From a virus: a stretch of 64,000 nucleotides of DNA. Location: the IMG/VR virus record IMGVR_UViG_3300014720_000015, positions 98,537 to 162,536 of that record; one strand, written 5' to 3'. The notes beneath the pieces were generated by a model. It did not search any database. It saw nothing but the letters and a program-made list of their open reading frames with translations, and had not been told where the DNA came from. The translations under genes were made by a program, and so were the position numbers. Position 1 is the first letter of the stretch. Every line of letters starts with the position of its first letter. Positions 1-64,000 of the stretch are shown piece by piece.

Positions 1-16
1 TACATTAAATTAAAAT

Positions 17-90
17 TCTGGTGTAGCTCAGAGGCAGAGCACTTGTCTGTTAAACAAGTGGTCGTGATATCGTAATTCACCACCAGAGCA
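17..90 (+). tRNA. tRNA-Asn (GTT)
   Basis: A cloverleaf folds with acceptor TCTGGTG/CACCAGA, D stem GCTC/GAGC and anticodon stem CTTGT/ACAAG around loop CTGTTAA, giving anticodon GTT. The T stem has one mismatch at its loop end. The 3' end reads GCA, so only part of a CCA tail is encoded. It is the first of four tRNAs at the left edge; any leader controlling them lies outside the window. Confidence 0.9.
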
Positions 91-95
91 ATCAT

Positions 96-165
96 TGCGA
101 GTCTTAATGGTAAAGAGCCTCCTCTCATAAGGGAAGCCAAATCGGTTCAATTCCGATACTCGCAA
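96..165 (+). tRNA. tRNA with CAT anticodon (Met or Ile2)
   Basis: Acceptor TGCGAGT/ACTCGCA and T arm ATCGG-TTCAATT-CCGAT are perfect. The anticodon loop CTCATAA gives CAT; the outermost anticodon-stem pair is a mismatch. CAT may be elongator or initiator Met, or Ile2 if C34 becomes lysidine. Sequence alone does not decide, and no tilS is seen here. The D arm is short. Confidence 0.75.
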
Positions 166-180
166 CGTTAAAATTAAAAT

Positions 181-262
181 GGCGACATAGCCGAGCGTAG
201 CTACGAACTACGTAATCGTAATCGGAGCGGAGGATGTGGGTTCGAATCCCTCTGTCGTCACA
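181..262 (+). tRNA. Atypical tRNA-Arg (ACG)
   Basis: Acceptor GGCGACA/TGTCGTC (one G-T pair), a T arm with loop TTCGAAT and encoded ACA end are clear. A perfect anticodon arm CGTAG-CTACGAA-CTACG gives ACG. Only six bases separate it from position 9, so a normal D arm is missing, while about 28 bases fill the variable region; CCGA and TCGG could close a larger helix around the anticodon arm. It may be a structurally reduced or non-decoding tRNA. Confidence 0.6.
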
Positions 263-267
263 TTTCT

Positions 268-339
268 GGCACTATGATGTAAATGGAAGCATCTCAATCT
301 TCTAAATTGAGTGTAAAAGTTCGAATCTTTTTAGTGTCA
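268..339 (+). tRNA. tRNA-Arg (TCT)
   Basis: Acceptor GGCACTA/TAGTGTC (one G-T pair), anticodon arm TCAAT-CTTCTAA-ATTGA with anticodon TCT, and T arm AAAAG-TTCGAAT-CTTTT. The CCA is not encoded (ACT follows), so the tail must be added by a nucleotidyltransferase. Confidence 0.88.
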
Positions 340-359
340 CTTTTTTTTTTGATTATTTT

Positions 360-391
360 TTTGTATATTTATTTGTATATTTATTATTATG
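360..391 (+). promoter_or_regulatory. Double TATATTT promoter-like motif
   Basis: Two copies of TTTGTATATTTATT lie directly before the start at 389. The second runs into ATTATTATG, the form in which a CATATTTATTNTTATG motif recurs before several other starts in this window. The first resembles the Bacteroidota -7 box TAnnTTTG. Confidence 0.5.
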
Positions 392-625
392 ATGAATCTT
401 TGGGTTATAGTCGGTTTTGGTTTATATTACCTTATCAAAGGGGTGGTATGGGTTATCGTTGATGTATCATATTTTAAAACGAAATATGATAATCCATTAC
501 AACCAGTTTTTAATATTATTTTTTGGCCAATATTCTCAACAAGAAGAACTATAATTCAAATTACATCATGGTTTAAATCCAGAAAAAATGCAAAATCTAA
601 AAGTGAAATTAAAGGAAGGTCTTAA
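389..625 (+). CDS. Small membrane protein
   Basis: Unrecognised 78-residue protein. Residues about 4-28 are hydrophobic (WVIVGFGLYYLIKGVVWVIV) and form a likely membrane segment; a second weaker one covers FNIIFWPIF. The C-terminal 15 residues are Lys/Arg/Ser-rich, so the tail is probably cytoplasmic. ATG codons at 389 and 392 are both possible starts. It overlaps the next reading frame by 38 bases. Confidence 0.55.
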   Translation: MMNLWVIVGFGLYYLIKGVVWVIVDVSYFKTKYDNPLQPVFNIIFWPIFSTRRTIIQITSWFKSRKNAKSKSEIKGRS

Positions 626-890
626 ATTTGGCGGTAATATATATGACTATTTTTCTTTTGAAAAAGGTGGAAAAAATATCTTAGTCAGTAAGGAAGGTAT
701 TCTTGGTCATGACAACCAATTAATTACATGGTCTGATATTGAAGCTTTGAAGAAAATATATGATAAAAAAGATATTGCCGAGGGGTGAGGAGATAAAATA
801 TTCTTAAACCATGACGATGATGGTTTAAGTGATGACGTTAAAATGTTATTATATTTAAGGTTCCCAGAGAAATCTAAATTTGAAAAATAA
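588..890 (+). pseudogene. Small gene interrupted by an in-frame TGA
   Basis: From ATG 588 a 66-codon frame ends at TGA 786-788, but the same frame stays open and protein-like for another 33 codons to TAA at 890 (GDKIFLNHDDDGL... ending PEKSKFEK). No separate start precedes the second part except a late ATG. TGA is a normal stop elsewhere here, so this is either a nonsense mutation (TGG to TGA is one base) or readthrough. The product is unrecognised; if the frame ends at 788 it is a 66-residue protein. Confidence 0.5.
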
Positions 891-926
891 TTTGTATATT
901 TACATTTAAGTGTATATATTTGTGCT

Positions 927-1829
927 ATGGAAAAAAATCGTCTAGGATATATGGTAACAAGACCAGACCAAAAACTCACCATAATGAGAGGAATTTCAGG
1001 GTCAGGTAAAAGCACTAGGGCAAAAGAATTGGTCGGGAGCGGTGTAATTCACTCAACTGATGATGTAATATCTTCTATGGGTAATTATAATGATATTTTT
1101 GCTGATATGATAACCCGTAAAGATTTTTCAAACTTACAAAAGGCGCACCAAACAAATTTAAGAAATGCCATTAACTCAATGAAGAATGGTATAACACCAG
1201 TCATTATAGATAACACTAATTTAGCGCCATGGGAATCTAAAGCTTATGTCAAAGCCGCATTGGAAATGGGTTTTGATGATAAGAATATAGAGATAGTGAA
1301 TGTTGGTACTGGTGGTGCTTCAGCTGAAGAATTAGCGAAAAGGAATACTCATGGTGTCCCATTGGATAAAATCAAAGCGATGATTGATAAGTATAACGCT
1401 AATAAAGACATTACGATTGATGATATTCTTAAAGAAACCAAAAAAGATAAATCCGATAAGGTTTTGTATTCAGCTGTTGTTTTAGATGAAAAATCCAAAA
1501 ACGAGCTGTTAGCTAAGTTTGACATACCTGAAGGTTGGAAAACCTTTGCGCATCATATGACGATAGTTTTCGGTAAAGGTTTACCAGAAGACATGAAATC
1601 TGATTTAGGTAAAACCGTTACATTGACAGTTAAAGAGTTGGGAATTTCTGATATGGCAATAGCCGTTAAGGTTGATGGATACCCATCAACCAATAACATA
1701 CCACATATAACAATGGCTGTTAATGTTAACGAGGGTGGAAAACCTGTAATGTCAAATCAAATTACAAATTGGAAACCAGTTAAAAATTTCAATATTACTG
1801 GTACCGTAACAGAAGTTAAAGCAAATTAA
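927..1829 (+). CDS. Polynucleotide kinase fused to 2H phosphodiesterase
   Basis: 300 residues. The N-terminal half is a P-loop kinase of the PNK/AAA_33 type: Walker A GSGKST at about 24-30 and the IIDNTNL motif near 92. The C-terminal part (about 175-290) carries two HxT motifs, HMTIVF and HITMAV, the signature of 2H phosphoesterases such as the 2',3'-cyclic phosphodiesterase of fungal tRNA ligase. The pair would heal broken RNA: open the cyclic phosphate and phosphorylate the 5'-OH. This KIN-CPD order resembles the healing half of yeast Trl1, with the ligase encoded separately at 3968. A TATATTTG box lies just upstream. Confidence 0.8.
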   Translation: MEKNRLGYMVTRPDQKLTIMRGISGSGKSTRAKELVGSGVIHSTDDVISSMGNYNDIFADMITRKDFSNLQKAHQTNLRNAINSMKNGITPVIIDNTNLAPWESKAYVKAALEMGFDDKNIEIVNVGTGGASAEELAKRNTHGVPLDKIKAMIDKYNANKDITIDDILKETKKDKSDKVLYSAVVLDEKSKNELLAKFDIPEGWKTFAHHMTIVFGKGLPEDMKSDLGKTVTLTVKELGISDMAIAVKVDGYPSTNNIPHITMAVNVNEGGKPVMSNQITNWKPVKNFNITGTVTEVKAN

Positions 1830-1839
1830 TTAATTAATA

Positions 1840-2085
1840 ATGTTAGAAAGAATTTTAGAAATGTATCCTGACGATACGTTTTTGGTTGCTGATGGTTTTA
1901 ATGAGGCAATCATTGGTGTTGATGAATCAAGCATGCGATTGATTTATTCTGTCGAAAAATGTATAGATATCTTAGTTGAAGATGATGAAATGTTGTTAGA
2001 ACAAGCAATAGAATACTTTGATTTCAATGTCAGAGGTTCCTATGTTGGTGAGCAAACACCAATTTTTTGTGAAGATTGTTTTTAA
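1840..2085 (+). CDS. Acidic hypothetical protein
   Basis: 81 residues, rich in Asp/Glu, ending with a CEDCF motif. No family recognised. It follows the kinase gene by 10 bases in the same direction and is probably co-transcribed. Confidence 0.6.
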   Translation: MLERILEMYPDDTFLVADGFNEAIIGVDESSMRLIYSVEKCIDILVEDDEMLLEQAIEYFDFNVRGSYVGEQTPIFCEDCF

Positions 2086-2126
2086 TAGTCAAAAATATTT
2101 TTATATCTTTGACCAAAATTAATAAT

Positions 2127-2612
2127 ATGACTGAACAGTTAGAAATCGAAAGAAAATATTTACTAAAATATAATCCACTTAATTTGGGAGAGTTTGATAA
2201 TCTATTGCAGATAACACAATTATACTTACCAAAGGATGAGAATGGTTATACTGTAAGATACAGATATATCACAGACACTAATGACAAAGTAACTTATGTT
2301 AAAACGCTTAAAAAATATGTAAGTGATATGGTCTGTGAGGAGATAGAGTGTGAGGTTAACAAAGAAGAGTATGAATTGGCTGAGAGTAAAGCTGTAAGTC
2401 AGATTGTTAAGTTACGTTATGAATTTAAAAATGATGATTTAATTTGGCAAATTGATAATTTTGTGAATATTAAGATGGTATTGGCTGAGGTTGAATTGCC
2501 AAGCGAAAACCACGCATTTCAAATACCAGAGATACTAGAAGAGGCTATTGTAGCTGAAGTAACAGGCATCAATGGTTTTAGTAATGAAAGTTTAGCAATG
2601 TTTTTAGAGTGA
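2127..2612 (+). CDS. CYTH-domain phosphohydrolase
   Basis: 161 residues from ATG 2127, preceded by an AT-rich Bacteroidota-type promoter stretch. The N-terminal EIERKYLL is the ExExK signature of the CYTH (CyaB/thiamine triphosphatase) family. Later paired acidic and basic residues (VRYRYI, EEIECEV, KLRYEF, IWQIDNF, LAEVELP) match strands of the eight-stranded tunnel. Such enzymes act on triphosphates, including RNA 5'-triphosphates, thiamine triphosphate and inorganic triphosphate; the substrate is not evident. Its place in an RNA-repair neighbourhood makes an RNA end-processing role plausible but unproven. Confidence 0.75.
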   Translation: MTEQLEIERKYLLKYNPLNLGEFDNLLQITQLYLPKDENGYTVRYRYITDTNDKVTYVKTLKKYVSDMVCEEIECEVNKEEYELAESKAVSQIVKLRYEFKNDDLIWQIDNFVNIKMVLAEVELPSENHAFQIPEILEEAIVAEVTGINGFSNESLAMFLE

Positions 2613-3283
2613 TGTTTATATTAGGTGATATACATGGTAATTTTAACTATCTAAGGTATTTGATTAAAACCATAGGTAATAAAGGCCCTATTATCCAAGT
2701 TGGTGATTTTGGTATGAATAATAATATCAAAAACATGGAAACCATCTTGGAGGGTCTAAATAACTTATTGGGTGAGAACAATAATAAACTATATGTGATT
2801 CGTGGTAATCATGATAACCCTTATTTTTGGCAAGGGAATCACATATATGATAATATCGAATTATTACCAGATTATACAATAAAAGAAATCGAAGGTAAAA
2901 GGATGTTCTTTGTTGGTGGTGCTATTAGCATCGATAGAAAGGTTAATCCATATTATTGGCATGATGAGGTTTTCGTATATGATAAAGAAAAAACTTTCGA
3001 AGCCCGTAATATAGACATCGTGGTTACTCATACTGCACCGAATTACGTATTTCCATTGGGTATAAATGATTTGGTTAGACATTTTGCACAAGATGACCCT
3101 AATCTTATAACTGAACTATATATTGAAAGGGAACAAATGGCTGAGATGTGTGATATGTTGATGTTCAATAATAACATCACTCACCATTTTTATGGTCATT
3201 TCCATGCTGATGAGATAACACAATATAAAACATGTGAATTTAGATGCGTTGGAATTAATAATACATACGATTTAAGAGTTTAA
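2612..3283 (+). CDS. Calcineurin-like metallophosphoesterase
   Basis: 223 residues; ATG overlaps the previous TGA. It has the full metal-binding set: GDIHG at the N terminus, GDFG, GNHDN, a His in VTHTAP and YGHFHAD near the C terminus. The family hydrolyses phosphomono- or diesters (proteins, nucleotides, RNA 2',3'-cyclic ends). Position among RNA repair genes suggests a nucleic-acid or nucleotide substrate, as inference. Confidence 0.8.
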   Translation: MFILGDIHGNFNYLRYLIKTIGNKGPIIQVGDFGMNNNIKNMETILEGLNNLLGENNNKLYVIRGNHDNPYFWQGNHIYDNIELLPDYTIKEIEGKRMFFVGGAISIDRKVNPYYWHDEVFVYDKEKTFEARNIDIVVTHTAPNYVFPLGINDLVRHFAQDDPNLITELYIEREQMAEMCDMLMFNNNITHHFYGHFHADEITQYKTCEFRCVGINNTYDLRV

Positions 3284-3305
3284 AAGAATATTTAAATATA
3301 AAAAT

Positions 3306-3914
3306 ATGATGAACTCAACAATCAAAAAAAACTTAAGAAAAATGTTATTGGAAGATGTAACAGGTCCAACTAAATTATATGTGTTTGATTTTGACGCTAC
3401 TCTTGTGGATACACCATTACCAGAAGTTGGTAGACGTATCTGGAAAGAAAAGTATGGATTTGATTTCCCATCAAAATCAGCTGATGAAGTTGAAAAAAAC
3501 AAAAAAATAACTGGTTGGTGGGGTAGAAAAGAAAGTTTGGATATGGATACCTTTGACATGCCAATGATTCCAGAGGTAAAAAGTGCTTATGATTCAGTAA
3601 AAAATAACCCTGATGTCATGAAAGTAATGTTAACTGGTAGACGTGGAAACTTATCAGATGAGGTTAAAAAAATATTGGATGATAAAGGTTTAAAGTTTGA
3701 TATGTATCTTTTTAATAATAAAAGTGATACTTTAACAGCAAAATTGGATTATCTGAACGATATTTTAACCAATAATCCTAATATTAAAGACGTAACTCTT
3801 TTTGATGATAGAACTGAACATATACCAACGTTTCAAAAATGGGGTGATGATTTGGTTGCGAATGGTCGGTTGAATGATTTCGTTATGAACCACATCCAAT
3901 CAAATCATCATTAA
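3306..3914 (+). CDS. HAD-superfamily protein (Swiss-army-knife RNA-repair type)
   Basis: 202 residues. After a basic amphipathic leader (MMNSTIKKNLRKMLLEDV) comes motif I as FDFDATLVDT, motif II Thr/Ser in MLTGRRG, and the acidic motif VTLFDDRTEHI. The order and spacing resemble the HAD domain named from fungal 'Swiss army knife RNA repair-like' proteins, though I cannot run a profile. It would be a phosphatase, plausibly of RNA ends given its neighbours. The leader resembles those of other proteins in the window (5132, 12301, 47651). Confidence 0.65.
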   Translation: MMNSTIKKNLRKMLLEDVTGPTKLYVFDFDATLVDTPLPEVGRRIWKEKYGFDFPSKSADEVEKNKKITGWWGRKESLDMDTFDMPMIPEVKSAYDSVKNNPDVMKVMLTGRRGNLSDEVKKILDDKGLKFDMYLFNNKSDTLTAKLDYLNDILTNNPNIKDVTLFDDRTEHIPTFQKWGDDLVANGRLNDFVMNHIQSNHH

Positions 3915-3937
3915 TATTTGTAAGTTCAATTTTTTTC

Positions 3938-3947
3938 GTATATTTGT
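3938..3947 (+). promoter_or_regulatory. TATATTTG promoter box of the ligase gene
   Basis: CGTATATTTGTA lies about 20 bases before ATG 3968, which argues for that start rather than an in-frame TTG at 3944 that falls inside the box. Confidence 0.55.
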
Positions 3948-3967
3948 ATCCTAAATTAAAAGATACA

Positions 3968-5098
3968 ATGGAATTAGCTATAGTTAAATACATAAAAGAA
4001 CACGGATTAAGTAAAGCGTTAAACGACTTCAAACTTAAGATTCGTGTGTATGATAAAAAAATATGTATTAAATATGACCAGATTGAATCTCCATTTGGTA
4101 ATAGAGAGGTTGAAGAGTGTAGAGGTATTGTATTAGAAAAAGATACATGGAAGGTCATGTGTCTTGGTCTAACCAAGTTTTATAATTCAGCTGAAGGTCA
4201 TGCCGCTACAATAGATTGGTCAACGGCCAGAATCCAAACTAAGTTGGATGGTACCTGCATTAACTTATATTATGATTGGCATAAAAATCGTTGGTTTGCT
4301 GCCACTACTGGTACCGCTGAAGGTGAAGGTGAGGTTAATAATAGACTTAACACATCATTCAACGATTTGTTTTGGGAAACCATTTATAACTTTACAGATT
4401 ATGATAATTTCACTGAAGCGTTAGATGTCGATAATACCTATGTGTTTGAGTTAACAACACCGTATAACATAGTAGTAACACCACATGCAACTTCTAGTGT
4501 TACGTTGTTAACTGTTAGGGATTTAAAAACGTTAGATGAATACTCAAAGAATGATGTGATTCAAATAGCTGATTGGTTAGGTGTTCCATATGTTGAAGAA
4601 CATGAACTTAATAAAGGTAATTTTGATTATCTTATAAAGACATTCGAACAGATGCCCTATGATAATGAAGGTTATGTTGTTGTTGATGGTAATTTTAACA
4701 GAGTTAAGGTTAAAAATCCAGCATATGTCGCTGTACACCATTTAAAAAATGGGACAGAAGCCCACCATATCATGGAAGTCATAAAAACTAATGAGATTGA
4801 AGAATATGTTGCGACATTCCGTGAAAGAGAAGACGAGGTTAGGTCATTACATCAAAATTATAATGAATTAACTGATAAGTTATACTCATCATGGGAAGCT
4901 TTAAACCAATTTAGACCAAAAGATATAACCAAAGAAGAAAGAAAATTATTTGCTAATAAGGTTTTTGATATAGCAGATTCAAATGATTTAAAATCTTTCA
5001 CTGGTTTATTCTTCGGATTAAACGATGGTAAAGTTAAAACCATACCAGATTATCTACGTCAAATGGATAACAAAAAACTATATGCCCTACTAACATAG
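3968..5098 (+). CDS. T4 Rnl1-like RNA ligase
   Basis: 376 residues, similar in length to T4 RNA ligase 1. Nucleotidyltransferase motif I is TKLDGTC (Lys the adenylation site), with YVFEL as motif III-like, EGYVV as motif IV and RVKVKNPAY as motif V. Tyr-rich ends and the C-terminal helical part fit the Rnl1 family, which reseals tRNA anticodon loops cut by host nucleases such as PrrC. With the kinase-phosphodiesterase at 927 it makes a complete break-repair set. A terminator hairpin overlaps its stop codon. Confidence 0.82.
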   Translation: MELAIVKYIKEHGLSKALNDFKLKIRVYDKKICIKYDQIESPFGNREVEECRGIVLEKDTWKVMCLGLTKFYNSAEGHAATIDWSTARIQTKLDGTCINLYYDWHKNRWFAATTGTAEGEGEVNNRLNTSFNDLFWETIYNFTDYDNFTEALDVDNTYVFELTTPYNIVVTPHATSSVTLLTVRDLKTLDEYSKNDVIQIADWLGVPYVEEHELNKGNFDYLIKTFEQMPYDNEGYVVVDGNFNRVKVKNPAYVAVHHLKNGTEAHHIMEVIKTNEIEEYVATFREREDEVRSLHQNYNELTDKLYSSWEALNQFRPKDITKEERKLFANKVFDIADSNDLKSFTGLFFGLNDGKVKTIPDYLRQMDNKKLYALLT

Positions 5099-5116
5099 GG
5101 CATATTCTTTTTTTTA
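5081..5116 (+). terminator. Rho-independent terminator
   Basis: TATGCCCTA...TAGGGCATA (9 bp, 6-base loop) followed by CTTTTTTTTT. The right arm contains the ligase stop codon TAG, so termination is built into the end of the gene. Confidence 0.8.
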
Positions 5117-5131
5117 GTGATATTTATTATT

Positions 5132-5806
5132 ATGAATAGAATTAAAACTCGTTTATCCGAAGAGTTAACTTTTGACTTAATTGAACAAATGATTGGTGAG
5201 GATTACCCATCAACATTTGATATGGGTGAATTCAAAACATTAAACTCATTTAAAAAACGTATTGACTATTGTAATAAACATCTGAAAAGAATCAGCTCTG
5301 GTTCATCTAGAGTTGTTTTCATGATTGACAATGAAAAGGTTTTGAAGTTAGCCAAGAACCAAAAAGGTTTAGCTCAAAACGAAGTTGAAATACAATATGG
5401 TAATGAAGGTTATTTAGAGAATATTGTTGCCAAAGTCTATGATTATGATGAGAATAATTTGTGGTTGGAAATGCAATTGGCTAAGAAACTAACAAAATCT
5501 AATTTTAAACAGATAACTGGGTTTAATTTCGATGATTTTGCCACTGCTGTACATAACTATGGGGTTGAATCTGGAAACGCTGGTAGATACGCTCAAAAGA
5601 GACAGATAGACTCAAAAATCGTTGAAGCTATGTGGGAAGATGAATTCGTTTACGGTATTTTTGATTTCATAGGAAACTACAGTATACCTGCTGGCGATTT
5701 GACTAGGTTAAATTCTTATGGTGTTGTCACCGAGAATGGCGTGGATAGAGTTGTTATTATTGATTATGGTTTAACACATGACGTGTACCAATCATTCTAT
5801 TCTTGA
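5132..5806 (+). CDS. Protein kinase-fold protein
   Basis: 224 residues. Features in kinase order: a Gly/Ser turn SGSSRVVFMI, a VLKLAKN segment with a candidate ATP-binding Lys, an acidic ENEVEI helix, a hinge-like WLEMQLA, GDLTRLNSYG in catalytic-loop position and VIIDYGLTHD in DFG position. The HRD motif is not standard, so it may be atypical or inactive. It is preceded by ATATTTATTATTATG and starts with MNRIKTRLSEEL, an amphipathic leader shared with other proteins here. Confidence 0.5.
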   Translation: MNRIKTRLSEELTFDLIEQMIGEDYPSTFDMGEFKTLNSFKKRIDYCNKHLKRISSGSSRVVFMIDNEKVLKLAKNQKGLAQNEVEIQYGNEGYLENIVAKVYDYDENNLWLEMQLAKKLTKSNFKQITGFNFDDFATAVHNYGVESGNAGRYAQKRQIDSKIVEAMWEDEFVYGIFDFIGNYSIPAGDLTRLNSYGVVTENGVDRVVIIDYGLTHDVYQSFYS

Positions 5807-5808
5807 TT

Positions 5809-5955
5809 TCACCGACCTTGACCAACGTATTTTTTCTTATAATTCTTCGAGGATTTAAGATTAGAACTTTTCTTTTTTGAATGAACATTTGGTCGTTTAA
5901 CTTTTGGTTTTTCCAAAAGTTGCGAAGTATTGGTATTAGAACTTTTTTTTGCCAT
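5809..5955 (-). CDS. Small basic protein (KKKYVGQGR tail)
   Basis: 48 residues from MAKKSSNTNT; about a third Lys/Arg, ending SKNYKKKYVGQGR. Small proteins with this Lys-rich, GQGR-ending pattern occur widely in Bacteroidota and their phages, with unknown function; nucleic-acid binding is likely from charge. It is one of very few minus-strand genes. An ACTATTTATT motif lies upstream on its strand. Confidence 0.65.
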   Translation of the reverse strand: MAKKSSNTNTSQLLEKPKVKRPNVHSKKKSSNLKSSKNYKKKYVGQGR

Positions 5956-6014
5956 TTTATAATTTTTTTTAATAAATAGTTGATTTTCCAAAAAAAATAT
6001 GTTTAATTTGTATT

Positions 6015-6260
6015 ATGGAAAAGAACAGTGATAATTATTGGGTGAACGTTTCTAATGATTTAGGTTTAGAAACCAGTTCGGGGTACAGGAAATTATTCTT
6101 ACACCAAAAACATTATAGTAACAAACCTGAAAAAAGAGGTCAATTTTTTGAAGGGGATATATATGTCCATATCGAAAAAGCGATTGAGGCTATTAAATTA
6201 GCGGAACAAGAAATAAAAGAAAAATATAATATTAAAGATGATAATAGCGAAAGTTTTTAA
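6015..6260 (+). CDS. Hypothetical protein
   Basis: 81 residues, unrecognised. The C-terminal half (HIEKAIEAIKLAEQEIKEKYN) is a likely helix or coiled coil. TTTAATTTGTA lies upstream. The next gene starts inside it in another frame. Confidence 0.6.
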   Translation: MEKNSDNYWVNVSNDLGLETSSGYRKLFLHQKHYSNKPEKRGQFFEGDIYVHIEKAIEAIKLAEQEIKEKYNIKDDNSESF

Positions 6261-6441
6261 ATTAACGCAAGACGCGAAACCTAGAAAAGACTTTGATTTT
6301 AAAAAGGGTCAAGAGTTTGAAATTGTTATGAACGTTGTTTATATGAATGGATTTCCAGTACCTAGAGAATTGCAAAGTCTATTTTACAATTGGATAATTA
6401 CTAACGAAAATCTATTCAAAGATGATACACGCCAGTGGTAG
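6238..6441 (+). CDS. Hypothetical protein
   Basis: 67 residues, unrecognised; starts within the end of the previous gene and overlaps the following one, a compact three-gene chain. Pattern suggests a small beta-rich protein. Confidence 0.5.
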   Translation: MIIAKVFKLTQDAKPRKDFDFKKGQEFEIVMNVVYMNGFPVPRELQSLFYNWIITNENLFKDDTRQW

Positions 6442-7159
6442 TACATGGACAGCTAAAACAGCTTACGATTGGTGCTTGGAAGATAATATTAGAATCCTAA
6501 ACATCGATGATTGGTTTGATTCATCTGATGATGAATTAACAAACATATATGATTATCATGTTAGGCCATATACACGTAAAGAGTTTGATGAGCGAATTAA
6601 ACGTTGTAAGGTTAAACGAAATTCTAGGGCTAGAAAAATGGAAGAATTTCTGGAACTTAGAATGTATGGCTTCGTTATATACCAACTAAGCGGCATCCAA
6701 AAGGGTATTCAATTTCAACATGCTGTTACAGAATATGAACGGCATGTACCAGAAGATTTAAGACCACAATATGAACGTTGGGCTGATAAATGGAAAACCA
6801 GCATAGTATTGAATGGTGGAACAACAAATGATTGTTATATTGATTCTGGTACGATGCAGAAATATTATAATGAGTTATTGGATAATGGTATCTTTGTTCA
6901 AGAATTTAATGAACCTGATTTGAACGATTCAATGACAGCGTTTTGTTTCATAACGGACGAAAGGGTATTTGATAGAAATACATATGAGGATTTTCAGCCA
7001 ACACCATTCACATGGAAAGAAAACCATAAACCAAACGAGGCAACTTATATGGAATGGGAGAAGATGGAAAGAGAAAATTATGAAAAATGGATTGAAAAAG
7101 TTGGTGGACAACAAAATGCGTTTTTAAGGTCATTTTTAAAAGATAAAAAACTTGCATAG
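6422..7159 (+). CDS. Hypothetical protein with GTT / EPDLN motifs
   Basis: 245 residues. The central segment has NGGTTND, GTMQKYY and FNEPDLNDSMTAFCF, a pattern I associate with phage proteins near the peptidyl-tRNA hydrolase 2 type, but too weakly for a functional call. The rest is charged and helical. Third of an overlapping chain starting at 6015. Confidence 0.55.
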   Translation: MIHASGSTWTAKTAYDWCLEDNIRILNIDDWFDSSDDELTNIYDYHVRPYTRKEFDERIKRCKVKRNSRARKMEEFLELRMYGFVIYQLSGIQKGIQFQHAVTEYERHVPEDLRPQYERWADKWKTSIVLNGGTTNDCYIDSGTMQKYYNELLDNGIFVQEFNEPDLNDSMTAFCFITDERVFDRNTYEDFQPTPFTWKENHKPNEATYMEWEKMERENYEKWIEKVGGQQNAFLRSFLKDKKLA

Positions 7160-7170
7160 TTAAAAGATAA

Positions 7171-7188
7171 TTTATATATTTGTATTGT
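7171..7188 (+). promoter_or_regulatory. TATATTTG promoter before split tRNA
   Basis: TTTATATATTTGTA about 15 bases before the tRNA 5' half at 7200. Confidence 0.5.
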
Positions 7189-7199
7189 AATAATTAAAA

Positions 7200-7852
7200 G
7201 GTGAGGTAGCTCAGTGGTAGAGCACGTAATTTGGTTAATCTGATTGAAAAGATTACATTCAGCAAATTTAATATTAGCCTCTTAAGCACTTTACTAATTC
7301 TTAACATATTTATTATAAAAGGATAAATATGAAAAAGAAATGTACTGTATGTAAAGAAGAAAAAAAATTAACGGATTTTAATAAAAATGCTGGTAGAAAA
7401 GATGGTTTACAAAGTGAGTGTCGAGAATGTGGTAAAGTTCGCTCAAAAAAACATTATGAAAAAAACAAAACTAAAATAATAGAGCAGGTTAATTTGGCTA
7501 GAGACAAGAGAGTAAACGAACATCGGGAGAAATTTTATAACATCTTATGTGAGTCCTCTTGTATTGATTGTGGAAACACGAATCCACTGGTTTTAGAATT
7601 TGACCACGTAGATACTGATGGTAAAATACATGGGTTAAGTAAAATGGTTCATGATGGTTATTCTTGGGAAAATATATTAAAAGAAATTGATAAGTGTGAA
7701 TGTCGATGTGCTAATTGTCATAGAATTAAAACAGCAACCGAACAAAATTGGTATAAATACAAGTTTTTAAAATTACAAAATAATGATTGTACTAATCTTT
7801 AATAGTTATGTTAACTTCGTGGTCGCAGCGTTCGAATCCTGCCCTCACCGCA
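7200..7852 (+). other. tRNA gene split by an HNH-gene insertion
   Basis: The 5' half (7200-7240) has acceptor GGTGAGG and D arm GCTC...GAGC; the 3' half (about 7811-7852) has a T arm with TTCGAAT and acceptor CCTCACC, a perfect 7-bp match. About 570 bases with an HNH gene separate them, inserted at the anticodon loop. TTTGG at the 5' break suggests Pro (TGG). But the anticodon stem halves (CGTAA and CTTCG) pair badly and the T stem has an extra C, so the tRNA may be dead or the exon ends are not where they look. A group I intron is possible; I did not identify its core. Confidence 0.6.
7329..7802 (+). CDS. HNH homing endonuclease
   Basis: 157 residues. N-terminal zinc-ribbon-like CTVCKEEK...CRECGK, then CIDCGNTNPLVLEFDHVD with the catalytic His, and a closing CRCANCHRIKT. 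This is the phage HNH type found as intron-encoded or free-standing homing endonucleases. It sits inside a tRNA gene, a normal landing site for such elements. An ACATATTTATTAT motif precedes it. Confidence 0.82.
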   Translation: MKKKCTVCKEEKKLTDFNKNAGRKDGLQSECRECGKVRSKKHYEKNKTKIIEQVNLARDKRVNEHREKFYNILCESSCIDCGNTNPLVLEFDHVDTDGKIHGLSKMVHDGYSWENILKEIDKCECRCANCHRIKTATEQNWYKYKFLKLQNNDCTNL

Positions 7853-7868
7853 TTTAAAGAAATATAAT

Positions 7869-8036
7869 ATGTTAAAATCTATATTACAATTCACGGCTGA
7901 TTACATCATCTCTACTTTAGAGATGATTAACAAAGAAGGTGCTGACAAAAACCAAAAAGAGTTTGAAATGGTTATGTCCGTTGGTTTAATGTTAGACTTC
8001 TATAGTCAAACATTGTTTAATATTGAATTAGATTAA
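7869..8036 (+). CDS. Small hypothetical protein
   Basis: 55 residues beginning MLKSILQFTADY, starting 17 bases after the tRNA 3' half. Likely helical; contains several Met/Leu/Ile. Unrecognised. The next gene follows almost directly. Confidence 0.55.
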   Translation: MLKSILQFTADYIISTLEMINKEGADKNQKEFEMVMSVGLMLDFYSQTLFNIELD

Positions 8037-8037
8037 T

Positions 8038-8349
8038 TTGAAATCCATTAATCAAATATTCCGATATAATACCGCCTTATTGGATGAACCAGAGGTTCAA
8101 GAATTGGTTGATTATTGCAAAGAACTTGAAGATGAGGTTGTTGAACTAAGACAATCTGACGTTAGCACTATGGAAAACAAATTAGCTGAAGTCGTTCGTG
8201 ATATATATCACAGCATTAACAAAACAATTCAAGAGGACGAAGAAGCTATAAGATTCAAAGAAACCGATAGGGTAGATTTTAATGAAGCGGTTTTGAATCT
8301 TAGAAAATTTTTGATTAAATTTGCAACCGATAACCAATTCAATTTTTAA
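8038..8349 (+). CDS. Coiled-coil hypothetical protein, TTG start
   Basis: 103 residues, beginning at TTG 8038 two bases after the previous stop. Strong heptad pattern in VQELVDYCKELEDEVVELRQ suggests a coiled coil. Function unknown. Confidence 0.55.
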   Translation: MKSINQIFRYNTALLDEPEVQELVDYCKELEDEVVELRQSDVSTMENKLAEVVRDIYHSINKTIQEDEEAIRFKETDRVDFNEAVLNLRKFLIKFATDNQFNF

Positions 8350-8351
8350 AA

Positions 8352-9365
8352 ATGGGTGGCAGAGCAATAAAGACAGCGTATACAAGACGTTACCAAAAGG
8401 AAGAGTATATCAAACTCACTTCTGAGGTTCTTAGGAAAATCCGAAGGTTTTTTTACAAAGCCGAAATACCAAGATATTATCATACAAAAGAAAGTTTTGG
8501 TGATATGGATATTTTGGTTTCAATGAAAGGTTATTCTGGTAATATAAGAGAATTGATAACCGAACAGTTTAAACCAAATGAGATATATCACAATGGTAAC
8601 TGTTGGTCATTTGATTATAAAGAATTTCAGATTGACCTTATAACCACTTCTGAAGACCATTTTGATTCATACTTAAGCTACCTTTCATTCAACGACCTCG
8701 GCAATTATCTGGGAAGATTGGCTCATCATATGGGTGGTAGATATGGTGCTGAAGGTTTTTGGATAACATATTACTATAAGGACACCAAACATAAGATAAT
8801 GGTCAGCAAAGACCAAGAAAAGATTTATGAGTTCTTAGGGTTGGATTTTAACAGATGGTTAAAAGGTTTTGAAACTTTGGATGAGATATTTCAATTCATT
8901 TCTGAATCACCATATTTCAATTGGACCAAATTCCAGTTGGATGAACTTAATCGAATTAATCGCGAAAGAAACCTTAAAAGAGTATCCTATATGGCGTTTT
9001 TAGATTGGATTGATAAGAATGTTGCTGATGATAACCATAAGTACGAACATAATCTTTCTGATATTGAACTATATAGAAGAATCGATTATTTCTTTCCAGA
9101 CGCAAAAATCTTTGATGAAATCGCTAGAATTGAATATGAGGTGTCAAAAAGCAAATATGCATCCGTATTATTCAACGGTAAGCACATCATCGATAAATTT
9201 GGTCTTGAAGGTAAAGAATTGGGTCAGGCAATTGGTGGTTTTAAAGACTATATTAATGACCAATTTGGCGATTTCACAGAAATCACAATAAAGTTTGGTA
9301 CTGATAATATGTTAGAAGAGTTTGACTATTATTATAACGGAACTTGCGTGGTTAACAAAGATTAG
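8352..9365 (+). CDS. Nucleotidyltransferase-fold protein
   Basis: 337 residues. The NTase pattern is visible: FGDMDILVS (two acidic metal ligands) at about 51-57 and FQIDLITT about 45 residues on, giving the third Asp. The following helical part is large. One of three NTases in this tRNA-rich part (also 12301, 14527). Because most tRNA genes here lack an encoded CCA, a tail-adding or tRNA-modifying role is attractive, but the classic CCA-enzyme motifs were not identified. Confidence 0.6.
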   Translation: MGGRAIKTAYTRRYQKEEYIKLTSEVLRKIRRFFYKAEIPRYYHTKESFGDMDILVSMKGYSGNIRELITEQFKPNEIYHNGNCWSFDYKEFQIDLITTSEDHFDSYLSYLSFNDLGNYLGRLAHHMGGRYGAEGFWITYYYKDTKHKIMVSKDQEKIYEFLGLDFNRWLKGFETLDEIFQFISESPYFNWTKFQLDELNRINRERNLKRVSYMAFLDWIDKNVADDNHKYEHNLSDIELYRRIDYFFPDAKIFDEIARIEYEVSKSKYASVLFNGKHIIDKFGLEGKELGQAIGGFKDYINDQFGDFTEITIKFGTDNMLEEFDYYYNGTCVVNKD

Positions 9366-9676
9366 TCGTAGAAACAATTGTTCTCCTTTAAAAAGCTGAT
9401 GAGTTCATCAGCTTTTTTTGCTTCATCAAGAAACGAAAAAACTTGTTCATTGGTTAAATCAAACCATTCACCTTTAGCTCGATTCATAAAGAATTTTCTA
9501 TGTAGCATCCCCTCAATCTTTCTATAATTCTCAGATTCGTATTGGTTAATTAGGATTATTTCATTTGGATTACCTGTTTGCAATTCCTTCAAACGGGAAT
9601 TAACATTGTTTTTTGTTATTCCAATTTTGTATCTCGGATTATCCACAAACTCACCTAAAAGATATACTGTTCCCAT
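9362..9676 (-). CDS. GIY-YIG / T5orf172-type nuclease-fold protein
   Basis: 104 residues: VYLLGEF...YKIGITKNNVNSRLKELQTGNP, then an IEGMLHRKF and GEWFDL segment. This matches the short GIY-YIG-related T5orf172/MUG113 domain, with the Arg in SRLKEL and the Glu in KIEGML as likely active-site residues. Role unknown; it is convergent with the preceding NTase gene. Confidence 0.72.
   Translation of the reverse strand: MGTVYLLGEFVDNPRYKIGITKNNVNSRLKELQTGNPNEIILINQYESENYRKIEGMLHRKFFMNRAKGEWFDLTNEQVFSFLDEAKKADELISFLKENNCFYD
9391..9417. terminator. Bidirectional terminator hairpin
   Basis: AAAAGCTGATGA-GTT-TCATCAGCTTTT with T runs on both sides. It lies after the + strand gene ending at 9365 and inside the last codons of the minus-strand gene 9362-9676, between convergent genes. 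Confidence 0.75.
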
Positions 9677-9727
9677 ATATCAATTATAATTACAGCTGAT
9701 TAAAAGTGAATTTTTTTTCAAAAAGAC

Positions 9728-9758
9728 TTGCATTATTAGAAAACATGTTATATATTTG
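9728..9758 (+). promoter_or_regulatory. Promoter of tRNA unit A
   Basis: TTGC at 9728 and TATATTTG at 9751, 23 bases apart. The same pair with the same spacing precedes units B (13434/13457), C (22002/22025) and D (15914/15937). The 30-base stretch is nearly identical in A and C. Confidence 0.75.
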
Positions 9759-9761
9759 TAC

Positions 9762-9890
9762 TGTAAATGAATAAAGATTCGTTACAGCAACAAATTTTTA
9801 TTTATGAAAGGAGAGATTTGGGGTGTGCCAGTCACACTGACCAAATCAAAGAGTGATAACCTGAAGTTATCAGAATCTGTTTCATTTACA
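9762..9890 (+). ncRNA. Structured 5' leader RNA, unit A
   Basis: A multi-stem fold begins about at the expected transcription start. TGTAAATGAA (9762-9771) pairs with TTCATTTACA (9881-9890), then AGATTC (9775) with GAATCT (9873). Inside are hairpins GATTTGG/CCAAATC extended by GTGTG/CACAC, and GATAAC-CTGAA-GTTATC. The closing stems recur in unit C, and in unit D with matching base changes (AGGTTCA/TGAACCT), so the structure appears conserved. A CAGCAA motif follows the first strand. Confidence 0.65.
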
Positions 9891-9953
9891 TTTTTAATAT
9901 AAAGAATAACTTTTTGTAAATTAACAACTATTTAATTAATAATAGAAAAAACT

Positions 9954-10037
9954 ATGAATACAGTAGTAAACACTTTAGTCTTAAACCTATGTCTCTTGGT
10001 CGTGGAACCGAGATGGTCGGACTATTGTGTTAACTGA
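9954..10037 (+). CDS. Leader peptide A (Val/Leu/Cys)
   Basis: 27 codons: begins MNTVVNTLVLNLCLLVV, so 11 of the first 17 residues are Val, Leu or Cys. The tRNAs downstream are Cys, Val, Leu(TAG), Leu(TAA) and Leu(CAA), and the ORF contains GTA, TTA, CTA, TTG and TGT, a codon read by each. Its start context matches that of leader B (TTAATTAATAA, then GAAAAAACTATGAA). Its 3' end (10013-10020) can pair with the terminator. It is too short to be an ordinary protein and is best read as an attenuation leader. Confidence 0.8.
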   Translation: MNTVVNTLVLNLCLLVVEPRWSDYCVN

Positions 10038-10097
10038 TGAATTGTTAATAACACAAAAAGGGTAACCCGACCATAGCAATATGAGTCGGGTTTTTTG
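10013..10097 (+). promoter_or_regulatory. Attenuator of tRNA operon A
   Basis: Mutually exclusive hairpins. Terminator: ACCCGAC (10065-10071) with GTCGGGT (10085-10091) and a T run. Antiterminator: ATGGTCGG (10013-10020, inside the leader ORF) with CCGACCAT (10067-10074). A ribosome finishing the ORF would cover the first antiterminator strand and let the terminator form; a ribosome stalled at early Val/Leu/Cys codons would leave it free. CTTGGT/ACCGAG just upstream could form the pre-emptor hairpin. Confidence 0.75.
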
Positions 10098-10106
10098 TTT
10101 TTTATC

Positions 10107-10120
10107 GGTTCTTTGAAATA
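10107..10120 (+). promoter_or_regulatory. boxA-like element after attenuator A
   Basis: GGTTCTTTGAAATA, close to the rRNA antitermination boxA (consensus TGCTCTTTAACA). It lies between the terminator and the first tRNA. Similar sites occur at 15948, 18404 and 22361. Confidence 0.5.
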
Positions 10121-10128
10121 AAATAATT

Positions 10129-10205
10129 GAAGGTGTGGGTGAGTTGGAATTAGCCACATGACTGCAAATCATGTTTACGTCAGTTCGAATCTGACCATCT
10201 TCTCA
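10129..10205 (+). tRNA. tRNA-Cys (GCA)
   Basis: Acceptor GAAGGTG/CATCTTC, anticodon arm CATGA-CTGCAAA-TCATG, T arm GTCAG-TTCGAAT-CTGAC. First tRNA of operon A. Confidence 0.92.
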
Positions 10206-10210
10206 AGTAA

Positions 10211-10284
10211 GCCCCAGTGGTGTAATGGTTAGCGCTCCGTTTTTACATGGCGGGAGAACTGGTTCGATTCCAGTCTGGGGTACA
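10211..10284 (+). tRNA. tRNA-Val (TAC)
   Basis: Acceptor GCCCCAG/CTGGGGT, anticodon arm CCGTT-TTTACAT-GGCGG, T arm CTGG-TTCGATT-CCAG, ends ACA. Operon A. Confidence 0.9.
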
Positions 10285-10291
10285 AAAAAAT

Positions 10292-10371
10292 GCGGGTATG
10301 CGGAAAGTTTGGTGAAGCCGAGCAGTCTTAGGAACTGCTGATTTGGGGGTTCGACTCCCTCTACCCGTACA
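10292..10371 (+). tRNA. tRNA-Leu (TAG)
   Basis: Acceptor GCGGGTA/TACCCGT, anticodon arm GCAGT-CTTAGGA-ACTGC, T arm with TTCGACT, variable arm longer than class I. Operon A. Confidence 0.9.
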
Positions 10372-10394
10372 GATAATGAGTTAATAAATTAATT

Positions 10395-10634
10395 ATGCGT
10401 GAAATTAAAAAAGTTGCATGGGATAAGTTCATTGAAACAATGGATTATGATTCTGACGTAAACAACTTCAAGTATGACTTCAAATACATGACCAAAAACC
10501 ATGGTAATGCCTTTATAGAATACTGTAAAAGTATGTGGGAAGCGAACGAAGGTATTCAAACAGAAGAAGAGTTTATGACGATGAACGCTAATATGCCAAA
10601 AGGCTTTTTTGATAAGGTAGTTAAGGGGAAGTGA
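10395..10634 (+). CDS. Hypothetical protein between tRNAs
   Basis: 79 residues, unrecognised, acidic and helical. It sits inside tRNA operon A and its last 10 bases overlap the start of the next tRNA (the stop codon falls in tRNA bases 8-10), so both may come from one transcript with tRNA processing destroying the mRNA end. Confidence 0.6.
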   Translation: MREIKKVAWDKFIETMDYDSDVNNFKYDFKYMTKNHGNAFIEYCKSMWEANEGIQTEEEFMTMNANMPKGFFDKVVKGK

Positions 10635-10702
10635 TGGAAAGCTGGTGAAGCCTCTTTGACTTAAAATCAAAGGATATACGGGTTCGACTCCCGTCTTCCC
10701 TA
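10625..10702 (+). tRNA. tRNA-Leu (TAA)
   Basis: Acceptor GGGGAAG/CTTCCCT, anticodon arm TTTGA-CTTAAAA-TCAAA, T arm with TTCGACT. Near-duplicate of the next tRNA outside the anticodon and acceptor. Operon A. Confidence 0.92.
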
Positions 10703-10712
10703 CTAAAAATTT

Positions 10713-10792
10713 GGGCGAGTGATGGAAAGCTGGTGAAGCCTCTTTACCTCAAAAGTAAAGGATATACGGGTTCGATTCCCGTCTTGCCCACA
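10713..10792 (+). tRNA. tRNA-Leu (CAA)
   Basis: Acceptor GGGCGAG/CTTGCCC, anticodon arm TTTAC-CTCAAAA-GTAAA, T arm with TTCGATT, ends ACA. Shares a long D-arm and variable segment with the TAA tRNA, so probably a duplication. Last tRNA of operon A. Confidence 0.92.
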
Positions 10793-10850
10793 TTAATTAA
10801 ATTTTAGTACATTTGTAGAATTACTAAACTATTTATTATAAAGTTCGCAA

Positions 10851-11546
10851 ATGACCAAAGTTTCAATAGTGATACCATCATATAATGAGGAGAATTACAT
10901 AGATGGTATTTTAGATTCAATATACAATTCCGACATCAAATATCCATTTGAGGTTATTGTTGCAGACTCATCAACAGATAATACTAGACAGATAATCAAA
11001 AACCATTATCCTGATGTTAAGATTGTTAAAGGTGGTAATGTTTCTCAAGCTAGGAACAATGGTGCGAAAAAGGCAAAGGGTGATTATATTATATTCATTG
11101 ATGCGGATATAACCTTTGATGATAAAAAATTGATTAACAAGGCTGTTAAGAAGTTAAAAAAAGGTTATCATATGGTTACAACGAAACTTAAATGTCGTAA
11201 TAACACAATTGCTCATAATATTTATAAAGTGTGTAATTTCATACAACTATTTTCGGTTGTTGAAGGTATGCCATTTTCCACAGGTTGTTTTATGGCTGTG
11301 GATAAAAAGAAGTTCTTTGAGTTGGGTGGGTTTGATGAGACTTTGCATTTTGCCGAGGATTATCATTTATCACGAAAGATTAAAAGACGCAAGTTTTGGA
11401 TTCTAATTAAAACGGGTGTATATACTGATGATAGGCGTTTCCAAAAGATGGGTTATTTTGGTTTAATGAAAGAATTCATTCGCATAATGCGAAACAGATA
11501 TAAGAATGATGACGAGTTTAGAAAAGATATTGGTTATTGGTCATGA
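10851..11546 (+). CDS. Family 2 glycosyltransferase
   Basis: 231 residues of GT-A fold: SIVIPSYNEENYIDGILDSI, VIVADSSTDNT, GDYIIFIDADITF with the DxD metal site, FSTGCFMAVDKKKFFELGGFDE and an FAEDYHLSRK acidic motif. It would transfer sugar to a lipid, polysaccharide or DNA base. Its stop overlaps the LpxH-like gene by 4 bases (ATGA), suggesting joint action on an envelope or surface glycan. An ACTATTTATTAT motif lies upstream. Confidence 0.85.
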   Translation: MTKVSIVIPSYNEENYIDGILDSIYNSDIKYPFEVIVADSSTDNTRQIIKNHYPDVKIVKGGNVSQARNNGAKKAKGDYIIFIDADITFDDKKLINKAVKKLKKGYHMVTTKLKCRNNTIAHNIYKVCNFIQLFSVVEGMPFSTGCFMAVDKKKFFELGGFDETLHFAEDYHLSRKIKRRKFWILIKTGVYTDDRRFQKMGYFGLMKEFIRIMRNRYKNDDEFRKDIGYWS

Positions 11547-12286
11547 GTAAAAAAACCACTGAATGGAGAACAATAGTTTTAAGTGACATTCACTTAGGTA
11601 TTAGAGAATCAAAAGCGGAAGAAGTTGTAAAATTTTTAAATCAAAATAAAGCTGAGACATTAATATTGAATGGCGATATAATCGATGGTTGGGCTTTAAA
11701 ACGGGGAAGTAAATGGAAGGATAAGCACACCAAGTGCATTAAGAAGTTTTTCAGGTTAGCACAAAAAGAAAGTGAGGTTTATTGGGTTAGAGGTAACCAT
11801 GATGACTTTTTAGATGATTTTTTACCGTTTGAGTCAAAAATCAATGGTATAACGGTTTTAAAGGAAATGGATTATATCGGTGCAAACGGGAACCGCTATT
11901 TGATTACACATGGTGACATCTTTGATGTTTTCATAACTAAAATGGGTTGGTTAGCCAAAATAGGTTCAATAGGTTATGATTTGGCACTATGGTTCAACTA
12001 TTGGTACAATGAATGGAGAAAGTGGAGAGGTTTGCCGTATTTGTCTGTGAGTAAAATGATTAAAGATAGTGTTAAGCAAGCAGTTAAATTTGTAACGGAT
12101 TTTGAAAATTATATAACGTCAGTCGCTAAGAAAAAAGGTTATGATGGTGTTATCTGTGGACATATACATCAACCAGAGAAAAAGAACATTAATGATATTG
12201 AATATCTGAATAGTGGTGATTGGGTGGAAAACCTTTCTTGTTTGGTTGAAGATTTTGATGGTAATTGGAATGTTGTCTACTTCTGA
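11543..12286 (+). CDS. LpxH-like metallophosphoesterase
   Basis: 247 residues. Metal motifs SDIHLG, NGDIIDGW, RGNHDD, ITHGD and CGHIHQP follow the layout of the UDP-2,3-diacylglucosamine diphosphatase (LpxH) family rather than the generic phage phosphoesterases at 2612 and 23782. The W-rich middle (NYWYNEWRKWRG) fits a membrane-facing lid. Translationally coupled to the glycosyltransferase. Substrate unproven. Confidence 0.7.
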   Translation: MSKKTTEWRTIVLSDIHLGIRESKAEEVVKFLNQNKAETLILNGDIIDGWALKRGSKWKDKHTKCIKKFFRLAQKESEVYWVRGNHDDFLDDFLPFESKINGITVLKEMDYIGANGNRYLITHGDIFDVFITKMGWLAKIGSIGYDLALWFNYWYNEWRKWRGLPYLSVSKMIKDSVKQAVKFVTDFENYITSVAKKKGYDGVICGHIHQPEKKNINDIEYLNSGDWVENLSCLVEDFDGNWNVVYF

Positions 12287-12300
12287 CCATATTTATTGTT

Positions 12301-13410
12301 ATGAGGCAAGATATTAGAAAATCTTTACGTGAACAACTTAACGAAACCATTAAAAAACAAAATGGTAAGTATGTTGTATATCCAAAAAAGGGTGGTAAAC
12401 GATTAGGTACTCACGACACTAAAGAGAAAGCACTTAAACAGCTGGCCGCGATTGAAATCAATAAAGCTAAACACTTAGAAGAAATATTGAATGAGGTTGA
12501 CCTATCCACATTCAAAATGAACGACACCCTTAATTCTGAAATATGGGATGGTGGTAAAATTAAAGAAGACATACGTAAAGTATTATTAAAAATCGCAAAC
12601 GATTATTGGGATTCATTGGAACTTGGTTTCACATATGATGATGTAACAATGACTGGTAGTTTGGCGAATTATAATTGGTCAAAGTATTCAGATATTGACC
12701 TACATATAGTATTTGATGTGAACCAACTTGAAGGTGACCCTGAATTGATTAAAGATTTATTGGATACCAAAACCAGAAAATGGAATTCTGACCATGACAT
12801 AACGGTTAAAGGTTTTGATGTCGAACTTTATCTACAGGATAAAGACGAACCACATCATTCAACAGGTGTCTACTCAATTACTGATAATGCTTGGGTTAAA
12901 GAACCAATAAAAGACATAGTTGAATTGGATAGACCAACAATCGAGAAAAAATACGATACAATAATCAAACGTATTGAAGACATCGAAAAGGATTTTAAAA
13001 AAGGTGATGACTTAGACGGTGTAATTGATGATATTACCAAACTGAAAGAACGAATCAGAAAAATGCGAAAATCTGGTTTAGAAACTGGTGGTGAGTTTTC
13101 ACCAACAAACATTGTGTTTAAACTTTTAAGACGAAATGAATTTATGGGTAAATTGAATGATATACAAACTCAAGCATACGATAAATCAGTCACCATAACT
13201 GAAAACGATGAAAAGAAACGAATATCTGTTGGTTATCTAAAAGGTTTAAAAAAGAACACAACCAATAGAAGTGGTGAAAAGGTTTTAAGTGGTTGGATTA
13301 ATAAAGCTGGTAAGGATGAGTTCATATTTCTAACGCAAAGACAATATCAGTTATTACAGGACATCAAATTAGGTGGTCCAAAACCATCTTTCTACGGGAC
13401 AAAAAACTAA
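12301..13410 (+). CDS. Nucleotidyltransferase-fold protein
   Basis: 369 residues. A leader MRQDIRKSLREQLNE and a Lys-rich stretch precede an NTase core: MTGSLANYNWSKYSDIDLHIVF (GS plus DxD) and VELYLQD as the third acidic site, then helical and coiled-coil regions. CATATTTATTGTTATG overlaps the start. May act on tRNA 3' ends; not provable here. Confidence 0.6.
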   Translation: MRQDIRKSLREQLNETIKKQNGKYVVYPKKGGKRLGTHDTKEKALKQLAAIEINKAKHLEEILNEVDLSTFKMNDTLNSEIWDGGKIKEDIRKVLLKIANDYWDSLELGFTYDDVTMTGSLANYNWSKYSDIDLHIVFDVNQLEGDPELIKDLLDTKTRKWNSDHDITVKGFDVELYLQDKDEPHHSTGVYSITDNAWVKEPIKDIVELDRPTIEKKYDTIIKRIEDIEKDFKKGDDLDGVIDDITKLKERIRKMRKSGLETGGEFSPTNIVFKLLRRNEFMGKLNDIQTQAYDKSVTITENDEKKRISVGYLKGLKKNTTNRSGEKVLSGWINKAGKDEFIFLTQRQYQLLQDIKLGGPKPSFYGTKN

Positions 13411-13433
13411 TTTCATTTTTTTTTTGAAAAAAC

Positions 13434-13464
13434 TTGCATAGTTAATAAGTCTTTTGTATATTTG
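13434..13464 (+). promoter_or_regulatory. Promoter of tRNA unit B
   Basis: TTGC at 13434 and TATATTTG at 13457, 23 bases apart, followed closely by the leader ORF. Unit B lacks the long structured 5' leader of A and C. Confidence 0.75.
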
Positions 13465-13494
13465 CACCATATTTAATTAATAAGAGAAAAAACT

Positions 13495-13587
13495 ATGAAA
13501 ACTTTTAACGACATATTTGCTTTCAACTTTGCCGCATTCGCAGCGGAGGAGGATGATTGTGTTTACAATCCGAAGGATTTGTCGTAA
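13495..13587 (+). CDS. Leader peptide B (Phe/Ala/Glu/Asp)
   Basis: 30 codons; residues 4-21 read FNDIFAFNFAAFAAEEDD. Five Phe, five Ala, two Glu and three Asp make half the peptide, and the tRNAs that follow are exactly Phe, Glu, Asp and Ala. CCGAAGGATT near its 3' end copies the right arm of the terminator, allowing the alternative pairing. Confidence 0.82.
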   Translation: MKTFNDIFAFNFAAFAAEEDDCVYNPKDLS

Positions 13588-13646
13588 CTAAAAGTCAAAT
13601 AAAAAACGATAAGAAACCCTTCGGATATCCGAAGGGTTTTTTTTTT
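13570..13646 (+). promoter_or_regulatory. Attenuator of tRNA operon B
   Basis: Terminator: AACCCTTCGG (13615-13624) with CCGAAGGGTT (13629-13638) and a T run. Antiterminator: CCGAAGGATT (13570-13579, leader codons 26-29) with the same AACCCTTCGG, one mismatch. Pre-emptor candidate: GATTGT-GTTT-ACAATC (13555-13570), ending exactly where the antiterminator strand begins. Confidence 0.78.
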
Positions 13647-13653
13647 GATGTAT

Positions 13654-13728
13654 GTGGTGGTTACCAAGTTGGTCAAGGTGTCGCTCTGAAAAAGCGATAA
13701 TGTTGGTTCGATTCCAACCCATCACACA
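13654..13728 (+). tRNA. tRNA-Phe (GAA)
   Basis: Acceptor GTGGTGG/CCATCAC, anticodon arm TCGCT-CTGAAAA-AGCGA, T arm GTTGG-TTCGATT-CCAAC. First tRNA of operon B. Confidence 0.92.
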
Positions 13729-13732
13729 AAAC

Positions 13733-13806
13733 GGTCCGTTCGACAAGTGGTTTAAGTCACCGCTCTTTCACAGCGGAGTCATGGGTTCAAATCCCATACG
13801 GACTAC
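13733..13806 (+). tRNA. tRNA-Glu (TTC)
   Basis: Acceptor GGTCCGT/ACGGACT, anticodon arm CCGCT-CTTTCAC-AGCGG, T arm ATGGG-TTCAAAT-CCCAT. Operon B. Confidence 0.92.
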
Positions 13807-13859
13807 TGAAAATATAGAGTTTTAAAGCCTTTTGACAATCTGGAAAGACGGATATTAAC

Positions 13860-13934
13860 GGACGCGAGGTGTTGTTGGTAACATACGGCCCTGTCACGGC
13901 TGAGATTGCGGGTTCAACCCCCGTGGCGTCCGCC
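13860..13934 (+). tRNA. tRNA-Asp (GTC)
   Basis: Acceptor GGACGCG/GGCGTCC (last pair mismatched), anticodon arm CGGCC-CTGTCAC-GGCTG, T arm GCGGG-TTCAACC-CCCGT. A CTTTTGACAAT stretch 30 bases upstream resembles the boxA-like sites. Operon B. Confidence 0.9.
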
Positions 13935-13957
13935 TAGACATATTTTTGGCACTTATT

Positions 13958-14031
13958 GTGGTGTTAGTTAAGCTGGCTATAATACTGCCCTTGCAAGGCG
14001 GAGTCATCGGTTCGAGGCCGATACGCTACAC
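13958..14031 (+). tRNA. tRNA-Ala (TGC)
   Basis: Acceptor GTGGTGT/ACGCTAC with two G-T pairs, anticodon arm CTGCC-CTTGCAA-GGCGG, T arm ATCGG-TTCGAGG-CCGAT. Last tRNA of operon B. Confidence 0.92.
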
Positions 14032-14049
14032 TTTAAAATATTTATTATT

Positions 14050-14490
14050 GTGGCGAACAATAATAAAAAATATCATTATATATACAAAACAACCTGTCAG
14101 GTAACTGGTAAATATTATATTGGTATACATTCAACCAGTGACCTTAACGATGGGTATATTGGTTCAGGTGTTTTGTTGAAACATTCGGTGAAGAAATATG
14201 GTGTTGAAAATCATGTCAATGAAATATTAGCTTTTGCTGATAATCGAAAAATATTATCTGAAATCGAAAAAACTATTGTAACTGGTGATATATTAAAAGA
14301 TTCCAAATGTTTAAACCTCAAAGAAGGTGGTGATGGTGGTTACATGTCAAGCAAAGAATCAAGAACATTAGCTAAATCAAAGAAACGAAAAAATCGATAT
14401 AGAATTAAGAACCATAAGTCTAAAAACAAAAGTAAATCTAACAAGATTAAGAAAAAAACATCTAGGAAAAATAAACGTAAAAGAAAATAG
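14050..14490 (+). CDS. GIY-YIG homing endonuclease, GTG start
   Basis: 146 residues: HYIYKTTCQVTGKYYIGIHST is a GIY-YIG motif, followed by GYIGSG, a KKYG segment and the catalytic Glu in ILSEIEKTIV; the last 45 residues are almost all Lys/Arg/Ser/Asn and would bind DNA. Resembles T4 Seg-type free-standing enzymes. It follows the tRNA operon directly, with ATATTTATTATTGTG at the start. Confidence 0.8.
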   Translation: MANNNKKYHYIYKTTCQVTGKYYIGIHSTSDLNDGYIGSGVLLKHSVKKYGVENHVNEILAFADNRKILSEIEKTIVTGDILKDSKCLNLKEGGDGGYMSSKESRTLAKSKKRKNRYRIKNHKSKNKSKSNKIKKKTSRKNKRKRK

Positions 14491-14492
14491 AT

Positions 14493-14522
14493 TTGCATAG
14501 TTAAAAATATTTTGTATATTTG
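14493..14522 (+). promoter_or_regulatory. TTGC / TATATTTG promoter
   Basis: TTGC at 14493 and TATATTTG at 14515, 22 bases apart, just before ATG 14527. Confidence 0.65.
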
Positions 14523-14526
14523 TACC

Positions 14527-15294
14527 ATGCAAAATGAGACAATCAATAAAGAGTTGATAATAGGTTCAACAGCAATGAGGTATCATTTCCCTGACTTTAA
14601 TAGGGAACCAAAAGATATCGACATTGCTGTTGAATCAACTGAAGGTCTTAAAACCACCAGAGAGGTTGAGTATTTGGAAAATCCAATTTTATTCAAGCAT
14701 ATCTCAGATGGTCAGAAGTATATTGACCCGAATATGTTATTGACACTTAAGATGTCTCATTTATTTTTCAACATCAATTGGGATAAACATATGTGGGATG
14801 TGCAGTTCTTATTGAAAAAGGGTTGTCAATATGATTATAATCTGTTATTGGAGTTATATGATTATTGGAAAGATTTTCACCCAAGACATAGAAGGAGCAA
14901 TCTTAATATGACAAAGGATGAATTTTTCACTAACGCTATCAATTATGATGAACATGAGCATGACCATTTACATACATTAATCAATCCAGAACCAACATAT
15001 CAAAAAATATTGGTTGACGGTAAGGACGTTGAAATATCTGAAGATAAATTCAATGGGTTATCATTAAATGAGAAACTTGATGTTATTAGGGAAGAAGTGT
15101 ATGTTATGGCTTATGAACGGTATAAGAATAAACATTATTTGATTGCATATTCAAAGATGTTAAAGAAGTTCATCATGCAACATGCGCCAATATGGATGTT
15201 CCCATTTGTTGTTGAAAATTATTTAAAAATCAATAGAGCCGAAATCAATTTTATTAACTTAATTAAAAATCAATTAAACTATGAACTTAACTGA
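14527..15294 (+). CDS. Nucleotidyltransferase-fold protein
   Basis: 255 residues. IIGSTAMRYHFPDFNREPKDIDIAVES carries the NTase GS helix and DxD pair; the downstream portion is helical with many His and aromatic residues (DEHEHDHLHTLI). Third NTase of the tRNA-rich region. Role unknown; tRNA end work is a reasonable guess. The next gene overlaps its end. Confidence 0.62.
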   Translation: MQNETINKELIIGSTAMRYHFPDFNREPKDIDIAVESTEGLKTTREVEYLENPILFKHISDGQKYIDPNMLLTLKMSHLFFNINWDKHMWDVQFLLKKGCQYDYNLLLELYDYWKDFHPRHRRSNLNMTKDEFFTNAINYDEHEHDHLHTLINPEPTYQKILVDGKDVEISEDKFNGLSLNEKLDVIREEVYVMAYERYKNKHYLIAYSKMLKKFIMQHAPIWMFPFVVENYLKINRAEINFINLIKNQLNYELN

Positions 15295-15517
15295 AATTAA
15301 CAAATTATTACATAATGTTAACGGACTCGAAATAGCTGAGTCCAGAACACCTTATGATTATGACGATGACCAATCATGTTATGAGGTTAAAAAATTATCT
15401 GATAAATTATATATTAAATTAGACTACTACAGAGATTCCTATGGATATAAGGAATTGATTGGTATACAGTTCGTTGAACCAACGGAAGTTAAAATAACAA
15501 AATTTGAATCACTTTAA
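15281..15517 (+). CDS. Hypothetical protein
   Basis: 78 residues, unrecognised, overlapping the NTase gene by 14 bases. Acidic N-terminal third (YDYDDDQSCYEV) and a beta-rich C-terminal half. Confidence 0.6.
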   Translation: MNLTEINKLLHNVNGLEIAESRTPYDYDDDQSCYEVKKLSDKLYIKLDYYRDSYGYKELIGIQFVEPTEVKITKFESL

Positions 15518-15530
15518 AATTAGAAAAAAA

Positions 15531-15911
15531 ATGGAAAAATTAACATTCTCAGAATTAATGACGGAAATTGAAGCTACCTTTGGTGACGTTTCAGAATTTG
15601 CTCATGATGGTTTTTACTACATCACGGTACCAAATGATTTCATGCCAGAACTTGATAGTGACTATGAGTCTAGAAAGCAACGAAGAGAGGAATATCTTAA
15701 AACGACTAAATTTGGTACCGTAAATGTTGTTGACCAACACGGTGGTGAAGGTGAAGGTGAAGAATGGTACATTGTATACCATTTTGTTGACCATGATGTT
15801 TATGTCAGAGTTGATGGTTGGTATCAATCATACCATGGTACTGAATTTGACGGTTGGGGTTCTTGCCGTGAAGTTAGACCGCAACAAAGAATGGTAACTT
15901 TTTATGAATAA
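15531..15911 (+). CDS. Hypothetical protein
   Basis: 126 residues, acidic, rich in aromatic residues and Gly in the second half (WYIVYHFVDHDVYVRVDGWY). The pattern resembles small phage proteins of unknown function. Confidence 0.6.
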   Translation: MEKLTFSELMTEIEATFGDVSEFAHDGFYYITVPNDFMPELDSDYESRKQRREEYLKTTKFGTVNVVDQHGGEGEGEEWYIVYHFVDHDVYVRVDGWYQSYHGTEFDGWGSCREVRPQQRMVTFYE

Positions 15912-15913
15912 AT

Positions 15914-15944
15914 TTGCACAATTAAAATATAATTTGTATATTTG
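15914..15944 (+). promoter_or_regulatory. Promoter of unit D
   Basis: TTGC at 15914 and TATATTTG at 15937, 23 bases apart, as in units A-C. Confidence 0.7.
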
Positions 15945-15947
15945 TAT

Positions 15948-15960
15948 TGTTCTTTGAAAT
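15948..15960 (+). promoter_or_regulatory. boxA-like element, unit D
   Basis: TGTTCTTTGAAAT directly after the promoter; resembles boxA. Here it is at the start of the transcript rather than after the terminator. Confidence 0.45.
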
Positions 15961-15971
15961 TAAAACATTAA

Positions 15972-16038
15972 AGGTTCATTTCAGCAAATTCGTATTAACA
16001 TCAAATTTTTTCTTTGAAGCAGTTAGAAACGTGAACCT
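15972..16038 (+). ncRNA. Structured 5' leader RNA, unit D
   Basis: AGGTTCA (15972-15978) pairs with TGAACCT (16032-16038), and TTTCAGCAAATT follows the first strand as in unit C. Compared with AGATTCA/TGAATCT in C, one pair changes from A-T to G-C on both strands, a compensatory change. Confidence 0.55.
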
Positions 16039-16063
16039 GAAACTTACATAGAAAGTGGGTGGG

Positions 16064-16096
16064 ATGAAAGCGACAATAACAACATTAATTCAATAA
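16064..16096 (+). CDS. Candidate leader peptide D (Thr/Ile)
   Basis: 10 codons, MKATITTLIQ, with a GGGTGGG ribosome-site-like stretch just before. It sits where leaders A and C sit relative to their promoters and 5' RNA, but no tRNA operon follows; the TnpB gene starts 57 bases on. Probably the remains of a fourth unit truncated or interrupted by the TnpB element. Confidence 0.4.
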   Translation: MKATITTLIQ

Positions 16097-16152
16097 ATGT
16101 AAATAAATTTTATATTTTCTTTAAACTTTTTAATTTTTCTACATATTTATAT

Positions 16153-17334
16153 ATGATGTTGAAAGCTTTTAAATATAGACTTAATCCGACTGAAGAACAA
16201 AAAGTTCTTCTGAATAAGCATATTGGTGCTTCTAGGTTTATATATAATTTAGCGTTGGAAACCAAACAAATAGCTTATGCTGGCAATAAACATAATCTTT
16301 CTTGTTTTGAACTGCATTCACAACTAAAAGAATTGAAAGAAGAATTGTCTTGGTTAAAGGAAATTAATTCACAATCATTACAGCAAAGTATAACTAATTT
16401 AGATAAAGCATATACCGCTTTTTTTAAAGGTCAAAATTCATTTCCTAAGTATAAAAAGAAATCTAATGGTGGTAGTTTTAACATACCACAAAGAGTAAAA
16501 GTAGAAAATAATAAATTAATTATACCTAAATTCACAAAGAAAAATGGGTTAGATATTATATTACATAGACCACTTAAAGGTGAAATAAGACAAGCAACAA
16601 TATCTAAAACACCCACAGGTAAGTATTTTGTTTCCATTCTTTGTGAAACTGGTGAACAATGTAAACCTAAATCTAAGATAAAAGAAGAAACTACTATTGG
16701 TATAGACTTAGGAATTAAAGATTTCGTAATAACATCAGATGGTGAAGTATTTGATAACCCTAAGCACTTACGTAAAGCACAATCTAAATTAAAATACATA
16801 CAGAGTAAGTATAGTAAAAATAAAGGAAAAAGAACAAAACAAAAATTAGCAAAGTTACATGAAAAAGTAACAAATAAAAGAAAAGATTATTTGCATAAAA
16901 TATCTTCTAAACTGGTTCGTGAGAACCAAACAATCAGTTTAGAAAATCTTGCTGTAAGTAATATGATTAAAAATCATAATTTAGCACAAGCAATATCAGA
17001 TGTAAGTTGGTCAACTTTTGTTAATATGTTAGAATATAAGTCTGAATGGTATGGAACAAATATACTTAAGATAGGTAGATTTGAACCATCATCAAAGACA
17101 TGTTCTAACTGTGGTTATATTAATAAAGAACTAACGTTAAAAGATAGAGAATGGACTTGTGTTAACTGTAATACTGAACATGATAGGGATATAAATGCGG
17201 CAATTAATATTAAAAATTTTAGTTTAAGAAATATTTTGTCAGGAACTGACAGAAAAAATCATGACGAACTGCCCACGTTAGTGGGAGTGCTGACTCATGA
17301 AGCCCAACCCATCGCCTCTGGCGTGGGTGGGTAG
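16153..17334 (+). CDS. tnpB: TnpB RNA-guided nuclease
   Basis: 393 residues. N-terminal KAFKYRLNPTEEQ and LDKAYTAFFKG are typical of IS200/IS605-family TnpB. RuvC motifs are complete: GIDLGIKDF (Asp), SLENLAV (Glu) and HDRDINAAINI (Asp). A zinc finger CSNCGY...CVNC lies between the last two. No tnpA is nearby, so it is an orphan, perhaps kept by guided cutting. Its 3' end overlaps the presumed guide RNA. CATATTTATATATG is at the start; ATG 16156 is an alternative. Confidence 0.92.
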   Translation: MMLKAFKYRLNPTEEQKVLLNKHIGASRFIYNLALETKQIAYAGNKHNLSCFELHSQLKELKEELSWLKEINSQSLQQSITNLDKAYTAFFKGQNSFPKYKKKSNGGSFNIPQRVKVENNKLIIPKFTKKNGLDIILHRPLKGEIRQATISKTPTGKYFVSILCETGEQCKPKSKIKEETTIGIDLGIKDFVITSDGEVFDNPKHLRKAQSKLKYIQSKYSKNKGKRTKQKLAKLHEKVTNKRKDYLHKISSKLVRENQTISLENLAVSNMIKNHNLAQAISDVSWSTFVNMLEYKSEWYGTNILKIGRFEPSSKTCSNCGYINKELTLKDREWTCVNCNTEHDRDINAAINIKNFSLRNILSGTDRKNHDELPTLVGVLTHEAQPIASGVGG

Positions 17335-17354
17335 TTCACCGACCTCTCGAAGAC
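17260..17354 (+). ncRNA. Candidate omega RNA of TnpB
   Basis: The last part of tnpB folds strongly: GAACT (17266 region) with AGTTC at 17333-17337, nested CCCAC/GTGGG, and an inner GCCTCTGGC hairpin. The TAGTTCA end is typical of IS605-type right ends. The guide would be the bases just after 17338, starting CCGACCTCTCGAAGAC. The 5' boundary is a guess. Confidence 0.6.
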
Positions 17355-17515
17355 CGATTGTTATTGTGGTGATTGCGCATTGAATCACAAGAAAGACCGT
17401 AATGGCTCCCCTTCTTTTTTTTTTAACATATTTATAATAAATAAGAATTCGATAGTATCATATATTAGATGATTAAATCGAATTGATATTAAATAATAAT
17501 TCATGGAAAATACTG

Positions 17516-17767
17516 ATGGTGACAGTAAACAGAAAGATAGCAACGATTTGTCTAATTCTAGCGACTTGGACAAACCCATTCGGGTTCGATGTGGCGTTTG
17601 CATCGATAATGAGTTGGACAGGGGATTATTGGACTACAACTTTAATTTTCTATTGCCTATCGGCTCTGTTCTTTGGCTTATTTTTCTATTTCTCTAAAAT
17701 AAACCCTTTATTATATTTTAGAGAAAAACTAAGAAATACTTTGAATACGATTAAAAAGATACTTTAA
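17516..17767 (+). CDS. Two-segment membrane protein
   Basis: 83 residues from ATG 17516. Two hydrophobic segments, about 9-33 (CLILATWTNPFGFDVAF) and 45-65 (TTTLIFYCLSALFFGLFFYF), with a basic C terminus. Size and topology fit a small phage membrane protein or holin, but this is not established. An overlapping alternative frame from 17503 looks less protein-like. Between tnpB and here (17355-17515) I see only a GTGATT...AATCAC hairpin and an oligo-T run. Confidence 0.55.
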   Translation: MVTVNRKIATICLILATWTNPFGFDVAFASIMSWTGDYWTTTLIFYCLSALFFGLFFYFSKINPLLYFREKLRNTLNTIKKIL

Positions 17768-17834
17768 ATGTCAATTTGACAGGAAAACCTATATGGTTTA
17801 AAATTTGTGTATATTTGTAAAAAATAAAAATACT

Positions 17835-18365
17835 ATGAAAAAAAACGATGACGATTTCTTTGGTGATATGTTCGGTGACGGATTTGATGATGATTTTATA
17901 AGAGGTTTTGGTGGTTTCGGTTCATTCCTTAAAGGGTTTAGGGAACACCACTTCAACGACAAAGAAGATTTGGGTGAACCAGATTCAGTAAGGGAGTTTA
18001 AACAAGATGGTCACACTTTTATTGAAAAAATATGGAATACACCAACAGGTAAAGTTAAAATCATTGAGTCAACCAACATTAACATTGAGAATGATGATTT
18101 TGATATTGAAAGTATAACAGATTATGATTCATTGGGTATTAATATGAATGATATTGAAGACTTCTTTTCATTTGTTAGCGGGATGGGTTCGGCTAATAGG
18201 AAACCTTTTAAAAATCGAGAAATAACCAAAGAAGAAAAACTTGACCTATTGACTACCAAGTTGCAGTATTGTGTTGATACCGAAAACTATGAAAGAGCTG
18301 CTAGACTTAGAGATATGATAGCTGAACTTAAAGAAGAAAAAAATTCAGAAAAAAGTGAAAAATAA
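17835..18365 (+). CDS. UVR-motif (McsA-like) protein
   Basis: 176 residues. An acidic, Gly/Phe-rich N terminus (DDDFFGDMFGDGFDDDF) leads to a beta region and a C-terminal helix EEKLDLLTTKLQYCVDTENYERAARLRDMIAELK, a clear UVR motif as in UvrB, UvrC and McsA. UVR helices mediate protein contacts. No zinc fingers are seen, so it is not a full McsA. A GTGTATATTTGTAA promoter box precedes it. Confidence 0.65.
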   Translation: MKKNDDDFFGDMFGDGFDDDFIRGFGGFGSFLKGFREHHFNDKEDLGEPDSVREFKQDGHTFIEKIWNTPTGKVKIIESTNINIENDDFDIESITDYDSLGINMNDIEDFFSFVSGMGSANRKPFKNREITKEEKLDLLTTKLQYCVDTENYERAARLRDMIAELKEEKNSEKSEK

Positions 18366-18389
18366 TTTGGTGATATGAAAAATAATCAC

Positions 18390-18417
18390 TATATTTGTAT
18401 CATCGTTCTTTGACAAT
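18390..18417 (+). promoter_or_regulatory. Promoter and boxA-like element before tRNA-like tract
   Basis: CTATATTTGTATCATC followed by CGTTCTTTGACAAT at 18404-18417. The second is the closest boxA match in the window and stands at the head of the structured 18.4-19.7 kb tract. Confidence 0.5.
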
Positions 18418-18861
18418 ATTATAAAGGTAGGCCGATAGCAGTTTAATGGCGAGGCAGCATCGTCCACATTTCAGGTTGCCACCATGCAACTGGTGCTGAG
18501 TGTGTAGGCCACCTATTTAGAATTATGGTTGTTTGGTACAAGTTAAGTTGAAATTGCTTTTATGAAAACTAAAAATTTCACCGAGGCCATCAACCGTAAC
18601 ATATTTTGACTCATCCAATTGGTTTTATAATATTAAAATTCATCTGTTTCAGCAGACAGTACTTTCAGTTATGAAGTTCCGAAAAGAGATGGTCTGGAGC
18701 TGCCATCAAAGTATAGCCCGACACCAAAGGGCGTTGTCTGTTTGAAAGTGTGGTTACCATTAACTCAAAATGGCATCTGGTACACCTAGTAATATGATTA
18801 CTGTGAAAGGGATTCAGATTAACTGCATCCTCCTGTGGTGGGAGGCAGATGATAATTTCAT
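18418..18861 (+). other. Non-coding structured tract
   Basis: No protein gene supported. AGGTAGGCC (18424) pairs with GGCCACCT (18507) with one bulge, around a GTTGC-CACCAT-GCAAC hairpin. A 15-codon ORF at 18562-18609 (MKTKNFTEAINRNIF) begins MKT like leaders B and C. CAGACA (18653) and CTTTCA (18662) can pair with TGTCTG (18735) and TGAAAG (18743) in crossing order, a possible pseudoknot. Likely a long leader or ncRNA for the tRNA-like genes that follow. Confidence 0.4.
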
Positions 18862-18993
18862 AGTCAGGTGGCGGAATTGGTAGACGCTAAAAAAGATAAT
18901 GGTGTAGATTACACAAGATTGAGGAATTAAGTTTCCAAAGGTATCGGGAAAATATAACTACACTGTACAGGTTCGAATCCTGTCCTGACTACA
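18862..18993 (+). tRNA. Abnormal Leu-like tRNA, anticodon unclear
   Basis: Acceptor AGTCAGG/CCTGACT, a D arm GCGGAATTGGTAGACGC as in tRNA-Leu, T arm ACAGG-TTCGAAT-CCTGT and ACA end are all perfect. Between D and T arms lie about 80 bases instead of 35-45. GTGTAG pairs with CTACAC across most of it. No normal anticodon arm is found. It may contain an intron or be a tRNA-like RNA. Confidence 0.5.
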
Positions 18994-19122
18994 ATTCAAT
19001 TGACGTTAAAACCATATACAATGGGAGTCACCGATGTGTCTAAGTTAGAGGTACACTAACACAAATCACATTGACAACAGTTATCGGAGAGGAAATGGAA
19101 ACCCTCATTGAATTTTTTAAAC

Positions 19123-19255
19123 GGTCAGTCGGTGTATTGGCGAAACACAGATTGGTAACAAGTGTCGGTAATCAAGACGGGTGAGTAACGCGTAATAAGC
19201 CCTGAGAGAAAAACACACCTCATCTTATAAAGGTTCGAATCCTTTACTGACCACA
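19123..19255 (+). tRNA. Abnormal tRNA with giant variable region and 16S-like segment
   Basis: Acceptor GGTCAGT/ACTGACC, D arm GTGT-ATTGGCGAA-ACAC and T arm AAAGG-TTCGAAT-CCTTT are perfect. GATTG/TAATC could be the anticodon stem, but its loop is 14 bases. The variable region is about 55 bases, closed by GGTGAG/CTCATC, and contains GACGGGTGAGTAACGCGTA (19176-19194), which matches the conserved 16S rRNA segment near position 105-120. Confidence 0.5.
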
Positions 19256-19323
19256 AGCCGTTTTTTAGTCCTCGTCCTATGAGACTATTGTTTAACGAGA
19301 TGAAACAAATGTTGTATAAAGGG

Positions 19324-19388
19324 GTTTAGGTAAGTTTTCCAGAAAACTGTGGTCCTTTTCCTTACCGAAGGAGTTTTCAGACCTAAAC
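19324..19388 (+). ncRNA. Candidate structured RNA
   Basis: GTTTAGGT (19324-19331) pairs with ACCTAAAC (19381-19388), enclosing AGTTTT-CCAG-AAAACT and TCCTT-ACCG-AAGGA hairpins, a three-way junction. A further hairpin ACGGGAG-CGGCTTA-CTCCCGT follows at about 19429. No protein frame is convincing between 19256 and 19453. Confidence 0.4.
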
Positions 19389-19453
19389 TCAAAACTCAAA
19401 CGACAGTAAAGAAGTAGGGACAAACGGGAGCGGCTTACTCCCGTCCCGAATAT

Positions 19454-19558
19454 AGTCAGGTGGCGGAATTGGTAGACGCATAATACCCTACATTGTGGGT
19501 AAAAGAATAAGGTCATTAGATGATACTTCATATAGGTTCGAATCCTGTCCTGACTACG
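19454..19558 (+). tRNA. Abnormal Leu-like tRNA, anticodon unclear
   Basis: Shares acceptor AGTCAGG/CCTGACT and the whole D arm with the gene at 18862, so the two are duplicates that diverged in the middle. TACCC/GGGTA gives a stem with an 8-base loop TACATTGT, not a regular 7-base anticodon loop. The T arm is intact; the variable region is long. Confidence 0.5.
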
Positions 19559-19629
19559 AGCTTAAAACTAAAACTGAATGGTTGTCAGTTTTCGGTTCCG
19601 CTTTGTTTTACGGGGGTTCGAATCCTTCA

Positions 19630-19671
19630 AGATTGGTTGGCATAGGTGGGTTCGACTCCCACCCCAATCTA
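19630..19671 (+). other. tRNA-like minihelix (acceptor plus T arm only)
   Basis: AGATTGG (19630-19636) and CCAATCT (19664-19670) form a perfect 7-bp acceptor-like stem stacked on a perfect 6-bp T arm GGTGGG-TTCGACT-CCCACC. Only 8 bases stand where D and anticodon arms should be. It cannot decode. It is either a tRNA deletion remnant or a deliberate tRNA mimic. Confidence 0.5.
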
Positions 19672-19709
19672 AATTTAATTTTAAAATTTAAAAACATAAA
19701 AAAGATAAT

Positions 19710-20096
19710 ATGACATTAACCGTAGTTTTTTTAGTTCTTATAACCCATTGGTTTGCTGATTTTGTGTTACAAACTGATAAACAAGCTAAAGGTAAAAGTA
19801 ATAATTGGCGTGACTTATTAGCGCATACCAGTACATATAGTTCGGTATGGTTACTTGTTAGTTGTATACTTTTTGGTTTAATGTCAGGTGGACACACAAC
19901 TAATTGGTACGTATTGAATTCAATAATGTTCACCTTAATCACATTTATATCACATACAGTTACTGATTATTTTACTAGCAGACTAAACTCAAGGTTGTGG
20001 GCAAAAGGTGACGTGCATAATTTTTTTGTTAGCGTTGGTTTTGACCAAGTATTACATTATGTACAATTGTTTTTAACCTTAATGCTACTGTTGTGA
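19710..20096 (+). CDS. DUF3307-type membrane protein
   Basis: 128 residues with three or four membrane segments. LITHWFADFVLQTDKQAKGKS, ISHTVTDYFTSRLNSRLW and FFVSVGFDQVLHYVQL match the DUF3307 family by its HWxADFxLQ, TDY and GFDQxLHY motifs. Function unknown; its relatives occur in bacteria and phages. Confidence 0.75.
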   Translation: MTLTVVFLVLITHWFADFVLQTDKQAKGKSNNWRDLLAHTSTYSSVWLLVSCILFGLMSGGHTTNWYVLNSIMFTLITFISHTVTDYFTSRLNSRLWAKGDVHNFFVSVGFDQVLHYVQLFLTLMLLL

Positions 20097-20108
20097 AATC
20101 AAAAAAAT

Positions 20109-20121
20109 TACTATATTTGTA
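20109..20121 (+). promoter_or_regulatory. TATATTTG promoter
   Basis: TTACTATATTTGTA about 25 bases before the minihelix at 20142. Confidence 0.45.
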
Positions 20122-20141
20122 AGGTGATTAAAGAAAAAATG

Positions 20142-20188
20142 TTCGATAGGAGTACCTGTCCTAGCGGTTCGTAACCGCCCTATTGAAT
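20142..20188 (+). other. Second tRNA-like minihelix
   Basis: TCGATAGG/CCTATTGA (8 bp with one G-T) is followed directly by T arm GCGG-TTCGTAA-CCGC; only 12 bases replace the D and anticodon arms. Same plan as 19630-19671 but with unrelated sequence. Confidence 0.45.
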
Positions 20189-20196
20189 TATAAAAA

Positions 20197-20283
20197 CCAA
20201 ATTAGGAAAGTTACTTGTGGAAAGGACGGACAGGAGGGTGGCCAATACGTAAGGCCTTTGGGGTTCGAATCCCACGGTTTGGT
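20197..20283 (+). tRNA. Abnormal tRNA, possible Arg (ACG)
   Basis: Acceptor CCAAATT/GGTTTGG, T arm with GTTCGAAT, and GGCC-AATACGTAA-GGCC as a 4-bp anticodon stem with a 9-base loop that contains ACG after T33. The D region is enlarged (about 35 bases) with no clean stem. Weak tRNA, perhaps decayed. Confidence 0.4.
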
Positions 20284-20296
20284 TTTTAATAATATT

Positions 20297-20386
20297 GGTT
20301 GTGCGGACGCAATGGGCCGTAAACGGTGCAAATCCGTTTAATCAGAGGTGAGAAGCCTCAAGTGGTTCGTAGCCACCACAACCACA
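20297..20386 (+). tRNA. Class II tRNA-like gene, anticodon unclear
   Basis: Acceptor GGTTGTG/CACAACC, T arm GTGG-TTCGTAG-CCAC, a long variable arm GAGG...CCTC and stem AACGG-TGCAAAT-CCGTT. Read as a 7-base loop the anticodon would be CAA with G instead of T at position 33; a shifted reading gives GCA. Confidence 0.45.
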
Positions 20387-20449
20387 AAATTAATTTAATA
20401 TGGGTTTTTTAGCCAAAGGTAAACGAACTGAAAAAAAAAAACATAATTA

Positions 20450-20740
20450 ATGAACAAACTATTAGCAAGATTAAAAATTGCATTTGATGCATTATTCAAT
20501 CGTGACCGAATGATGGTCGTATACGTTACCGAAGAAGAATTGACAGGACTATTATCTGGTTCTGAGGATAGTTTTGAGATGGCAATAACCTACTTTGGGC
20601 TGACCGAAGAAATGACAAGATTAATTTTAAGTCACTTAGGTGATAATATCGATAGAGATAAGGAATGGGAACGGCTACATGAAAAATACGAGCAATATAA
20701 AATCGATAAAGATTTAGAAAAATTCGTTGGTAAATATTAA
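20450..20740 (+). CDS. Hypothetical protein
   Basis: 96 residues, acidic, with a helical C terminus (EWERLHEKYEQYKIDKDLEKFV). Unrecognised. A run of A bases stands in for a Shine-Dalgarno. Confidence 0.6.
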   Translation: MNKLLARLKIAFDALFNRDRMMVVYVTEEELTGLLSGSEDSFEMAITYFGLTEEMTRLILSHLGDNIDRDKEWERLHEKYEQYKIDKDLEKFVGKY

Positions 20741-20741
20741 C

Positions 20742-21251
20742 ATGAGCTTCAATAATCCAAATCATAATGACATAATTAGGTCTAAACCAAAAGACCCATT
20801 AAATATGTTAAAGTTTTATTCTAAATCTTACAATAATTTAGCAAAATACGCGGCCAGTCGTAAATTAAACCGAAAAGTTAATTTAGATGATTATCAAGTA
20901 ATTTTTGATGAATTCGTAAAAGACTGGGCTTTCAATCTTATACATAAACCTAAATTAAGAATTATACATAAAAAATTAGCTAATCCCGTTTGGTCGTTTG
21001 GTTGTTCAATAGGTATCAACGTTCAAGACAGTAGCCGAGAATTTGTAAGAACGATAAACCCTAAATTTGAAAAGGTTTTTGAACATAATTATGCTGCATA
21101 TATCATTAGATACAATCATTTTGATACATATAAAAAATATGCTAGAGAAAATCTAAAGCAATTTAAATATCGAAAAAGAAGACATTACTTAAGCCCATGG
21201 GAAGCTAATCCAGAAAGATGGGCAATTAATAATGTATCAGACAATTTTTAA
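20742..21251 (+). CDS. Hypothetical protein
   Basis: 169 residues, strongly basic in the C-terminal third (QFKYRKRRHYL). Possible nucleic-acid binder; no family recognised. Confidence 0.6.
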   Translation: MSFNNPNHNDIIRSKPKDPLNMLKFYSKSYNNLAKYAASRKLNRKVNLDDYQVIFDEFVKDWAFNLIHKPKLRIIHKKLANPVWSFGCSIGINVQDSSREFVRTINPKFEKVFEHNYAAYIIRYNHFDTYKKYARENLKQFKYRKRRHYLSPWEANPERWAINNVSDNF

Positions 21252-21261
21252 AATTAAAAAC

Positions 21262-21774
21262 ATGAAAATAGAAGAATTAAGTTTTTATTTACCGTTTGGG
21301 TTATTAGTGGAGTGCCCTTATGATAGTTTTGAAAACATACAGCTATTAACTGGGTTAGCCAAATCAGAATTTGAAACTACATACATTGATGTATTAAATA
21401 TTGATACATTTAAATCACCTGTTGGTAATTATTTTGCGTGGGACGGTGAGAATAATTACGCTAAGTTTGAGGTTAAACCATTACTATTACCAAAAAGTTA
21501 TTTGTTGGATGAAATAACTGTTAATGGTGAGACTAATCATCGAATATATTTTATGGTTGAAGGAAATAGTAATTGCTGTGATGCTCATCGTGAGTGGTTA
21601 GAAACCTTTATCGATAATCCAACTCATGGTACCATGTTATTTCATGCACCATTTTTTGTTTTCAGAGAACTATTATCAGAAAAAATTGATATATTTGGTT
21701 TAATTGATTCAGGTGAAGCTATAGATGTAACTAAATTAGAACATAATCCATATGAGTACCAAAAACAAGTTTGA
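21262..21774 (+). CDS. Hypothetical protein
   Basis: 170 residues from ATG 21262. Contains LLVECPYDSFENIQLLTGL and a CCDAHREWLE segment. Looks like a soluble globular phage protein; unrecognised. Overlaps the next gene. Confidence 0.6.
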   Translation: MKIEELSFYLPFGLLVECPYDSFENIQLLTGLAKSEFETTYIDVLNIDTFKSPVGNYFAWDGENNYAKFEVKPLLLPKSYLLDEITVNGETNHRIYFMVEGNSNCCDAHREWLETFIDNPTHGTMLFHAPFFVFRELLSEKIDIFGLIDSGEAIDVTKLEHNPYEYQKQV

Positions 21775-21982
21775 CCATAAATATTTTGAAGATTATGACA
21801 GTCAACCAATCGGAACCGCACAAAAATGTGAGATATGTCAAAAAACACCATTCTACTTGTATTATACCAGTAGAGATATTTTTAACATAAATCATTGTTA
21901 TAACTGTAATATAAGTGATTGGAAACCAAGAAGTTATTGGTCAAAATTGAAAAGATTAATATGGTTATGGTTAGAAAATTAA
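21752..21982 (+). CDS. Small zinc-ribbon protein
   Basis: 76 residues with CEICQKTPFY...HCYNCN, two CxxC knuckles about 30 residues apart, followed by a basic Trp-rich tail. Likely binds zinc; function unknown. Confidence 0.6.
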   Translation: MSTKNKFDHKYFEDYDSQPIGTAQKCEICQKTPFYLYYTSRDIFNINHCYNCNISDWKPRSYWSKLKRLIWLWLEN

Positions 21983-22001
21983 TTTTTTTTTTTCAAAAGA
22001 C

Positions 22002-22032
22002 TTGCATTATTAGAAAACATGTTATATATTTG
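22002..22032 (+). promoter_or_regulatory. Promoter of tRNA unit C
   Basis: TTGC at 22002 and TATATTTG at 22025. Nearly identical to the unit A promoter over 40 bases including the preceding T run. Confidence 0.75.
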
Positions 22033-22035
22033 TTC

Positions 22036-22115
22036 TGTAAATGATTTGAAGATTCACTTCAGCAAATTTTAAACTTTATATTTGGATAAAAGAAACTGAA
22101 TCTGTTTTATTTACA
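22036..22115 (+). ncRNA. Structured 5' leader RNA, unit C
   Basis: TGTAAATGA (22036-22044) pairs with TTATTTACA (22107-22115); AGATTCA (22050-22056) pairs with TGAATCT (22097-22103). The inner CTTCAGCAAATTTTA stretch matches units A and D. Shorter than in A because the internal hairpins are missing. Confidence 0.62.
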
Positions 22116-22162
22116 AAAAAATAAACTTTTTAAAACTTAACCATATTTAATTAAAAGAAGTA

Positions 22163-22261
22163 ATGAAAACTTATACGACATATCAAGGAAAACAGTATCC
22201 GCAAGGCACGAAGCCGAGCGAACTGGGCATGTCGTATCTAAACTCATTGTTCTTCTTATGA
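22163..22261 (+). CDS. Leader peptide C (Lys/Thr/Tyr/Gln/Gly/Pro)
   Basis: 32 codons. Residues 2-18 read KTYTTYQGKQYPQGTKP: all 17 belong to the six amino acids carried by the six downstream tRNAs (Pro, Gln, Tyr, Thr, Gly, Lys), and all six are present. The remaining residues are mixed and cover the base-pairing segment. This is the strongest of the three leader-tRNA matches. Confidence 0.88.
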   Translation: MKTYTTYQGKQYPQGTKPSELGMSYLNSLFFL

Positions 22262-22325
22262 TAGGATAAAAGTATAATAACGATAAGGCAAGCCCAGAGG
22301 ATTAAAAACCTTCTGGGCTTTTTTG
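22223..22325 (+). promoter_or_regulatory. Attenuator of tRNA operon C
   Basis: Terminator: AAGCCCAGAGG with CCTTCTGGGCTT (22290-22320) and a T run. Antiterminator: CTGGGC (22223-22228, leader codons 21-22) with GCCCAG (22292-22297). Pre-emptor: ATACGACAT (22173-22181, early leader codons) with ATGTCGTAT (22229-22237), directly next to the antiterminator strand. This gives the classical 1:2, 2:3, 3:4 arrangement. Confidence 0.75.
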
Positions 22326-22360
22326 TTGCTTGAATTTTAACAACATAAAAAATAAAATTC

Positions 22361-22374
22361 GTGTTCTTTGACAT
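22361..22374 (+). promoter_or_regulatory. boxA-like element after attenuator C
   Basis: GTGTTCTTTGACAT, close to boxA, between terminator C and the tRNAs, as in unit A. The 22375-22459 stretch beyond it holds no recognised gene. Confidence 0.5.
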
Positions 22375-22459
22375 CGTGGTAATGAAAAAAAAATAAAACT
22401 AGGCGCGGGGGCATTGGAAGCCTCAGTCGGCTGCTGGGAAAAATAATGGGATAGTATAA

Positions 22460-22536
22460 CGGGAGGTTATGCAGATGGCTATACAACGGTACCTTGGACG
22501 TATCGGTTCGTGGGTTCGAATCCCACTCTCCCGACA
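22460..22536 (+). tRNA. tRNA-Pro (TGG)
   Basis: Acceptor CGGGAGG/TCTCCCG, anticodon arm GGTAC-CTTGGAC-GTATC, T arm GTGGG-TTCGAAT-CCCAC, ends ACA. First tRNA of operon C. A GC-rich hairpin ATCCCGAC/GTCGGGAT follows. Confidence 0.9.
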
Positions 22537-22571
22537 TTAATCCCGACAAATTGTCGGGATAATAATTAAAT

Positions 22572-22645
22572 TGCCCTGTGGTGTAATTGGGAACACGTCT
22601 GTTTTTGAAGCAGAAGAGTCTAGGTTCGAGACCTAGCGGGGCAAC
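22572..22645 (+). tRNA. tRNA-Gln (TTG)
   Basis: Acceptor TGCCCTG/CGGGGCA, anticodon arm TCTGT-TTTTGAA-GCAGA, T arm TAGG-TTCGAGA-CCTA. Operon C. The gap to the next tRNA folds as TAGAG/CTCTA around GCGT/ACGC. Confidence 0.9.
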
Positions 22646-22720
22646 TTGACTTTAGAGATAAAGCGTGATGTCATATTATAGATAACGCACAGGCTCTAAT
22701 TATAAAAATAATACAAAATA

Positions 22721-22795
22721 GGGGAATCGCCCAGGGTTGGTCGGACGCTCTGTAAAAGCGAACCGCAATATAGTTCGAGTCTATTGTTCCCCACA
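22721..22795 (+). tRNA. tRNA-Tyr (GTA)
   Basis: Acceptor GGGGAAT/GTTCCCC, anticodon stem CGCT/AGCG with loop CTGTAAA, T arm ATAG-TTCGAGT-CTAT, ends ACA. The variable arm is short for bacterial Tyr. Operon C. Confidence 0.85.
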
Positions 22796-22801
22796 ATTAA
22801 T

Positions 22802-22875
22802 GCACCCATAGTTTAGTTGGGAAAACGGTAGATTTGTAATCTTCAGTCCTCAGTTCAAGCCTGAGTGGGTGCTCA
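22802..22875 (+). tRNA. tRNA-Thr (TGT)
   Basis: Acceptor GCACCCA/TGGGTGC, loop TTTGTAA with anticodon TGT (one stem mismatch), T arm CTCAG-TTCAAGC-CTGAG. Operon C. Confidence 0.9.
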
Positions 22876-22888
22876 GTTGATTTTTTTT

Positions 22889-22962
22889 GCCGCATAGGTG
22901 TTACGGCAGCACATCTGACTTCCAATCAGAAGGCGAGAGTTCGACTCTCTCATGCGGCTCCA
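22889..22962 (+). tRNA. tRNA-Gly (TCC)
   Basis: Acceptor GCCGCAT/ATGCGGC, anticodon arm TCTGA-CTTCCAA-TCAGA, T arm AGAGT-TCGACT-CTCTC region, and TCCA at the end, so CCA is encoded here. Operon C. Confidence 0.92.
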
Positions 22963-22970
22963 TTTTAAAT

Positions 22971-23047
22971 TCCCTCATAGGTTCAATTGGTTTAGACTAC
23001 TTAACTTTTAATTAAGGGGTGCTGGTTCGAGTCCAGCTGGGGGAACA
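22971..23047 (+). tRNA. tRNA-Lys (TTT)
   Basis: Acceptor TCCCTCA/TGGGGGA, anticodon arm CTTAA-CTTTTAA-TTAAG, T arm GCTGG-TTCGAGT-CCAGC, ends ACA. Last tRNA of operon C. Confidence 0.92.
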
Positions 23048-23087
23048 AAAATTTGTTTATTAATAAAATAATTTATATATTTGCTCT

Positions 23088-23498
23088 ATGAAAGATTTAA
23101 TTAACATTCAATTACAATATAGTGCCGATGTCGCGGAGACAATACAAAAGATACAAGAATTCACTTATCGTTGCCAATCCTTTTTCTATGGTCGTAAAAT
23201 GACTAAGGAACGGAAAATGGAATTCATGACCAATTGGTTAAACAGTATCTTTCACGACAGAGAGGCCCGAATTATTTTCAGTGAAGAAGTTTGGCAACCT
23301 ACCGACCCATCCAGCATAGCAAACATTGTACTGTTAGATGCTGGGACTAGAAATATAGGAATTAATGGCGTATTTCATGTTTTAATAGATTTTAGGGAAG
23401 AAGAAGTCGGTGTAATAAGATTCGGGGGAACTAACCAACCCTTAGACAAAATTAATATTTTTAATGTTACTTACAAATATATCAGACCAAAAGATTAA
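23088..23498 (+). CDS. Hypothetical protein
   Basis: 136 residues, unrecognised; helical N-terminal half, beta-rich C-terminal half. TTTATATATTTG is 10 bases upstream, so the transcript has almost no leader. Confidence 0.62.
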   Translation: MKDLINIQLQYSADVAETIQKIQEFTYRCQSFFYGRKMTKERKMEFMTNWLNSIFHDREARIIFSEEVWQPTDPSSIANIVLLDAGTRNIGINGVFHVLIDFREEEVGVIRFGGTNQPLDKINIFNVTYKYIRPKD

Positions 23499-23565
23499 CT
23501 GAATTTAACTGTCACGTAGTCAAAAAAAAAATGTTATTTTTGTATTGTTAACTAAAACTACTTTT

Positions 23566-23766
23566 ATGACAAAAACAGAATTGATACAGTACAAAAAGGC
23601 TACGGCACTAAACGCCATACGAAAACTATATCATCCAAAAACCAAACATTCGTTTACGTACTATGAAGGTGAGGGGAGTAAGATGGAACAGATAAGCTAT
23701 GAAGTTGAGTTCATCGTTCAGCAACTTGAAAAGGATTTAGAAGAAATCAAAAACAATAATAAATAA
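23566..23766 (+). CDS. Hypothetical protein
   Basis: 66 residues, charged, C-terminal helix (EVEFIVQQLEKDLEEIKNNN). A TTATTTTTGTATTG promoter-like box is upstream. Confidence 0.58.
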   Translation: MTKTELIQYKKATALNAIRKLYHPKTKHSFTYYEGEGSKMEQISYEVEFIVQQLEKDLEEIKNNNK

Positions 23767-23781
23767 TTAAACAACAAACAA

Positions 23782-24363
23782 ATGAAAAATACTTATTTTA
23801 TTTCAGACCCGCATTTCGGGCACAAAAATATTATTAAATACGCTAATAGACCATTTGAGTCTGTTGATAATATGAATGAAACCATAATCAAAAACTGGAA
23901 TAATCTTATTAAGCCGAATGATGAGGTATATATTCTTGGTGATGTCAGTTTGACAAATCAAGAAGAAACCAATAAGATTCTTAACAGACTTAACGGTAGG
24001 TTATATCTGATTAAAGGTAACCATGAGAAGAGCGTTATGTCCAGCAAAGAAAATCGTGATAGATTTGAATGGATTAAGGATTACTACGAGTTAAAGTATG
24101 AATACAATGGTAAACGTAATATGATTGTAATGTGTCATTATGCCATGAGAGTCTGGAATAAGTCACATCACGGTTCATACCACCTTTATGGACACTCACA
24201 TGACTCATTGGAATATGAACAATGGGGGAAAAGCATGGACGTTGGTATTGATAGTGCTGCCAGAATATTAGGCGAATATAGACCATTCACTTTTGATGAG
24301 ATTGATGGTATTCTCAGTCAAAGAGTCTCGAAGGAAATTGACCATCATGTAGCGGCAAGCTAA
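23782..24363 (+). CDS. Calcineurin-like metallophosphoesterase
   Basis: 193 residues. SDPHFGHKNIIKYANRPF, LGDVSL, KGNHE, CHYAMRVW and YGHSHDS form the metal site. This is the short phage/bacterial phosphoesterase type with the SDxHFGHxxI start. Substrate unknown. Confidence 0.82.
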   Translation: MKNTYFISDPHFGHKNIIKYANRPFESVDNMNETIIKNWNNLIKPNDEVYILGDVSLTNQEETNKILNRLNGRLYLIKGNHEKSVMSSKENRDRFEWIKDYYELKYEYNGKRNMIVMCHYAMRVWNKSHHGSYHLYGHSHDSLEYEQWGKSMDVGIDSAARILGEYRPFTFDEIDGILSQRVSKEIDHHVAAS

Positions 24364-24426
24364 AATTAATTTAATGGTTGCCGTTACAAACGAATAATTA
24401 TTAATAACGGTAAATGTTAAATTAAA

Positions 24427-25026
24427 ATGGAAAGAGTTTTTAAAACAAAGCAAGGTGAAATTGTTGACGTTATTCAACACACAAAGGACATTTTAGCTGG
24501 TCAAAAAGCTATTGGTAACAAAGTTAAAATTTTCATCGGTACAGACTCACAGGACAAGGGCAGTAAATCAACTTACGCGACCTGTATTTGTTATTGGTAC
24601 GGTAATGACGTTGAGGTTAAAAAAGGTGAATTTGAATTTAATGGTTATGGTGTTCATTATATATATACCAAAGAAAACATCGCAAGATTAAGGGATACAT
24701 TTTCAAGGTTATATAAGGAAACCGAATATACCATGGAAATTGCTGAATGGTTTCAAAAAGAATTCCCTTTATGTGATATAACAATAGATTTGGATTATAA
24801 TGTTAAACCTAATGCAAAAAGCAACATGCTTGTTGCGGCAACCAAAGGTTGGGCTGAATCAATGGGTTTGAAAGCGAATATTAAACTTGATTGGGAAGAC
24901 GACAATACTAAATACATGGTTCAAGTGGCAACCAAAGCCGCTGATAGAGAATGTAGAGGTGGTGGTAGTAAATCCAGTAATAGAAAAAAATATAGGAAAG
25001 AAAAAAAAACCACCAAAAGAACATAA
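24427..25026 (+). CDS. RNase H-like (YkuK-type) protein
   Basis: 199 residues. KIFIGTDSQDKGSKSTYATCICYWY is the first strand and Asp of an RNase H-like fold of the YkuK type; later ITIDLDYNVKP and the Lys-rich tail fit. Nuclease activity is likely but not proven. A strong terminator follows. Confidence 0.65.
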   Translation: MERVFKTKQGEIVDVIQHTKDILAGQKAIGNKVKIFIGTDSQDKGSKSTYATCICYWYGNDVEVKKGEFEFNGYGVHYIYTKENIARLRDTFSRLYKETEYTMEIAEWFQKEFPLCDITIDLDYNVKPNAKSNMLVAATKGWAESMGLKANIKLDWEDDNTKYMVQVATKAADRECRGGGSKSSNRKKYRKEKKTTKRT

Positions 25027-25030
25027 CAAA

Positions 25031-25061
25031 AAAGATTGGAAAATCCAATCTTTTTTTTTTG
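25031..25061 (+). terminator. Rho-independent terminator
   Basis: AAAGATTGG-AAAA-TCCAATCTTT followed by about ten T. Ends the 23.5-25.0 kb transcript. Confidence 0.85.
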
Positions 25062-25117
25062 CAACATAATTTACTTTTAATCGTTTTGTATTACACTGTA
25101 TTACAAAAATAAAGATT

Positions 25118-25942
25118 ATGAAGTTAAAAGAATTCGCAAAAAAGGTTAATGGTGTTGGTTTTATTGATAAGTCAAATAAAGTTTATGAAGCGCATAATGA
25201 TGTTTATGACATTTTGGAAGCTCATCGTTTTGTTCAGATAGTTAGTAGTAGGCATGTTGGTGCTACGAATATATTGAGTAACTATTGTGTTAATTTTTTG
25301 GTTAACAATAATTCAAGTCGTAATGTACTATATATTGCACATCCAAATATGATTGCGTCTAAATTTTTTTTTAAAGGTATAAGCGAAAAGCTCAAAAAAT
25401 ATTATGGTGAACAGGTTTATGGCGATTTTGTAACCACGGATAAGTTATCGGAAATTATTGTTAATGGTAATTCGTTAAGATTATATTCTGATGTTGGTGT
25501 CAAAAGAGACTCTCTTTATGGTATTATTTTTGACAATTTTGAATTCATTAAGGGTGCTGATAAACATTATCATGATATTATCGGTTTAATTTCAAACGTT
25601 CCAGAATCCAGAGTGATAATATGTGGTAAAACACCAGAATATCTGGGGGTTTTTAAATTAAAGACCATACATTGGTCTGAGATTGAATTTTTTGATTCTA
25701 AGTGGCGTAAAGATAGGATTAAAAGTATAGGTGAGGACGCTTTTGACGCGGAATTTAATAATCTATCGCCAACATATGGGGGTACTAAAGTTAAACAAGT
25801 TAATAAGTCAACAAAAGACAAAACACTTCAAGTTAGGGTCGATGCTGATATGTATACTTCGATTGCCGTTCATTTAATGAATAACGATTTAACATTATCG
25901 GATTATATCAGAGGCTTAATCGAATCTGATTTGAAAAAATAG
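25118..25942 (+). CDS. Degenerate terminase-like ATPase with ribbon-helix-helix tail
   Basis: 274 residues. FVQIVSSRHVGATNILSNYCV stands where phage large terminases have the Walker A loop SSRQxGKT, but the Lys is missing. IIFDNFEFIKG mirrors the Walker B strand and WRKDRIKSIGEDAFDAEFNNL the conserved end of the ATPase domain. The nuclease domain is absent; instead the last 45 residues (LQVRVDADMYTSIAVHLMNN...) form a ribbon-helix-helix DNA-binding domain. Probably a DNA-binding protein derived from a terminase. Confidence 0.6.
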   Translation: MKLKEFAKKVNGVGFIDKSNKVYEAHNDVYDILEAHRFVQIVSSRHVGATNILSNYCVNFLVNNNSSRNVLYIAHPNMIASKFFFKGISEKLKKYYGEQVYGDFVTTDKLSEIIVNGNSLRLYSDVGVKRDSLYGIIFDNFEFIKGADKHYHDIIGLISNVPESRVIICGKTPEYLGVFKLKTIHWSEIEFFDSKWRKDRIKSIGEDAFDAEFNNLSPTYGGTKVKQVNKSTKDKTLQVRVDADMYTSIAVHLMNNDLTLSDYIRGLIESDLKK

Positions 25943-25977
25943 TTGTATTATTCAAATTTGATTTATATATTTGTGAC

Positions 25978-26232
25978 ATGAAAAATATAGTAGTAGTAGA
26001 TATTGATACGGATAGAAAGGATAAACCATTGATTGTTGGTAAGACGGAGGATTTTGTTTTATCAGAGGATGTTAATGAGCGCAAGGCACAATTATTTGAG
26101 GATATTAAGACTTTAACCGAAGGTTTGGCTCAGTTGATTAGGTTATCAGATTTGAATGGTTTTCATAAGAAAGAAATCTTGATTGATGCTGTAATCAAAC
26201 ACTTAAATCTCGACCCAAATGCCGATAAATAA
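25978..26232 (+). CDS. Hypothetical protein
   Basis: 84 residues, acidic, mostly helical after residue 28. TTTATATATTTGTGACATG overlaps the promoter and start. Its end overlaps the HNH gene. Confidence 0.6.
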   Translation: MKNIVVVDIDTDRKDKPLIVGKTEDFVLSEDVNERKAQLFEDIKTLTEGLAQLIRLSDLNGFHKKEILIDAVIKHLNLDPNADK

Positions 26233-26509
26233 TTGTGAACTTTGTGATAGGGAAAGGGAACTAACCTTTCATCACTTGATTCCCAAGAAAGTACATTCCA
26301 GAAAATCGGTGAAAAAAATGCATAGCAAAGAAGTTATGCATAATTCTGGTATATTTGTTTGTGATGATTGTCATAGGGCGATTCACAAGTTTTTTGACCA
26401 CATCACTTTAGCTAGAGAATATTATTCGAAAGAATTGTTGCAACTAAGCAAAAAAATTGCTACATTTGTATCATGGTTGAAAAAACAAGACAAAAGGGTG
26501 AAACTATGA
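26219..26509 (+). CDS. HNH nuclease-like protein
   Basis: 96 residues. CELCDRERELTFHHLIPKKVHS then GIFVCDDCHRAIHKFFDH give the paired CxxC zinc site and His residues of an HNH domain. Small, free-standing. May be a homing or DNA-processing nuclease. Confidence 0.72.
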   Translation: MPINNCELCDRERELTFHHLIPKKVHSRKSVKKMHSKEVMHNSGIFVCDDCHRAIHKFFDHITLAREYYSKELLQLSKKIATFVSWLKKQDKRVKL

Positions 26510-26877
26510 AATTAATAGCAACGCATGTTGTTAAGAATTTTAATTTGGGTGTTCATGGAAATCTATTCGGTGGTACAATTTTGTCATGGATAGATGAGGC
26601 TGGTGCTGTATATGCATCTGAAGAGGCATGTTCCACTAACATGGTAACTGTTGCGATGGATAAGGTTGAATTCATCAAACCAGTGAAGTTAGGTAGAATG
26701 GTTAAGATATATGGTGATACAGTTAAATTAGGTAACACGTCAATAACGGTGGCAATTGAAGCTAGGGTTTACAATCCCCATAATGATAAAGAATCATTGG
26801 TTTGCAAAACAAATATTACGTTTGTTAGAATCGATGCTGATGGTTCACCAATTCCAATCGTAAAAATTAATAAATAA
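26506..26877 (+). CDS. Acyl-CoA thioesterase, hotdog fold
   Basis: 123 residues: NLFGGTILSWIDEAGAVYASEEA is the hotdog GG...DE..A helix of YciA/BFIT-type acyl-CoA thioesterases, followed by VEFIKPVKLGRMVKIYG and the C-terminal strands. It would hydrolyse acyl-CoA. Unusual cargo for a phage; overlaps the HNH gene by 4 bases. Confidence 0.78.
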   Translation: MKLIATHVVKNFNLGVHGNLFGGTILSWIDEAGAVYASEEACSTNMVTVAMDKVEFIKPVKLGRMVKIYGDTVKLGNTSITVAIEARVYNPHNDKESLVCKTNITFVRIDADGSPIPIVKINK

Positions 26878-27080
26878 TGTCAGATAAAATAGAAATAACA
26901 AGAGAGTTTTTTGTGAAAATTTTAGTTGAAAAACTAACTAATATAAACGAAAATCTTTGTGAGGTTGACGAAATACTCTATAACGAAACACATAATAATA
27001 GCGGTGATTTATTTGATGAGTGGCAAAAAATACGTGAAGCAACCTTAGAAATTGAAGAATTAATTGATGCACTTAAATAA
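26877..27080 (+). CDS. Hypothetical protein
   Basis: 67 residues, acidic, helical (EKLTNINENLCEVDEIL). Start overlaps the thioesterase stop (TAATG). Confidence 0.58.
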   Translation: MSDKIEITREFFVKILVEKLTNINENLCEVDEILYNETHNNSGDLFDEWQKIREATLEIEELIDALK

Positions 27081-27088
27081 TAATTGAT

Positions 27089-27502
27089 ATGAAAGAAGAA
27101 AAATTTTATTCACAGGAAGAGATTGATGAAACAATCGCTAAGTTAAGAGATATTAGAAACACGTCAGATTTCACACATAAACAATATTGGGATTTACATG
27201 ATGTGATTCAAGATTCATATCATTTCTCAGAAGAAGACTTTATTGAGTATGACTATATTCGTGATAATATGTCATATTCGGATGTCACTGATTATTTAGA
27301 TTATATGTCTGAAAGTAACTTACGTAATTTATTTGCTGAATATGGTTTTGAAGAGGGTTTTAAAGGTGAATCTATTAAGACTTTGGATGATGAATATAGG
27401 GTAAAGCTATTAACAAAGCTATTTAAGTACTTTACATCAACCAGAGAATTGGAGTCTTTTCTTGGTGATAAGATGGTTCAACGCTTAAATTTGATGCCAT
27501 GA
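27089..27502 (+). CDS. Hypothetical protein
   Basis: 137 residues, acidic with many Tyr/Asp (EEDFIEYDYIRDNMSYSDVTDYL). Unrecognised. Overlaps the next gene by 4 bases. Confidence 0.6.
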   Translation: MKEEKFYSQEEIDETIAKLRDIRNTSDFTHKQYWDLHDVIQDSYHFSEEDFIEYDYIRDNMSYSDVTDYLDYMSESNLRNLFAEYGFEEGFKGESIKTLDDEYRVKLLTKLFKYFTSTRELESFLGDKMVQRLNLMP

Positions 27503-27726
27503 CAACTAATTTCGATGAGTCAGTTAATGTTAATAATGACAAAAATTGTGGTTTAAGAACCATTGTTAATAATTTCCCAAAAGAAGTATTAAGTTGTGCG
27601 GAGAGAAATAATTTTAAAGGTGATAATCAATGGATTGGTGGGAATACTTATGGTGATTTTTTTATCGTGACATGTGGGTGTGGGAAAATATCTAAACCAT
27701 TTTTTAAAAGAAAGGAAGTTGTCTAA
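27499..27726 (+). CDS. Hypothetical protein
   Basis: 75 residues with a CGCGK segment and one more Cys, possibly a small metal site. Unrecognised. Confidence 0.55.
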   Translation: MTTNFDESVNVNNDKNCGLRTIVNNFPKEVLSCAERNNFKGDNQWIGGNTYGDFFIVTCGCGKISKPFFKRKEVV

Positions 27727-27745
27727 TTTTAAGTTTAATATACAT

Positions 27746-27877
27746 ATGTTGCCGATGTTTATTACTGGCATATTTTGTTTGATAACTTTAGTTTCAGCAC
27801 TACCATTCTTAATTTCTTTATTATTATTTGCGTTATCGTTCTATTATTATTCACAAAAAAGAAAAAAAATATATTAA
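27746..27877 (+). CDS. Small membrane protein
   Basis: 43 residues from ATG 27746, nearly all hydrophobic (two short segments) ending YYYSQKRKKIY, a basic cytoplasmic tail. Confidence 0.5.
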   Translation: MLPMFITGIFCLITLVSALPFLISLLLFALSFYYYSQKRKKIY

Positions 27878-27878
27878 A

Positions 27879-28286
27879 ATGACATTAAAAAATAAAATTA
27901 ATGGTGATATAAAAAATGCCATGAAAAACAAAGAATCTCAAAAGTTGGGGGTACTTCGAGTATTGAAAGGTGAGATTGAACGTAATGAACAAACATCTAA
28001 GGGTAAGGTTGAATTATCAGATAATGATATTGTTGCATTGGTTAAGAAATCGATTCAAGGCGTTAAAGAGACCACTAATGATGAGTTTGAAATTACGGTT
28101 TTGGAAGGATATCTACCCAAACAATTATCAAATTTTGAGTTGATTGAAATAGTAAAGGAATTTGTGTTATCTGAAGAAAGTGCTGGTAACGTAAACATTG
28201 GTGCAATAATGAATTATTTTAAAGTGAATTATGCTGGTCAATATGACGGTAAGGAATTAAGTTTAATTATTAAAAGTTTAATGTGA
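27879..28286 (+). CDS. yqeY: GatB/YqeY-domain protein
   Basis: 135 residues. LKNKINGDIKNAMKNKESQKLGVLRVLKGEIE, then VKKSIQGVKET and LEGYLPKQLSNFEL match the YqeY family along its whole length. YqeY resembles the tRNA-binding tail of GatB; its exact role is unknown, but a tRNA link suits this genome. Confidence 0.8.
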   Translation: MTLKNKINGDIKNAMKNKESQKLGVLRVLKGEIERNEQTSKGKVELSDNDIVALVKKSIQGVKETTNDEFEITVLEGYLPKQLSNFELIEIVKEFVLSEESAGNVNIGAIMNYFKVNYAGQYDGKELSLIIKSLM

Positions 28287-29626
28287 TGAGTTTAGAAAAA
28301 GAAAATGAATTAAGCGTGGAAGGTGCTGCCATTTTATTGAAACGGTTAGACGGAATTAAAAGTGAAATTGAAAATTACGAGTTGGATGAATTTGATGAAT
28401 ATCCTGAAGATTATCCTGATATGATATATGATTTGGATAATTTTATGGAGAGGGTTATAAGTCCAGTTGAGTTGGGCATTATTAATCAATACCTTTTTGA
28501 CACATATAAGAATGGGCCAAATAACGGGGTAACGGTTGAAGCTTATGGTGGGCTTTATAATAAAAAATTCTTCATGAACGGAACTTTTGATAATAGTAGA
28601 GGCTGGTGGTTTCAAGTTAAGCTTGATTCCGAACCAGATAACCAGATGTATTTTCAAACAGGCGCTTATTTCGACCGAAATGACCGATATATAACTGAAA
28701 TTTCATTTACATGTAAAAAAACCATACCAATTAACAAATTGGAAGATATGGTTGAGAATATAAAGAAAGTCGCCTTTAATAATTCAAGATTCAAGGGTAA
28801 GTGTTTGGAGGTTGAAATTCGCAACGGCATGTTTGAGGGTGTAAAGATTGTAGAGGTTAAAGATGTCGTTAACGAATTGATTTTAAGTGAAGCCCAAGAA
28901 ACCTTTATGAAGCATTTTATTAAACGACTAAAACGTGGTCGTAACATGCGGATTCTATTAAATGGTGTGCCAGGTACTGGTAAAACTGAATTGATTAGAA
29001 AGGTAATATCAGAATTGACACCTCAAGTGACCTTTGTTATACCAAGATTCAATAATATCGATGACCTTAGAACCATATTGACGTCTTGTGAAATTTTTGA
29101 TAATGGTACGATTATCATGGATGACATTGATTTATTCATTGGTTCACGACAAAAGGGCAATTACACCAACGTACTTGGTGAATTTCTAAACTTCTTTGAT
29201 GGTGTAAAGAAACGACAGATAAGTATTCTTGCCTCAACAAATGACAAGTCATTAGTTGATGAGGCGGCTGAGAGACCAGGTAGATTTAATGCCATAATTG
29301 ATTTTGATTATCTTTCCGATGAAGCGGTTATAAAGGTCTGCAAGATACATTTGAATGAAAGATGGCAAGTAAAAGAAGTTTTTGATGCTCTTACAGGTAA
29401 TATTGATGGTAAAAAGGCTAAGATAACTGGTGCATTTATAGCTAATTTAGCTAACAACCTAAATGAAATGTATTTGGATGCTGAAGAGGATGGTGAAGAG
29501 TGGACAATGGCACATACATTAGGTTTAATTAGGTCTTCATATAAGGGATTCTATTCGAGTCAGGTTAATCGAGCAAAAAGAATTGGATTTGTTCAAAATC
29601 ACAATGATGATGGTTTGCCCTTGTGA
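28286..29626 (+). CDS. AAA+ ATPase
   Basis: 446 residues. N-terminal 200 residues unrecognised; the ATPase domain has Walker A GVPGTGKTE, Walker B TIIMDDID, sensor STND and arginine finger region ERPGRF. FtsH/26S-like AAA class, but no protease follows, so it is a remodelling ATPase. Start overlaps the YqeY stop. Confidence 0.8.
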   Translation: MSLEKENELSVEGAAILLKRLDGIKSEIENYELDEFDEYPEDYPDMIYDLDNFMERVISPVELGIINQYLFDTYKNGPNNGVTVEAYGGLYNKKFFMNGTFDNSRGWWFQVKLDSEPDNQMYFQTGAYFDRNDRYITEISFTCKKTIPINKLEDMVENIKKVAFNNSRFKGKCLEVEIRNGMFEGVKIVEVKDVVNELILSEAQETFMKHFIKRLKRGRNMRILLNGVPGTGKTELIRKVISELTPQVTFVIPRFNNIDDLRTILTSCEIFDNGTIIMDDIDLFIGSRQKGNYTNVLGEFLNFFDGVKKRQISILASTNDKSLVDEAAERPGRFNAIIDFDYLSDEAVIKVCKIHLNERWQVKEVFDALTGNIDGKKAKITGAFIANLANNLNEMYLDAEEDGEEWTMAHTLGLIRSSYKGFYSSQVNRAKRIGFVQNHNDDGLPL

Positions 29627-29641
29627 GTTAAAGAAAAAATT

Positions 29642-29653
29642 ACTATATTTGTA
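29642..29653 (+). promoter_or_regulatory. TATATTTG promoter of NAD gene group
   Basis: TTACTATATTTGTA 20 bases before ATG 29669, suggesting the NMNAT-Nampt pair has its own promoter. Confidence 0.5.
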
Positions 29654-29668
29654 AAAAAAAATAAAAAT

Positions 29669-30610
29669 ATGCAAATAAAAACTGTAGTCAATCCAGAAGA
29701 ATATACCTGTGGCGTTTTAGTTGGTAGATTTCAAGTTGCGAAGCTTCATGACGGTCATAGAGCCTTAATTGATAAGGTTGTTAGTCATCATAAAAAAGTG
29801 GTTATCTTTCTTGGTGTACCTAGAAAATCTGGTTCAAAAAGCAATCCATTACCGTTTGCTGCAAGGAAGTTGATGATTCAAGAAGAATATCCTAATATTG
29901 TAATACTGCCATTACAGGATATGCGAAGTGATTCCGATTGGAGTAAGCAACTTGACAATCTAGTTACACAACCATACGGTAATCAAAAGTTCCTTCTTTA
30001 TGGTTCAAGAGACTCATTTATAAGTCATTATTCTGGTAGATTTGACACCACAGAATTAATTACTGATATATTTTACTCAGGTACTCAAGCAAGGAAATTA
30101 ATTTCTGAAGAGATTGGGGCTTCTGAGGATTGGAGGGCTGGCGTGATTCATGCCACTTATGATAGATATCCAGTGACTTACCCTACAGTTGACATTATAC
30201 CATATCAAATTAACCCCGAAGGCGGTGGTAAAATCTTATTGGCGCAAAAACCAAACGAAACCAAATGGCGAATGGTGGGTGGTTTTGTTGACCGAACAGA
30301 TAGTAATTGGGAAGCTGCGGCTAAAAGGGAATTGTTTGAAGAGGTTGGTCAAATTGAAGTTGGTAACATGGAATATGTCACCAGTGGTCAAGTTGACGAT
30401 TGGAGATATAATGGGTGTGAGGATGGAATTATGACCACGGTATTCAAATGCAAATATGTATTCGGCACACCAAAACCAAATGACGATATTCATGCTGTTA
30501 AATGGTTCACAACCGATGAATTAACTTATGATTATCGTAGAGATATAATTGTACCAGAACATATTAAATTTTTGGATGCGTTTTTCACATCAACTAGATT
30601 TCACAATTAA
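29669..30610 (+). CDS. nadM: Bifunctional NMN adenylyltransferase / Nudix hydrolase
   Basis: 313 residues. VGRFQVAKLHDGHRALI is the nucleotidyltransferase GRFQ...HxGH motif and SGTQARKL the ISSTxxR-like site, together an NMNAT (NadM type). From about 170, a Nudix domain with GGFVDRTDSN...REL.EEVG box. NadM-Nudix fusions are known in bacteria; they make NAD from NMN and can hydrolyse ADP-ribose. It lies 14 bases before the Nampt gene. Confidence 0.85.
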   Translation: MQIKTVVNPEEYTCGVLVGRFQVAKLHDGHRALIDKVVSHHKKVVIFLGVPRKSGSKSNPLPFAARKLMIQEEYPNIVILPLQDMRSDSDWSKQLDNLVTQPYGNQKFLLYGSRDSFISHYSGRFDTTELITDIFYSGTQARKLISEEIGASEDWRAGVIHATYDRYPVTYPTVDIIPYQINPEGGGKILLAQKPNETKWRMVGGFVDRTDSNWEAAAKRELFEEVGQIEVGNMEYVTSGQVDDWRYNGCEDGIMTTVFKCKYVFGTPKPNDDIHAVKWFTTDELTYDYRRDIIVPEHIKFLDAFFTSTRFHN

Positions 30611-30623
30611 AAAAAAATACATT

Positions 30624-32207
30624 ATGAGTTTAAAAAGAGAAATTAAAAGACAGCTTAAACAAGCGTTAAAATCAGGTAATTATGGTGACATGTTGGAACT
30701 TAATGACATGTTACAGAAATATTTAGATAAACCACATAATTTAGTATTATTGGGTGATGCTTATAAATATTCACACCATAAGTTTTATCCAGATGGTATG
30801 ACAAAAATGGGTTCATATCTGGAATCAAGGGGTGGTAAATTCAATGAAACGGTATTCTACGGACTCCAATGGTTTATGAAACAATATCTTGAGGGTGTTG
30901 CGATAACAAGAGAAGATGTCGATGAGGCTTATGATTATTTGGGTACTGTACATGGTGTGTTTGGTAGAGAAGATGTTTTTGATAGAACCAAATTTGATTA
31001 TATTGTTGAACATCATGGTGGTAGATTACCAATTAAAATAAAGGCAGTTCCCGAAGGTTCAGTTGTTGGGGTTAAGAATGTGCTTTTATATATTGAGAAT
31101 ACTGACCCAAAATGTTCATGGTTAACAAATTTCTTGGAGACTTTGATTTTGCAGGTTTGGTATCCAATTACAGTCGCAACTTTATCAAGGGAAGTTAAAA
31201 AGATTGTTAATAATGCTTGGGATGAAACAACGGATTTTGATTCCGAAACCAAAGAATTCTTAATGGAATATGTACTGAATGACTTTGGTTTTAGAGGTGT
31301 TTCAAGCGTACAGTCAGCAGAAATTGGTGGGTCCGCACACCTTGTTAACTTTAGGGGTTCAGATACTACGGCAGCATCTAGATTAATATGCGAGTATTAT
31401 GATACGGATACTGTTTATGGGCAATCAGTTCCAGCCACAGAGCATTCTATTATGACGTTGCTTGGTAAAGAAGGTGAAGTCGATATGATGCGAAGAGTGT
31501 TAGAAAAATACCCAACTGGTATTGTTGCTTGTGTCTCTGATACCTTTGGTATTATGAATGCTGTTAAGAATCTATGGGGTAAAGAGCTAAAAGCTGAAAT
31601 TTTGAGTAGACCAAATGAACCAGCTAATCAATTGGTTATAAGACCTGATAGTGGTCATGTAATTAACACATTGATTATGGTGTTCGATTCGTTATTTGAA
31701 ACTTTCGGATATACAACAAACAGTAAAGGATTTAAGGTGTTACCACCACAAGTGCGAATAATTCAAGGGGATGGTGTTAATATTGATAGCATTGCTGGTG
31801 TATATGAAATGATGAAAGAAAGGAAAATTTCAGCGGAAAATATTGTATTTGGGATGGGTGGTAAACTGCTGCAAGCTGGTATAGACCGAGATACTCAAAA
31901 TTTCGCCACGAAATGTTGTTTTAGTATTATTGATGGTAAGGAAATTGATGTTGCAAAAAGTCCTATCGAGATTGACGAAAACTTCAACGAAGTACAATCG
32001 TTTAAGAAATCTAAGTCTGGACAATTGAAGTTGGTTAAAGACCAAGACGGTTCTTACTATACCCTAACATCAAATGATGAGGGTTTTGAAGAAGCCACCG
32101 ATGAATTGGTGCCAGTTTTCGAAAATGGTAAAATACTTAAAAATTATACTTTTGAACAAGTGCGTGAAAACGCTAAATTAGTTGTTAGTGAGTTTGAACT
32201 GTCATGA
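30624..32207 (+). CDS. nadV: Nicotinamide phosphoribosyltransferase-like enzyme
   Basis: 527 residues, close to the usual length. LGDAYKYSHHKFYPDG, GSYLESRGG, FRGVSSVQSAEIGGSAHLVNFRGSDT, PATEHSIM, VSDTFG, RPDSGH, GDGVN and GMGGKLLQ are all type II phosphoribosyltransferase/Nampt hallmarks. It would turn nicotinamide plus PRPP into NMN. In phage NAD-reconstitution pathway NARP1 a relative uses ADP-ribose pyrophosphate instead; the sequence alone does not separate the two. Confidence 0.88.
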   Translation: MSLKREIKRQLKQALKSGNYGDMLELNDMLQKYLDKPHNLVLLGDAYKYSHHKFYPDGMTKMGSYLESRGGKFNETVFYGLQWFMKQYLEGVAITREDVDEAYDYLGTVHGVFGREDVFDRTKFDYIVEHHGGRLPIKIKAVPEGSVVGVKNVLLYIENTDPKCSWLTNFLETLILQVWYPITVATLSREVKKIVNNAWDETTDFDSETKEFLMEYVLNDFGFRGVSSVQSAEIGGSAHLVNFRGSDTTAASRLICEYYDTDTVYGQSVPATEHSIMTLLGKEGEVDMMRRVLEKYPTGIVACVSDTFGIMNAVKNLWGKELKAEILSRPNEPANQLVIRPDSGHVINTLIMVFDSLFETFGYTTNSKGFKVLPPQVRIIQGDGVNIDSIAGVYEMMKERKISAENIVFGMGGKLLQAGIDRDTQNFATKCCFSIIDGKEIDVAKSPIEIDENFNEVQSFKKSKSGQLKLVKDQDGSYYTLTSNDEGFEEATDELVPVFENGKILKNYTFEQVRENAKLVVSEFELS

Positions 32208-32374
32208 GTGATAATCGGTTAGTCCAACAATACAAAGACCTAATTAAAGAAGTTAAGGCTGAACATTTAATTGAACATATGTCGGATAATGACATAGCAG
32301 AAGCTCTTCGTTCAATGTCTAAAAAGATTAACGATGAACTTGAATCAAAGGTAACAAAAAACCATAATGATTAA
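32204..32374 (+). CDS. Small hypothetical protein
   Basis: 56 residues, helical and charged (YKDLIKEVKAEHLIEHM). Overlaps Nampt by 4 bases (ATGA) and the next gene by 8, so it belongs to the operon. Confidence 0.6.
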   Translation: MSDNRLVQQYKDLIKEVKAEHLIEHMSDNDIAEALRSMSKKINDELESKVTKNHND

Positions 32375-32696
32375 TGTAGTTAACAAGTACAAACATCAAC
32401 CGACTGATAACGATGTATACATTGGTAGAGGTTCACCTTTAGGTAATCCATTCACAGGTTCTAAAAAACTTGAAGCGACAAAGGCTGAATTTCAATGCGC
32501 TTCTCGTGAAGAAGCTATCGAAAGTTACGAAAATTATTTAAGGCTTGCAATTTCAAATAAAAATAACTATATTTGTCAAGAATTGAATAAGATTCACAAA
32601 ATGGCTAAACTTGGTGATGTTAATTTGGTTTGTTTTTGCAAGCCAAAAGATTGTCATGGTGATGTTATTAAAAAGGTAATAGAAGAGAAATTATGA
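32367..32696 (+). CDS. DUF4326 protein
   Basis: 109 residues. DVYIGRGSPLGNPFTG and LVCFCKPKDCHGDVIKK are the two hallmarks of DUF4326, common in phages and function unknown; the Cys/His pair at the end suggests a metal or catalytic site. Confidence 0.82.
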   Translation: MINVVNKYKHQPTDNDVYIGRGSPLGNPFTGSKKLEATKAEFQCASREEAIESYENYLRLAISNKNNYICQELNKIHKMAKLGDVNLVCFCKPKDCHGDVIKKVIEEKL

Positions 32697-33127
32697 TAGC
32701 AGTCGTTAAAGCATTTATTAATGCGTTCAAAGAAATGGAACGCAAACAATGGCCATATATTTATGTGTTTATTGACCTACATTCAACGTTAATTAAACCA
32801 AACTACCAATATGGTAACATACCAACAGAAATGTATGATGGTGCGTTAGAGGGGCTTAAAATGCTTCAAGAAGCTAAGGATGTTAAAATAATAATGTATA
32901 CCTGTAGTCATCCACATGAGATTGATGAATACATTAGGTTTTTTGATGGTTTGGGAATTAAATGGGACTATATAAACGAAAATTCTGAAGTAACGACCAA
33001 TCTAAATGGTTATGGTTGTTATGATAAGAAACCATATTATAATGTCCTGATGGATGATAAAGCTGGTTTTGATGCTGAAACTGATTGGACTGAATTAAAT
33101 AATTTTTTAAAAAAACGATTAATATGA
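32693..33127 (+). CDS. HAD-like phosphatase
   Basis: 144 residues. YVFIDLHSTLIKP is HAD motif I with the second Asp replaced by His/Ser region; IIMYTCSHP carries motif II Thr; VLMDDKAGF is motif IV. The changed motif I casts doubt on activity. Confidence 0.6.
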   Translation: MIAVVKAFINAFKEMERKQWPYIYVFIDLHSTLIKPNYQYGNIPTEMYDGALEGLKMLQEAKDVKIIMYTCSHPHEIDEYIRFFDGLGIKWDYINENSEVTTNLNGYGCYDKKPYYNVLMDDKAGFDAETDWTELNNFLKKRLI

Positions 33128-33483
33128 GTGTAATAAAATTTGAATTGAAGGATGAGCATATAAAGCTTATGAAAGCTTTGAGGTTTAGAATGGATAGGGA
33201 TTATAATATTACTGTAACGGATGAATATGGTTTTAATTCACCGTTTGGTGGTAGTAATCTTTATGAGGATATCGATATAATTTTAAACGGTAAGCCAGAA
33301 GATTTTGACCCAATGGGCGAATATAAACCATTGAGTGAAGCTAAGGAAGAAGAATACTTTGAGTTATTCAAAGAGTTACCTAATGCTCTGGAGATTGTAT
33401 TATCTTTAGGTACTTTTGAAACTGGACACTATAAGAGAAAGTATCACGATAGATTAGGTTGGAAACCTTATAGTCCGAAGTAA
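33124..33483 (+). CDS. Hypothetical protein
   Basis: 119 residues, acidic, unrecognised; overlaps both neighbours by a few bases within the NAD operon. Confidence 0.58.
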   Translation: MSVIKFELKDEHIKLMKALRFRMDRDYNITVTDEYGFNSPFGGSNLYEDIDIILNGKPEDFDPMGEYKPLSEAKEEEYFELFKELPNALEIVLSLGTFETGHYKRKYHDRLGWKPYSPK

Positions 33484-33833
33484 TGTTTAAAGTTATTATT
33501 GCTGGTGGTAGAGATTTCGATAATTACGAATTACTCTGCAAAACCTGTGACCATATGTTATCGCAACAATCAGAGATTGAGATTGTCTCTGGTTTAGCCA
33601 AAGGTGCGGATTCGTTAGGTCTTAGATATGCTAAGGAACGAGGATACCCAGTTAAAGAGTTTGCGGCACAATGGGATAAATTCGGTAAAAGTGCAGGTTA
33701 TAAGCGGAATGCTGAAATGGCTGATTATGCTGATGCACTGATAGCGTTCTGGGATGAAAAATCAAAGGGAACAAACCATATGATTAATTTAGCCAGCGAA
33801 AAAAATATTAAGGTAACAGTTGTAAACTATTAA
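33483..33833 (+). CDS. DUF2493 / SLOG-fold protein
   Basis: 116 residues. VIIAGGRDFDNYELL, IVSGLAKGADSLGLRYAKERGYPV and KRNAEMADYADALIAFWD match the YspA/DUF2493 branch of the SLOG superfamily. SLOG domains bind nucleotides, in some immune systems NAD derivatives. Its place between Nampt and the PRPP synthetase gene makes a nucleotide-binding role likely. Confidence 0.78.
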   Translation: MFKVIIAGGRDFDNYELLCKTCDHMLSQQSEIEIVSGLAKGADSLGLRYAKERGYPVKEFAAQWDKFGKSAGYKRNAEMADYADALIAFWDEKSKGTNHMINLASEKNIKVTVVNY

Positions 33834-33854
33834 AATAATTTGTTAATTTGTAGG

Positions 33855-34052
33855 ATGAAGGAAAGTTATATTATTATCAAGAACACTAAGAATCAATTTG
33901 GCGTTACAGTACCAATTATCTTATTGGATGGTTTAAGTGAAGTGATGGAGTTCGATGATTATGAATCAGCCAATAAGATGGCTCAATTATTCGAAGTCAA
34001 TTCGGACTCTGGTTGGAAATATACTGTTAAAAAAATACATGGAAAAGACTAA
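33855..34052 (+). CDS. Hypothetical protein
   Basis: 65 residues, a compact alpha/beta protein (SYIIIKNTKNQFGVTVPIILLDG). A TTAATTTGTAGG box precedes it. The next gene starts inside its end. Confidence 0.55.
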   Translation: MKESYIIIKNTKNQFGVTVPIILLDGLSEVMEFDDYESANKMAQLFEVNSDSGWKYTVKKIHGKD

Positions 34053-35013
34053 TTCTATTATATTCTCTGTCGATGGTAGGCTTGACCTATTGAGAGAAAT
34101 TGTTGACTTTACTGGTAATGGTTTCACAGAACCGATTTCTGTTGGTGAAATGACCAATAGAAAATTCTCTGATGGGGAATTGAACGTTGATTTTAATAAG
34201 TCAATACGAGGTAAAAAGGTTTATCTATTAACAACACCGATTAATTCTGATGAAATAATTAAGTTGGAGTTTGCCATTGATGCTGCAAGACGAGCATCAG
34301 CGCATGAGATTATACCGATATTACCGTATTTTCCATACTCACGTCAAGATAAAAGAGACCAACACAGAGGTTCAATTGGTGCTAAGGTATTGGCTAAGAA
34401 ATTAGAGATGTTGGGTGCAACAGGTATAATTACGATGGAGTTACATGCCGACCAGATTGAAGGTTTTTTTGATATTCCAGTTACAAACATCAAGGGTCAA
34501 TATTTGTTTACTGAATTCATTCATAATGAACACGCCAGATTAGGTGATGTTGTATTGGCTGCTACTGATGCTGGTGGTGGTAAACGTGTTGTTAAAATGC
34601 AGAATCGCATTAGGGATAAATACGGTGTTAATTTACCATTTGTATTCGCGCATAAGAACAGAGTTGAGGACAATAAAGTTGATGAGGTTATAATAATTGG
34701 TGATGTTAAGGATAAAAATGTAATCTTATTGGATGATATGTGTGATACGGCTGGAACCTTATGTGCCAACGCTGACAAAATGATTGAATTGGGCGCGAAA
34801 AGCGTATCCGCTGTGACAACTCATTTGATTTTAAGTGGTAATGCCGTTGATAGAATTGAAAAATCTTCATTAACGTATGTGATGGGTTCAAATTCATTGA
34901 ATGTGGTAAAGCATAATAAATTAAGGACAATAAGTGTTGCGTCAGAAATTGGTAAAGCGATACTTGCAAACGATTACGGAATTAGTTTAAGCCGTATTCA
35001 AAATAACAAATAA
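34039..35013 (+). CDS. prs: Ribose-phosphate pyrophosphokinase-like enzyme
   Basis: 324 residues. PYFPYSRQDKRDQHRGSI (flexible-loop/ATP site), HADQIEGFFDIPV and the PRPP loop VILLDDMCDTAGT cover the Prs family. It would supply PRPP for the Nampt reaction; alternatively it is the ADP-ribose pyrophosphate synthetase (Adps) of NARP1, which was annotated as Prs. Differences from canonical PYFGYARQDRKxxPR are of interest here. Confidence 0.85.
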   Translation: MEKTNSIIFSVDGRLDLLREIVDFTGNGFTEPISVGEMTNRKFSDGELNVDFNKSIRGKKVYLLTTPINSDEIIKLEFAIDAARRASAHEIIPILPYFPYSRQDKRDQHRGSIGAKVLAKKLEMLGATGIITMELHADQIEGFFDIPVTNIKGQYLFTEFIHNEHARLGDVVLAATDAGGGKRVVKMQNRIRDKYGVNLPFVFAHKNRVEDNKVDEVIIIGDVKDKNVILLDDMCDTAGTLCANADKMIELGAKSVSAVTTHLILSGNAVDRIEKSSLTYVMGSNSLNVVKHNKLRTISVASEIGKAILANDYGISLSRIQNNK

Positions 35014-35027
35014 GGAAAAAAAATTGC

Positions 35028-36608
35028 ATGAAATTTAAAGACTTAACAGATAATGATATCGATAACATCAAAGACATTTTTCTCAATAAAGACATGTCGT
35101 GGGATGATAGAATTGATAAGATTAAGACTTTTGCTGGTATAAGTGAAAGAACCACTAGAAAATGGTTAATTAAATTAGGTTTATCCAAAACACCAACGGT
35201 TGTTGAACCTGAAGTACTTTCGATGGCCAAAAAGCGTGAACATGACCAATCAAAAAAGATATTTCTAATTACTTCGGCACAAAACGCTACAAAGGTTCAT
35301 AGACAATTCTTAACCAATATGGAATCGTATGCTGAATTTTTAGATGCTGAAATTTTAGTTATACCGTTTAGATATAAGAATCCGACCAGCGTATTCACAA
35401 TTAATCAAGAGGCTGATGATTGGTGGGATTCATCAATAACTAAATATTTAACGTTAAATCGACACGATTTAAATAATAGGGTTTCGGTATTATCAGATGT
35501 TAAGATTCAACCCACAGCTTCACAACCACTTCAAGGGCTTGAGGGTATGACAGGTGACCATTCTTGTGTTGTTGGACATCCGAGATTGGAACTAAAAACT
35601 GTTCCAGTAATGGATACGACCAAACCAAAAATAATGTTTACAACTGGTGCTGTAACGAAACCAAACTATACTGATTCAAAAGCTGGTAAGAAGGGTGAAT
35701 TTCATCACACATATGGTTTTGCCATTGTTGAAATAAAGGATGATAACACTTTCTTTTTTAGACAAGTTTCAGCAAATGATAGAACTGGTGAATTCATTGA
35801 TTTGTTTTATGGAGTTAAAGACGGTGTGGTATCAGCGGAAAGTGGTGTTGAGGCAATAGCTTTGGGTGACATTCATGTTAGAAATTGTGACCCTAATGTT
35901 ACAAATATAACGTTTAATGACATTTTTAAAAAACTACCACCTAAGAAGGTTTTTATTCATGATATAATAGATAGTGAAAGTATTTCACACCATAATCTTA
36001 AAGACCCGTTTTTACAGCATGAACTTGAAGCTTCTGGTAGAAATGATTTATCTGAAGAGATTAATGAAATGATTGAATGGTTAAAACCATTGGAACCTTT
36101 TGATACATATATTGTTCGTTCTAATCATGATGAACATATTGATAAATTCCTCAACGAAACTGATTGGCGTAAAATGAATACATTTAAAAATGCGATTCCA
36201 TATATGGAGTATTCATTGGCTAAGTTGAATGGTAAAGCTAAAAATGGTATCGTACCATACATCATCAATTTAAATTACCCTAAAATGAAATGTTTAGGTT
36301 ATGACGATAATATTTCAGTTAAAGGTTATTTGATGTCAAATCATGGTCATTTGGGTGCTTCTGGTAGCAGAGGTAGTATAAATCAATTCAGTAAATTGGC
36401 TACAAAGACTGTTACTGGACATTCACACACTATTGGTAGGGTTGGTGGTGCTGTAAGTGTTGGTACAAGCACATATTTGAATTTAAGATATGTGCGCGGA
36501 GCGTCAACATGGGTACAAGCTCATGGTATTGTTAATAGGTTGGGAAAGTTTCAACACATCGTATTATTTCAGACAGACAATGGTTTGGAATATACAACGC
36601 TAAAATAA
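35028..36608 (+). CDS. T5 A1-like metallophosphoesterase
   Basis: 526 residues, near the length of T5 A1. N-terminal helix-turn-helix-like part (WDDRIDKIKTFAGISERTTRKWLI), then GDIHV, HDIIDSESISHHN, VRSNHDEH, SNHGHLG and TGHSH. T5 A1 acts in first-step transfer and host DNA breakdown. Here the gene follows the NAD operon, not an early terminal region, so the role may differ. Confidence 0.65.
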   Translation: MKFKDLTDNDIDNIKDIFLNKDMSWDDRIDKIKTFAGISERTTRKWLIKLGLSKTPTVVEPEVLSMAKKREHDQSKKIFLITSAQNATKVHRQFLTNMESYAEFLDAEILVIPFRYKNPTSVFTINQEADDWWDSSITKYLTLNRHDLNNRVSVLSDVKIQPTASQPLQGLEGMTGDHSCVVGHPRLELKTVPVMDTTKPKIMFTTGAVTKPNYTDSKAGKKGEFHHTYGFAIVEIKDDNTFFFRQVSANDRTGEFIDLFYGVKDGVVSAESGVEAIALGDIHVRNCDPNVTNITFNDIFKKLPPKKVFIHDIIDSESISHHNLKDPFLQHELEASGRNDLSEEINEMIEWLKPLEPFDTYIVRSNHDEHIDKFLNETDWRKMNTFKNAIPYMEYSLAKLNGKAKNGIVPYIINLNYPKMKCLGYDDNISVKGYLMSNHGHLGASGSRGSINQFSKLATKTVTGHSHTIGRVGGAVSVGTSTYLNLRYVRGASTWVQAHGIVNRLGKFQHIVLFQTDNGLEYTTLK

Positions 36609-36662
36609 TTTTGTCAGTTAATATTTTTTTCTTAAATTTGTATCGAACAAAAAAATCAAATA

Positions 36663-37163
36663 ATGTCTAATAAGATAAACGAAGAAATTAAATTTAAAAC
36701 CGTTAGGTTGGTCGGTGACAATGTTGATAGTACTAAAGATGGTATAATGACAATTGAATCGGCAATGCAATTAGCTGAAGATATGGGTATGGACCTTGTA
36801 CTTATGAGTGATAGTACAAAACCCGTTATCTGTAAGATTATGGATTACAGCAAATTCCAATATAATAAGGAAAAGAATAAACCAAAGAGTAAACCTAAAC
36901 CTATAAAGGAAATGCGGTATACACCAAATACTGATGAGAATGACCTTAAATTTAAGTTAAATCATGTCATAAAGTTTCTCGAAAAAGGTCATAAAGTTAA
37001 AGCCTATGTAACCTTTAAGGGTCGGGAAATGAATTATCAAGAACAGGGTCAAAAAATACTATTGGATTTGCTCGTTCAGGTTGAAGAGTATGGTATTGCT
37101 GAAAATGTACCTAATTTTGAAGGTAATAAATATATAGTAGTAATTAAACCAAAAAATAAATAA
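36663..37163 (+). CDS. infC: Translation initiation factor IF-3
   Basis: 166 residues, full IF-3 length. INEEIKFKTVRLVGDN..., the N-domain VICKIMDYSKFQYNKEKNK, Lys-rich linker KPKSKPKPIKEMRY and C-domain FLEKGHKVKAYVTFKGREMNYQEQGQKILL all match. IF-3 controls start-codon choice and initiator tRNA proofreading. Rare in phages; could bias host ribosomes to phage messages. A TTAAATTTGTA box lies upstream. Confidence 0.9.
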   Translation: MSNKINEEIKFKTVRLVGDNVDSTKDGIMTIESAMQLAEDMGMDLVLMSDSTKPVICKIMDYSKFQYNKEKNKPKSKPKPIKEMRYTPNTDENDLKFKLNHVIKFLEKGHKVKAYVTFKGREMNYQEQGQKILLDLLVQVEEYGIAENVPNFEGNKYIVVIKPKNK

Positions 37164-37660
37164 TGAACAAACTATTATTAGTACCTAATTCAATTAGGAC
37201 ATCATCTGGGAAATATTTCAATTTCATCGATACTGATGTCGATATGATTGATATTGAGGATATTGCACATTCATTGAGTATGCAATGTAGATTTGGCGGT
37301 CATCTACCAAGATTCTACAGTATTGCACAACATTCGGTTTTATGTTCTCAGATTATTGAACCTAAATATGCGTTGGAAGCTTTGTTGCACGATGCTTCTG
37401 AGGCGTATCTTATGGATATACCAACACCATTGAAGAATCTATTACCAGAATATAAGGTTATGGAGGATAGGTTAATGAAAACCATAAGTGAAAAATATGG
37501 TTTTGAGTACCCATTGAATAACTCGGTCAAAGAGGTTGATTCAAAGATGTTAAATATTGAGTTCAATGGCGTCATGTTGGGTAATGATAATTTTGATTGT
37601 TGGACACAAAAACAATCAAAAGAAATATTCTTGGAAACCTTCCATAACTTAAAACGTTAA
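37163..37660 (+). CDS. HD-domain phosphohydrolase
   Basis: 165 residues. FYSIAQHSVLCSQII, ALLHDASEAYLMDIPTPLK and KEVDSKML give the H...HD...D metal site of YfbR-type 5'-nucleotidases common in phages. Start overlaps the IF-3 stop. Confidence 0.78.
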   Translation: MNKLLLVPNSIRTSSGKYFNFIDTDVDMIDIEDIAHSLSMQCRFGGHLPRFYSIAQHSVLCSQIIEPKYALEALLHDASEAYLMDIPTPLKNLLPEYKVMEDRLMKTISEKYGFEYPLNNSVKEVDSKMLNIEFNGVMLGNDNFDCWTQKQSKEIFLETFHNLKR

Positions 37661-37685
37661 CAATAAGTTCACCATATTTATTGAT

Positions 37686-38048
37686 ATGGTGAAGCGTTTT
37701 AAATCCAGAAGGTCAAAGTTACAAGATTCATTGACTGAATTACTTTCTGGAGATACAAAAAATATAGCTGATATATTGTCCTTTGTTGATGAATATGAAA
37801 AGGATAATTTAGATACGATTGATAAACTTAAAAGAGTACGACAATTAGAGTTAAAAAAAATCAATGGGGCGTTGCGGCAAACTATTGACGCTCATGGTGA
37901 TATTAACAAAGTACTCATTGGGAGTGCCAGCAAAAGAATCTGGGGAGCGTTATTAGTTTCTGGTGAGTTTAAAGACAAGAAGAAGTTTTCGATAAAAACC
38001 TTCGTAATTGGCTTGCTTTTCGGGCTTATTTTTTGTATATTTGCATAA
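37686..38048 (+). CDS. Tail-anchored membrane protein
   Basis: 120 residues; a basic leader (MVKRFKSRRSKLQDSLTELL), coiled-coil middle and C-terminal membrane segment TFVIGLLFGLIFCIF. CATATTTATTGATATG overlaps the start. The end of the gene carries the TATATTTG box for the sigma gene. Confidence 0.58.
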   Translation: MVKRFKSRRSKLQDSLTELLSGDTKNIADILSFVDEYEKDNLDTIDKLKRVRQLELKKINGALRQTIDAHGDINKVLIGSASKRIWGALLVSGEFKDKKKFSIKTFVIGLLFGLIFCIFA

Positions 38049-38092
38049 TCAAACTTAGTTTTATAATTTAAAAATCAATTAACGTAATTAAT

Positions 38093-38965
38093 ATGGCGAA
38101 CCTGTATACAACAGAAAAACGCATCACTAATCGTGATGGTGTACTTAAACAATATCTTTCAGATATATATAACATTAAACTTTTCGAAAGTGCTGATGCT
38201 GAAGCTGAATGTGCATATAAAGCATATGCTGGTGATGTAGATGCTAAAAATGAGTTAATACGTAGAAATCTACGATTTGTTATAACTGTGGCTAAATCAT
38301 ATATGACCGAAGGTGTTTACATTGAGGATTTGATTAATGAGGGTAATATTGGTTTGATTGAGGCTGCTGAAAAATTTGACCCTACGATGGGTAATAAGTT
38401 TTTTACTTATGCGGTATATTGGATTGTTCGTAATATACGACAATTCATATCTAATAATTCAAGAACAGTAAGATTACCAATCAATAAGGTTGATAATATT
38501 AGAAATGTCAAACGACAACTATCTGATTTGGAACAGGAATTGGGTAGACCTGTAACGGTATATGACCTAATTGAGTCCGCATCAACAGATAAGGAAATTG
38601 AAAATCTAAAAATAATGATTGATTTGGTTGAACTTGGCTTCACTTCCATGGATTCACCAATTAGTAATGATGAAGATAGCTCGACTTATCATGATATATT
38701 ATTTGATTCGGATGAATTGACACCAGAAGATTATTTGGATAATTCGGATAATGGTGATTATTTGATGGGTTTATTGGAAAACATGAAACCAATCGAAAAG
38801 ACGATTATTGTTAGACGGTATGGTCTTGATGGTAACATACCTATGACACTTAAAGAGGTGAGTGAGTGTGATGATATGTCATTAACAAGGGAGAGAATCA
38901 GACAGATTGAGAAAGGTGTGTTGAAAAAATTAAAAGCTATTACATCTAAAGAATTAATTTGTTAA
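38093..38965 (+). CDS. Sigma-70 family RNA polymerase sigma factor
   Basis: 290 residues. Region 2 NLRFVITVAKSYMTEGVYIEDLINEGNIGLIEAAEKFDP and FFTYAVYWIVRNIRQFI, region 3, and a region 4 with MTLKEVSECDDMSLTRERIRQIEKGVLKKLK. It looks like a reduced housekeeping-type sigma lacking region 1.1. It could direct host polymerase to phage promoters, such as the second start-site motif found here. Confidence 0.9.
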   Translation: MANLYTTEKRITNRDGVLKQYLSDIYNIKLFESADAEAECAYKAYAGDVDAKNELIRRNLRFVITVAKSYMTEGVYIEDLINEGNIGLIEAAEKFDPTMGNKFFTYAVYWIVRNIRQFISNNSRTVRLPINKVDNIRNVKRQLSDLEQELGRPVTVYDLIESASTDKEIENLKIMIDLVELGFTSMDSPISNDEDSSTYHDILFDSDELTPEDYLDNSDNGDYLMGLLENMKPIEKTIIVRRYGLDGNIPMTLKEVSECDDMSLTRERIRQIEKGVLKKLKAITSKELIC

Positions 38966-38969
38966 TCTT

Positions 38970-39176
38970 ATGCGAAAAACTATTTTAATAACATTCCCAA
39001 ACGAGTCATATCCGATATTGGCAAATGTGAATATCGATGAATTAGTTGTTAGCAAAGTCTTTAAAAACAAATATTTTGGCGATACAATATTCTGTTGGTA
39101 CGGGGATGTTTATATTAATTTAAACTCAAAAAATCTAGATGATGAAACATTAGCCAAAATAATGAGCAATAACTAA
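38970..39176 (+). CDS. Hypothetical protein
   Basis: 68 residues, mixed alpha/beta, directly after the sigma gene. Unrecognised. Confidence 0.55.
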   Translation: MRKTILITFPNESYPILANVNIDELVVSKVFKNKYFGDTIFCWYGDVYINLNSKNLDDETLAKIMSNN

Positions 39177-39211
39177 GAACTCAACATATTTATATGTAAA
39201 GGTATATTATT

Positions 39212-39637
39212 ATGGAAGATAAGAAGTTTATTGCTCAAATTTTAAAAGAGGGGTTACGACCTATTAATGTTAATTGTGACGTTGAAATCAGTCACCTTTA
39301 CGAATCTTTAAAAAAGAACCTTAAAACGCCAATAAGGGATTTAATAGGTGAAGATGAAAAAAAAGATATCGGTGAGAAGGACACTAAAAAATTCAGTAAA
39401 TGGTATACTGATGTTCAAAACGATTTAAATAAAGAAAAGAAACCAACAGCCCCATCTCAAGCTGGTGTTATTAGAATTTTAAACCCAAATTACGATAATC
39501 TATCACCTAGTGAACAAGCGACTGAACGTTCTTTGTTTAGAAAAAAATTAAATAAAGAAACTAATGACGAGGGTGGTCAATATCTTTTTAGTATTGAAGA
39601 ATTGGCTAAGATACGCTCTATATTGGGAATTGGTTAA
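39212..39637 (+). CDS. Hypothetical protein with amphipathic leader
   Basis: 141 residues, charged; starts MEDKKFIAQILKEGL. ACATATTTAT and TATTATTATG stand before the start. Unrecognised. Confidence 0.58.
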   Translation: MEDKKFIAQILKEGLRPINVNCDVEISHLYESLKKNLKTPIRDLIGEDEKKDIGEKDTKKFSKWYTDVQNDLNKEKKPTAPSQAGVIRILNPNYDNLSPSEQATERSLFRKKLNKETNDEGGQYLFSIEELAKIRSILGIG

Positions 39638-39686
39638 TATCGATTTTTTTTTCTTATATTTGTATCATAACTTTAAAACGTGAACT

Positions 39687-40211
39687 ATGGATTCAGTAAA
39701 AGAAAATATCGTTGAGTTTGATTTAAATAAAGTTTTATTTATTATCGAATCTAATGAATTATTAAAAAATTCATTTACAAAGTCACATGATTTGGTAATG
39801 GTTAAGTCCATGATTGGGTCAAAGACCTTACCAGAAAATATTTTACAATCTATTAATCAAGTATTTGATTTAATAATTCTTAACGATGATTACTTATTAA
39901 ATGCATATAATAATTTGTCAATCGACAATGATAACACCAAACCAAAAGCTAAAGCAAAAAGACAATCTAAGTGGTTTGGCAAGACGAAAATCGAGTCATT
40001 GATTGCTGAAAACAATGGGGTTAAGACCGAATTACATTCAGCGATGTTGGCGCTTAATGATATTAAGAATGCTTGGGCTAGAGTTAACCGTTTTTTAATT
40101 AAAGCGCAACGTGACGGTACTGAAGTTGATAGTGTTAAACTTAGGGAAATAATTGCTTTGGCAAAAACATTTAATAAGCACTTAGACAGTGCAATGTACG
40201 GAAAAAAATAA
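39687..40211 (+). CDS. Hypothetical protein
   Basis: 174 residues, helical, with a basic middle stretch (KPKAKAKRQSKWFGKTK). TTTCTTATATTTGTA box upstream. Unrecognised; may bind nucleic acid. Confidence 0.58.
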   Translation: MDSVKENIVEFDLNKVLFIIESNELLKNSFTKSHDLVMVKSMIGSKTLPENILQSINQVFDLIILNDDYLLNAYNNLSIDNDNTKPKAKAKRQSKWFGKTKIESLIAENNGVKTELHSAMLALNDIKNAWARVNRFLIKAQRDGTEVDSVKLREIIALAKTFNKHLDSAMYGKK

Positions 40212-40217
40212 TTGATT

Positions 40218-40439
40218 ATGAAAAACGAACTACTTTCAATATTAACAAATCACATTCAAGATGATAATTTAGCAAACACCATTGCTGACGAAATTATTGT
40301 TCTATTAACAGAAAAAGCCAAATTACCAACAGATAAGGAAGTTTCAATGGCTCAAATATTTGGCGGGTTAAATCTAAAAGAATCGGCAATCTTTGAACGT
40401 GGGGTTAACTGGAGCAGAGACAAAATATTGGGAAAATAA
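40218..40439 (+). CDS. Hypothetical protein
   Basis: 73 residues, helical; seven bases after the previous stop. Unrecognised. Confidence 0.55.
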   Translation: MKNELLSILTNHIQDDNLANTIADEIIVLLTEKAKLPTDKEVSMAQIFGGLNLKESAIFERGVNWSRDKILGK

Positions 40440-40496
40440 TTTGGTTGTTTAAAATATTATTCTTATTTTTGTTTAACTAACTAAAAAAAAATAAGC

Positions 40497-40967
40497 ATGA
40501 ATATTTTTGTATTGGATTTGGATACAACCAAATGTGCGCAATATCACAATGACAAACATTGCGTAAAAATGATATTGGAAACAAGCCAAATTTTGTGTGG
40601 TGTCCATTGGATGACTGGCGGTGCGGCACCATATGGTTTATCGCATAAGAATCATCCATGTAGTATATGGGCAAGAACCTGTATTGAAAATTATGTTTGG
40701 CTTTGTGATTTAGGACTTGCTCTTTGTAAAGAGTACACATATCGATATGGTAAAAGACACAAAAGCCAAGACATTCTTGAATGGTGCATGATTAATTTAC
40801 CTGAGTTACCTGAATATGGTAATATCACGCCATTTGCTTTGGCTATGCCAGACGAATGCAAAATTGGTGATGCAGTTTCTTCATATCGTGAATATTATCG
40901 AATTCACAAAAAATCCTTTTGTGATTGGAAAAATCGCGAAACACCTGAATGGTTTTTGCCAGTTTAA
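40497..40967 (+). CDS. Conserved phage protein (DKHCVKM motif)
   Basis: 156 residues. FVLDLDTTKCAQYHNDKHCVKMILETSQIL, then HPCSIWARTCIENYVWL and EYTYRYGKRHKS. This is a recognisable family seen in many phages and large DNA viruses, usually left unnamed or compared with DNA-damage glycosylases. I do not assign a reaction. Confidence 0.65.
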   Translation: MNIFVLDLDTTKCAQYHNDKHCVKMILETSQILCGVHWMTGGAAPYGLSHKNHPCSIWARTCIENYVWLCDLGLALCKEYTYRYGKRHKSQDILEWCMINLPELPEYGNITPFALAMPDECKIGDAVSSYREYYRIHKKSFCDWKNRETPEWFLPV

Positions 40968-41003
40968 AAATTTATTTGTATATTTGTTTCATTAAAAAAA
41001 ACT

Positions 41004-41219
41004 ATGAATAGTCAGTTTAAAAATCAGGCATTGAATAATTTCGTAATGGAATCAAAAGAAATTAATCTCGAAGAGCGACCATATAAGGGTAAAGTTGGTG
41101 GGTATTCGATAGAGATGGTTATTAGCAAGACAGATAATGTATATGATTCTTTCATATATAAAAAAGAATCTGACAGAGATGAAGACCTTAAAATCTTGAT
41201 AGAACTTTTGTACAACTAA
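41004..41219 (+). CDS. Hypothetical protein
   Basis: 71 residues, charged, with TTTGTATATTTG upstream (about 40976). Unrecognised. Confidence 0.55.
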   Translation: MNSQFKNQALNNFVMESKEINLEERPYKGKVGGYSIEMVISKTDNVYDSFIYKKESDRDEDLKILIELLYN

Positions 41220-41233
41220 AAAGATTAATCATG

Positions 41234-42277
41234 ATGACTGAAAAAGTTTATAAATTCCCTTCAATTGAACAGCTCAGAACTGTAATTAAGGAGGTTAATC
41301 ATCGTATTAGATTTAGAGGTACAACTGAGAGTGGTGAACCAATATATGATGAGACTGAAGGCATTCTACCAACGTTAAAATTTCGTGGCAGTATCAAATT
41401 ACATGGTACGAATGCGTCAATAATTCGATTGAAAAATGAGCATGGTAACATCAAAACTCAAGTTCAATCCAGAACAAATATAATAACGCCATTAAAAGAT
41501 AATGCTGGGTTTGCTACATTTGTTACAACCATCGATGTTAATAAAATATTCGATTTAATTAAACGGAACGGTAGCGTTTCTGATTATAAGATTATTCAAG
41601 TCTATGGTGAATGGTGTGGCGGTAATATTCAAAAAGGTGTTGCCCTGAACGAGCTTGAAAAAATGTTTGTTATTTTTGCGATTAAGATTGATGGTTTATG
41701 GATGAAAGACTCTGAATTAAAAAATATTAAAATTCCTGAGCAAAAGATATATAACATTTTAGATTACCCAACTTTCGTTATTGACATTGATTTTAATAAT
41801 GTTAGTGAATCGGCTGAACTGATTTCTGACTACGTTGATAGTGTTGAGAATGAATGCCCAGTTGGTAAATCTTTTGGGGTATCTGGTACTGGTGAGGGTT
41901 TGGTATTTGTTTGTGTTACTGAAGGTTGGGGTGATTCTAGGTTTTGGTTTAAATCTAAAGGTGAGAAACACCAAAGCAGTAAGACCAAAACCAAAGTACC
42001 AATTGACATTGAACGAGTTAGCAATATAGATTCACTGGTTGATAATTTTTTGACTGAATCAAGGTTAAATCAAGGGCTTGATTATCTTAGGGAAAACCAT
42101 ATGGATATATCACGAAAGAGTACTGGTAATTATCTTCGTTGGATATTTGAAGATGTTGTTAAAGAAGAACTTGATACAATAACTGGCAACGGTTTTGAAC
42201 CAAAGGACATTAGTTCAGCATTATCAACCAAAGCCAGATTGTGGTTTTTTGAAAAAACGGATAATGTTTTTTTGTAA
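41234..42277 (+). CDS. T4 Rnl2-like RNA ligase
   Basis: 347 residues, close to T4 RNA ligase 2. Motif I SIKLHGTNASI, RTNIITP, VYGEWCGGNIQKGVAL (motif III/IIIa), GEGLVF (motif IV) and FWFKSKGEKH (motif V) are in order, and the C-terminal helical domain is present. Rnl2 seals nicks in double-stranded RNA. A second ligase beside the Rnl1-like one at 3968. Confidence 0.85.
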   Translation: MTEKVYKFPSIEQLRTVIKEVNHRIRFRGTTESGEPIYDETEGILPTLKFRGSIKLHGTNASIIRLKNEHGNIKTQVQSRTNIITPLKDNAGFATFVTTIDVNKIFDLIKRNGSVSDYKIIQVYGEWCGGNIQKGVALNELEKMFVIFAIKIDGLWMKDSELKNIKIPEQKIYNILDYPTFVIDIDFNNVSESAELISDYVDSVENECPVGKSFGVSGTGEGLVFVCVTEGWGDSRFWFKSKGEKHQSSKTKTKVPIDIERVSNIDSLVDNFLTESRLNQGLDYLRENHMDISRKSTGNYLRWIFEDVVKEELDTITGNGFEPKDISSALSTKARLWFFEKTDNVFL

Positions 42278-42281
42278 TTAA

Positions 42282-42443
42282 AAAAGCGACAGTTTTAAAA
42301 TTAGAAGTGTAGAAACTGTTGTTGATGGAGTGAAAAATGATAACGGAGTAAAATTTACGGTGAAAACTCAAAATAGTACTGTAGAGTTTGAAATTAGTGA
42401 TAAACAAGCAGAGTTGTTAGCGAAGTGGTTAAATTGTCGCTAA
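42282..42443 (+). pseudogene. 5'-truncated cassette gene
   Basis: An open frame of 53 codons with no start codon, ending FEISDKQAELLAKWLNCR just at the first attC-like site. It is protein-like, so it is probably the tail of a cassette whose start was lost where the array joins the ligase gene. Confidence 0.45.
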
Positions 42444-42507
42444 CGGTTGCAAATATGGGAAGTAAATTTTTTATTTCAAAATTTATTTCTTATATTTGTT
42501 GTTATAA
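42439..42507 (+). repeat. attC-like site 1
   Basis: GCTAACG at the left and GTTATAA at the right, with AAATAT/ATATTT inside, the imperfect inverted plan of an integron attC. It spans a TTATATTTG promoter-like box. Confidence 0.5.
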
Positions 42508-42539
42508 ATTAGTTAAAATAAAAAGATATGAGAGCATTT

Positions 42540-42598
42540 ACCTAACCAAATACGTATAATAGAAAGACAAGGAAATTACATATACACCTTGTTATAAG
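42540..42598 (+). repeat. attC-like site 2
   Basis: ACCTAAC fits the RYYYAAC box; GTTATAAG closes the right side; ACAAGG/CCTTGT pair inside. Between sites 1 and 2 only about 30 bases and a 5-codon frame exist, so this cassette is nearly empty. Confidence 0.45.
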
Positions 42599-42625
42599 TA
42601 GTTACAAACAATTAAAAAATTCATT

Positions 42626-42805
42626 ATGGAAACTTATTTTGAAACAAATGGAAAGAAAGGTGTTGTTCAAATTGGAGCGCACGTATTAAATGTATTATAT
42701 TATTTCACAGAAGATGACACAATTTATTGTAAAGTTGTTGGTGGGGATAACGACTTTAATGATGGGTATGAATTTTTTACACATTACAAATCATTACTCG
42801 TGTAA
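42626..42805 (+). CDS. Cassette protein
   Basis: 59 residues beginning METYFETNGKKGVV, probably a small beta-rich protein. It is followed by a short site, ACTTATAA...TTATAAAACG (42808-42830), that could be a collapsed attC. Unrecognised. Confidence 0.55.
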   Translation: METYFETNGKKGVVQIGAHVLNVLYYFTEDDTIYCKVVGGDNDFNDGYEFFTHYKSLLV

Positions 42806-42850
42806 TTACTTATAATATTTGTTATAAAACGTTTCATAAATTAAAATAAT

Positions 42851-43123
42851 ATGAGTAAAAAAAAAGAAAGAGTAAAACAAAGATGGGATTTACTCCAAAC
42901 CGAAATTAATAATTTAATTGATTCGATTATTTTTGAGTCATTTACAGAATGGAAAGATATTATTGAAAGTGAAATCATACGAATCATTAAGAAATATAAT
43001 GTCCTATCTTGGTATGGTAGAGAATGGAAGGTAATTACATCAATACATCCAATTTATAACGAATATACTTTTGATGTTAGAACAATTAAGGGACATTGGA
43101 GGGTTATGAAAATTGTTAAATGA
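42851..43123 (+). CDS. Cassette protein
   Basis: 90 residues, basic start (MSKKKERVKQRWDLL) and an aromatic C-terminal half. Unrecognised. Ends 8 bases before attC-like site 4, a typical cassette layout. Confidence 0.6.
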   Translation: MSKKKERVKQRWDLLQTEINNLIDSIIFESFTEWKDIIESEIIRIIKKYNVLSWYGREWKVITSIHPIYNEYTFDVRTIKGHWRVMKIVK

Positions 43124-43130
43124 AATGTTT

Positions 43131-43184
43131 TATAACGGTTGAGTGTAAAAAATCGTTTTAATGTTTTTTACACTTTGTTATAAG
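43131..43184 (+). repeat. attC-like site 4
   Basis: TATAACG, then GAGTGTAAAAAA pairing with TTTTTTACACT, then GTTATAAG. The terminal loop TCGTTTTAATG is identical in site 6. Unpaired bases differ on the two sides (5 against 2), as in the unpaired central spacer of real attC sites. Confidence 0.68.
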
Positions 43185-43215
43185 TATGTGTTTAAATTTT
43201 TATACCTTATAAAAA

Positions 43216-43578
43216 ATGATTAATATGATAAATAGAACTACAAAAAGATTGTTGAGTGCATCTCGACTTGGAGTTAACTTTGATTACGGTGATGGTCATC
43301 GTTGGATTAATTTTTACGAAGATGAAGTTACTGATAACGAAACAATGTATCAAAAACTTCAACGAAACAATATTCATCCTAATACAAAAGTTTATGGGAA
43401 TATTATTGACTGCTTAAACTTTGTTGATTTCCTATTGAAAAAAATGAATGAACCAACATTAGAAGAAAGGTTTGATGGATTTAATGATTGGGGATTTGAT
43501 GATGAATTTGTAGGGAATCATACACCTTGGGAAGATAGTGGAAGTGAAACGGATGAATATTTTGAGGAACGAATATAA
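43216..43578 (+). CDS. Cassette protein
   Basis: 120 residues, acidic, unrecognised. N terminus basic (MINRTTKRLLSASRL), C terminus very acidic (EDSGSETDEYFEER). ATG 43225 is an alternative start. Confidence 0.6.
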   Translation: MINMINRTTKRLLSASRLGVNFDYGDGHRWINFYEDEVTDNETMYQKLQRNNIHPNTKVYGNIIDCLNFVDFLLKKMNEPTLEERFDGFNDWGFDDEFVGNHTPWEDSGSETDEYFEERI

Positions 43579-43600
43579 AATTCATAAAAATTTAAACATT

Positions 43601-43736
43601 ACTTATAACGTTTTCGGGCTTTGCGTTCGGCAGGGCTTAGAAGCACTAAACTTGATTTGAAAAACTAAAATTTCATAATATGACAAAAGTAAATTTAAAC
43701 AACCAAACCCCTGCTGATGCAAAGCCCGTGTTAGCA
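43601..43736 (+). repeat. attC-like site 5 with long terminal structure
   Basis: CTTATAACG, then CGGGCTTTGC (43615-43624) pairing perfectly with GCAAAGCCCG (43719-43728), inner CAGGG/CCCTG, closing GTTAGCA. The 80-base terminal part contains the ATG of the next ORF. Confidence 0.68.
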
Positions 43737-43883
43737 GATAGTAAAATTGCCGTTGGTGATAAAGTAAGAATTGATAAAGGAACTAAGCCTATCTTAACAG
43801 TACAGCACATTATTGGTAAGGTAGTTTGGTTTGAAGAAACGAATGATAATTGCTTCCTTGATGAGTGTACAAAGGTTGGGTAG
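43680..43883 (+). CDS. Cassette protein overlapping attC site 5
   Basis: 67 resid from ATG 43680, but the first 16 codons lie in the attC-like site. GTG 43728 inside the right box would give 51 residues, starting just where the cassette begins, and may be the original start. Core KIAVGDKVRIDKG...ILTVQHIIGKVVWFEE looks like a small beta-barrel. Confidence 0.5.
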   Translation: MTKVNLNNQTPADAKPVLADSKIAVGDKVRIDKGTKPILTVQHIIGKVVWFEETNDNCFLDECTKVG

Positions 43884-43897
43884 GCAATTTTATTTCT

Positions 43898-43952
43898 GCT
43901 AACGTTTTGTGTATAAAAAATCGTTTTAATGTTTTTTATACGCTGTTATAAG
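43898..43952 (+). repeat. attC-like site 6
   Basis: GCTAACG, GTATAAAAAA/TTTTTTATAC stem, loop TCGTTTTAATG, GTTATAAG. Same loop as site 4, while the stems differ by a compensatory-looking change. Confidence 0.68.
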
Positions 43953-43991
43953 TATGTAAAATAAAAATTATACAAATTAAAAAATAAAAAT

Positions 43992-44162
43992 ATGGACGAA
44001 GAACAAAAAAAATCGGAAGAAATGTTTATACTGATGAAAATTGGTAAAATGACAATAACTGAAATAAATACATTGACAGATAAGGAAAGATTTTTTTTAT
44101 CTAAATGGTTTAAAGAAAGTTTAGAAACAGAACAACGCATTATGAAAGAAAGATATAGATAA
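43992..44162 (+). CDS. Cassette protein
   Basis: 56 residues, helical (MDEEQKKSEEMFILM...KWFKESLETEQRIM). Unrecognised. Lies neatly between sites 6 and 7. Confidence 0.58.
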   Translation: MDEEQKKSEEMFILMKIGKMTITEINTLTDKERFFLSKWFKESLETEQRIMKERYR

Positions 44163-44176
44163 TTTTTATTTTATTA

Positions 44177-44308
44177 CTTATAACGTTATTTGGCTTTACG
44201 TAGGTGGGGCTAAATAGCACAAAACTTTCAACCTGCACAAAAGATTATTAAAAGCACGTAAGCTGGGTTTAAACGCTAACCCCCACTTGCGTAAAACCAA
44301 TGTTAGCA
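44177..44308 (+). repeat. attC-like site 7
   Basis: TATAACG, TTGGCTTTACG pairing with CGTAAAACCAA, an inner GTGGGG/CCCCCAC stem and closing GTTAGCA. About 130 bases, within the known attC range. Confidence 0.68.
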
Positions 44309-44320
44309 CCAGTTTTTATT

Positions 44321-44524
44321 ATGGAAAATCAACCAGTTCAAGAAAAAGTAAAAGTAGGCACAGAATCGCTAAAATCATTAGCCATCTATCTTTCGGGATT
44401 AAAAGATGGTAAAGGTAATTTGTTACCATTAGGCACTATTGTTTTAGAAGACCTTTGGAATGCTATCAGTTATTTAGATGGTGATGTACGGTTCACGGCT
44501 AAACGTGATGATAAGGTTCGCTAA
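44321..44524 (+). CDS. Cassette protein
   Basis: 67 residues from ATG 44321, just after the attC right box: MENQPVQEKVKVGTESLKSL, then LPLGTIVLEDLWNAISYLDGD. Unrecognised. An upstream in-frame ATG at 44300 lies inside the attC box. Confidence 0.58.
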   Translation: MENQPVQEKVKVGTESLKSLAIYLSGLKDGKGNLLPLGTIVLEDLWNAISYLDGDVRFTAKRDDKVR

Positions 44525-44531
44525 AATTGGT

Positions 44532-44661
44532 GCTAACGTTAAATGTATGAAATGTAGGCGGATAGGAACTACTGCCTTATCAACCTACACAAAATTAAAT
44601 AGAAAGTAGAAAAGTATAAACCTGCACTAAAACAGCCTATATTTTATACATATTGTTAGGC
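44532..44661 (+). repeat. attC-like site 8
   Basis: GCTAACG, AATGTATGAAAT against ATTTTATACAT, inner GTAGG/CCTAC, and closing GTTAGGC, which is the canonical integron GTTRRRY core box. Confidence 0.68.
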
Positions 44662-44686
44662 GTATGTGCTTTTAAATCAAAAAAAT

Positions 44687-44863
44687 ATGATACAAATTAG
44701 ATGGTATGAAAGATTAACAATTAGTGTAATACTTTGCTCTGTGGCATTTTTAGTATGGCACTTCGGGTTCAAAACAAATGATTGGATTAGTTTTTCAATC
44801 GGTTCATTTGGTTGGCAACTAATTGACCAAATAGTTTACACGATTAGATTCAGGCGTTTGTAG
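44687..44863 (+). CDS. Cassette membrane protein
   Basis: 58 residues from ATG 44687; one membrane segment (ISVILCSVAFLVWHFGF) and a basic end. Followed by GCCTAAC (44870-44876), the left box of a ninth site whose right part is missing. Confidence 0.55.
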   Translation: MIQIRWYERLTISVILCSVAFLVWHFGFKTNDWISFSIGSFGWQLIDQIVYTIRFRRL

Positions 44864-44925
44864 CATTACGCCTAACTAGTATATATATGTAATAATTTAT
44901 AATCAATTAATTATCAATAAGTTAT

Positions 44926-45525
44926 ATGGCTAAAAACCAAAAAATTATAAAGATTTGCACTGAAAAGTTTATATTTTTGAATTACTCGAAAAGAACTAGT
45001 GATATATATCTATGCTATATCAAGCAATTTTTAGATAGTTTAAACGATATACAAATAATCCATTGTAATTCAAAACATTTCCAATATTTCATTGATAATT
45101 ATAAATTCACGTCTATATCACAACAAAACCAAGTTATCAACGCAATCAGGTTCTTATATAAGTACGGTTTGAACAAAAAATATGATAAAGTAAGTTTCAA
45201 ACGTCCTAAAAAAGAAAAGAAACTACCTCGTGTTATTGACGGTGATGTTCTAAAACAAAAAATTGAAACAATCACAAATATTAAACATAGAACAATCCTC
45301 ACATTAGCATATTCAGTAGGTTCTTGTCAAAGAATATTTAAAAAATATATTGATAATGATAAGTCATTCCATAGCCTGAGACATTCATGTTTTACTAATT
45401 TGTTGGAGAACGGAACAAACCTTCGGACAATTCAAGTGATAGCAGGGCACTCATCATCAAAAACTACAGAAATATACACACACATTTCAAAAAAAGCGTT
45501 AGAAAACGTTGTATTACCTATTTAA
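44926..45525 (+). pseudogene. Tyrosine recombinase / integron-type integrase with internal deletion
   Basis: 199 residues against about 280-330 expected. The N-terminal core-binding domain is whole (SQQNQVINAIRFLYKYGL, KKLPRVID), as is the C-terminal HSLRHSCFTNLLENGT...IAGHSSSKTTEIYTHIS with His/Arg/His/Tyr. Between LTLAYSVG and CQRIFKKY the part bearing the first catalytic Arg and the Lys is gone, without a frameshift. Such an enzyme should not recombine. Same strand as the cassettes and directly after them. Confidence 0.75.
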
Positions 45526-45538
45526 TTTTGTATATTTG
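45510..45538 (+). promoter_or_regulatory. TTG / TATATTTG promoter
   Basis: TTG near 45509 and TATATTTG at 45531, only five bases before ATG 45543; the transcript would be almost leaderless. Confidence 0.55.
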
Positions 45539-45542
45539 CATT

Positions 45543-45989
45543 ATGATAGAAGCCAATGATAATATAATCATATCCTTTAAAAATAGGTCAATAGATATCG
45601 ATAAGCCAATTAAAGTTTATCGAAACCTACATAAAAAAGGTAAATGGTACTCAATTAAACAAGATAATCTGGTCGTTGCTCACGCACAAAGATTATGTTT
45701 GTCAAAACCTAGATTTTTAATTAACCAATCTGGTAAAAAGAGAGCCATCAAAGAACAACAAAGAAATGTTCACGCCTTTATTGTTGGCTACTTGAGAAAA
45801 TCTGGTATGGGTACAACGGCAATTGATAAACTACCAGCAAAAATTGAATATGACCCATTTAATAAACATGGTTTTTTTTGTGATAATTTAACAATTAATA
45901 GGTTGGAAGTCTTATCGGCAGAATTCTGTGTTATAAATGAAAATGGCGTAAGTGCCGCATATTTAGGAGAAACAAAAATATTAAAGTAA
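45543..45989 (+). CDS. Hypothetical protein
   Basis: 148 residues, basic, with KGKWYSIKQDNLVVAHAQRL and a KRAIKEQQRNVHAF segment. Unrecognised. Starts a run of tightly packed small genes. Confidence 0.6.
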   Translation: MIEANDNIIISFKNRSIDIDKPIKVYRNLHKKGKWYSIKQDNLVVAHAQRLCLSKPRFLINQSGKKRAIKEQQRNVHAFIVGYLRKSGMGTTAIDKLPAKIEYDPFNKHGFFCDNLTINRLEVLSAEFCVINENGVSAAYLGETKILK

Positions 45990-46177
45990 TGGAGTTTAAA
46001 TTAGTCGAAGAACAAGAAGTCAAACTTAAAGAATGGCAAGAGAAAATAAAAGAAATATTTGGAAAATATGGCTTGTATGATTTCATATTTACACCAAACG
46101 GAATTGGAACGGCTGTAAAAGTGCGTTCACATTTAACTAAAACTGAATTGGACTTAACAGACGTTGACAAATGGTAG
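45989..46177 (+). CDS. Hypothetical protein
   Basis: 62 residues, helical N terminus; overlaps the previous stop (TAATG) and the next start. Confidence 0.55.
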   Translation: MEFKLVEEQEVKLKEWQEKIKEIFGKYGLYDFIFTPNGIGTAVKVRSHLTKTELDLTDVDKW

Positions 46178-46353
46178 AAAAAAAAATTAAAACTTGGCGA
46201 GTACATTTCTATAAGGACAAAGAAAGAACAACTCTAGACCATATGGATATTGAAGCTGAAAGACTATTTGAGTTAGATGATTTGTTACAAACAAAATATT
46301 TGTACCGATATCAATATGACTCAATAGTTAGGATTGATACACTTTTTGATTAA
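46171..46353 (+). CDS. Hypothetical protein
   Basis: 60 residues, charged, unrecognised; part of the overlapping chain. Confidence 0.55.
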   Translation: MVEKKIKTWRVHFYKDKERTTLDHMDIEAERLFELDDLLQTKYLYRYQYDSIVRIDTLFD

Positions 46354-46369
46354 TTAATTATTTTAAAAT

Positions 46370-46921
46370 ATGAGAACAATTAGAATTAAAATTTATGGTT
46401 ATGGGGGTGAATTAACTGCTGGTACATTATCAGATGATGCTTACATGAATATGTTGGATTATGATAGTGAAAACGGTATCCAAAATTTAGAATGGTACGA
46501 AATGGACGATTTAGTACATGCTTATGGTGTACATCCAGATGGTGCTGTTATTGAAGTAATCGATGTTGATACTGATGAAGTGATATATGAAGGTGAATTA
46601 GGTGAGTTGAATGGAGACCCATTTGACTTGGATGAATTGTATTTTGAACCAACCGAAGATAATATAATAGTTTGTTTAAATAGTGAAAAGGGATTGTTTT
46701 TTGACGGTACAATTGAATTGGGTGACGATGACGAATTTGACATTGAAAATATTAAATTGACGTTAAAAGACATTCTAATCGAAGATGAGGGACAAGACTT
46801 ATCTGTCGGTCATGAAATTGTCAATGAGGTTACTTATAACGGTGAAGAAATAGATAATATGGGTGGTGAAACCAGAGGTAAATCATTCGATGTACATTTT
46901 TTTCCAAAATATGAGCAATGA
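46370..46921 (+). CDS. Very acidic hypothetical protein
   Basis: 183 residues, about a third Asp/Glu. Could be a DNA mimic by charge, but no family match is seen. Beta-rich C terminus. Confidence 0.6.
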   Translation: MRTIRIKIYGYGGELTAGTLSDDAYMNMLDYDSENGIQNLEWYEMDDLVHAYGVHPDGAVIEVIDVDTDEVIYEGELGELNGDPFDLDELYFEPTEDNIIVCLNSEKGLFFDGTIELGDDDEFDIENIKLTLKDILIEDEGQDLSVGHEIVNEVTYNGEEIDNMGGETRGKSFDVHFFPKYEQ

Positions 46922-47142
46922 TGTTTCCAAAATTTGATAAGTGGCTGAAATTTAGAGGTGGTAAATTGAAAAATTATTACTATGGGACAATGACAACAAT
47001 ATTTGGAATTTTAGCCTTACTATTTTCTGGCATTACGTACTCCGCGCTTTTCACCGCTAGAGTTGACATATTTGTAATATCTTTGGCAATGTCGATTGCA
47101 TTTGCTATTAATCTATTTGAAAATTTTGATAATATTAACTGA
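46918..47142 (+). CDS. Two-segment membrane protein
   Basis: 74 residues; basic start (MMFPKFDKWLKFRGGK) and two hydrophobic segments (TTIFGILALLFSGITYSALF and FVISLAMSIAFAINLF). Unrecognised. Confidence 0.58.
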   Translation: MMFPKFDKWLKFRGGKLKNYYYGTMTTIFGILALLFSGITYSALFTARVDIFVISLAMSIAFAINLFENFDNIN

Positions 47143-47144
47143 AA

Positions 47145-47345
47145 ATGGAAATAGAACGGAATATTAACGGTATACAATTAAAGTTTGAGGTCACTGATGA
47201 CGAAATAATTCAATCTTTCACAAAAAGACCGATTGATGAAAGAGTTGTATTTTTTCGAAAATTGGCCAAAGCCGATTTAAAATCTTTTCTGGAGATATTG
47301 CAGATAATCGACATTTTTAACATTTTAAGACCACTAAAAAAATGA
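47145..47345 (+). CDS. Hypothetical protein
   Basis: 66 residues, alpha/beta, unrecognised; overlaps the next gene by 4 bases. Confidence 0.55.
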   Translation: MEIERNINGIQLKFEVTDDEIIQSFTKRPIDERVVFFRKLAKADLKSFLEILQIIDIFNILRPLKK

Positions 47346-47686
47346 AAATTAACAAAAATCATGTTGTTAAATGTGAAATTGAAAAAGAACATAACAACGA
47401 AGAATATTCTTGGTTTAAACCTATTAACATTTTTGGTTTAACAATTAAAGATGGTGCTTTTAGTAATGGTTACAACTCTTATACTTTAGAGGAAGCCGAA
47501 AATCACAATAAGTTTACTGTTAAATATAGTGATGATGATAAACCATATTTAGTAAACAAGGCTAAATTAACCATTTATTTGTCAAATCGGCACTATGAAA
47601 TCAAATATTTTTTGAATGATTTCCAATTACGTCAATTCGTTGAACAAAACTTAATTGGTGATAATTGGTTTGATTTTTTCGATTGA
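47342..47686 (+). CDS. Hypothetical protein
   Basis: 114 residues, beta-rich, unrecognised. Its end converges with and overlaps the minus-strand metallopeptidase gene. Confidence 0.58.
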   Translation: MKINKNHVVKCEIEKEHNNEEYSWFKPINIFGLTIKDGAFSNGYNSYTLEEAENHNKFTVKYSDDDKPYLVNKAKLTIYLSNRHYEIKYFLNDFQLRQFVEQNLIGDNWFDFFD

Positions 47687-48091
47687 TTCAAATATATGTG
47701 GGTTATCCTGACCATAGGTTCTCATAATGATACCAGCAATAGCATTAGCTTCATTTTCGATGTCTGAACCAGTTTCACCATCAGTACCATCGTTTTTTAG
47801 CTTACCGTTTTGTTTTTGTTGATAATGAACCAACTCATGGGCAAGACTTCTCATAACATCGCCCAGACTACGATTACCCATATAAACGACAATTTCATCA
47901 TTAACAATGTCATTATGCGCATAAGTCTTAGTTTTAGACTTGTCTTTTGTTAATTCTATTTTAGGTAAATCAGTTAATTCTAAGTAATCTTTACAGTATT
48001 GAACAAAATCATTAAAAGATTCTGTTCGACCATAAGATTCAGTTTTTTTTAAATTTTCCTTTAATATATGTCTAATTCGGTTAACGCCCAT
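47651..48091 (-). CDS. Zinc metallopeptidase
   Basis: 146 residues. SLAHELVHYQQ carries the HExxH zinc site, with IENEANAIAG as the likely third ligand about 30 residues on. It begins MGVNRIRHILKENLKK, an amphipathic leader, and CATATTTATTATTATG overlaps its start on the minus strand. Possible roles are virion protein processing or host-cell entry; not determined. Confidence 0.72.
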   Translation of the reverse strand: MGVNRIRHILKENLKKTESYGRTESFNDFVQYCKDYLELTDLPKIELTKDKSKTKTYAHNDIVNDEIVVYMGNRSLGDVMRSLAHELVHYQQKQNGKLKNDGTDGETGSDIENEANAIAGIIMRTYGQDNPHIFESIEKIKPIITN

Positions 48092-48129
48092 AATAATAAA
48101 TATGGGGAAAATTTTGTTTAATTAAAATA

Positions 48130-48142
48130 TATTTTGTATATT
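48130..48142 (+). promoter_or_regulatory. TATATTTG promoter
   Basis: TTTTGTATATTTGTGC just before ATG 48149. Confidence 0.5.
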
Positions 48143-48148
48143 TGTGCA

Positions 48149-48481
48149 ATGGATTGGTTTGAAAACATAAGATATGGACTTAGGCGTGATTTGGTTGGTA
48201 GAAAATTTCTATACAAATCCAAATATGGTGGTGAAACCATTGGTGAAATATCAGATGTTCATATTGAACATACAGTACATTTTGATGCTGTAACAGGTTA
48301 TAACATCCATAAATATCTATCTGATGTGTCGGTTAAGGTTGAACCACCAACATACGATAAACCCACGGTTAATCATAAATGGGGAGGTTATAAGTTAAAC
48401 TTTTATATCAAATCAACGAACAACATAATATATAATTTAAACGAAATTATAATATTAAAAACTGAAATTGAAACAACATGA
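48149..48481 (+). CDS. Hypothetical protein
   Basis: 110 residues, beta-rich; unrecognised. Overlaps the next gene by 4 bases. Confidence 0.58.
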   Translation: MDWFENIRYGLRRDLVGRKFLYKSKYGGETIGEISDVHIEHTVHFDAVTGYNIHKYLSDVSVKVEPPTYDKPTVNHKWGGYKLNFYIKSTNNIIYNLNEIIILKTEIETT

Positions 48482-48840
48482 ACCAAAAATGTACAGATAT
48501 TGTTGAATTAGTTAGCATCTTGTTAGAGAACGGTTTAACTTGTTCTGGCGTTAATTTAACGTCAGACAACAAATTAGGTTTTGTTTTTAATGGTTTCAGC
48601 AAGTCTGGTACCGCAACTTTGTTTGAAGATAATGGCAAAATATTTTGTCACACCAGATACAATACAGTTGACGAAATATTTTGTGGTGATGATTTAATCA
48701 GAGTTGCGTTTCACTGGTGGAATGACTATCGGGACCGAGAGCCATTTAACAATCCAGATTCTGATATGCTACCACATTTTGAACGATTAGGTTTAATAAC
48801 CAAAAAAATAAATATACAATATGTGCCAAAAGATTATTAA
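48478..48840 (+). CDS. Hypothetical protein
   Basis: 120 residues, unrecognised; WWNDYRDREPFNNPD near the C terminus. Overlaps the next gene. Confidence 0.58.
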   Translation: MNQKCTDIVELVSILLENGLTCSGVNLTSDNKLGFVFNGFSKSGTATLFEDNGKIFCHTRYNTVDEIFCGDDLIRVAFHWWNDYRDREPFNNPDSDMLPHFERLGLITKKINIQYVPKDY

Positions 48841-49138
48841 ATTATTAACAGTATCTTTTTTACTACCAATTTTTGCTTTTGCTCAAAGCATGGATAAAGA
48901 TACTAAGAAAGATATTATGACCAGTGGAATAGTTGTCACAACTGGTGGCGTTGCTTTGACAATCGGTTCCGTTTTCACAGCTTCAGAACTTCAAATGGTC
49001 AATGGTAGATGGCAAACAATGCCAATATATAAACAAGATGCTAGATTTGCTGGCGTAATAACTGGATGTACAATAACAGCGTCTGGCGTACTGTCAATGA
49101 TTTTGACTCACGAACCAAAAACCAAACGAAAACGATGA
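48821..49138 (+). CDS. Exported or membrane protein
   Basis: 105 residues. MCQKIIKLLTVSFLLPIFAFAQS is a signal peptide with an AFAQ cleavage site; two further hydrophobic stretches and a basic tail follow. Unrecognised. Confidence 0.6.
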   Translation: MCQKIIKLLTVSFLLPIFAFAQSMDKDTKKDIMTSGIVVTTGGVALTIGSVFTASELQMVNGRWQTMPIYKQDARFAGVITGCTITASGVLSMILTHEPKTKRKR

Positions 49139-49536
49139 GGAAATTATTTTTAGATGATATACGTGAACCTATTGGTGCCTTTCATTTGGTACCAAATGAA
49201 AGTAAACATCTATATTTGGAGGATAATTGGATTTTAGTTAGGTCTTATTTGGAATTTGTGGAATACATTAAAAATAATGATTTTCCAGATTTAATATCTT
49301 TTGACCATGATTTGTCAACTGACCATTATCAAATCGATTTTGATGATTGGGAAAGTTTTTCTTCAGAGCAATTAGGCGTTGAAGAAACTGGTTTAGATTG
49401 TGCTAAATGGTTGGTGAATTATTGTGAAGAAAATAATTTGAAGTTGCCAGAATTTGTTGTACATTCGCAGAATCCTGTTGGTAGAAAAAATATAGATATG
49501 TACCTAAAAAACGCTATTAAACATTTAAACCTTTAA
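49135..49536 (+). CDS. Cyclic-phosphate processing receiver-domain protein
   Basis: 133 residues from ATG 49135. KLFLDDIREP, LISFDHDLSTD, GLDCAKWLV and FVVHSQNPVGRKNI match the cpREC domain, a receiver-like fold proposed to process RNA 2',3'-cyclic phosphates. It thus joins the RNA-repair set at the other end of the window. Confidence 0.72.
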   Translation: MRKLFLDDIREPIGAFHLVPNESKHLYLEDNWILVRSYLEFVEYIKNNDFPDLISFDHDLSTDHYQIDFDDWESFSSEQLGVEETGLDCAKWLVNYCEENNLKLPEFVVHSQNPVGRKNIDMYLKNAIKHLNL

Positions 49537-49541
49537 TTACT

Positions 49542-49871
49542 ATGGAAACTCCTGACCGATGGTGCGTTATTAGTATACCACAAGAAAATAATAATATATT
49601 ATATAAAGTTTTTGGTAGTTGGTATGGTGGCTATTTAGGTGGTGATTATTGGCAAATGAATAGTGGTATTGTGGATGTGACAGAAGATGACACAAACTTT
49701 TATTTTCATGGCGAATCTGGTTCAATATATCAATGCCACAAAGAAACTTACGGTGCAACCAGTTATGGTTCGTCAGTTTTAAATGGGTTTATTAAAAATA
49801 CCGAGAAACACGGTTATAATATAAAAATTTTGGAGGGTAACTTTAATTTCATATCTTTGAAAAATGATTAA
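49542..49871 (+). CDS. Hypothetical protein
   Basis: 109 residues, Gly/Tyr-rich, beta-type; typical of small phage proteins in Bacteroidota. Unrecognised. Confidence 0.6.
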   Translation: METPDRWCVISIPQENNNILYKVFGSWYGGYLGGDYWQMNSGIVDVTEDDTNFYFHGESGSIYQCHKETYGATSYGSSVLNGFIKNTEKHGYNIKILEGNFNFISLKND

Positions 49872-50157
49872 AAAAGAATTATTAAATTGTCAATGTAGCT
49901 CAGGGAATCATATTATCACGTTTAATTATGATTCTGATGATAACGAAGTTTATTGTAATGTTTATGTTGAACAAAACAAACCACTTCACAAAAGGATTTG
50001 GTATGCAATAAAATATATTTTTGGTTGGCAAAGTAACTACGGTGCGTATTCTGAAATAATCTTAAGGCCAGAAGATGCGGATGCTTTAAATGATATTGCG
50101 GCACATTTGGATAAGGTAACTGAAGAAAATTATCGTAGGGCCGCTGAACAATGGTAA
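49864..50157 (+). CDS. Hypothetical protein
   Basis: 97 residues, unrecognised; RIWYAIKYIFGWQSNYG in the middle could contact a membrane. Overlaps the previous gene. Confidence 0.58.
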   Translation: MIKKELLNCQCSSGNHIITFNYDSDDNEVYCNVYVEQNKPLHKRIWYAIKYIFGWQSNYGAYSEIILRPEDADALNDIAAHLDKVTEENYRRAAEQW

Positions 50158-50188
50158 TTATTTAAAAAATAATTTGTATATTTGCAAT

Positions 50189-50335
50189 ATGAAAGAATTA
50201 GCGGTAATTATAGGTTTTCTTGCATGGTTAGCCACAACACTAACCATTATTGCAACAATTATTGGCATAGTACCATTAATTTTATTTTTTGACGAGTGGT
50301 TTAGTTTGGCTGTAATGTTACTTGACAAACTATGA
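50189..50335 (+). CDS. Small membrane protein
   Basis: 48 residues beginning MKELAVIIGFLAWLATTL; nearly all hydrophobic, two segments. TTTGTATATTTGCAATATG makes the promoter touch the start. Overlaps the next gene by 4 bases. Confidence 0.62.
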   Translation: MKELAVIIGFLAWLATTLTIIATIIGIVPLILFFDEWFSLAVMLLDKL

Positions 50336-50565
50336 CATACAAAGAAGCAAAAGAAAAAGCCAAAATAGTTAGGTGGAAAGTCGATACCTGTCATACAGGT
50401 GAGGACTGCTGGTGCCGAATAATTGTACCAGAAGAACCTATTGAATATGATTACCATAACGACAAAGAAACCTATGAGATTGTCAGTGCTGGTGCAATAG
50501 ATAGAGAATTTGCAGAACAAATTGTTTCAGAACATAATGCATTAATCGATTATATTAAAAGTTAA
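50332..50565 (+). CDS. Hypothetical protein
   Basis: 77 residues; KVDTCHTGEDCWCRIIVPEEPIEY then a REFAEQIVSEHNALIDY helix. The last motif (A..IV..HN) is common in small phage proteins of unknown function. Confidence 0.6.
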   Translation: MTYKEAKEKAKIVRWKVDTCHTGEDCWCRIIVPEEPIEYDYHNDKETYEIVSAGAIDREFAEQIVSEHNALIDYIKS

Positions 50566-50811
50566 ATGGAAAAAGAAACATACACAATTCATCCAGCGAT
50601 AGCTGCCATCTATCAAGCGACAAACGACTTGGGATTCTCATGTAATGAAAGTGATGCACATGATATATGGAATGCTGTTAAAAAAGCTATTAATCATTAT
50701 GAGGTTAGGAATTCTGCCGAAAAAGTTGTAAGTTTGCGGTTTGAAGGTACAAATGACCAAACAGAACTATATAATGCGATTTGTGAATTAGAACGTCAGC
50801 TAAAGAAATAA
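50566..50811 (+). CDS. Hypothetical protein
   Basis: 81 residues, helical, unrecognised; directly follows the previous stop. Confidence 0.58.
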   Translation: MEKETYTIHPAIAAIYQATNDLGFSCNESDAHDIWNAVKKAINHYEVRNSAEKVVSLRFEGTNDQTELYNAICELERQLKK

Positions 50812-51039
50812 ATGATTTATTGCTCACCAAAAAATAAGAAAGACTGGAAGTTGCTTAGAAGTAATTTAAGCGTAAGAAATTATATACGTTTAAGAAATAG
50901 AGGTAATTTATGTATATTCACAGCGTTTCCTTTTCCGCATATTATAGATGATACGGATAGTAACGTTGACATTACCAATATGAAACACTGTTCAGTTAAA
51001 GAGTTTTTGAATACTATAGATAATTTTCATAATACATGA
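50812..51039 (+). CDS. Hypothetical protein
   Basis: 75 residues, basic N-terminal half; unrecognised. Overlaps the next gene by 4 bases. Confidence 0.55.
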   Translation: MIYCSPKNKKDWKLLRSNLSVRNYIRLRNRGNLCIFTAFPFPHIIDDTDSNVDITNMKHCSVKEFLNTIDNFHNT

Positions 51040-51218
51040 CAAAACAATATATATTAACAGTTACTGTTTTGACAGACGATGAACCACTTAGTGATATTGA
51101 GCTTAAAGCTCTTGATAGTCACATAATTCCGTCATCGGTTGTTATATTTGGTGAAGATGACGAACAACATTTCTTCATAGAAAATATTAAAATTGAATCA
51201 AAATTGTTAGAATTATGA
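51036..51218 (+). CDS. Hypothetical protein
   Basis: 60 residues, acidic, unrecognised. Confidence 0.52.
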   Translation: MTKQYILTVTVLTDDEPLSDIELKALDSHIIPSSVVIFGEDDEQHFFIENIKIESKLLEL

Positions 51219-51283
51219 TAGAAAATCAATTTCAGAAATTGGTCTCGGTAATTGACAAATTTATCGAAATTATAAATAAATAA
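51215..51283 (+). CDS. Possible 22-residue peptide
   Basis: MIENQFQKLVSVIDKFIEII... from an ATG overlapping the previous stop (ATGA). Amphipathic helix. Only the position supports it. Confidence 0.35.
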   Translation: MIENQFQKLVSVIDKFIEIINK

Positions 51284-51290
51284 CAAAAAA

Positions 51291-51497
51291 ATGAAATCAG
51301 CGTATTACATCATGCAGTTATGGCAAACAGGCAATGTTGGTAGTCATAATATAACCAAATCTCACGTAAACCCAGAAGAAGGTTTTGAAACCTATGAAGA
51401 AGCTGAAGAATATATGATTAATTGTTCTGAAAAATGGTTATACGAATATTGCCATTCGTGGGATACATTCTGCATCATGAAAATTTATGAGAAATAA
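51291..51497 (+). CDS. Hypothetical protein
   Basis: 68 residues, EEGFETYEEAEEYMINCSEKW and a closing CIMKIYEK. Resembles small phage proteins with a YEEAE helix; function unknown. Confidence 0.58.
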   Translation: MKSAYYIMQLWQTGNVGSHNITKSHVNPEEGFETYEEAEEYMINCSEKWLYEYCHSWDTFCIMKIYEK

Positions 51498-51916
51498 TGG
51501 TACCGAACTCGCATATTAGACCAGAAGAAATTAGAATCGGAAATCTAATTAAATCAACAGTAGACGGCTCGATAATAACAGTTACTGATATTTATCACGC
51601 ATGTCTTGAGCCAGAAACAAATTGCGGCTGGATTATTGACGATAAAGGAACTTTCCTTAGAGATTGTGAACCAATAACTTTAACTGAAGACTGGTTTAAA
51701 AAAGCTGGTTTTCATTATAATGATGAATTTAAATATTGGATAGATGGTACATGGGAACTTGCGTTTAAAAAAGATGGTAAGTCATGGTGGGTCATGAGCC
51801 ATAGTGAATACGATGGTTCAACATGGTTCCTTAAGAAAATAAAATATGTACATGAATTTCAAAACATTTATTACCAAATAAATGGTTTCGACCCTTATGA
51901 TAAAGAAAATGATTAA
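51497..51916 (+). CDS. Conserved phage protein (IRIGN motif)
   Basis: 139 residues. RPEEIRIGNLIKS, EPITLTEDWFKKAGF and HEFQNIYYQINGF are the three blocks of a protein family frequent in Bacteroidota prophages and phages; function unknown. Confidence 0.68.
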   Translation: MVPNSHIRPEEIRIGNLIKSTVDGSIITVTDIYHACLEPETNCGWIIDDKGTFLRDCEPITLTEDWFKKAGFHYNDEFKYWIDGTWELAFKKDGKSWWVMSHSEYDGSTWFLKKIKYVHEFQNIYYQINGFDPYDKEND

Positions 51917-51930
51917 AAAAATAAATTAAA

Positions 51931-52788
51931 ATGCGTCAAAATAACAATACCTATGGTCTAAAATCGTTCAATTATTTGGAGGATGGTGAAATTGCTTACA
52001 ATAACTTAGACACAATTAAAACAACAAATAAATTGGATGCTGGTGTCTATCATATAAATTATCTACCTTATCCAGATAGTCGTGTTTTAGTGAAATGTGA
52101 TAAAAATACTGAAACCATTAAAAAACATGATTTCCCTGATGCTGATAAATTAGATGCATTGTTCAACGCCTTTTTTGATAACGATATTAAAAATAGAATT
52201 GAATCTTTAGGTTATTATCATAAAATCGGTATCTTATTGTATGGTATTGAAGGTACTGGTAAAAGCACAATCCTTAAGCGATATTATTGTGATGCTATCG
52301 AAAAACATGAAGCTATTGTTTTTTTTATAAACGATTACGAATTTCTTCAGAAATGTTGGCAGTTTGTTATGGATGTCAGAGCAATACAAGACAATCCTTT
52401 CATTGTTATTTTTGAAGAAATGGATAGCATTTTCCCGTTTAACGGTAAGGAGTCATATCTGAAAATGGCTATGGATGGTAGTTTATCAATCAATAATTGT
52501 ATTTATCTGGGCACCACTAACTATATTGACCGAATCCCCAGCGCAATTAAAGATAGACCATCAAGATTCAAATATAAGTTTAATATTGAAGGTATTCAAG
52601 AAGAAACAGCCGTTAAAAATATCATAACGGAACTAATTGGTGACATTATTACCGCAGATGAACTTGATTCAATGGTACAAGACCTTAAAGGTCAAACCAT
52701 CGATGTCATTAAACATAAATGTTTTGATAAAATAATGGACCTGAAAAATCACACTTACGGTAAACGAAAAATCGGTTTTAAAAAATAA
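51931..52788 (+). CDS. AAA+ ATPase
   Basis: 285 residues. Walker A YGIEGTGKST, Walker B FIVIFEEMDSI, sensor GTTNYIDRIP and arginine-finger KDRPSRF. A second AAA+ protein besides 28286, shorter and lacking its N-terminal extension. Likely a chaperone-type remodeller. Confidence 0.78.
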   Translation: MRQNNNTYGLKSFNYLEDGEIAYNNLDTIKTTNKLDAGVYHINYLPYPDSRVLVKCDKNTETIKKHDFPDADKLDALFNAFFDNDIKNRIESLGYYHKIGILLYGIEGTGKSTILKRYYCDAIEKHEAIVFFINDYEFLQKCWQFVMDVRAIQDNPFIVIFEEMDSIFPFNGKESYLKMAMDGSLSINNCIYLGTTNYIDRIPSAIKDRPSRFKYKFNIEGIQEETAVKNIITELIGDIITADELDSMVQDLKGQTIDVIKHKCFDKIMDLKNHTYGKRKIGFKK

Positions 52789-52789
52789 T

Positions 52790-53104
52790 ATGACTATGAA
52801 GAATATATTAATATGCTTGTTTTTAATTTCAATAGGTCTGTCCTCATGTTATATGCCACCAAAAAATGCCGATGAAACCCCATGGACATTATATGATACT
52901 GTTATTGTTGTCAATAAGGAAATAATAATAACTGAAGGTTCATTTTTTGCGAGTGGAAAGGTTAGATATATGGTAGCATTTAATGATTCAGATTACGGAT
53001 ATTTTAATTTTGGTGAATATTCTTGCGTTGAAATTGGTGATACAATCCCAAAAAGCAAGTTGAATACCGATTATTATTGGGATTTCCATATTGATTGTAA
53101 CTGA
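52790..53104 (+). CDS. Lipoprotein
   Basis: 104 residues. MKNILICLFLISIGLSSCYMPP is a lipoprotein signal with lipobox LSSC; start is ATG 52790 or 52796. Phage lipoproteins often act in superinfection exclusion; nothing in the sequence proves that here. Confidence 0.68.
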   Translation: MTMKNILICLFLISIGLSSCYMPPKNADETPWTLYDTVIVVNKEIIITEGSFFASGKVRYMVAFNDSDYGYFNFGEYSCVEIGDTIPKSKLNTDYYWDFHIDCN

Positions 53105-53154
53105 GTTTGAAAAATAATTCGTATATTTGTACCATAAACTAAAAAAAACGTAAA

Positions 53155-53592
53155 ATGACAAGTAGAGAAATTTCAAATAATGTTGAATCAGAAATTGTTA
53201 ATCTGTTAAAGAACCAACGGATTAATTATGTTATTCATGGTGGCGAAACCGATACTATCAATTATGAAATCTTTGTCGGTAGCAAAGCATGTTGGGTACA
53301 AATTGAAACGGATGATACTGACAATGAAGGTTATGTTGTAGTTCAATTATATGATACAACTGAAGATTCAACATTTGAAGAATCCATAGAACTAAAGTCT
53401 GATGATAATATTGAAAACGTTTTAGCAATTCTAATTGAATTGATTGACTACACCAAAAATAAAATCAGTGTTGAAGCTAAGATTGAAACATTAATTCAAA
53501 AAATCATTGATTTATGTAATCAAAATCAGTTGAATATTGATAATTATATTGAAATTGTTAATTATGATATGGATTTTGATGGTTTAGATTAA
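53155..53592 (+). CDS. Hypothetical protein
   Basis: 145 residues, very acidic, alpha/beta, unrecognised. A CGTATATTTGTACC promoter box precedes it. Confidence 0.58.
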   Translation: MTSREISNNVESEIVNLLKNQRINYVIHGGETDTINYEIFVGSKACWVQIETDDTDNEGYVVVQLYDTTEDSTFEESIELKSDDNIENVLAILIELIDYTKNKISVEAKIETLIQKIIDLCNQNQLNIDNYIEIVNYDMDFDGLD

Positions 53593-53614
53593 TTGACTAT
53601 ATTTGTAAGAAAAA

Positions 53615-53851
53615 ATGAAAATAACTACAAGACATACTGCTACGGTTAAATTAACAAAACAAGAACTTATTGAAAAATTAAATTCAATAGCACCATTGCT
53701 ATTCGGTATTGAGTCTGAATTAAGAGACTATACCATAACCGATATCGAAGATGTTCAAAGAGTTGAATATGAGCAGTCAATTTATCCATCTGATGCTTAT
53801 CAATATGAGATATTTGATGGTATCAAACTAATTTTAGAAAAAAAACAATAA
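53615..53851 (+). CDS. Hypothetical protein
   Basis: 78 residues; TATATTTGTAA just before the start. Unrecognised. Confidence 0.55.
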   Translation: MKITTRHTATVKLTKQELIEKLNSIAPLLFGIESELRDYTITDIEDVQRVEYEQSIYPSDAYQYEIFDGIKLILEKKQ

Positions 53852-53861
53852 ATAAAAAAGA

Positions 53862-54314
53862 ATGGTAACAATTAAAGATTACATGAATGATGGTGCGCAT
53901 CCATCAGCAAAAGCTGTGTTGGCTCTATTGAGTTGGTTTGATATTGAAGAATCTTGGGATTCTGAAAGACATGTTTATCGCGCTGAAATCAAAGTCGCTC
54001 GTTGGCATAACTGTAGAGAACAAGGTTATGTCTTATCACTTAAGTCTAAAGATTATAGCAGACAATTGAATGTTGCGTTTTTTGAACATCGTAATTCTGA
54101 TTCAATTCATGCGGTTAAGTGGGAACAAAAAACATTGAACCCACCAACAATAGATACGGCTGATTTTGGTGATGTTTATCAAACAAAATGGGACACATCA
54201 CATAGCGTGTCATATAATCAGCATTATGATATGGCTGATTGGATTAAAGAACAATTCACTGACTTCTGGTTGGAAACTTCTGACGTGAAAGAAGAAAAAA
54301 ACTTGGATGATTAA
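53862..54314 (+). CDS. Hypothetical protein
   Basis: 150 residues, Trp-rich (six or more), unrecognised. Confidence 0.58.
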   Translation: MVTIKDYMNDGAHPSAKAVLALLSWFDIEESWDSERHVYRAEIKVARWHNCREQGYVLSLKSKDYSRQLNVAFFEHRNSDSIHAVKWEQKTLNPPTIDTADFGDVYQTKWDTSHSVSYNQHYDMADWIKEQFTDFWLETSDVKEEKNLDD

Positions 54315-54388
54315 AATATAATTCATATATTTGTATCCGAAATATAAATTACTAACTAAAATTAATTATTAACTAAAAAAAAAGAAAA

Positions 54389-55783
54389 ATGATTCTATTA
54401 ACAATTTTGGGATTTATTATGGTTGCGTTCGCTATTGCGATGTCAGTGATGCATCCCACACTGAGACTTCAACCTGAAACAAAAAAAGGTAAAAACCGAT
54501 GGGGTGATAATGTCACTGAAGAACTACCAGCATCACCAACATTCTTAACCATGTGGACAAAGAAACCTAGAACGATTCTATTAGGCGTTGGCGCATTGCT
54601 TATTGTATTACCAAGCTTTTTATTCTATGCCACACCAGGCCATCAGTATTATGTTGTATCACCATTCGGTACTAAGAGTGCTGTAACAACAAAATCTGGA
54701 TATGTATTCAAGATTCCATTTTCTAGGATTCAAGAATGGGAGAAATTCGTTGACGTAAAAGTTATTGACGAAGGTGACCCAACTGAGGGTATTGAAGGTA
54801 TTATTAAAGGTGGTATTCCAATTAGATTTATTGACCAAGTAAAAGCTGCTGTAAAGGTATCTGTACGAGTTCAAATACCTTCAGACCCAGAAAGTTTTAT
54901 GGTTTTGGCTGAAGAGTTCAGACACCCACAGAACTTTGTTAACAATACATTGGTGCCAACAGTTCGTGAACAAGTAATTAATACTGGCTATATGTTTGCA
55001 GCCCAAGATTATATCTCTGGTGCCGCATCAGATTTCAGACAAACTTTGGATGACCAGTTAAAGAATGGTGGGTTCTCAGTTGAAAAGAAAGAATATTTTG
55101 ATACCACATATGTTAATACTGGTATTCAAGAAGATGGTGAACGAAAAATCCGTGAAATATCAACACGCTATGAGGTTGAAAAACGAATCGGTACCGATGG
55201 ATTTCCAACAAGAATCCCACACGATATTACCAAGAATAACGTTATCGTTTCACAAGTAATCGTTGACCAATTGGTACTTGAAGAAGCATTCCAAAAACGT
55301 CTTGAAAAACAAAGAGACATTGCCTCTCAGAAGAGAATTGAAATGGAAGCTGTTGAAGCCGCAAAAATTGCACAACAAAAGATTCTTGCAGAAGGTGAGC
55401 GTGATAAAGCTGCTGAACGTGTAGCACAAGAACGAGAGCAGGTTAAAACACTTATCGCAATTGAAACCAAAGTTAAGCAAGAGGAATCTAAACGTGAATT
55501 GGCTGAAATTGCTCTTAAGACTGCCGAACTTGAAGCTAAAGCACAAAAAGTTAAAGCCGATGCTGAATCGTATCAGAACGCTAGATTGGTTAGTGCTGGA
55601 CTTACACCACAAGAAAAAGCCCAAATTCAAAAAGAAACAGCAATCGGTGTTGCTGCTGAGTTGGCAAAACTTAATCTACCTGAAGTGTATGTTGCTGGTT
55701 CAAGTGGTAAAGGTAATAACGGCATACTAACAGACCTATTAGGTGCGGAATTTGCAAAAACAATGATTCCGAAAACAAAATAA
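54389..55783 (+). CDS. SPFH/prohibitin-like membrane protein
   Basis: 464 residues. Two N-terminal membrane segments (about 1-20 and 55-75), an SPFH domain from HQYYVVSPFGTK to about 290, and a long Ala/Glu/Lys coiled coil (QREQVKTLIAIETKVKQEESKRELAEI). SPFH proteins form membrane rings and scaffolds. TCATATATTTGTATCC upstream; a terminator follows. Confidence 0.78.
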   Translation: MILLTILGFIMVAFAIAMSVMHPTLRLQPETKKGKNRWGDNVTEELPASPTFLTMWTKKPRTILLGVGALLIVLPSFLFYATPGHQYYVVSPFGTKSAVTTKSGYVFKIPFSRIQEWEKFVDVKVIDEGDPTEGIEGIIKGGIPIRFIDQVKAAVKVSVRVQIPSDPESFMVLAEEFRHPQNFVNNTLVPTVREQVINTGYMFAAQDYISGAASDFRQTLDDQLKNGGFSVEKKEYFDTTYVNTGIQEDGERKIREISTRYEVEKRIGTDGFPTRIPHDITKNNVIVSQVIVDQLVLEEAFQKRLEKQRDIASQKRIEMEAVEAAKIAQQKILAEGERDKAAERVAQEREQVKTLIAIETKVKQEESKRELAEIALKTAELEAKAQKVKADAESYQNARLVSAGLTPQEKAQIQKETAIGVAAELAKLNLPEVYVAGSSGKGNNGILTDLLGAEFAKTMIPKTK

Positions 55784-55808
55784 TCAAAATAGTTAGTTAG
55801 TAATTCTA

Positions 55809-55841
55809 AAAAGGTGAGAAATATTTCTCACCTTTTTTTGT
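55809..55841 (+). terminator. Rho-independent terminator
   Basis: AAAAGGTGAGAAA-TAT-TTCTCACCTTTTTTT, a 13-bp stem with a T run, ends the SPFH transcript. Confidence 0.88.
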
Positions 55842-55894
55842 TTATATCATTAATAATTCATATATTTGTATCATAAACCAAAAAAAAAACAATA

Positions 55895-56614
55895 ATGGGA
55901 AATAAAAAAGATTCATTGGGTGACCGTATGAAGGAATTCTATGAGAATAGAACAAGAACCTTTCTACCTAGAAGGACTTATACGATAATACGCATTGACG
56001 GAAAAGCTTTTCACACATACACTAGAGGTCTTGAAAGACCATTTGATTGGAAATTGGTGAATGATATGGATGAAACCGCAAAGTACCTATGTGAAAATAT
56101 TCAAGGTGCCAAATTTGCATTTGTTCAAAGTGATGAGATTTCAATTCTTTTAACTGACTTCAATGAACTAACAACCTCAGCTTGGTTTGATGGTAATGTT
56201 CAAAAAATGGCGAGTATTTCAGCTAGTTTGGCAACAGCTAAGTTTAACCAACTTAGACCAAAAAAATTGGCAATGTTTGATAGTCGCGTATTTACCATTC
56301 CGACAGCAGTTGAAGTTGAGAATTACATGATTTGGAGACAACAAGATACTGTTAGAAATAGTATCTCGTCAGTTGCACAATCTTTATACAGTCATAAAGA
56401 ACTTAATGGTAAAAACACCAATCAAATGCAAGAAATGTGTTTTCAAAAGGGCGTTAATTGGAATGATTTTGACCCAAAACTTAAAAGAGGTCGATTAATC
56501 GTTAAAGAAAACTACGATAAAAATGGGTCAACGAGAAGTCGATGGGTTAGTATAGCACCACCAGTTTTTACCCAAGAACGAGAATATTTTAATAATTTAA
56601 TACCAAAACAATAA
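55895..56614 (+). CDS. thg1: tRNA-His guanylyltransferase (Thg1-like)
   Basis: 239 residues. DSLGDRMKEFYENRTRTFLPRRTYTIIRIDGKAFHTYTRGL and KFAFVQSDEISILLTDF hold the GGDEF-like catalytic aspartates of the Thg1 palm; RLIVKE and SIAPPVF close it. Thg1-like proteins add nucleotides 3' to 5', repairing truncated tRNA 5' ends. A further tRNA-repair enzyme. Start preceded by TCATATATTTGTATC. Confidence 0.88.
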   Translation: MGNKKDSLGDRMKEFYENRTRTFLPRRTYTIIRIDGKAFHTYTRGLERPFDWKLVNDMDETAKYLCENIQGAKFAFVQSDEISILLTDFNELTTSAWFDGNVQKMASISASLATAKFNQLRPKKLAMFDSRVFTIPTAVEVENYMIWRQQDTVRNSISSVAQSLYSHKELNGKNTNQMQEMCFQKGVNWNDFDPKLKRGRLIVKENYDKNGSTRSRWVSIAPPVFTQEREYFNNLIPKQ

Positions 56615-57003
56615 TGGAAGATAGAATACAAGTTAATGGTATTTGGTATGTAAGAGAAGACCAAACAGAGAAAAATGAGCCATTACTAATTAATGATGAA
56701 GATTTGACATTTTCAAGAAAATGTACTTTTGAAAACGATAATTGTTTGTTTGAGTTTGAGGTATTGGAAAACGATTACGATGAATTAATAATGCCGTCAT
56801 TACAGTATTGTAACAAGAGAGTGAAAGATTCCAAAGTAATACACATAGCAGATAACGAGAATTGGTTCATCAGAATAATAAATAATGAGCCATTAGCGTT
56901 TGATGATTTGGATGGTGAAATTGACTTAACAGAGGATAGACAATTACTTAGACAGTTTTTAATTAAATTACAAAAAAAAGGTTGGGTTAACGATGAACTA
57001 TAA
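56614..57003 (+). CDS. Acidic hypothetical protein
   Basis: 129 residues, beta-rich, acidic, unrecognised. Overlaps both neighbours. Confidence 0.58.
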   Translation: MEDRIQVNGIWYVREDQTEKNEPLLINDEDLTFSRKCTFENDNCLFEFEVLENDYDELIMPSLQYCNKRVKDSKVIHIADNENWFIRIINNEPLAFDDLDGEIDLTEDRQLLRQFLIKLQKKGWVNDEL

Positions 57004-57520
57004 CGATTTTGAAAAATTTAGAGAGTTTGCAGTGAATCAACATGACGTTGTTTGCAACCAAAAATATGGTGACATTCATCCATATTCATTCCATCTAGAT
57101 TTGGTAGTTAACCAAGTCAAAAAATTCTATAATGAAGTTGGTTTTAATCGCGATGAACAGATTAAGGTGCTTTGCGGTGCCATAGGTCATGACCTTATCG
57201 AAGACGCCAGAGTAACCTACAACGATATTAAACATAAGGTTGGTGATGGCGTTGCTGATATAATCTACTGTTGTACTGAAGAAAAAGGTAAGAATCGTGA
57301 TGAACGTCATTCAGAAAAATACTTTAACGAACTTAAAGAAAATGAATTGGCGGTATTTGTTAAGTTGTGTGATATAATAGCTAATGTTAAATATTCACTA
57401 TTAACAAACTCATCAATGTTCAATAAGTACAAAAAAGAATATCCGAAAGTAAAAGAACGATTATATCTTGAAAGATATCAAGAATTATTCGTATATTTGG
57501 AGAAACTTTTAGAATGTTAA
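56993..57520 (+). CDS. HD-domain hydrolase of SpoT/MESH1 type
   Basis: 175 residues. HPYSFHLDLVVNQV, AIGHDLIEDARVTYNDIKHKVGDGVADII and CTEEKGKNRDER fit a (p)ppGpp hydrolase-type HD domain: H, HD, ED and a late Asp (VKLCDIIANV). No synthetase domain. It could lower host alarmone or act on another pyrophosphate nucleotide. Confidence 0.75.
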   Translation: MNYNDFEKFREFAVNQHDVVCNQKYGDIHPYSFHLDLVVNQVKKFYNEVGFNRDEQIKVLCGAIGHDLIEDARVTYNDIKHKVGDGVADIIYCCTEEKGKNRDERHSEKYFNELKENELAVFVKLCDIIANVKYSLLTNSSMFNKYKKEYPKVKERLYLERYQELFVYLEKLLEC

Positions 57521-57525
57521 AAACA

Positions 57526-58143
57526 ATGGAAACAAAACGATGTAAAGTAGTGATGCTACCTACGAATAAAGCATCACAGATTGCTTTGTGTAAGTATAAC
57601 GAACGTAAGGGTATTTTTTATGGAGAAGTTCCCACAATAGAAGAGTCTCTTCAAAATCAAAACCTCTACATCATAGATGATTCAGAGATAAAGGAAGGCG
57701 ATTGGTATTACATATCAGGTGGAATAGGTCAATCGGTAGGCATTTATCAAGCTGAAAAAGACGCTGTAAACAACGATTGGAGACATAAAATCATAGCAAC
57801 CACTGATGATAAATTATGGCATTCTGCTTCTGATAAATACGGACAAGGGTGCGCATTGATTCCAAAATCATTCATCAAAGAATATTGTAGAAAGGGTGGT
57901 GTTGATGAAGTTGATGTGGAGTATATTGTGACAGTTCCTAAATATGAACTTGAACTTAAAGTCAACCCACGCCACGAAATCACCATTCATCCGATTGAAG
58001 CGAAATTGTATACAAGAGAAGAGGTCGAACAGATGTTGCATGACATTGTTAACGATTCACATTGTAAACCTGAACGAATTGTTCAACCTAACAGCAACAA
58101 ATGTGCTGAATTTGTGTTAAATTGGATAAAAAAGAGATTATGA
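57526..58143 (+). CDS. Hypothetical protein
   Basis: 205 residues, alpha/beta, with SGGIGQSVGIYQ and YTREEVEQMLHD. The last is a common helix in Bacteroidota phage proteins. Unrecognised. Confidence 0.62.
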   Translation: METKRCKVVMLPTNKASQIALCKYNERKGIFYGEVPTIEESLQNQNLYIIDDSEIKEGDWYYISGGIGQSVGIYQAEKDAVNNDWRHKIIATTDDKLWHSASDKYGQGCALIPKSFIKEYCRKGGVDEVDVEYIVTVPKYELELKVNPRHEITIHPIEAKLYTREEVEQMLHDIVNDSHCKPERIVQPNSNKCAEFVLNWIKKRL

Positions 58144-58535
58144 AAGAACAACTTATATCGTTCAAAACGGCTAAGCTCGCTAAAGAGAAGGGTTTTGACC
58201 CCGAATGTAATTTAAGCGATTATGCTTTCGGTACATTTGATGGTGTATTTAAACAAAAAACATTAGCATGCCGACACGCAATGATTTTTTCTCGATGGAT
58301 TAATGACCAAGAAAAAATATCAGCACCAACTCAATCCTTACTCCAAAAATGGTTGAGAGAGGAACATGGCGTCCACGTCTGTTCAATTTCCCAATATAAT
58401 ACGAACAGATGGTTTCAACATTACTATGTTACCATTAACGGTAAAACTCTTGATGAATTGGAATTTGAGACATACGAAGAAGCTCTTGAAGCTGGATTAT
58501 ACCAATCAATGGAATTGATACAAAAAAATTTTTGA
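58140..58535 (+). CDS. Hypothetical protein (small Bacteroidota phage family)
   Basis: 131 residues. TAKLAKEKGFD at the N terminus, APTQSLLQKWLREEHGVHV in the middle and YEEALEAGLYQSMELI at the C terminus are blocks I recognise from many Bacteroidota phage proteins without function. Overlaps the previous gene by 4 bases. Confidence 0.68.
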   Translation: MKEQLISFKTAKLAKEKGFDPECNLSDYAFGTFDGVFKQKTLACRHAMIFSRWINDQEKISAPTQSLLQKWLREEHGVHVCSISQYNTNRWFQHYYVTINGKTLDELEFETYEEALEAGLYQSMELIQKNF

Positions 58536-58551
58536 ACAATCAACAACAACA

Positions 58552-58971
58552 ATGAAAAAGACTGAATTAAAAGACGTTTACTGTGTACTTAAGACTGATG
58601 AAGATTGGACAAAATTAGGCTTAAAGTCTCATGTTTACGCTGAAAAATCTGCCGTTTTTTGGAGTTATGACATGCCTATGAACAATGGAGTTGTAGGTCC
58701 TACGAACCCACACTTACTTAAGCTTCAAGGTCGAACCGAAATCCCCGCCCAACACTTCATCGACCTACTGGAAGATAGAATAGTTCCTTGGAGACTTGAG
58801 GAGATTGGATTTAATAACCAGATGGTAGAAACACCATTTTTTAACGTAGAATGTGAAAATGAATTGGTTTACATTGATGGGTCAATTACCCCACTCAACA
58901 TCTCAACTTTCACAGAACTTGTACAACTTCTTAAATTCTTAGGATACGAAAAAAACAAGAAACCATATTAA
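58552..58971 (+). CDS. Hypothetical protein
   Basis: 139 residues, unrecognised; probably soluble. Confidence 0.58.
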   Translation: MKKTELKDVYCVLKTDEDWTKLGLKSHVYAEKSAVFWSYDMPMNNGVVGPTNPHLLKLQGRTEIPAQHFIDLLEDRIVPWRLEEIGFNNQMVETPFFNVECENELVYIDGSITPLNISTFTELVQLLKFLGYEKNKKPY

Positions 58972-59001
58972 AAAAATTACTATCTTTGTAAAAATAATAT
59001 A

Positions 59002-59322
59002 ATGATTGACCTAAGTTCATATACCGATTTGGAAAACAAAAATGTTTTCATTCATTATGTTATTGAACATTATGATGATGGTTGTAACCTCTGCTTCTCA
59101 ATTGAGTTCAGAGATTATGGCCGCCAAACATATTGGTACAATGATAACCACGAGTTCGGTAATATCGAACAAACAATGAGGTCATCAATTGAACTTGCCT
59201 ATTGGTTCTTGGAAAAACCATATAGAATCAAAGGTTTCGGTCTTAGAATTTTGGATGATAAATGGGAAGAATTCAATAACGAACTGTGGGATAAGTTGGA
59301 TACATTATATGTTAAAGAATGA
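59002..59322 (+). CDS. Hypothetical protein
   Basis: 106 residues, acidic and aromatic; TTACTATCTTTGTAA upstream. Unrecognised; overlaps the next gene by 4 bases. Confidence 0.58.
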   Translation: MIDLSSYTDLENKNVFIHYVIEHYDDGCNLCFSIEFRDYGRQTYWYNDNHEFGNIEQTMRSSIELAYWFLEKPYRIKGFGLRILDDKWEEFNNELWDKLDTLYVKE

Positions 59323-59720
59323 GCGCTAAACGTAAATCTATTTATAATGTGACTGAACAAGGTTGGCAATACTGTGAACATTGTAAACAGGATACATGGC
59401 ACACAACCAAACTTGGATTGGTTGGTTCCAATAGAAGACTTTGTACTATGTGCAATTCAAGTAATAGATTAAACTATGATAAACTAACAACATTAATTAA
59501 TCGATTAGAAAAAATTGGAATTACAATCGAATGCGTTAGTAATGTACCATGGATTTATCTGGATAAAGTGAATGGTAAAAAAGTAACAGAGGTTGGAAAC
59601 GGTGGTAATCATGGCTATGTTATTGCATGGCTACCAACTAAAAGAAATGAACAATTAAAACTAACTGATAATATGTCAGAAGTTTTTGATTTGATTAGAA
59701 AATATTGTAAAGATGAATAA
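59319..59720 (+). CDS. Zinc-ribbon protein
   Basis: 133 residues; CEHCKQDTWH...CTMCNSSN is a zinc ribbon near the N terminus. Function unknown. Confidence 0.6.
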   Translation: MSAKRKSIYNVTEQGWQYCEHCKQDTWHTTKLGLVGSNRRLCTMCNSSNRLNYDKLTTLINRLEKIGITIECVSNVPWIYLDKVNGKKVTEVGNGGNHGYVIAWLPTKRNEQLKLTDNMSEVFDLIRKYCKDE

Positions 59721-59940
59721 AGAAGAACTTATACAACATCTAGTATCTAAGATGAGTGAATTTAAATCAGATACAGACTATGATGAAGGAGTGCGAAGAG
59801 GATTGGCATTAGCCATCGCTAACATAAGAATGGATGATTTTCCACCAGAAGCCTGTGATTTCTGTTCTACTTTGATGAAAGTAGAGTATGACGGTAAATG
59901 GTGTGCTAATTGTAATACGTACATCTCAACAAAAGATTAA
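59713..59940 (+). CDS. Small zinc-ribbon protein
   Basis: 75 residues with CDFCSTLMKVEYDGKWCANC, two CxxC knuckles at the C terminus. Confidence 0.6.
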   Translation: MNKEELIQHLVSKMSEFKSDTDYDEGVRRGLALAIANIRMDDFPPEACDFCSTLMKVEYDGKWCANCNTYISTKD

Positions 59941-59952
59941 ACCAAAACAAAA

Positions 59953-60162
59953 ATGAGTAATAGAATATATAGCTGCTCAAAAGAACAACTGAAACACATA
60001 TCATTCAACGAGGATGAAGGTATACTAACAATTTCTTGGGATAAGCAAGGTATAGAAAATGCCGTAGTAGGTATTAAACTTAAAGTAGAGTTAGTAGATA
60101 AGATAATTAGTAACTATAAAGCACCTAAAGATAATTATAGGAGCGATTATGCCGACTGGTGA
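59953..60162 (+). CDS. Hypothetical protein
   Basis: 69 residues, unrecognised. Confidence 0.52.
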   Translation: MSNRIYSCSKEQLKHISFNEDEGILTISWDKQGIENAVVGIKLKVELVDKIISNYKAPKDNYRSDYADW

Positions 60163-60163
60163 T

Positions 60164-60307
60164 ATGAAAAGCATTTTTAAAAATATGACTGATGAACAGT
60201 TAGCACTAGAACTCAAACTATCTGTAAGACAGAGAGGTGCTATGTTAAGAACACAAGTTATTATGGAAGAAATACTTCAGAGACAAATTAAACCAAAACA
60301 AAGATGA
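60164..60307 (+). CDS. Small helical protein
   Basis: 47 residues (MKSIFKNMTDEQLALELKLS...), with an in-frame ATG at 60149 giving 52. Ends in an ATGA overlap with the next gene. Unrecognised. Confidence 0.55.
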   Translation: MKSIFKNMTDEQLALELKLSVRQRGAMLRTQVIMEEILQRQIKPKQR

Positions 60308-60489
60308 GTAAAGAAGATTTAATCGAAATTATTGTAATGGGTTATGATGTTTGGAGCGGAGACTATAATAAACTAATTGAATGGTTAAACACACCTTGCA
60401 AAGCAATGGGCGGTAATAAACCTATAGAATACACCAAAGAAGAAATCATTACCGTAATGACACGAATCGAACATGGTGTCTATTCTTAA
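60304..60489 (+). CDS. Hypothetical protein
   Basis: 61 residues, unrecognised; coupled to the previous gene. Confidence 0.52.
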   Translation: MSKEDLIEIIVMGYDVWSGDYNKLIEWLNTPCKAMGGNKPIEYTKEEIITVMTRIEHGVYS

Positions 60490-60502
60490 AAAAAATATTA
60501 AA

Positions 60503-60928
60503 ATGACCGAATCTGTTTTTGAAACAATAAGAAATAATGACGAAGAACAAGCTTTGGCTTGGTTATTAAAATATGAATATCTCTTGGTTACAAATATTAA
60601 AACACATAATGGTGAATATACAGTAGCACTTATGGTTAATGTTTCCGATATCATGGCTTGGGGAGTAGCGGACGCTGAACCAATAGAATTCTGCGATAAT
60701 TATGGTGAACCAGATGAACCAACTCCAATAATCGATTATTTTAAATTGGTCACGAGCAAAGGTTATTATGGAACAGTTGAATGGGTTTGCAAAAAACGCA
60801 ATGAACAACCACAAAAAGCTGTTAAAGATAGAATGGTGAAAGAAGGTTATTGGTCAGAAGAAATGGAAACATTACCGCCAAACCAATACGACCAGAAAAT
60901 GATTGAATTTATCAAAAAATATCAATAA
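60503..60928 (+). CDS. Hypothetical protein
   Basis: 141 residues, acidic, unrecognised. Confidence 0.58.
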   Translation: MTESVFETIRNNDEEQALAWLLKYEYLLVTNIKTHNGEYTVALMVNVSDIMAWGVADAEPIEFCDNYGEPDEPTPIIDYFKLVTSKGYYGTVEWVCKKRNEQPQKAVKDRMVKEGYWSEEMETLPPNQYDQKMIEFIKKYQ

Positions 60929-60936
60929 AAATAATT

Positions 60937-60966
60937 TTGCACATTAAAAATTATTTCATATATTTG
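60937..60966 (+). promoter_or_regulatory. TTGC / TATATTTG promoter
   Basis: TTGC at 60937 and TATATTTG at 60959, 22 bases apart. The -7 region with its flanks (TTAAAAATTATTTCATATATTTGC) recurs at about 61935-61958 before the gene at 61990. Confidence 0.65.
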
Positions 60967-60994
60967 CATTATAAATTAAAAAACGAAAATAAAA

Positions 60995-61519
60995 ATGAAA
61001 AACAATTTAATTAGTTTAGGCGTGGTTGTCGGTGCGTTAATCTTTTTAGGCTTAATTGGTTTAGCTACGTATCGAATAGCATTCTTAACCTTTGTCGATA
61101 ATTACGAGTTTGCATACTATTTTGATGCTAGAACTGGTCAAACCTCACCAATATTAAATGAAGACGGTTCATATAAACATGGATATGTTAAAACCATACC
61201 ATTTATTAAAATCGCACATCGGATTGATTTAAGACCAATACAAATTTGTATTAATGGCGGTAATACCCAAAGTACTGCAAATTCTAGAGTACTCAATTGC
61301 AAGTTAGTCCAGTTTAATCCAGCAGGTTACGAAACCTTTATATCTTGGCACGGAAGAGGGGATTATAGTCATAATAACCTAACTAACCTATTAATGAACT
61401 ATGCTTATGATGAATCACAAAAAGGTTATCCGTTTTTTACAATAACAAAAGAACTTAAAAATGAAAATTACGATAACAAAATTAAAAGTGCCGTTGACAC
61501 ACTTTCTATCAACCAATAA
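60995..61519 (+). CDS. Membrane-anchored protein, paralogue 1
   Basis: 174 residues; one N-terminal membrane segment, then an extracytoplasmic-like domain with IDLRPIQICI...LNCKLVQ. The same spacing appears in the next gene, so the two are ancient duplicates. Resembles the start of an SPFH domain in layout only. Confidence 0.6.
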   Translation: MKNNLISLGVVVGALIFLGLIGLATYRIAFLTFVDNYEFAYYFDARTGQTSPILNEDGSYKHGYVKTIPFIKIAHRIDLRPIQICINGGNTQSTANSRVLNCKLVQFNPAGYETFISWHGRGDYSHNNLTNLLMNYAYDESQKGYPFFTITKELKNENYDNKIKSAVDTLSINQ

Positions 61520-61934
61520 AAGCTTAATTTTACCTTTAATTACAATATTATTATTTTGGTTAGGTTTTTTTAATTGGACTGGATATCACCAATTAAGCAT
61601 TGAACGAAATATATTTAACGGTGAGATACACGTAGATACTACAGCAGGACCAAACTTATCTTGGCCATGGGTTCAGGTGGCTAATATTGATACTAGACCA
61701 CGAAAACTGTGTGTCGATTGTAACTGTAAAACATTAAATTGTCGTTTGGTACAAATAAAAAAAGATAACATAATTAAACTTATAGAAAACGAAGGTTTTA
61801 AGTATTTTTGGTTACAAAATAGAATTTCTTTTAATATTAGTGCCGAACAAGAGTATCGCGGATTTGATTATACATTAAGAGGTTACGCCTTCACTGATGA
61901 TACACCAAATTTTATTGAAATTAAAAAATGGTGA
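61461..61934 (+). CDS. Membrane-anchored protein, paralogue 2
   Basis: 157 residues; membrane segment SLILPLITILLFWLGFF, then IDTRPRKLCV...LNCRLVQ parallel to its neighbour. Its first 59 bases overlap the end of paralogue 1 in another frame; ATG start could be later. Confidence 0.58.
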   Translation: MKITITKLKVPLTHFLSTNKSLILPLITILLFWLGFFNWTGYHQLSIERNIFNGEIHVDTTAGPNLSWPWVQVANIDTRPRKLCVDCNCKTLNCRLVQIKKDNIIKLIENEGFKYFWLQNRISFNISAEQEYRGFDYTLRGYAFTDDTPNFIEIKKW

Positions 61935-61989
61935 TTAAAAATTATTTCATATATTTGCATTATAAATTAAAAAACGAAAATAAATAAAA

Positions 61990-62727
61990 ATGAGCCAAGT
62001 ATTCAACTTCAAAAAATTCAATACAGATATCAATATCAATATCGATAACCAATCATTCGATAATGACATATCAATAACAGATGGTGTTAAATACCTTAAA
62101 GGTATATTCACAAATAAAAATCGTTTCATCGAACGATTTGTTAAACCAATACAGACAACCTCAACAAATACTGGTTGGAATACCGACTCATTCATTGAAA
62201 AGGTTCTAAATGAATACGATAAAGTTGAACCATTCACATACCGTGAAGCTTTCCAAATTGAAAACTCACAATTCAGAGCAACAGTATTCGGGTCAATAGA
62301 TGTAAGCGAAATGATTAACGAATTGGGAGCAACAAGAATTGCAACCGATGGAAAACACGTTAACCAAAAAGTATATTCCGAATCTGGCGAATTTTTGGGC
62401 TATCACGAATTTGATAATATCTATGAAGTACACGAAGTGTCTGGTGAAAAACTTGGACTTGAAGAAAATCTATATGCTCTCAAATGTTGGTGCACAACAA
62501 CCAACAAAGAACATTGGCTATGGATTGAAGACCAATATAAAGATTCACCACTCGAAGCTGTTGCCTCAACATTTAGAATTCATGAAAACCTAATACCTCA
62601 CATAAAGGAAATAAAACGACAAGGTGATGTGCTTTTAGTGGAACTTAATAGCGAAGTTGAACCATCAGGTGAAATTGTACCATTAACAGCAGAACAATAC
62701 TTCAAATTCTTATCAGCACAAAGCTAA
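61990..62727 (+). CDS. Hypothetical protein
   Basis: 245 residues; N-terminal half low in complexity (Asn/Asp/Ile), C-terminal part with LYALKCWCTTTNKEHWLWIE. I recall similar blocks in unnamed phage proteins. No function assigned. Confidence 0.6.
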   Translation: MSQVFNFKKFNTDININIDNQSFDNDISITDGVKYLKGIFTNKNRFIERFVKPIQTTSTNTGWNTDSFIEKVLNEYDKVEPFTYREAFQIENSQFRATVFGSIDVSEMINELGATRIATDGKHVNQKVYSESGEFLGYHEFDNIYEVHEVSGEKLGLEENLYALKCWCTTTNKEHWLWIEDQYKDSPLEAVASTFRIHENLIPHIKEIKRQGDVLLVELNSEVEPSGEIVPLTAEQYFKFLSAQS

Positions 62728-62728
62728 T

Positions 62729-63117
<389 letters not shown>

Positions 63118-63132
63118 CAAAAACAAAAAATC

Positions 63133-63375
63133 ATGGAAAATTTTGAAAATAACACAATCGTATTGGAACCATCAACAAACACTCACAAACTAACAGCAAA
63201 TGGTATTCAAGCAAAAGATTTGGGTAATGGTACAATGAAAATCAAAACCAACGGAAAAGCAATTGTAACACATGGCGAACATGGAACAATAGCAACCGAA
63301 ACACCTAACATTATCAAATACGTACAACAAGAAGTTAACCCAGTTACCAAAAAAATGCAAGCAGCTTTTGATTAA
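63133..63375 (+). CDS. Hypothetical protein
   Basis: 80 residues, Thr/Asn-rich, beta-type (THGEHGTIATETPN), unrecognised. A terminator follows. Confidence 0.6.
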   Translation: MENFENNTIVLEPSTNTHKLTANGIQAKDLGNGTMKIKTNGKAIVTHGEHGTIATETPNIIKYVQQEVNPVTKKMQAAFD

Positions 63376-63402
63376 TAGGTTAACAACTTAAAAATAAATT
63401 AA

Positions 63403-63436
63403 TGGGAATGTTCAAATACCTTCCCATTTTTTTTTG
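63403..63436 (+). terminator. Rho-independent terminator
   Basis: AATGGGAA...TTCCCATT stem with nine T, between the 63133 gene and the next repeat gene. Confidence 0.75.
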
Positions 63437-63448
63437 TACCTTAGCACT

Positions 63449-63793
63449 ATGAGCAAAATTATTAAAAAAGAATTTGATTCCAATGGTAATGTAATCTATT
63501 CTGAGGATTCAGATGGATATTTGTTTAAATATGAATTTGATTCCAATGGTAATGTAATCTATTCTGAGGATTCATATGGATATTGGTCTAAATATGAATT
63601 TGATTCCAATGGTAATGAAATATATTCTGAGTATTCAAATGGATTTTGGTCTAAACGAGAATATGATACCAATGGTAACAGAATCTATTATGAGAATTCA
63701 AAAGGATATTGGGATAAACGTGAATATGACGCCAATGGTAATCAAATCTATTTTGAGGATTCAGATGGTGAACAGATATATTATATAGTATGA
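63449..63793 (+). CDS. YD-type repeat protein 2
   Basis: 114 residues from ATG 63449; five repeats of EFDSNGNxIYSExSxGYWSK drifting to EYDTNGNxIYYE. No non-repeat tail. Probably a duplicate of repeat protein 1. Confidence 0.7.
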   Translation: MSKIIKKEFDSNGNVIYSEDSDGYLFKYEFDSNGNVIYSEDSYGYWSKYEFDSNGNEIYSEYSNGFWSKREYDTNGNRIYYENSKGYWDKREYDANGNQIYFEDSDGEQIYYIV

Positions 63794-64000
63794 GCAAAAT
63801 TATTAAAAAAGAATTTGATTCCAATGGTAATGTAATCTATCATGAGACTTCAAATGGATATTGGTATAAATATGAATATGATACCAATGGTAAATTAATC
63901 TATTCTGAGTATTCAAATGGATTTTGGTCTAAACGAGAATATGATACCAATGGTAACAGAATCTATTATGAGAATTCAAAAGGATATTGGTATAAACAAG
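63790..64000 (+). CDS. YD-type repeat protein 3, cut by window end
   Basis: Starts MSKIIKKEFDSNGNVIYH in an ATGA overlap with repeat protein 2 and runs past 64000 with at least three repeats. Its first and later repeats match those of protein 2 almost base for base. Confidence 0.7.
   Translation, partial: MSKIIKKEFDSNGNVIYHETSNGYWYKYEYDTNGKLIYSEYSNGFWSKREYDTNGNRIYYENSKGYWYKQ

Follow-up and report, generated by a model that had tools for sequence, protein, structure and literature searches.

The window analysed here is a stretch of 64,000 nucleotides, bases 98,537-162,536 of a 162.5-kb phage record in IMG/VR. This phage carries four units in which a short leader ORF precedes a cluster of tRNA genes; units A, B and C lie in the window and unit D just upstream of it. 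The features of unit C, in window positions, are the following.

21985-22031, + strand: putative promoter of the Bacteroidota type, with TTG at about -33 and TATATTTG at about -7; its activity is predicted from sequence
22163-22261, + strand: leader peptide ORF of 32 codons, MKTYTTYQGKQYPQGTKPSELGMSYLNSLFFL and a stop, with homologous leaders in two other loci (L063, L061)
22166-22216, + strand: 17 control codons, each specifying an amino acid carried by a downstream tRNA (off-frame control run)
22173-22181, + strand: region 1 (ATACGACAT), codons 4-7, partner of region 2b
22223-22237, + strand: region 2 (CTGGGC-ATGTCGTAT), antiterminator strand and partner of region 1
22265-22297, + strand: region 3, pre-terminator strand (..ACGATAAGGCAA) and terminator 5' arm GCCCAG, partner of region 2
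22290-22320, + strand: intrinsic terminator, a 3:4 hairpin of about -17 kcal/mol, then a T run
22460-22535, + strand: tRNA-Pro(tgg), ARAGORN
22572-22645, + strand: tRNA-Gln(ttg), ARAGORN
22721-22793, + strand: probable tRNA-Tyr(gta), read by eye and called by neither ARAGORN nor Rfam
22802-22874, + strand: tRNA-Thr(tgt), ARAGORN
22889-22962, + strand: tRNA-Gly(tcc), ARAGORN
22971-23046, + strand: tRNA-Lys(ttt), ARAGORN

The unit C promoter is 95% identical to the unit A promoter at 9711, and a copy ahead of unit B at 13417 is 70% identical to it. Upstream of their ORFs, units A and C have homologous long 5' leaders (9711-9953 and 21985-22162), and that of unit A holds an extra mini-ORF at 9804 (MKGEIWGVPVTLTKSKSDNLKLSESVSFTFLI).

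The unit C leader contains KTYTTYQGKQYPQGTKP. An earlier note on this DNA had reported 17 of 17 matching residues in the leader, and our count agreed: codons 2-18 all specify P, Q, Y, T, G or K, the set of the downstream tRNAs, with the Tyr tRNA read by eye (14/17 if Tyr is not counted). As these six residues make up about 30% of the background, the chance of 17/17 is 0.30^17, or about 1.5e-9. A tRNA-Tyr called by ARAGORN is present in the homologous unit C operons of two other phages.

The same note had described unit C as a textbook attenuator, and all four of the pairing elements it named were found where it had placed them. ATGTCGTAT at 22229-22237 is the exact reverse complement of ATACGACAT; CTGGGC occurs at 22223-22228 and again at 22313-22318, and GCCCAG at 22292-22297. 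The antiterminator proved more extensive than had been described, with the part of region 2 past CTGGGC also pairing just 5' of the terminator. A perfect 9-bp pairing between the first 30 nt and the remainder of the ORF arose in 24/5000 codon shuffles. Compared with shuffles, the unit C 1:2 duplex gave z=-5.3 (p=0.003) and the 2:3 duplex z=-2.3 (p=0.027).

The other three units have the following features.

9954-10037, + strand: unit A leader, MNTVVNTLVLNLCLLVVEPRWSDYCVN and a stop (...LVLNLCLLVV)
10060-10096, + strand: unit A terminator
10129-10791, + strand: unit A tRNAs Cys, Val, Leu(tag), Leu(taa), Leu(caa), ARAGORN
13495-13587, + strand: unit B leader, MKTFNDIFAFNFAAFAAEEDDCVYNPKDLS and a stop (...FAFNFAAFAAEEDD)
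13611-13642, + strand: unit B terminator
13654-14031, + strand: unit B tRNAs Phe, Glu, Asp, Ala, ARAGORN
17-340, + strand: 3' end of operon D (Asn, Met, Arg, Arg)
L001:8177-8263 (G000:97676-97762), upstream of the window: unit D leader, MKTMSIHMNSINWRRSSATMVGYAHNFS and a stop (...MSIHMNSINWRRSS...)

The full operon D cluster is His Trp Ser Ser Ile Ile Asn Met Arg Arg. ARAGORN missed some of these tRNAs, as it did the Tyr of unit C, and they were identified by eye, with Rfam support for Met and one Ile. All 20 amino acids are shared out among the four operons, each falling in one of them: D={H,W,S,I,N,M,R}, A={C,V,L}, B={F,E,D,A} and C={P,Q,Y,T,G,K}. The leaders follow this partition. Among the 15 residues at codons 4-18, those of the leader's own operon number 11 in A, 12 in B, 15 in C and 14 in D, and those of any other operon 0-3. 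In units D and A the leader has a codon for each tRNA of its operon, down to the isoacceptors, and isoacceptor coverage is often complete (10/10 in G000_D, 10/10 in L096, 7/7 in phi41_1, 15/15 in L068). In a synonymous-codon test, leader fit was no better than the amino acids of the leader already imply.

Homologues were sought in IMG/VR with the leader C and D patterns and one neighbouring protein. We found homologous units in further contigs, among them 353-kb and 152-kb phages, whose terminators and antiterminators are unlike those of the window in sequence while the pairing is still intact. In the 353-kb phage (G001), the 5' half and the start codon are missing from both the D- and the C-type leader, which may be an assembly artefact or real shared decay; the shortened leaders (L018 ~810-850 and L021 ~1720-1760) each follow the same promoter stretch, TTTGTAATAGTTATT. 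The leader-terminator-tRNA architecture recurs, with other partitions and leaders that differ accordingly, in Cellulophaga phages phi4:1 and phi17:2, cyanophage S-PM2, a 634-kb huge phage and many IMG/VR contigs.

The isolate phi4:1 has three units, among which the 20 amino acids are divided differently. QRLHLQELEQP precedes Pro Glu Gln His Leu Leu Arg(acg) in unit 1, TKTGITVIDKTKGARA precedes Ala Lys Ile Gly Met Asp Thr Val Arg(tct) Met in unit 2, and NYCTYNNSNWSFSY precedes Tyr Ser Ser Asn Trp Phe Cys in unit 3 (one Ser and Cys by eye); own-operon counts on the diagonal are 11, 15 and 13 of 15. Phage phi17:2 has the same arrangement, and a TerL-based search for relatives of phi4:1 gave one locus. 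The phi4:1 gene gp075 (L016 6488-6607), annotated as a hypothetical protein, covers the unit-2 leader, whose likely start is GTG at 6524 (leader 6524-6607). In the 634-kb phage (LR745206.1) APVNPQPQDQDP precedes Pro Asp Ala Gln, and in S-PM2 SNISKQIEIIMESDCRYWHIAQ precedes Lys Tyr Asp Glu Ile Ser Ser Met His Gln Trp Arg Val Pro. Three loci sampled for two tandem tRNAs only also carry such leaders: LFSSYLLSLSLLS before Ser Leu Phe Tyr in L096, TMNLNMNMNTLTVVNNTL in L280 and QQQYQPQPYP before Tyr His Pro Gln in L300. Further tandem-tRNA cases are L138, L117, L290, L336, L365, L368 (two units) and L302 (three units); doubtful matches in L140, L091, L268, L145, L187 and L029 were not counted as cases.

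The unit C leader peptide had no match in named phages, and a search with a cyanophage-type leader peptide gave chance matches only. These peptide searches found no relatives because the leaders drift too fast. Bacterial genomes searched with an SINWRR DNA pattern likewise gave only chance matches. Many tRNA-rich loci have no such leader, and several residues are unmatched in the leaders of G000_A, L189, L107 and L083.

The match between leader and operon was specific to the pair and to the reading frame. When leaders were swapped between operons in 20 units, the match was destroyed (z=9.9, 0/20000). In 23 units, 285/345 residues matched in the leader's own frame, compared with 85 in the +1 frame, 76 in the +2 frame and a background expectation of 107; these units had been picked for their match, so that the test rules out base composition and is not an estimate of prevalence. 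In a sample chosen only for tandem tRNAs, 309 viral loci yielded 104 terminator and ORF combinations ahead of tRNAs, 15 of which reached a permutation p<=0.01 against about 1 expected (binomial 2e-13), the true excess being somewhat smaller because only the best ORF was taken for each terminator and some contigs contribute several matches. Two or three of these 15 look doubtful.

Where related operons differ in tRNA content, their leaders differ to match. L225 is a distant relative of phi4:1 in the tRNA region; its operon 2 lacks Lys and Arg tRNAs and the control stretch of its leader, AINIAVVIMTGADMA, lacks K and R, whereas the phi4:1 homologue has both. In the cyanophage-type leaders of S-PM2, L068 and L201, P, F and the Y of RYW occur only with a nearby tRNA. 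For the L068 operon (Lys Tyr Asp Glu Pro Phe Ile Met His Thr Cys Gln Trp Arg Ser) the control stretch includes P, F and T, whereas that of S-PM2 has none of the three, and in L201, which lacks tRNA-Tyr, the RYW of S-PM2 and L068 is RDW. As exceptions, C stays in the S-PM2 and L201 leaders though no tRNA-Cys was identified in the operon, early Y and T are kept in L201, and S-PM2 has a distal tRNA-Pro. Since leader composition thus tracks operon tRNA content across unrelated lineages, the reading of unit C as a three-way attenuator, which had been proposed from a single sequence, holds up well.

The pairings were also compared across units. In 30 units the 2:3 pairing was far stronger between a unit's own strands than between swapped strands (z=-11.7, 0/20000); several of these units are homologous, and homology alone does not create an own-versus-swapped difference. 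These 30 leaders hold the antiterminator pairing with wholly changed sequence, which bears out the expectation that homologues would keep the pairings through compensating changes. A shuffle test of 2:3 in 16 families gave a Fisher p=6e-10. The antiterminator is mutually exclusive with the terminator. The terminators between leader ORF and first tRNA have 3:4 energies (E34) of -13 to -27 kcal/mol and a T run, and start 18-42 nt past the leader stop codon; in most units region 2 begins no more than about 12 nt from the last control codon, and its end is close to the stop codon. For the 1:2 hairpin, the Fisher p=2e-4 over the 16 families is carried largely by a few: the C family (z -5.3, -5.6) and G010_B have a strong hairpin and some other units a weak one. 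Of the textbook set of hairpins claimed for unit C, the 2:3 and 3:4 pairings, like the leader codons, are general and conserved, whereas the 1:2 hairpin does not appear to be general, with 3/16 families at p<=0.05.

The position of region 2 implies that a stalled ribosome leaves it free and that a ribosome at the stop codon covers it. We modelled this co-transcriptionally in 18 units, by computing the partition function on the leader before the 3' arm of the terminator is made. In 17/18 units, the terminator 5' arm was predicted to be held upstream with P=0.5-0.9 when the ribosome was stalled and with P=0-0.16 when it was at the stop codon. With no ribosome, units A and D were predicted to sequester region 2 (P=0.02 and 0.11), and unit C was not (0.58). 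The stalled-state probability was only moderately above that of shuffles (Fisher p=9e-6); in unit C it was not above them (p=0.49), and L138 fails. In equilibrium folding there was no antiterminator, and the full-length leader adopted the terminator fold in almost all units, also when the ribosome was stalled. The antiterminator appeared only in the shortened, co-transcriptional fold. Since equilibrium folds favour the terminator, the switch must be kinetic, as in trp.

We propose that each phage tRNA operon is controlled by a ribosome-mediated transcription attenuator, in which any scarce tRNA stalls the leader ribosome and thereby turns the operon on; we put the probability of this reading at roughly 0.88. 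RNA polymerase would start at the operon promoter, with a ribosome trailing it through the leader of about 20-36 codons, whose control stretch consists of codons for the amino acids of its own operon's tRNAs. When all of the charged tRNAs are plentiful, the ribosome would reach the stop codon and cover region 2; region 3 would then be available for the 3:4 terminator, and transcription would end ahead of the tRNA genes. If any one tRNA is scarce or uncharged, whether through host shut-off, a tRNA-cutting defence nuclease or because it has not yet been made, the ribosome would stall in the control stretch; region 2 could then capture region 3 before region 4 is made, and the polymerase would read into the tRNA genes. 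In this way a given tRNA set is very probably produced by the virus only while ribosomes are short of those tRNAs. The anatomy and the amino-acid matching are seen directly in the sequences compared, as is the way in which the matching and the 2:3 and 3:4 pairings covary. Leader translation, stalling, read-through and the direction of the response are what we infer, the direction, with shortage turning the operon on, from the geometry of the regions and the known logic of trp and his.

The leader might instead be translated ahead of a real terminator and the switch serve ribosome availability in general, responding to any slowing after infection. Termination is indeed favoured by the equilibrium folds in nearly every state, and any upstream position of a coupled ribosome would leave region 2 exposed. 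However, this explanation does not account for why leaders use only the amino acids of their own operon, or why that usage follows the gain and loss of tRNA genes, and we regard it as improbable. It is still harder to see the mini-ORFs as small functional peptides or decayed genes that match by chance or through a shared compositional bias. Short ORFs are common ahead of terminators, and phi4:1 gp075 at a leader is annotated as a hypothetical protein. Against this, the match is limited to one frame in the units examined, is lost on swapping (0/20000) and is tied to a conserved antiterminator geometry, and the peptides of different units are unrelated in sequence.

Sensing of the T-box type, in which uncharged tRNAs would bind codon-like specifiers in the leader without a ribosome, would suit targets that concern tRNA supply, and codon triplets are present. 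However, an Rfam scan of the window at gathering score returned tRNAs only, with no leader family and no T-box, and the supposed specifiers are many different codons within one open frame that has a start and a stop. The open frame, together with a region 2 that ends near the stop codon, points to the ribosome, and we consider T-box-type sensing very unlikely here. A T-box, a decayed gene and compositional bias were all rejected as explanations. By anatomy, the phage units belong to ribosome-mediated attenuation, and neither to T-boxes nor to a known Rfam leader.

The ribosome-mediated attenuator we propose resembles those of trp, his, leu, thr and pheA in its control-codon leader peptide and competing 2:3 and 3:4 hairpins; region 2 lies at the leader stop codon, and some phage units may have a 1:2 protector as well. 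The genes downstream are tRNAs, whereas attenuators of the trp and his type regulate biosynthetic enzymes in amino-acid biosynthesis operons. The phage leaders also list 3-15 different amino acids at once, are phage-borne, and can be several per phage, dividing the amino acids among them. In E. coli, pheST, which encodes phenylalanyl-tRNA synthetase, has a leader-peptide attenuator that senses one amino acid and controls a protein-coding cellular gene. The likeness is leader-peptide attenuation of a gene that supplies charged tRNA. The ivbL and ilv leaders sense more than one amino acid, namely the branched-chain ones of a common pathway; the phage leaders are likewise multi-amino-acid leaders, in which the set is instead the operon's list of tRNAs. 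With T-box riboswitches the phage units share transcription attenuation that reports tRNA charging, but the T-box binds uncharged tRNA directly and has no leader ORF, whereas the phage units have one.

It is likely that tRNA-rich phages, at least those of Bacteroidota and cyanobacteria, split their tRNA genes into operons under bar-code leaders, each induced when its tRNAs run out, which would form an autoregulated system for tRNA supply, and against tRNA nucleases, and a general and apparently undescribed layer of control. We found no published description in full-text searches of the open-access literature, which was the scope of the search. What appears to be new, in that no description was found, is the tRNA operon as target, the composite leader listing its tRNAs, the partition of amino acids among operons and the spread over unrelated phages. 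Why phages carry tRNA genes is a long-standing question, for which codon compensation and the replacement of tRNAs cut by host defence have been the contending answers. A leader that reads the codons of its operon's tRNAs would tell what the phage senses, namely a shortage of those tRNAs, and makes hypotheses of tRNA supply directly testable with reporters. As a sequence signature, the leaders group phage tRNA genes into operons and point to missed tRNAs, such as Tyr in unit C. They would also be a case of attenuation in which a single leader responds to as many as about 15 amino acids.

Other features were observed in and near the window. At 7203-7853 a tRNA gene is apparently split by an insert with an HNH-type ORF (7330-7800), probably a tRNA intron, and at 18420-19670 there are tRNA-Leu-like pieces and T-arm sequences with long inserts, one of which was called (19454-19556). 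A tmRNA-like gene lies at L001:1283-1653 (G000:90782-91152), with no ARAGORN call and a sub-threshold Rfam tRNA match to its end. The window also encodes a TnpB-like ORF (16153-17334), a phage-encoded RpoD-like sigma factor (38093-38965) and, judged by eye from translations, an NAD-rebuilding set of NMNAT-Nudix, NAMPT and PRPP-synthetase-like ORFs (29669-35013). Diverged tandem 63-nt repeats occupy 62665-63983.
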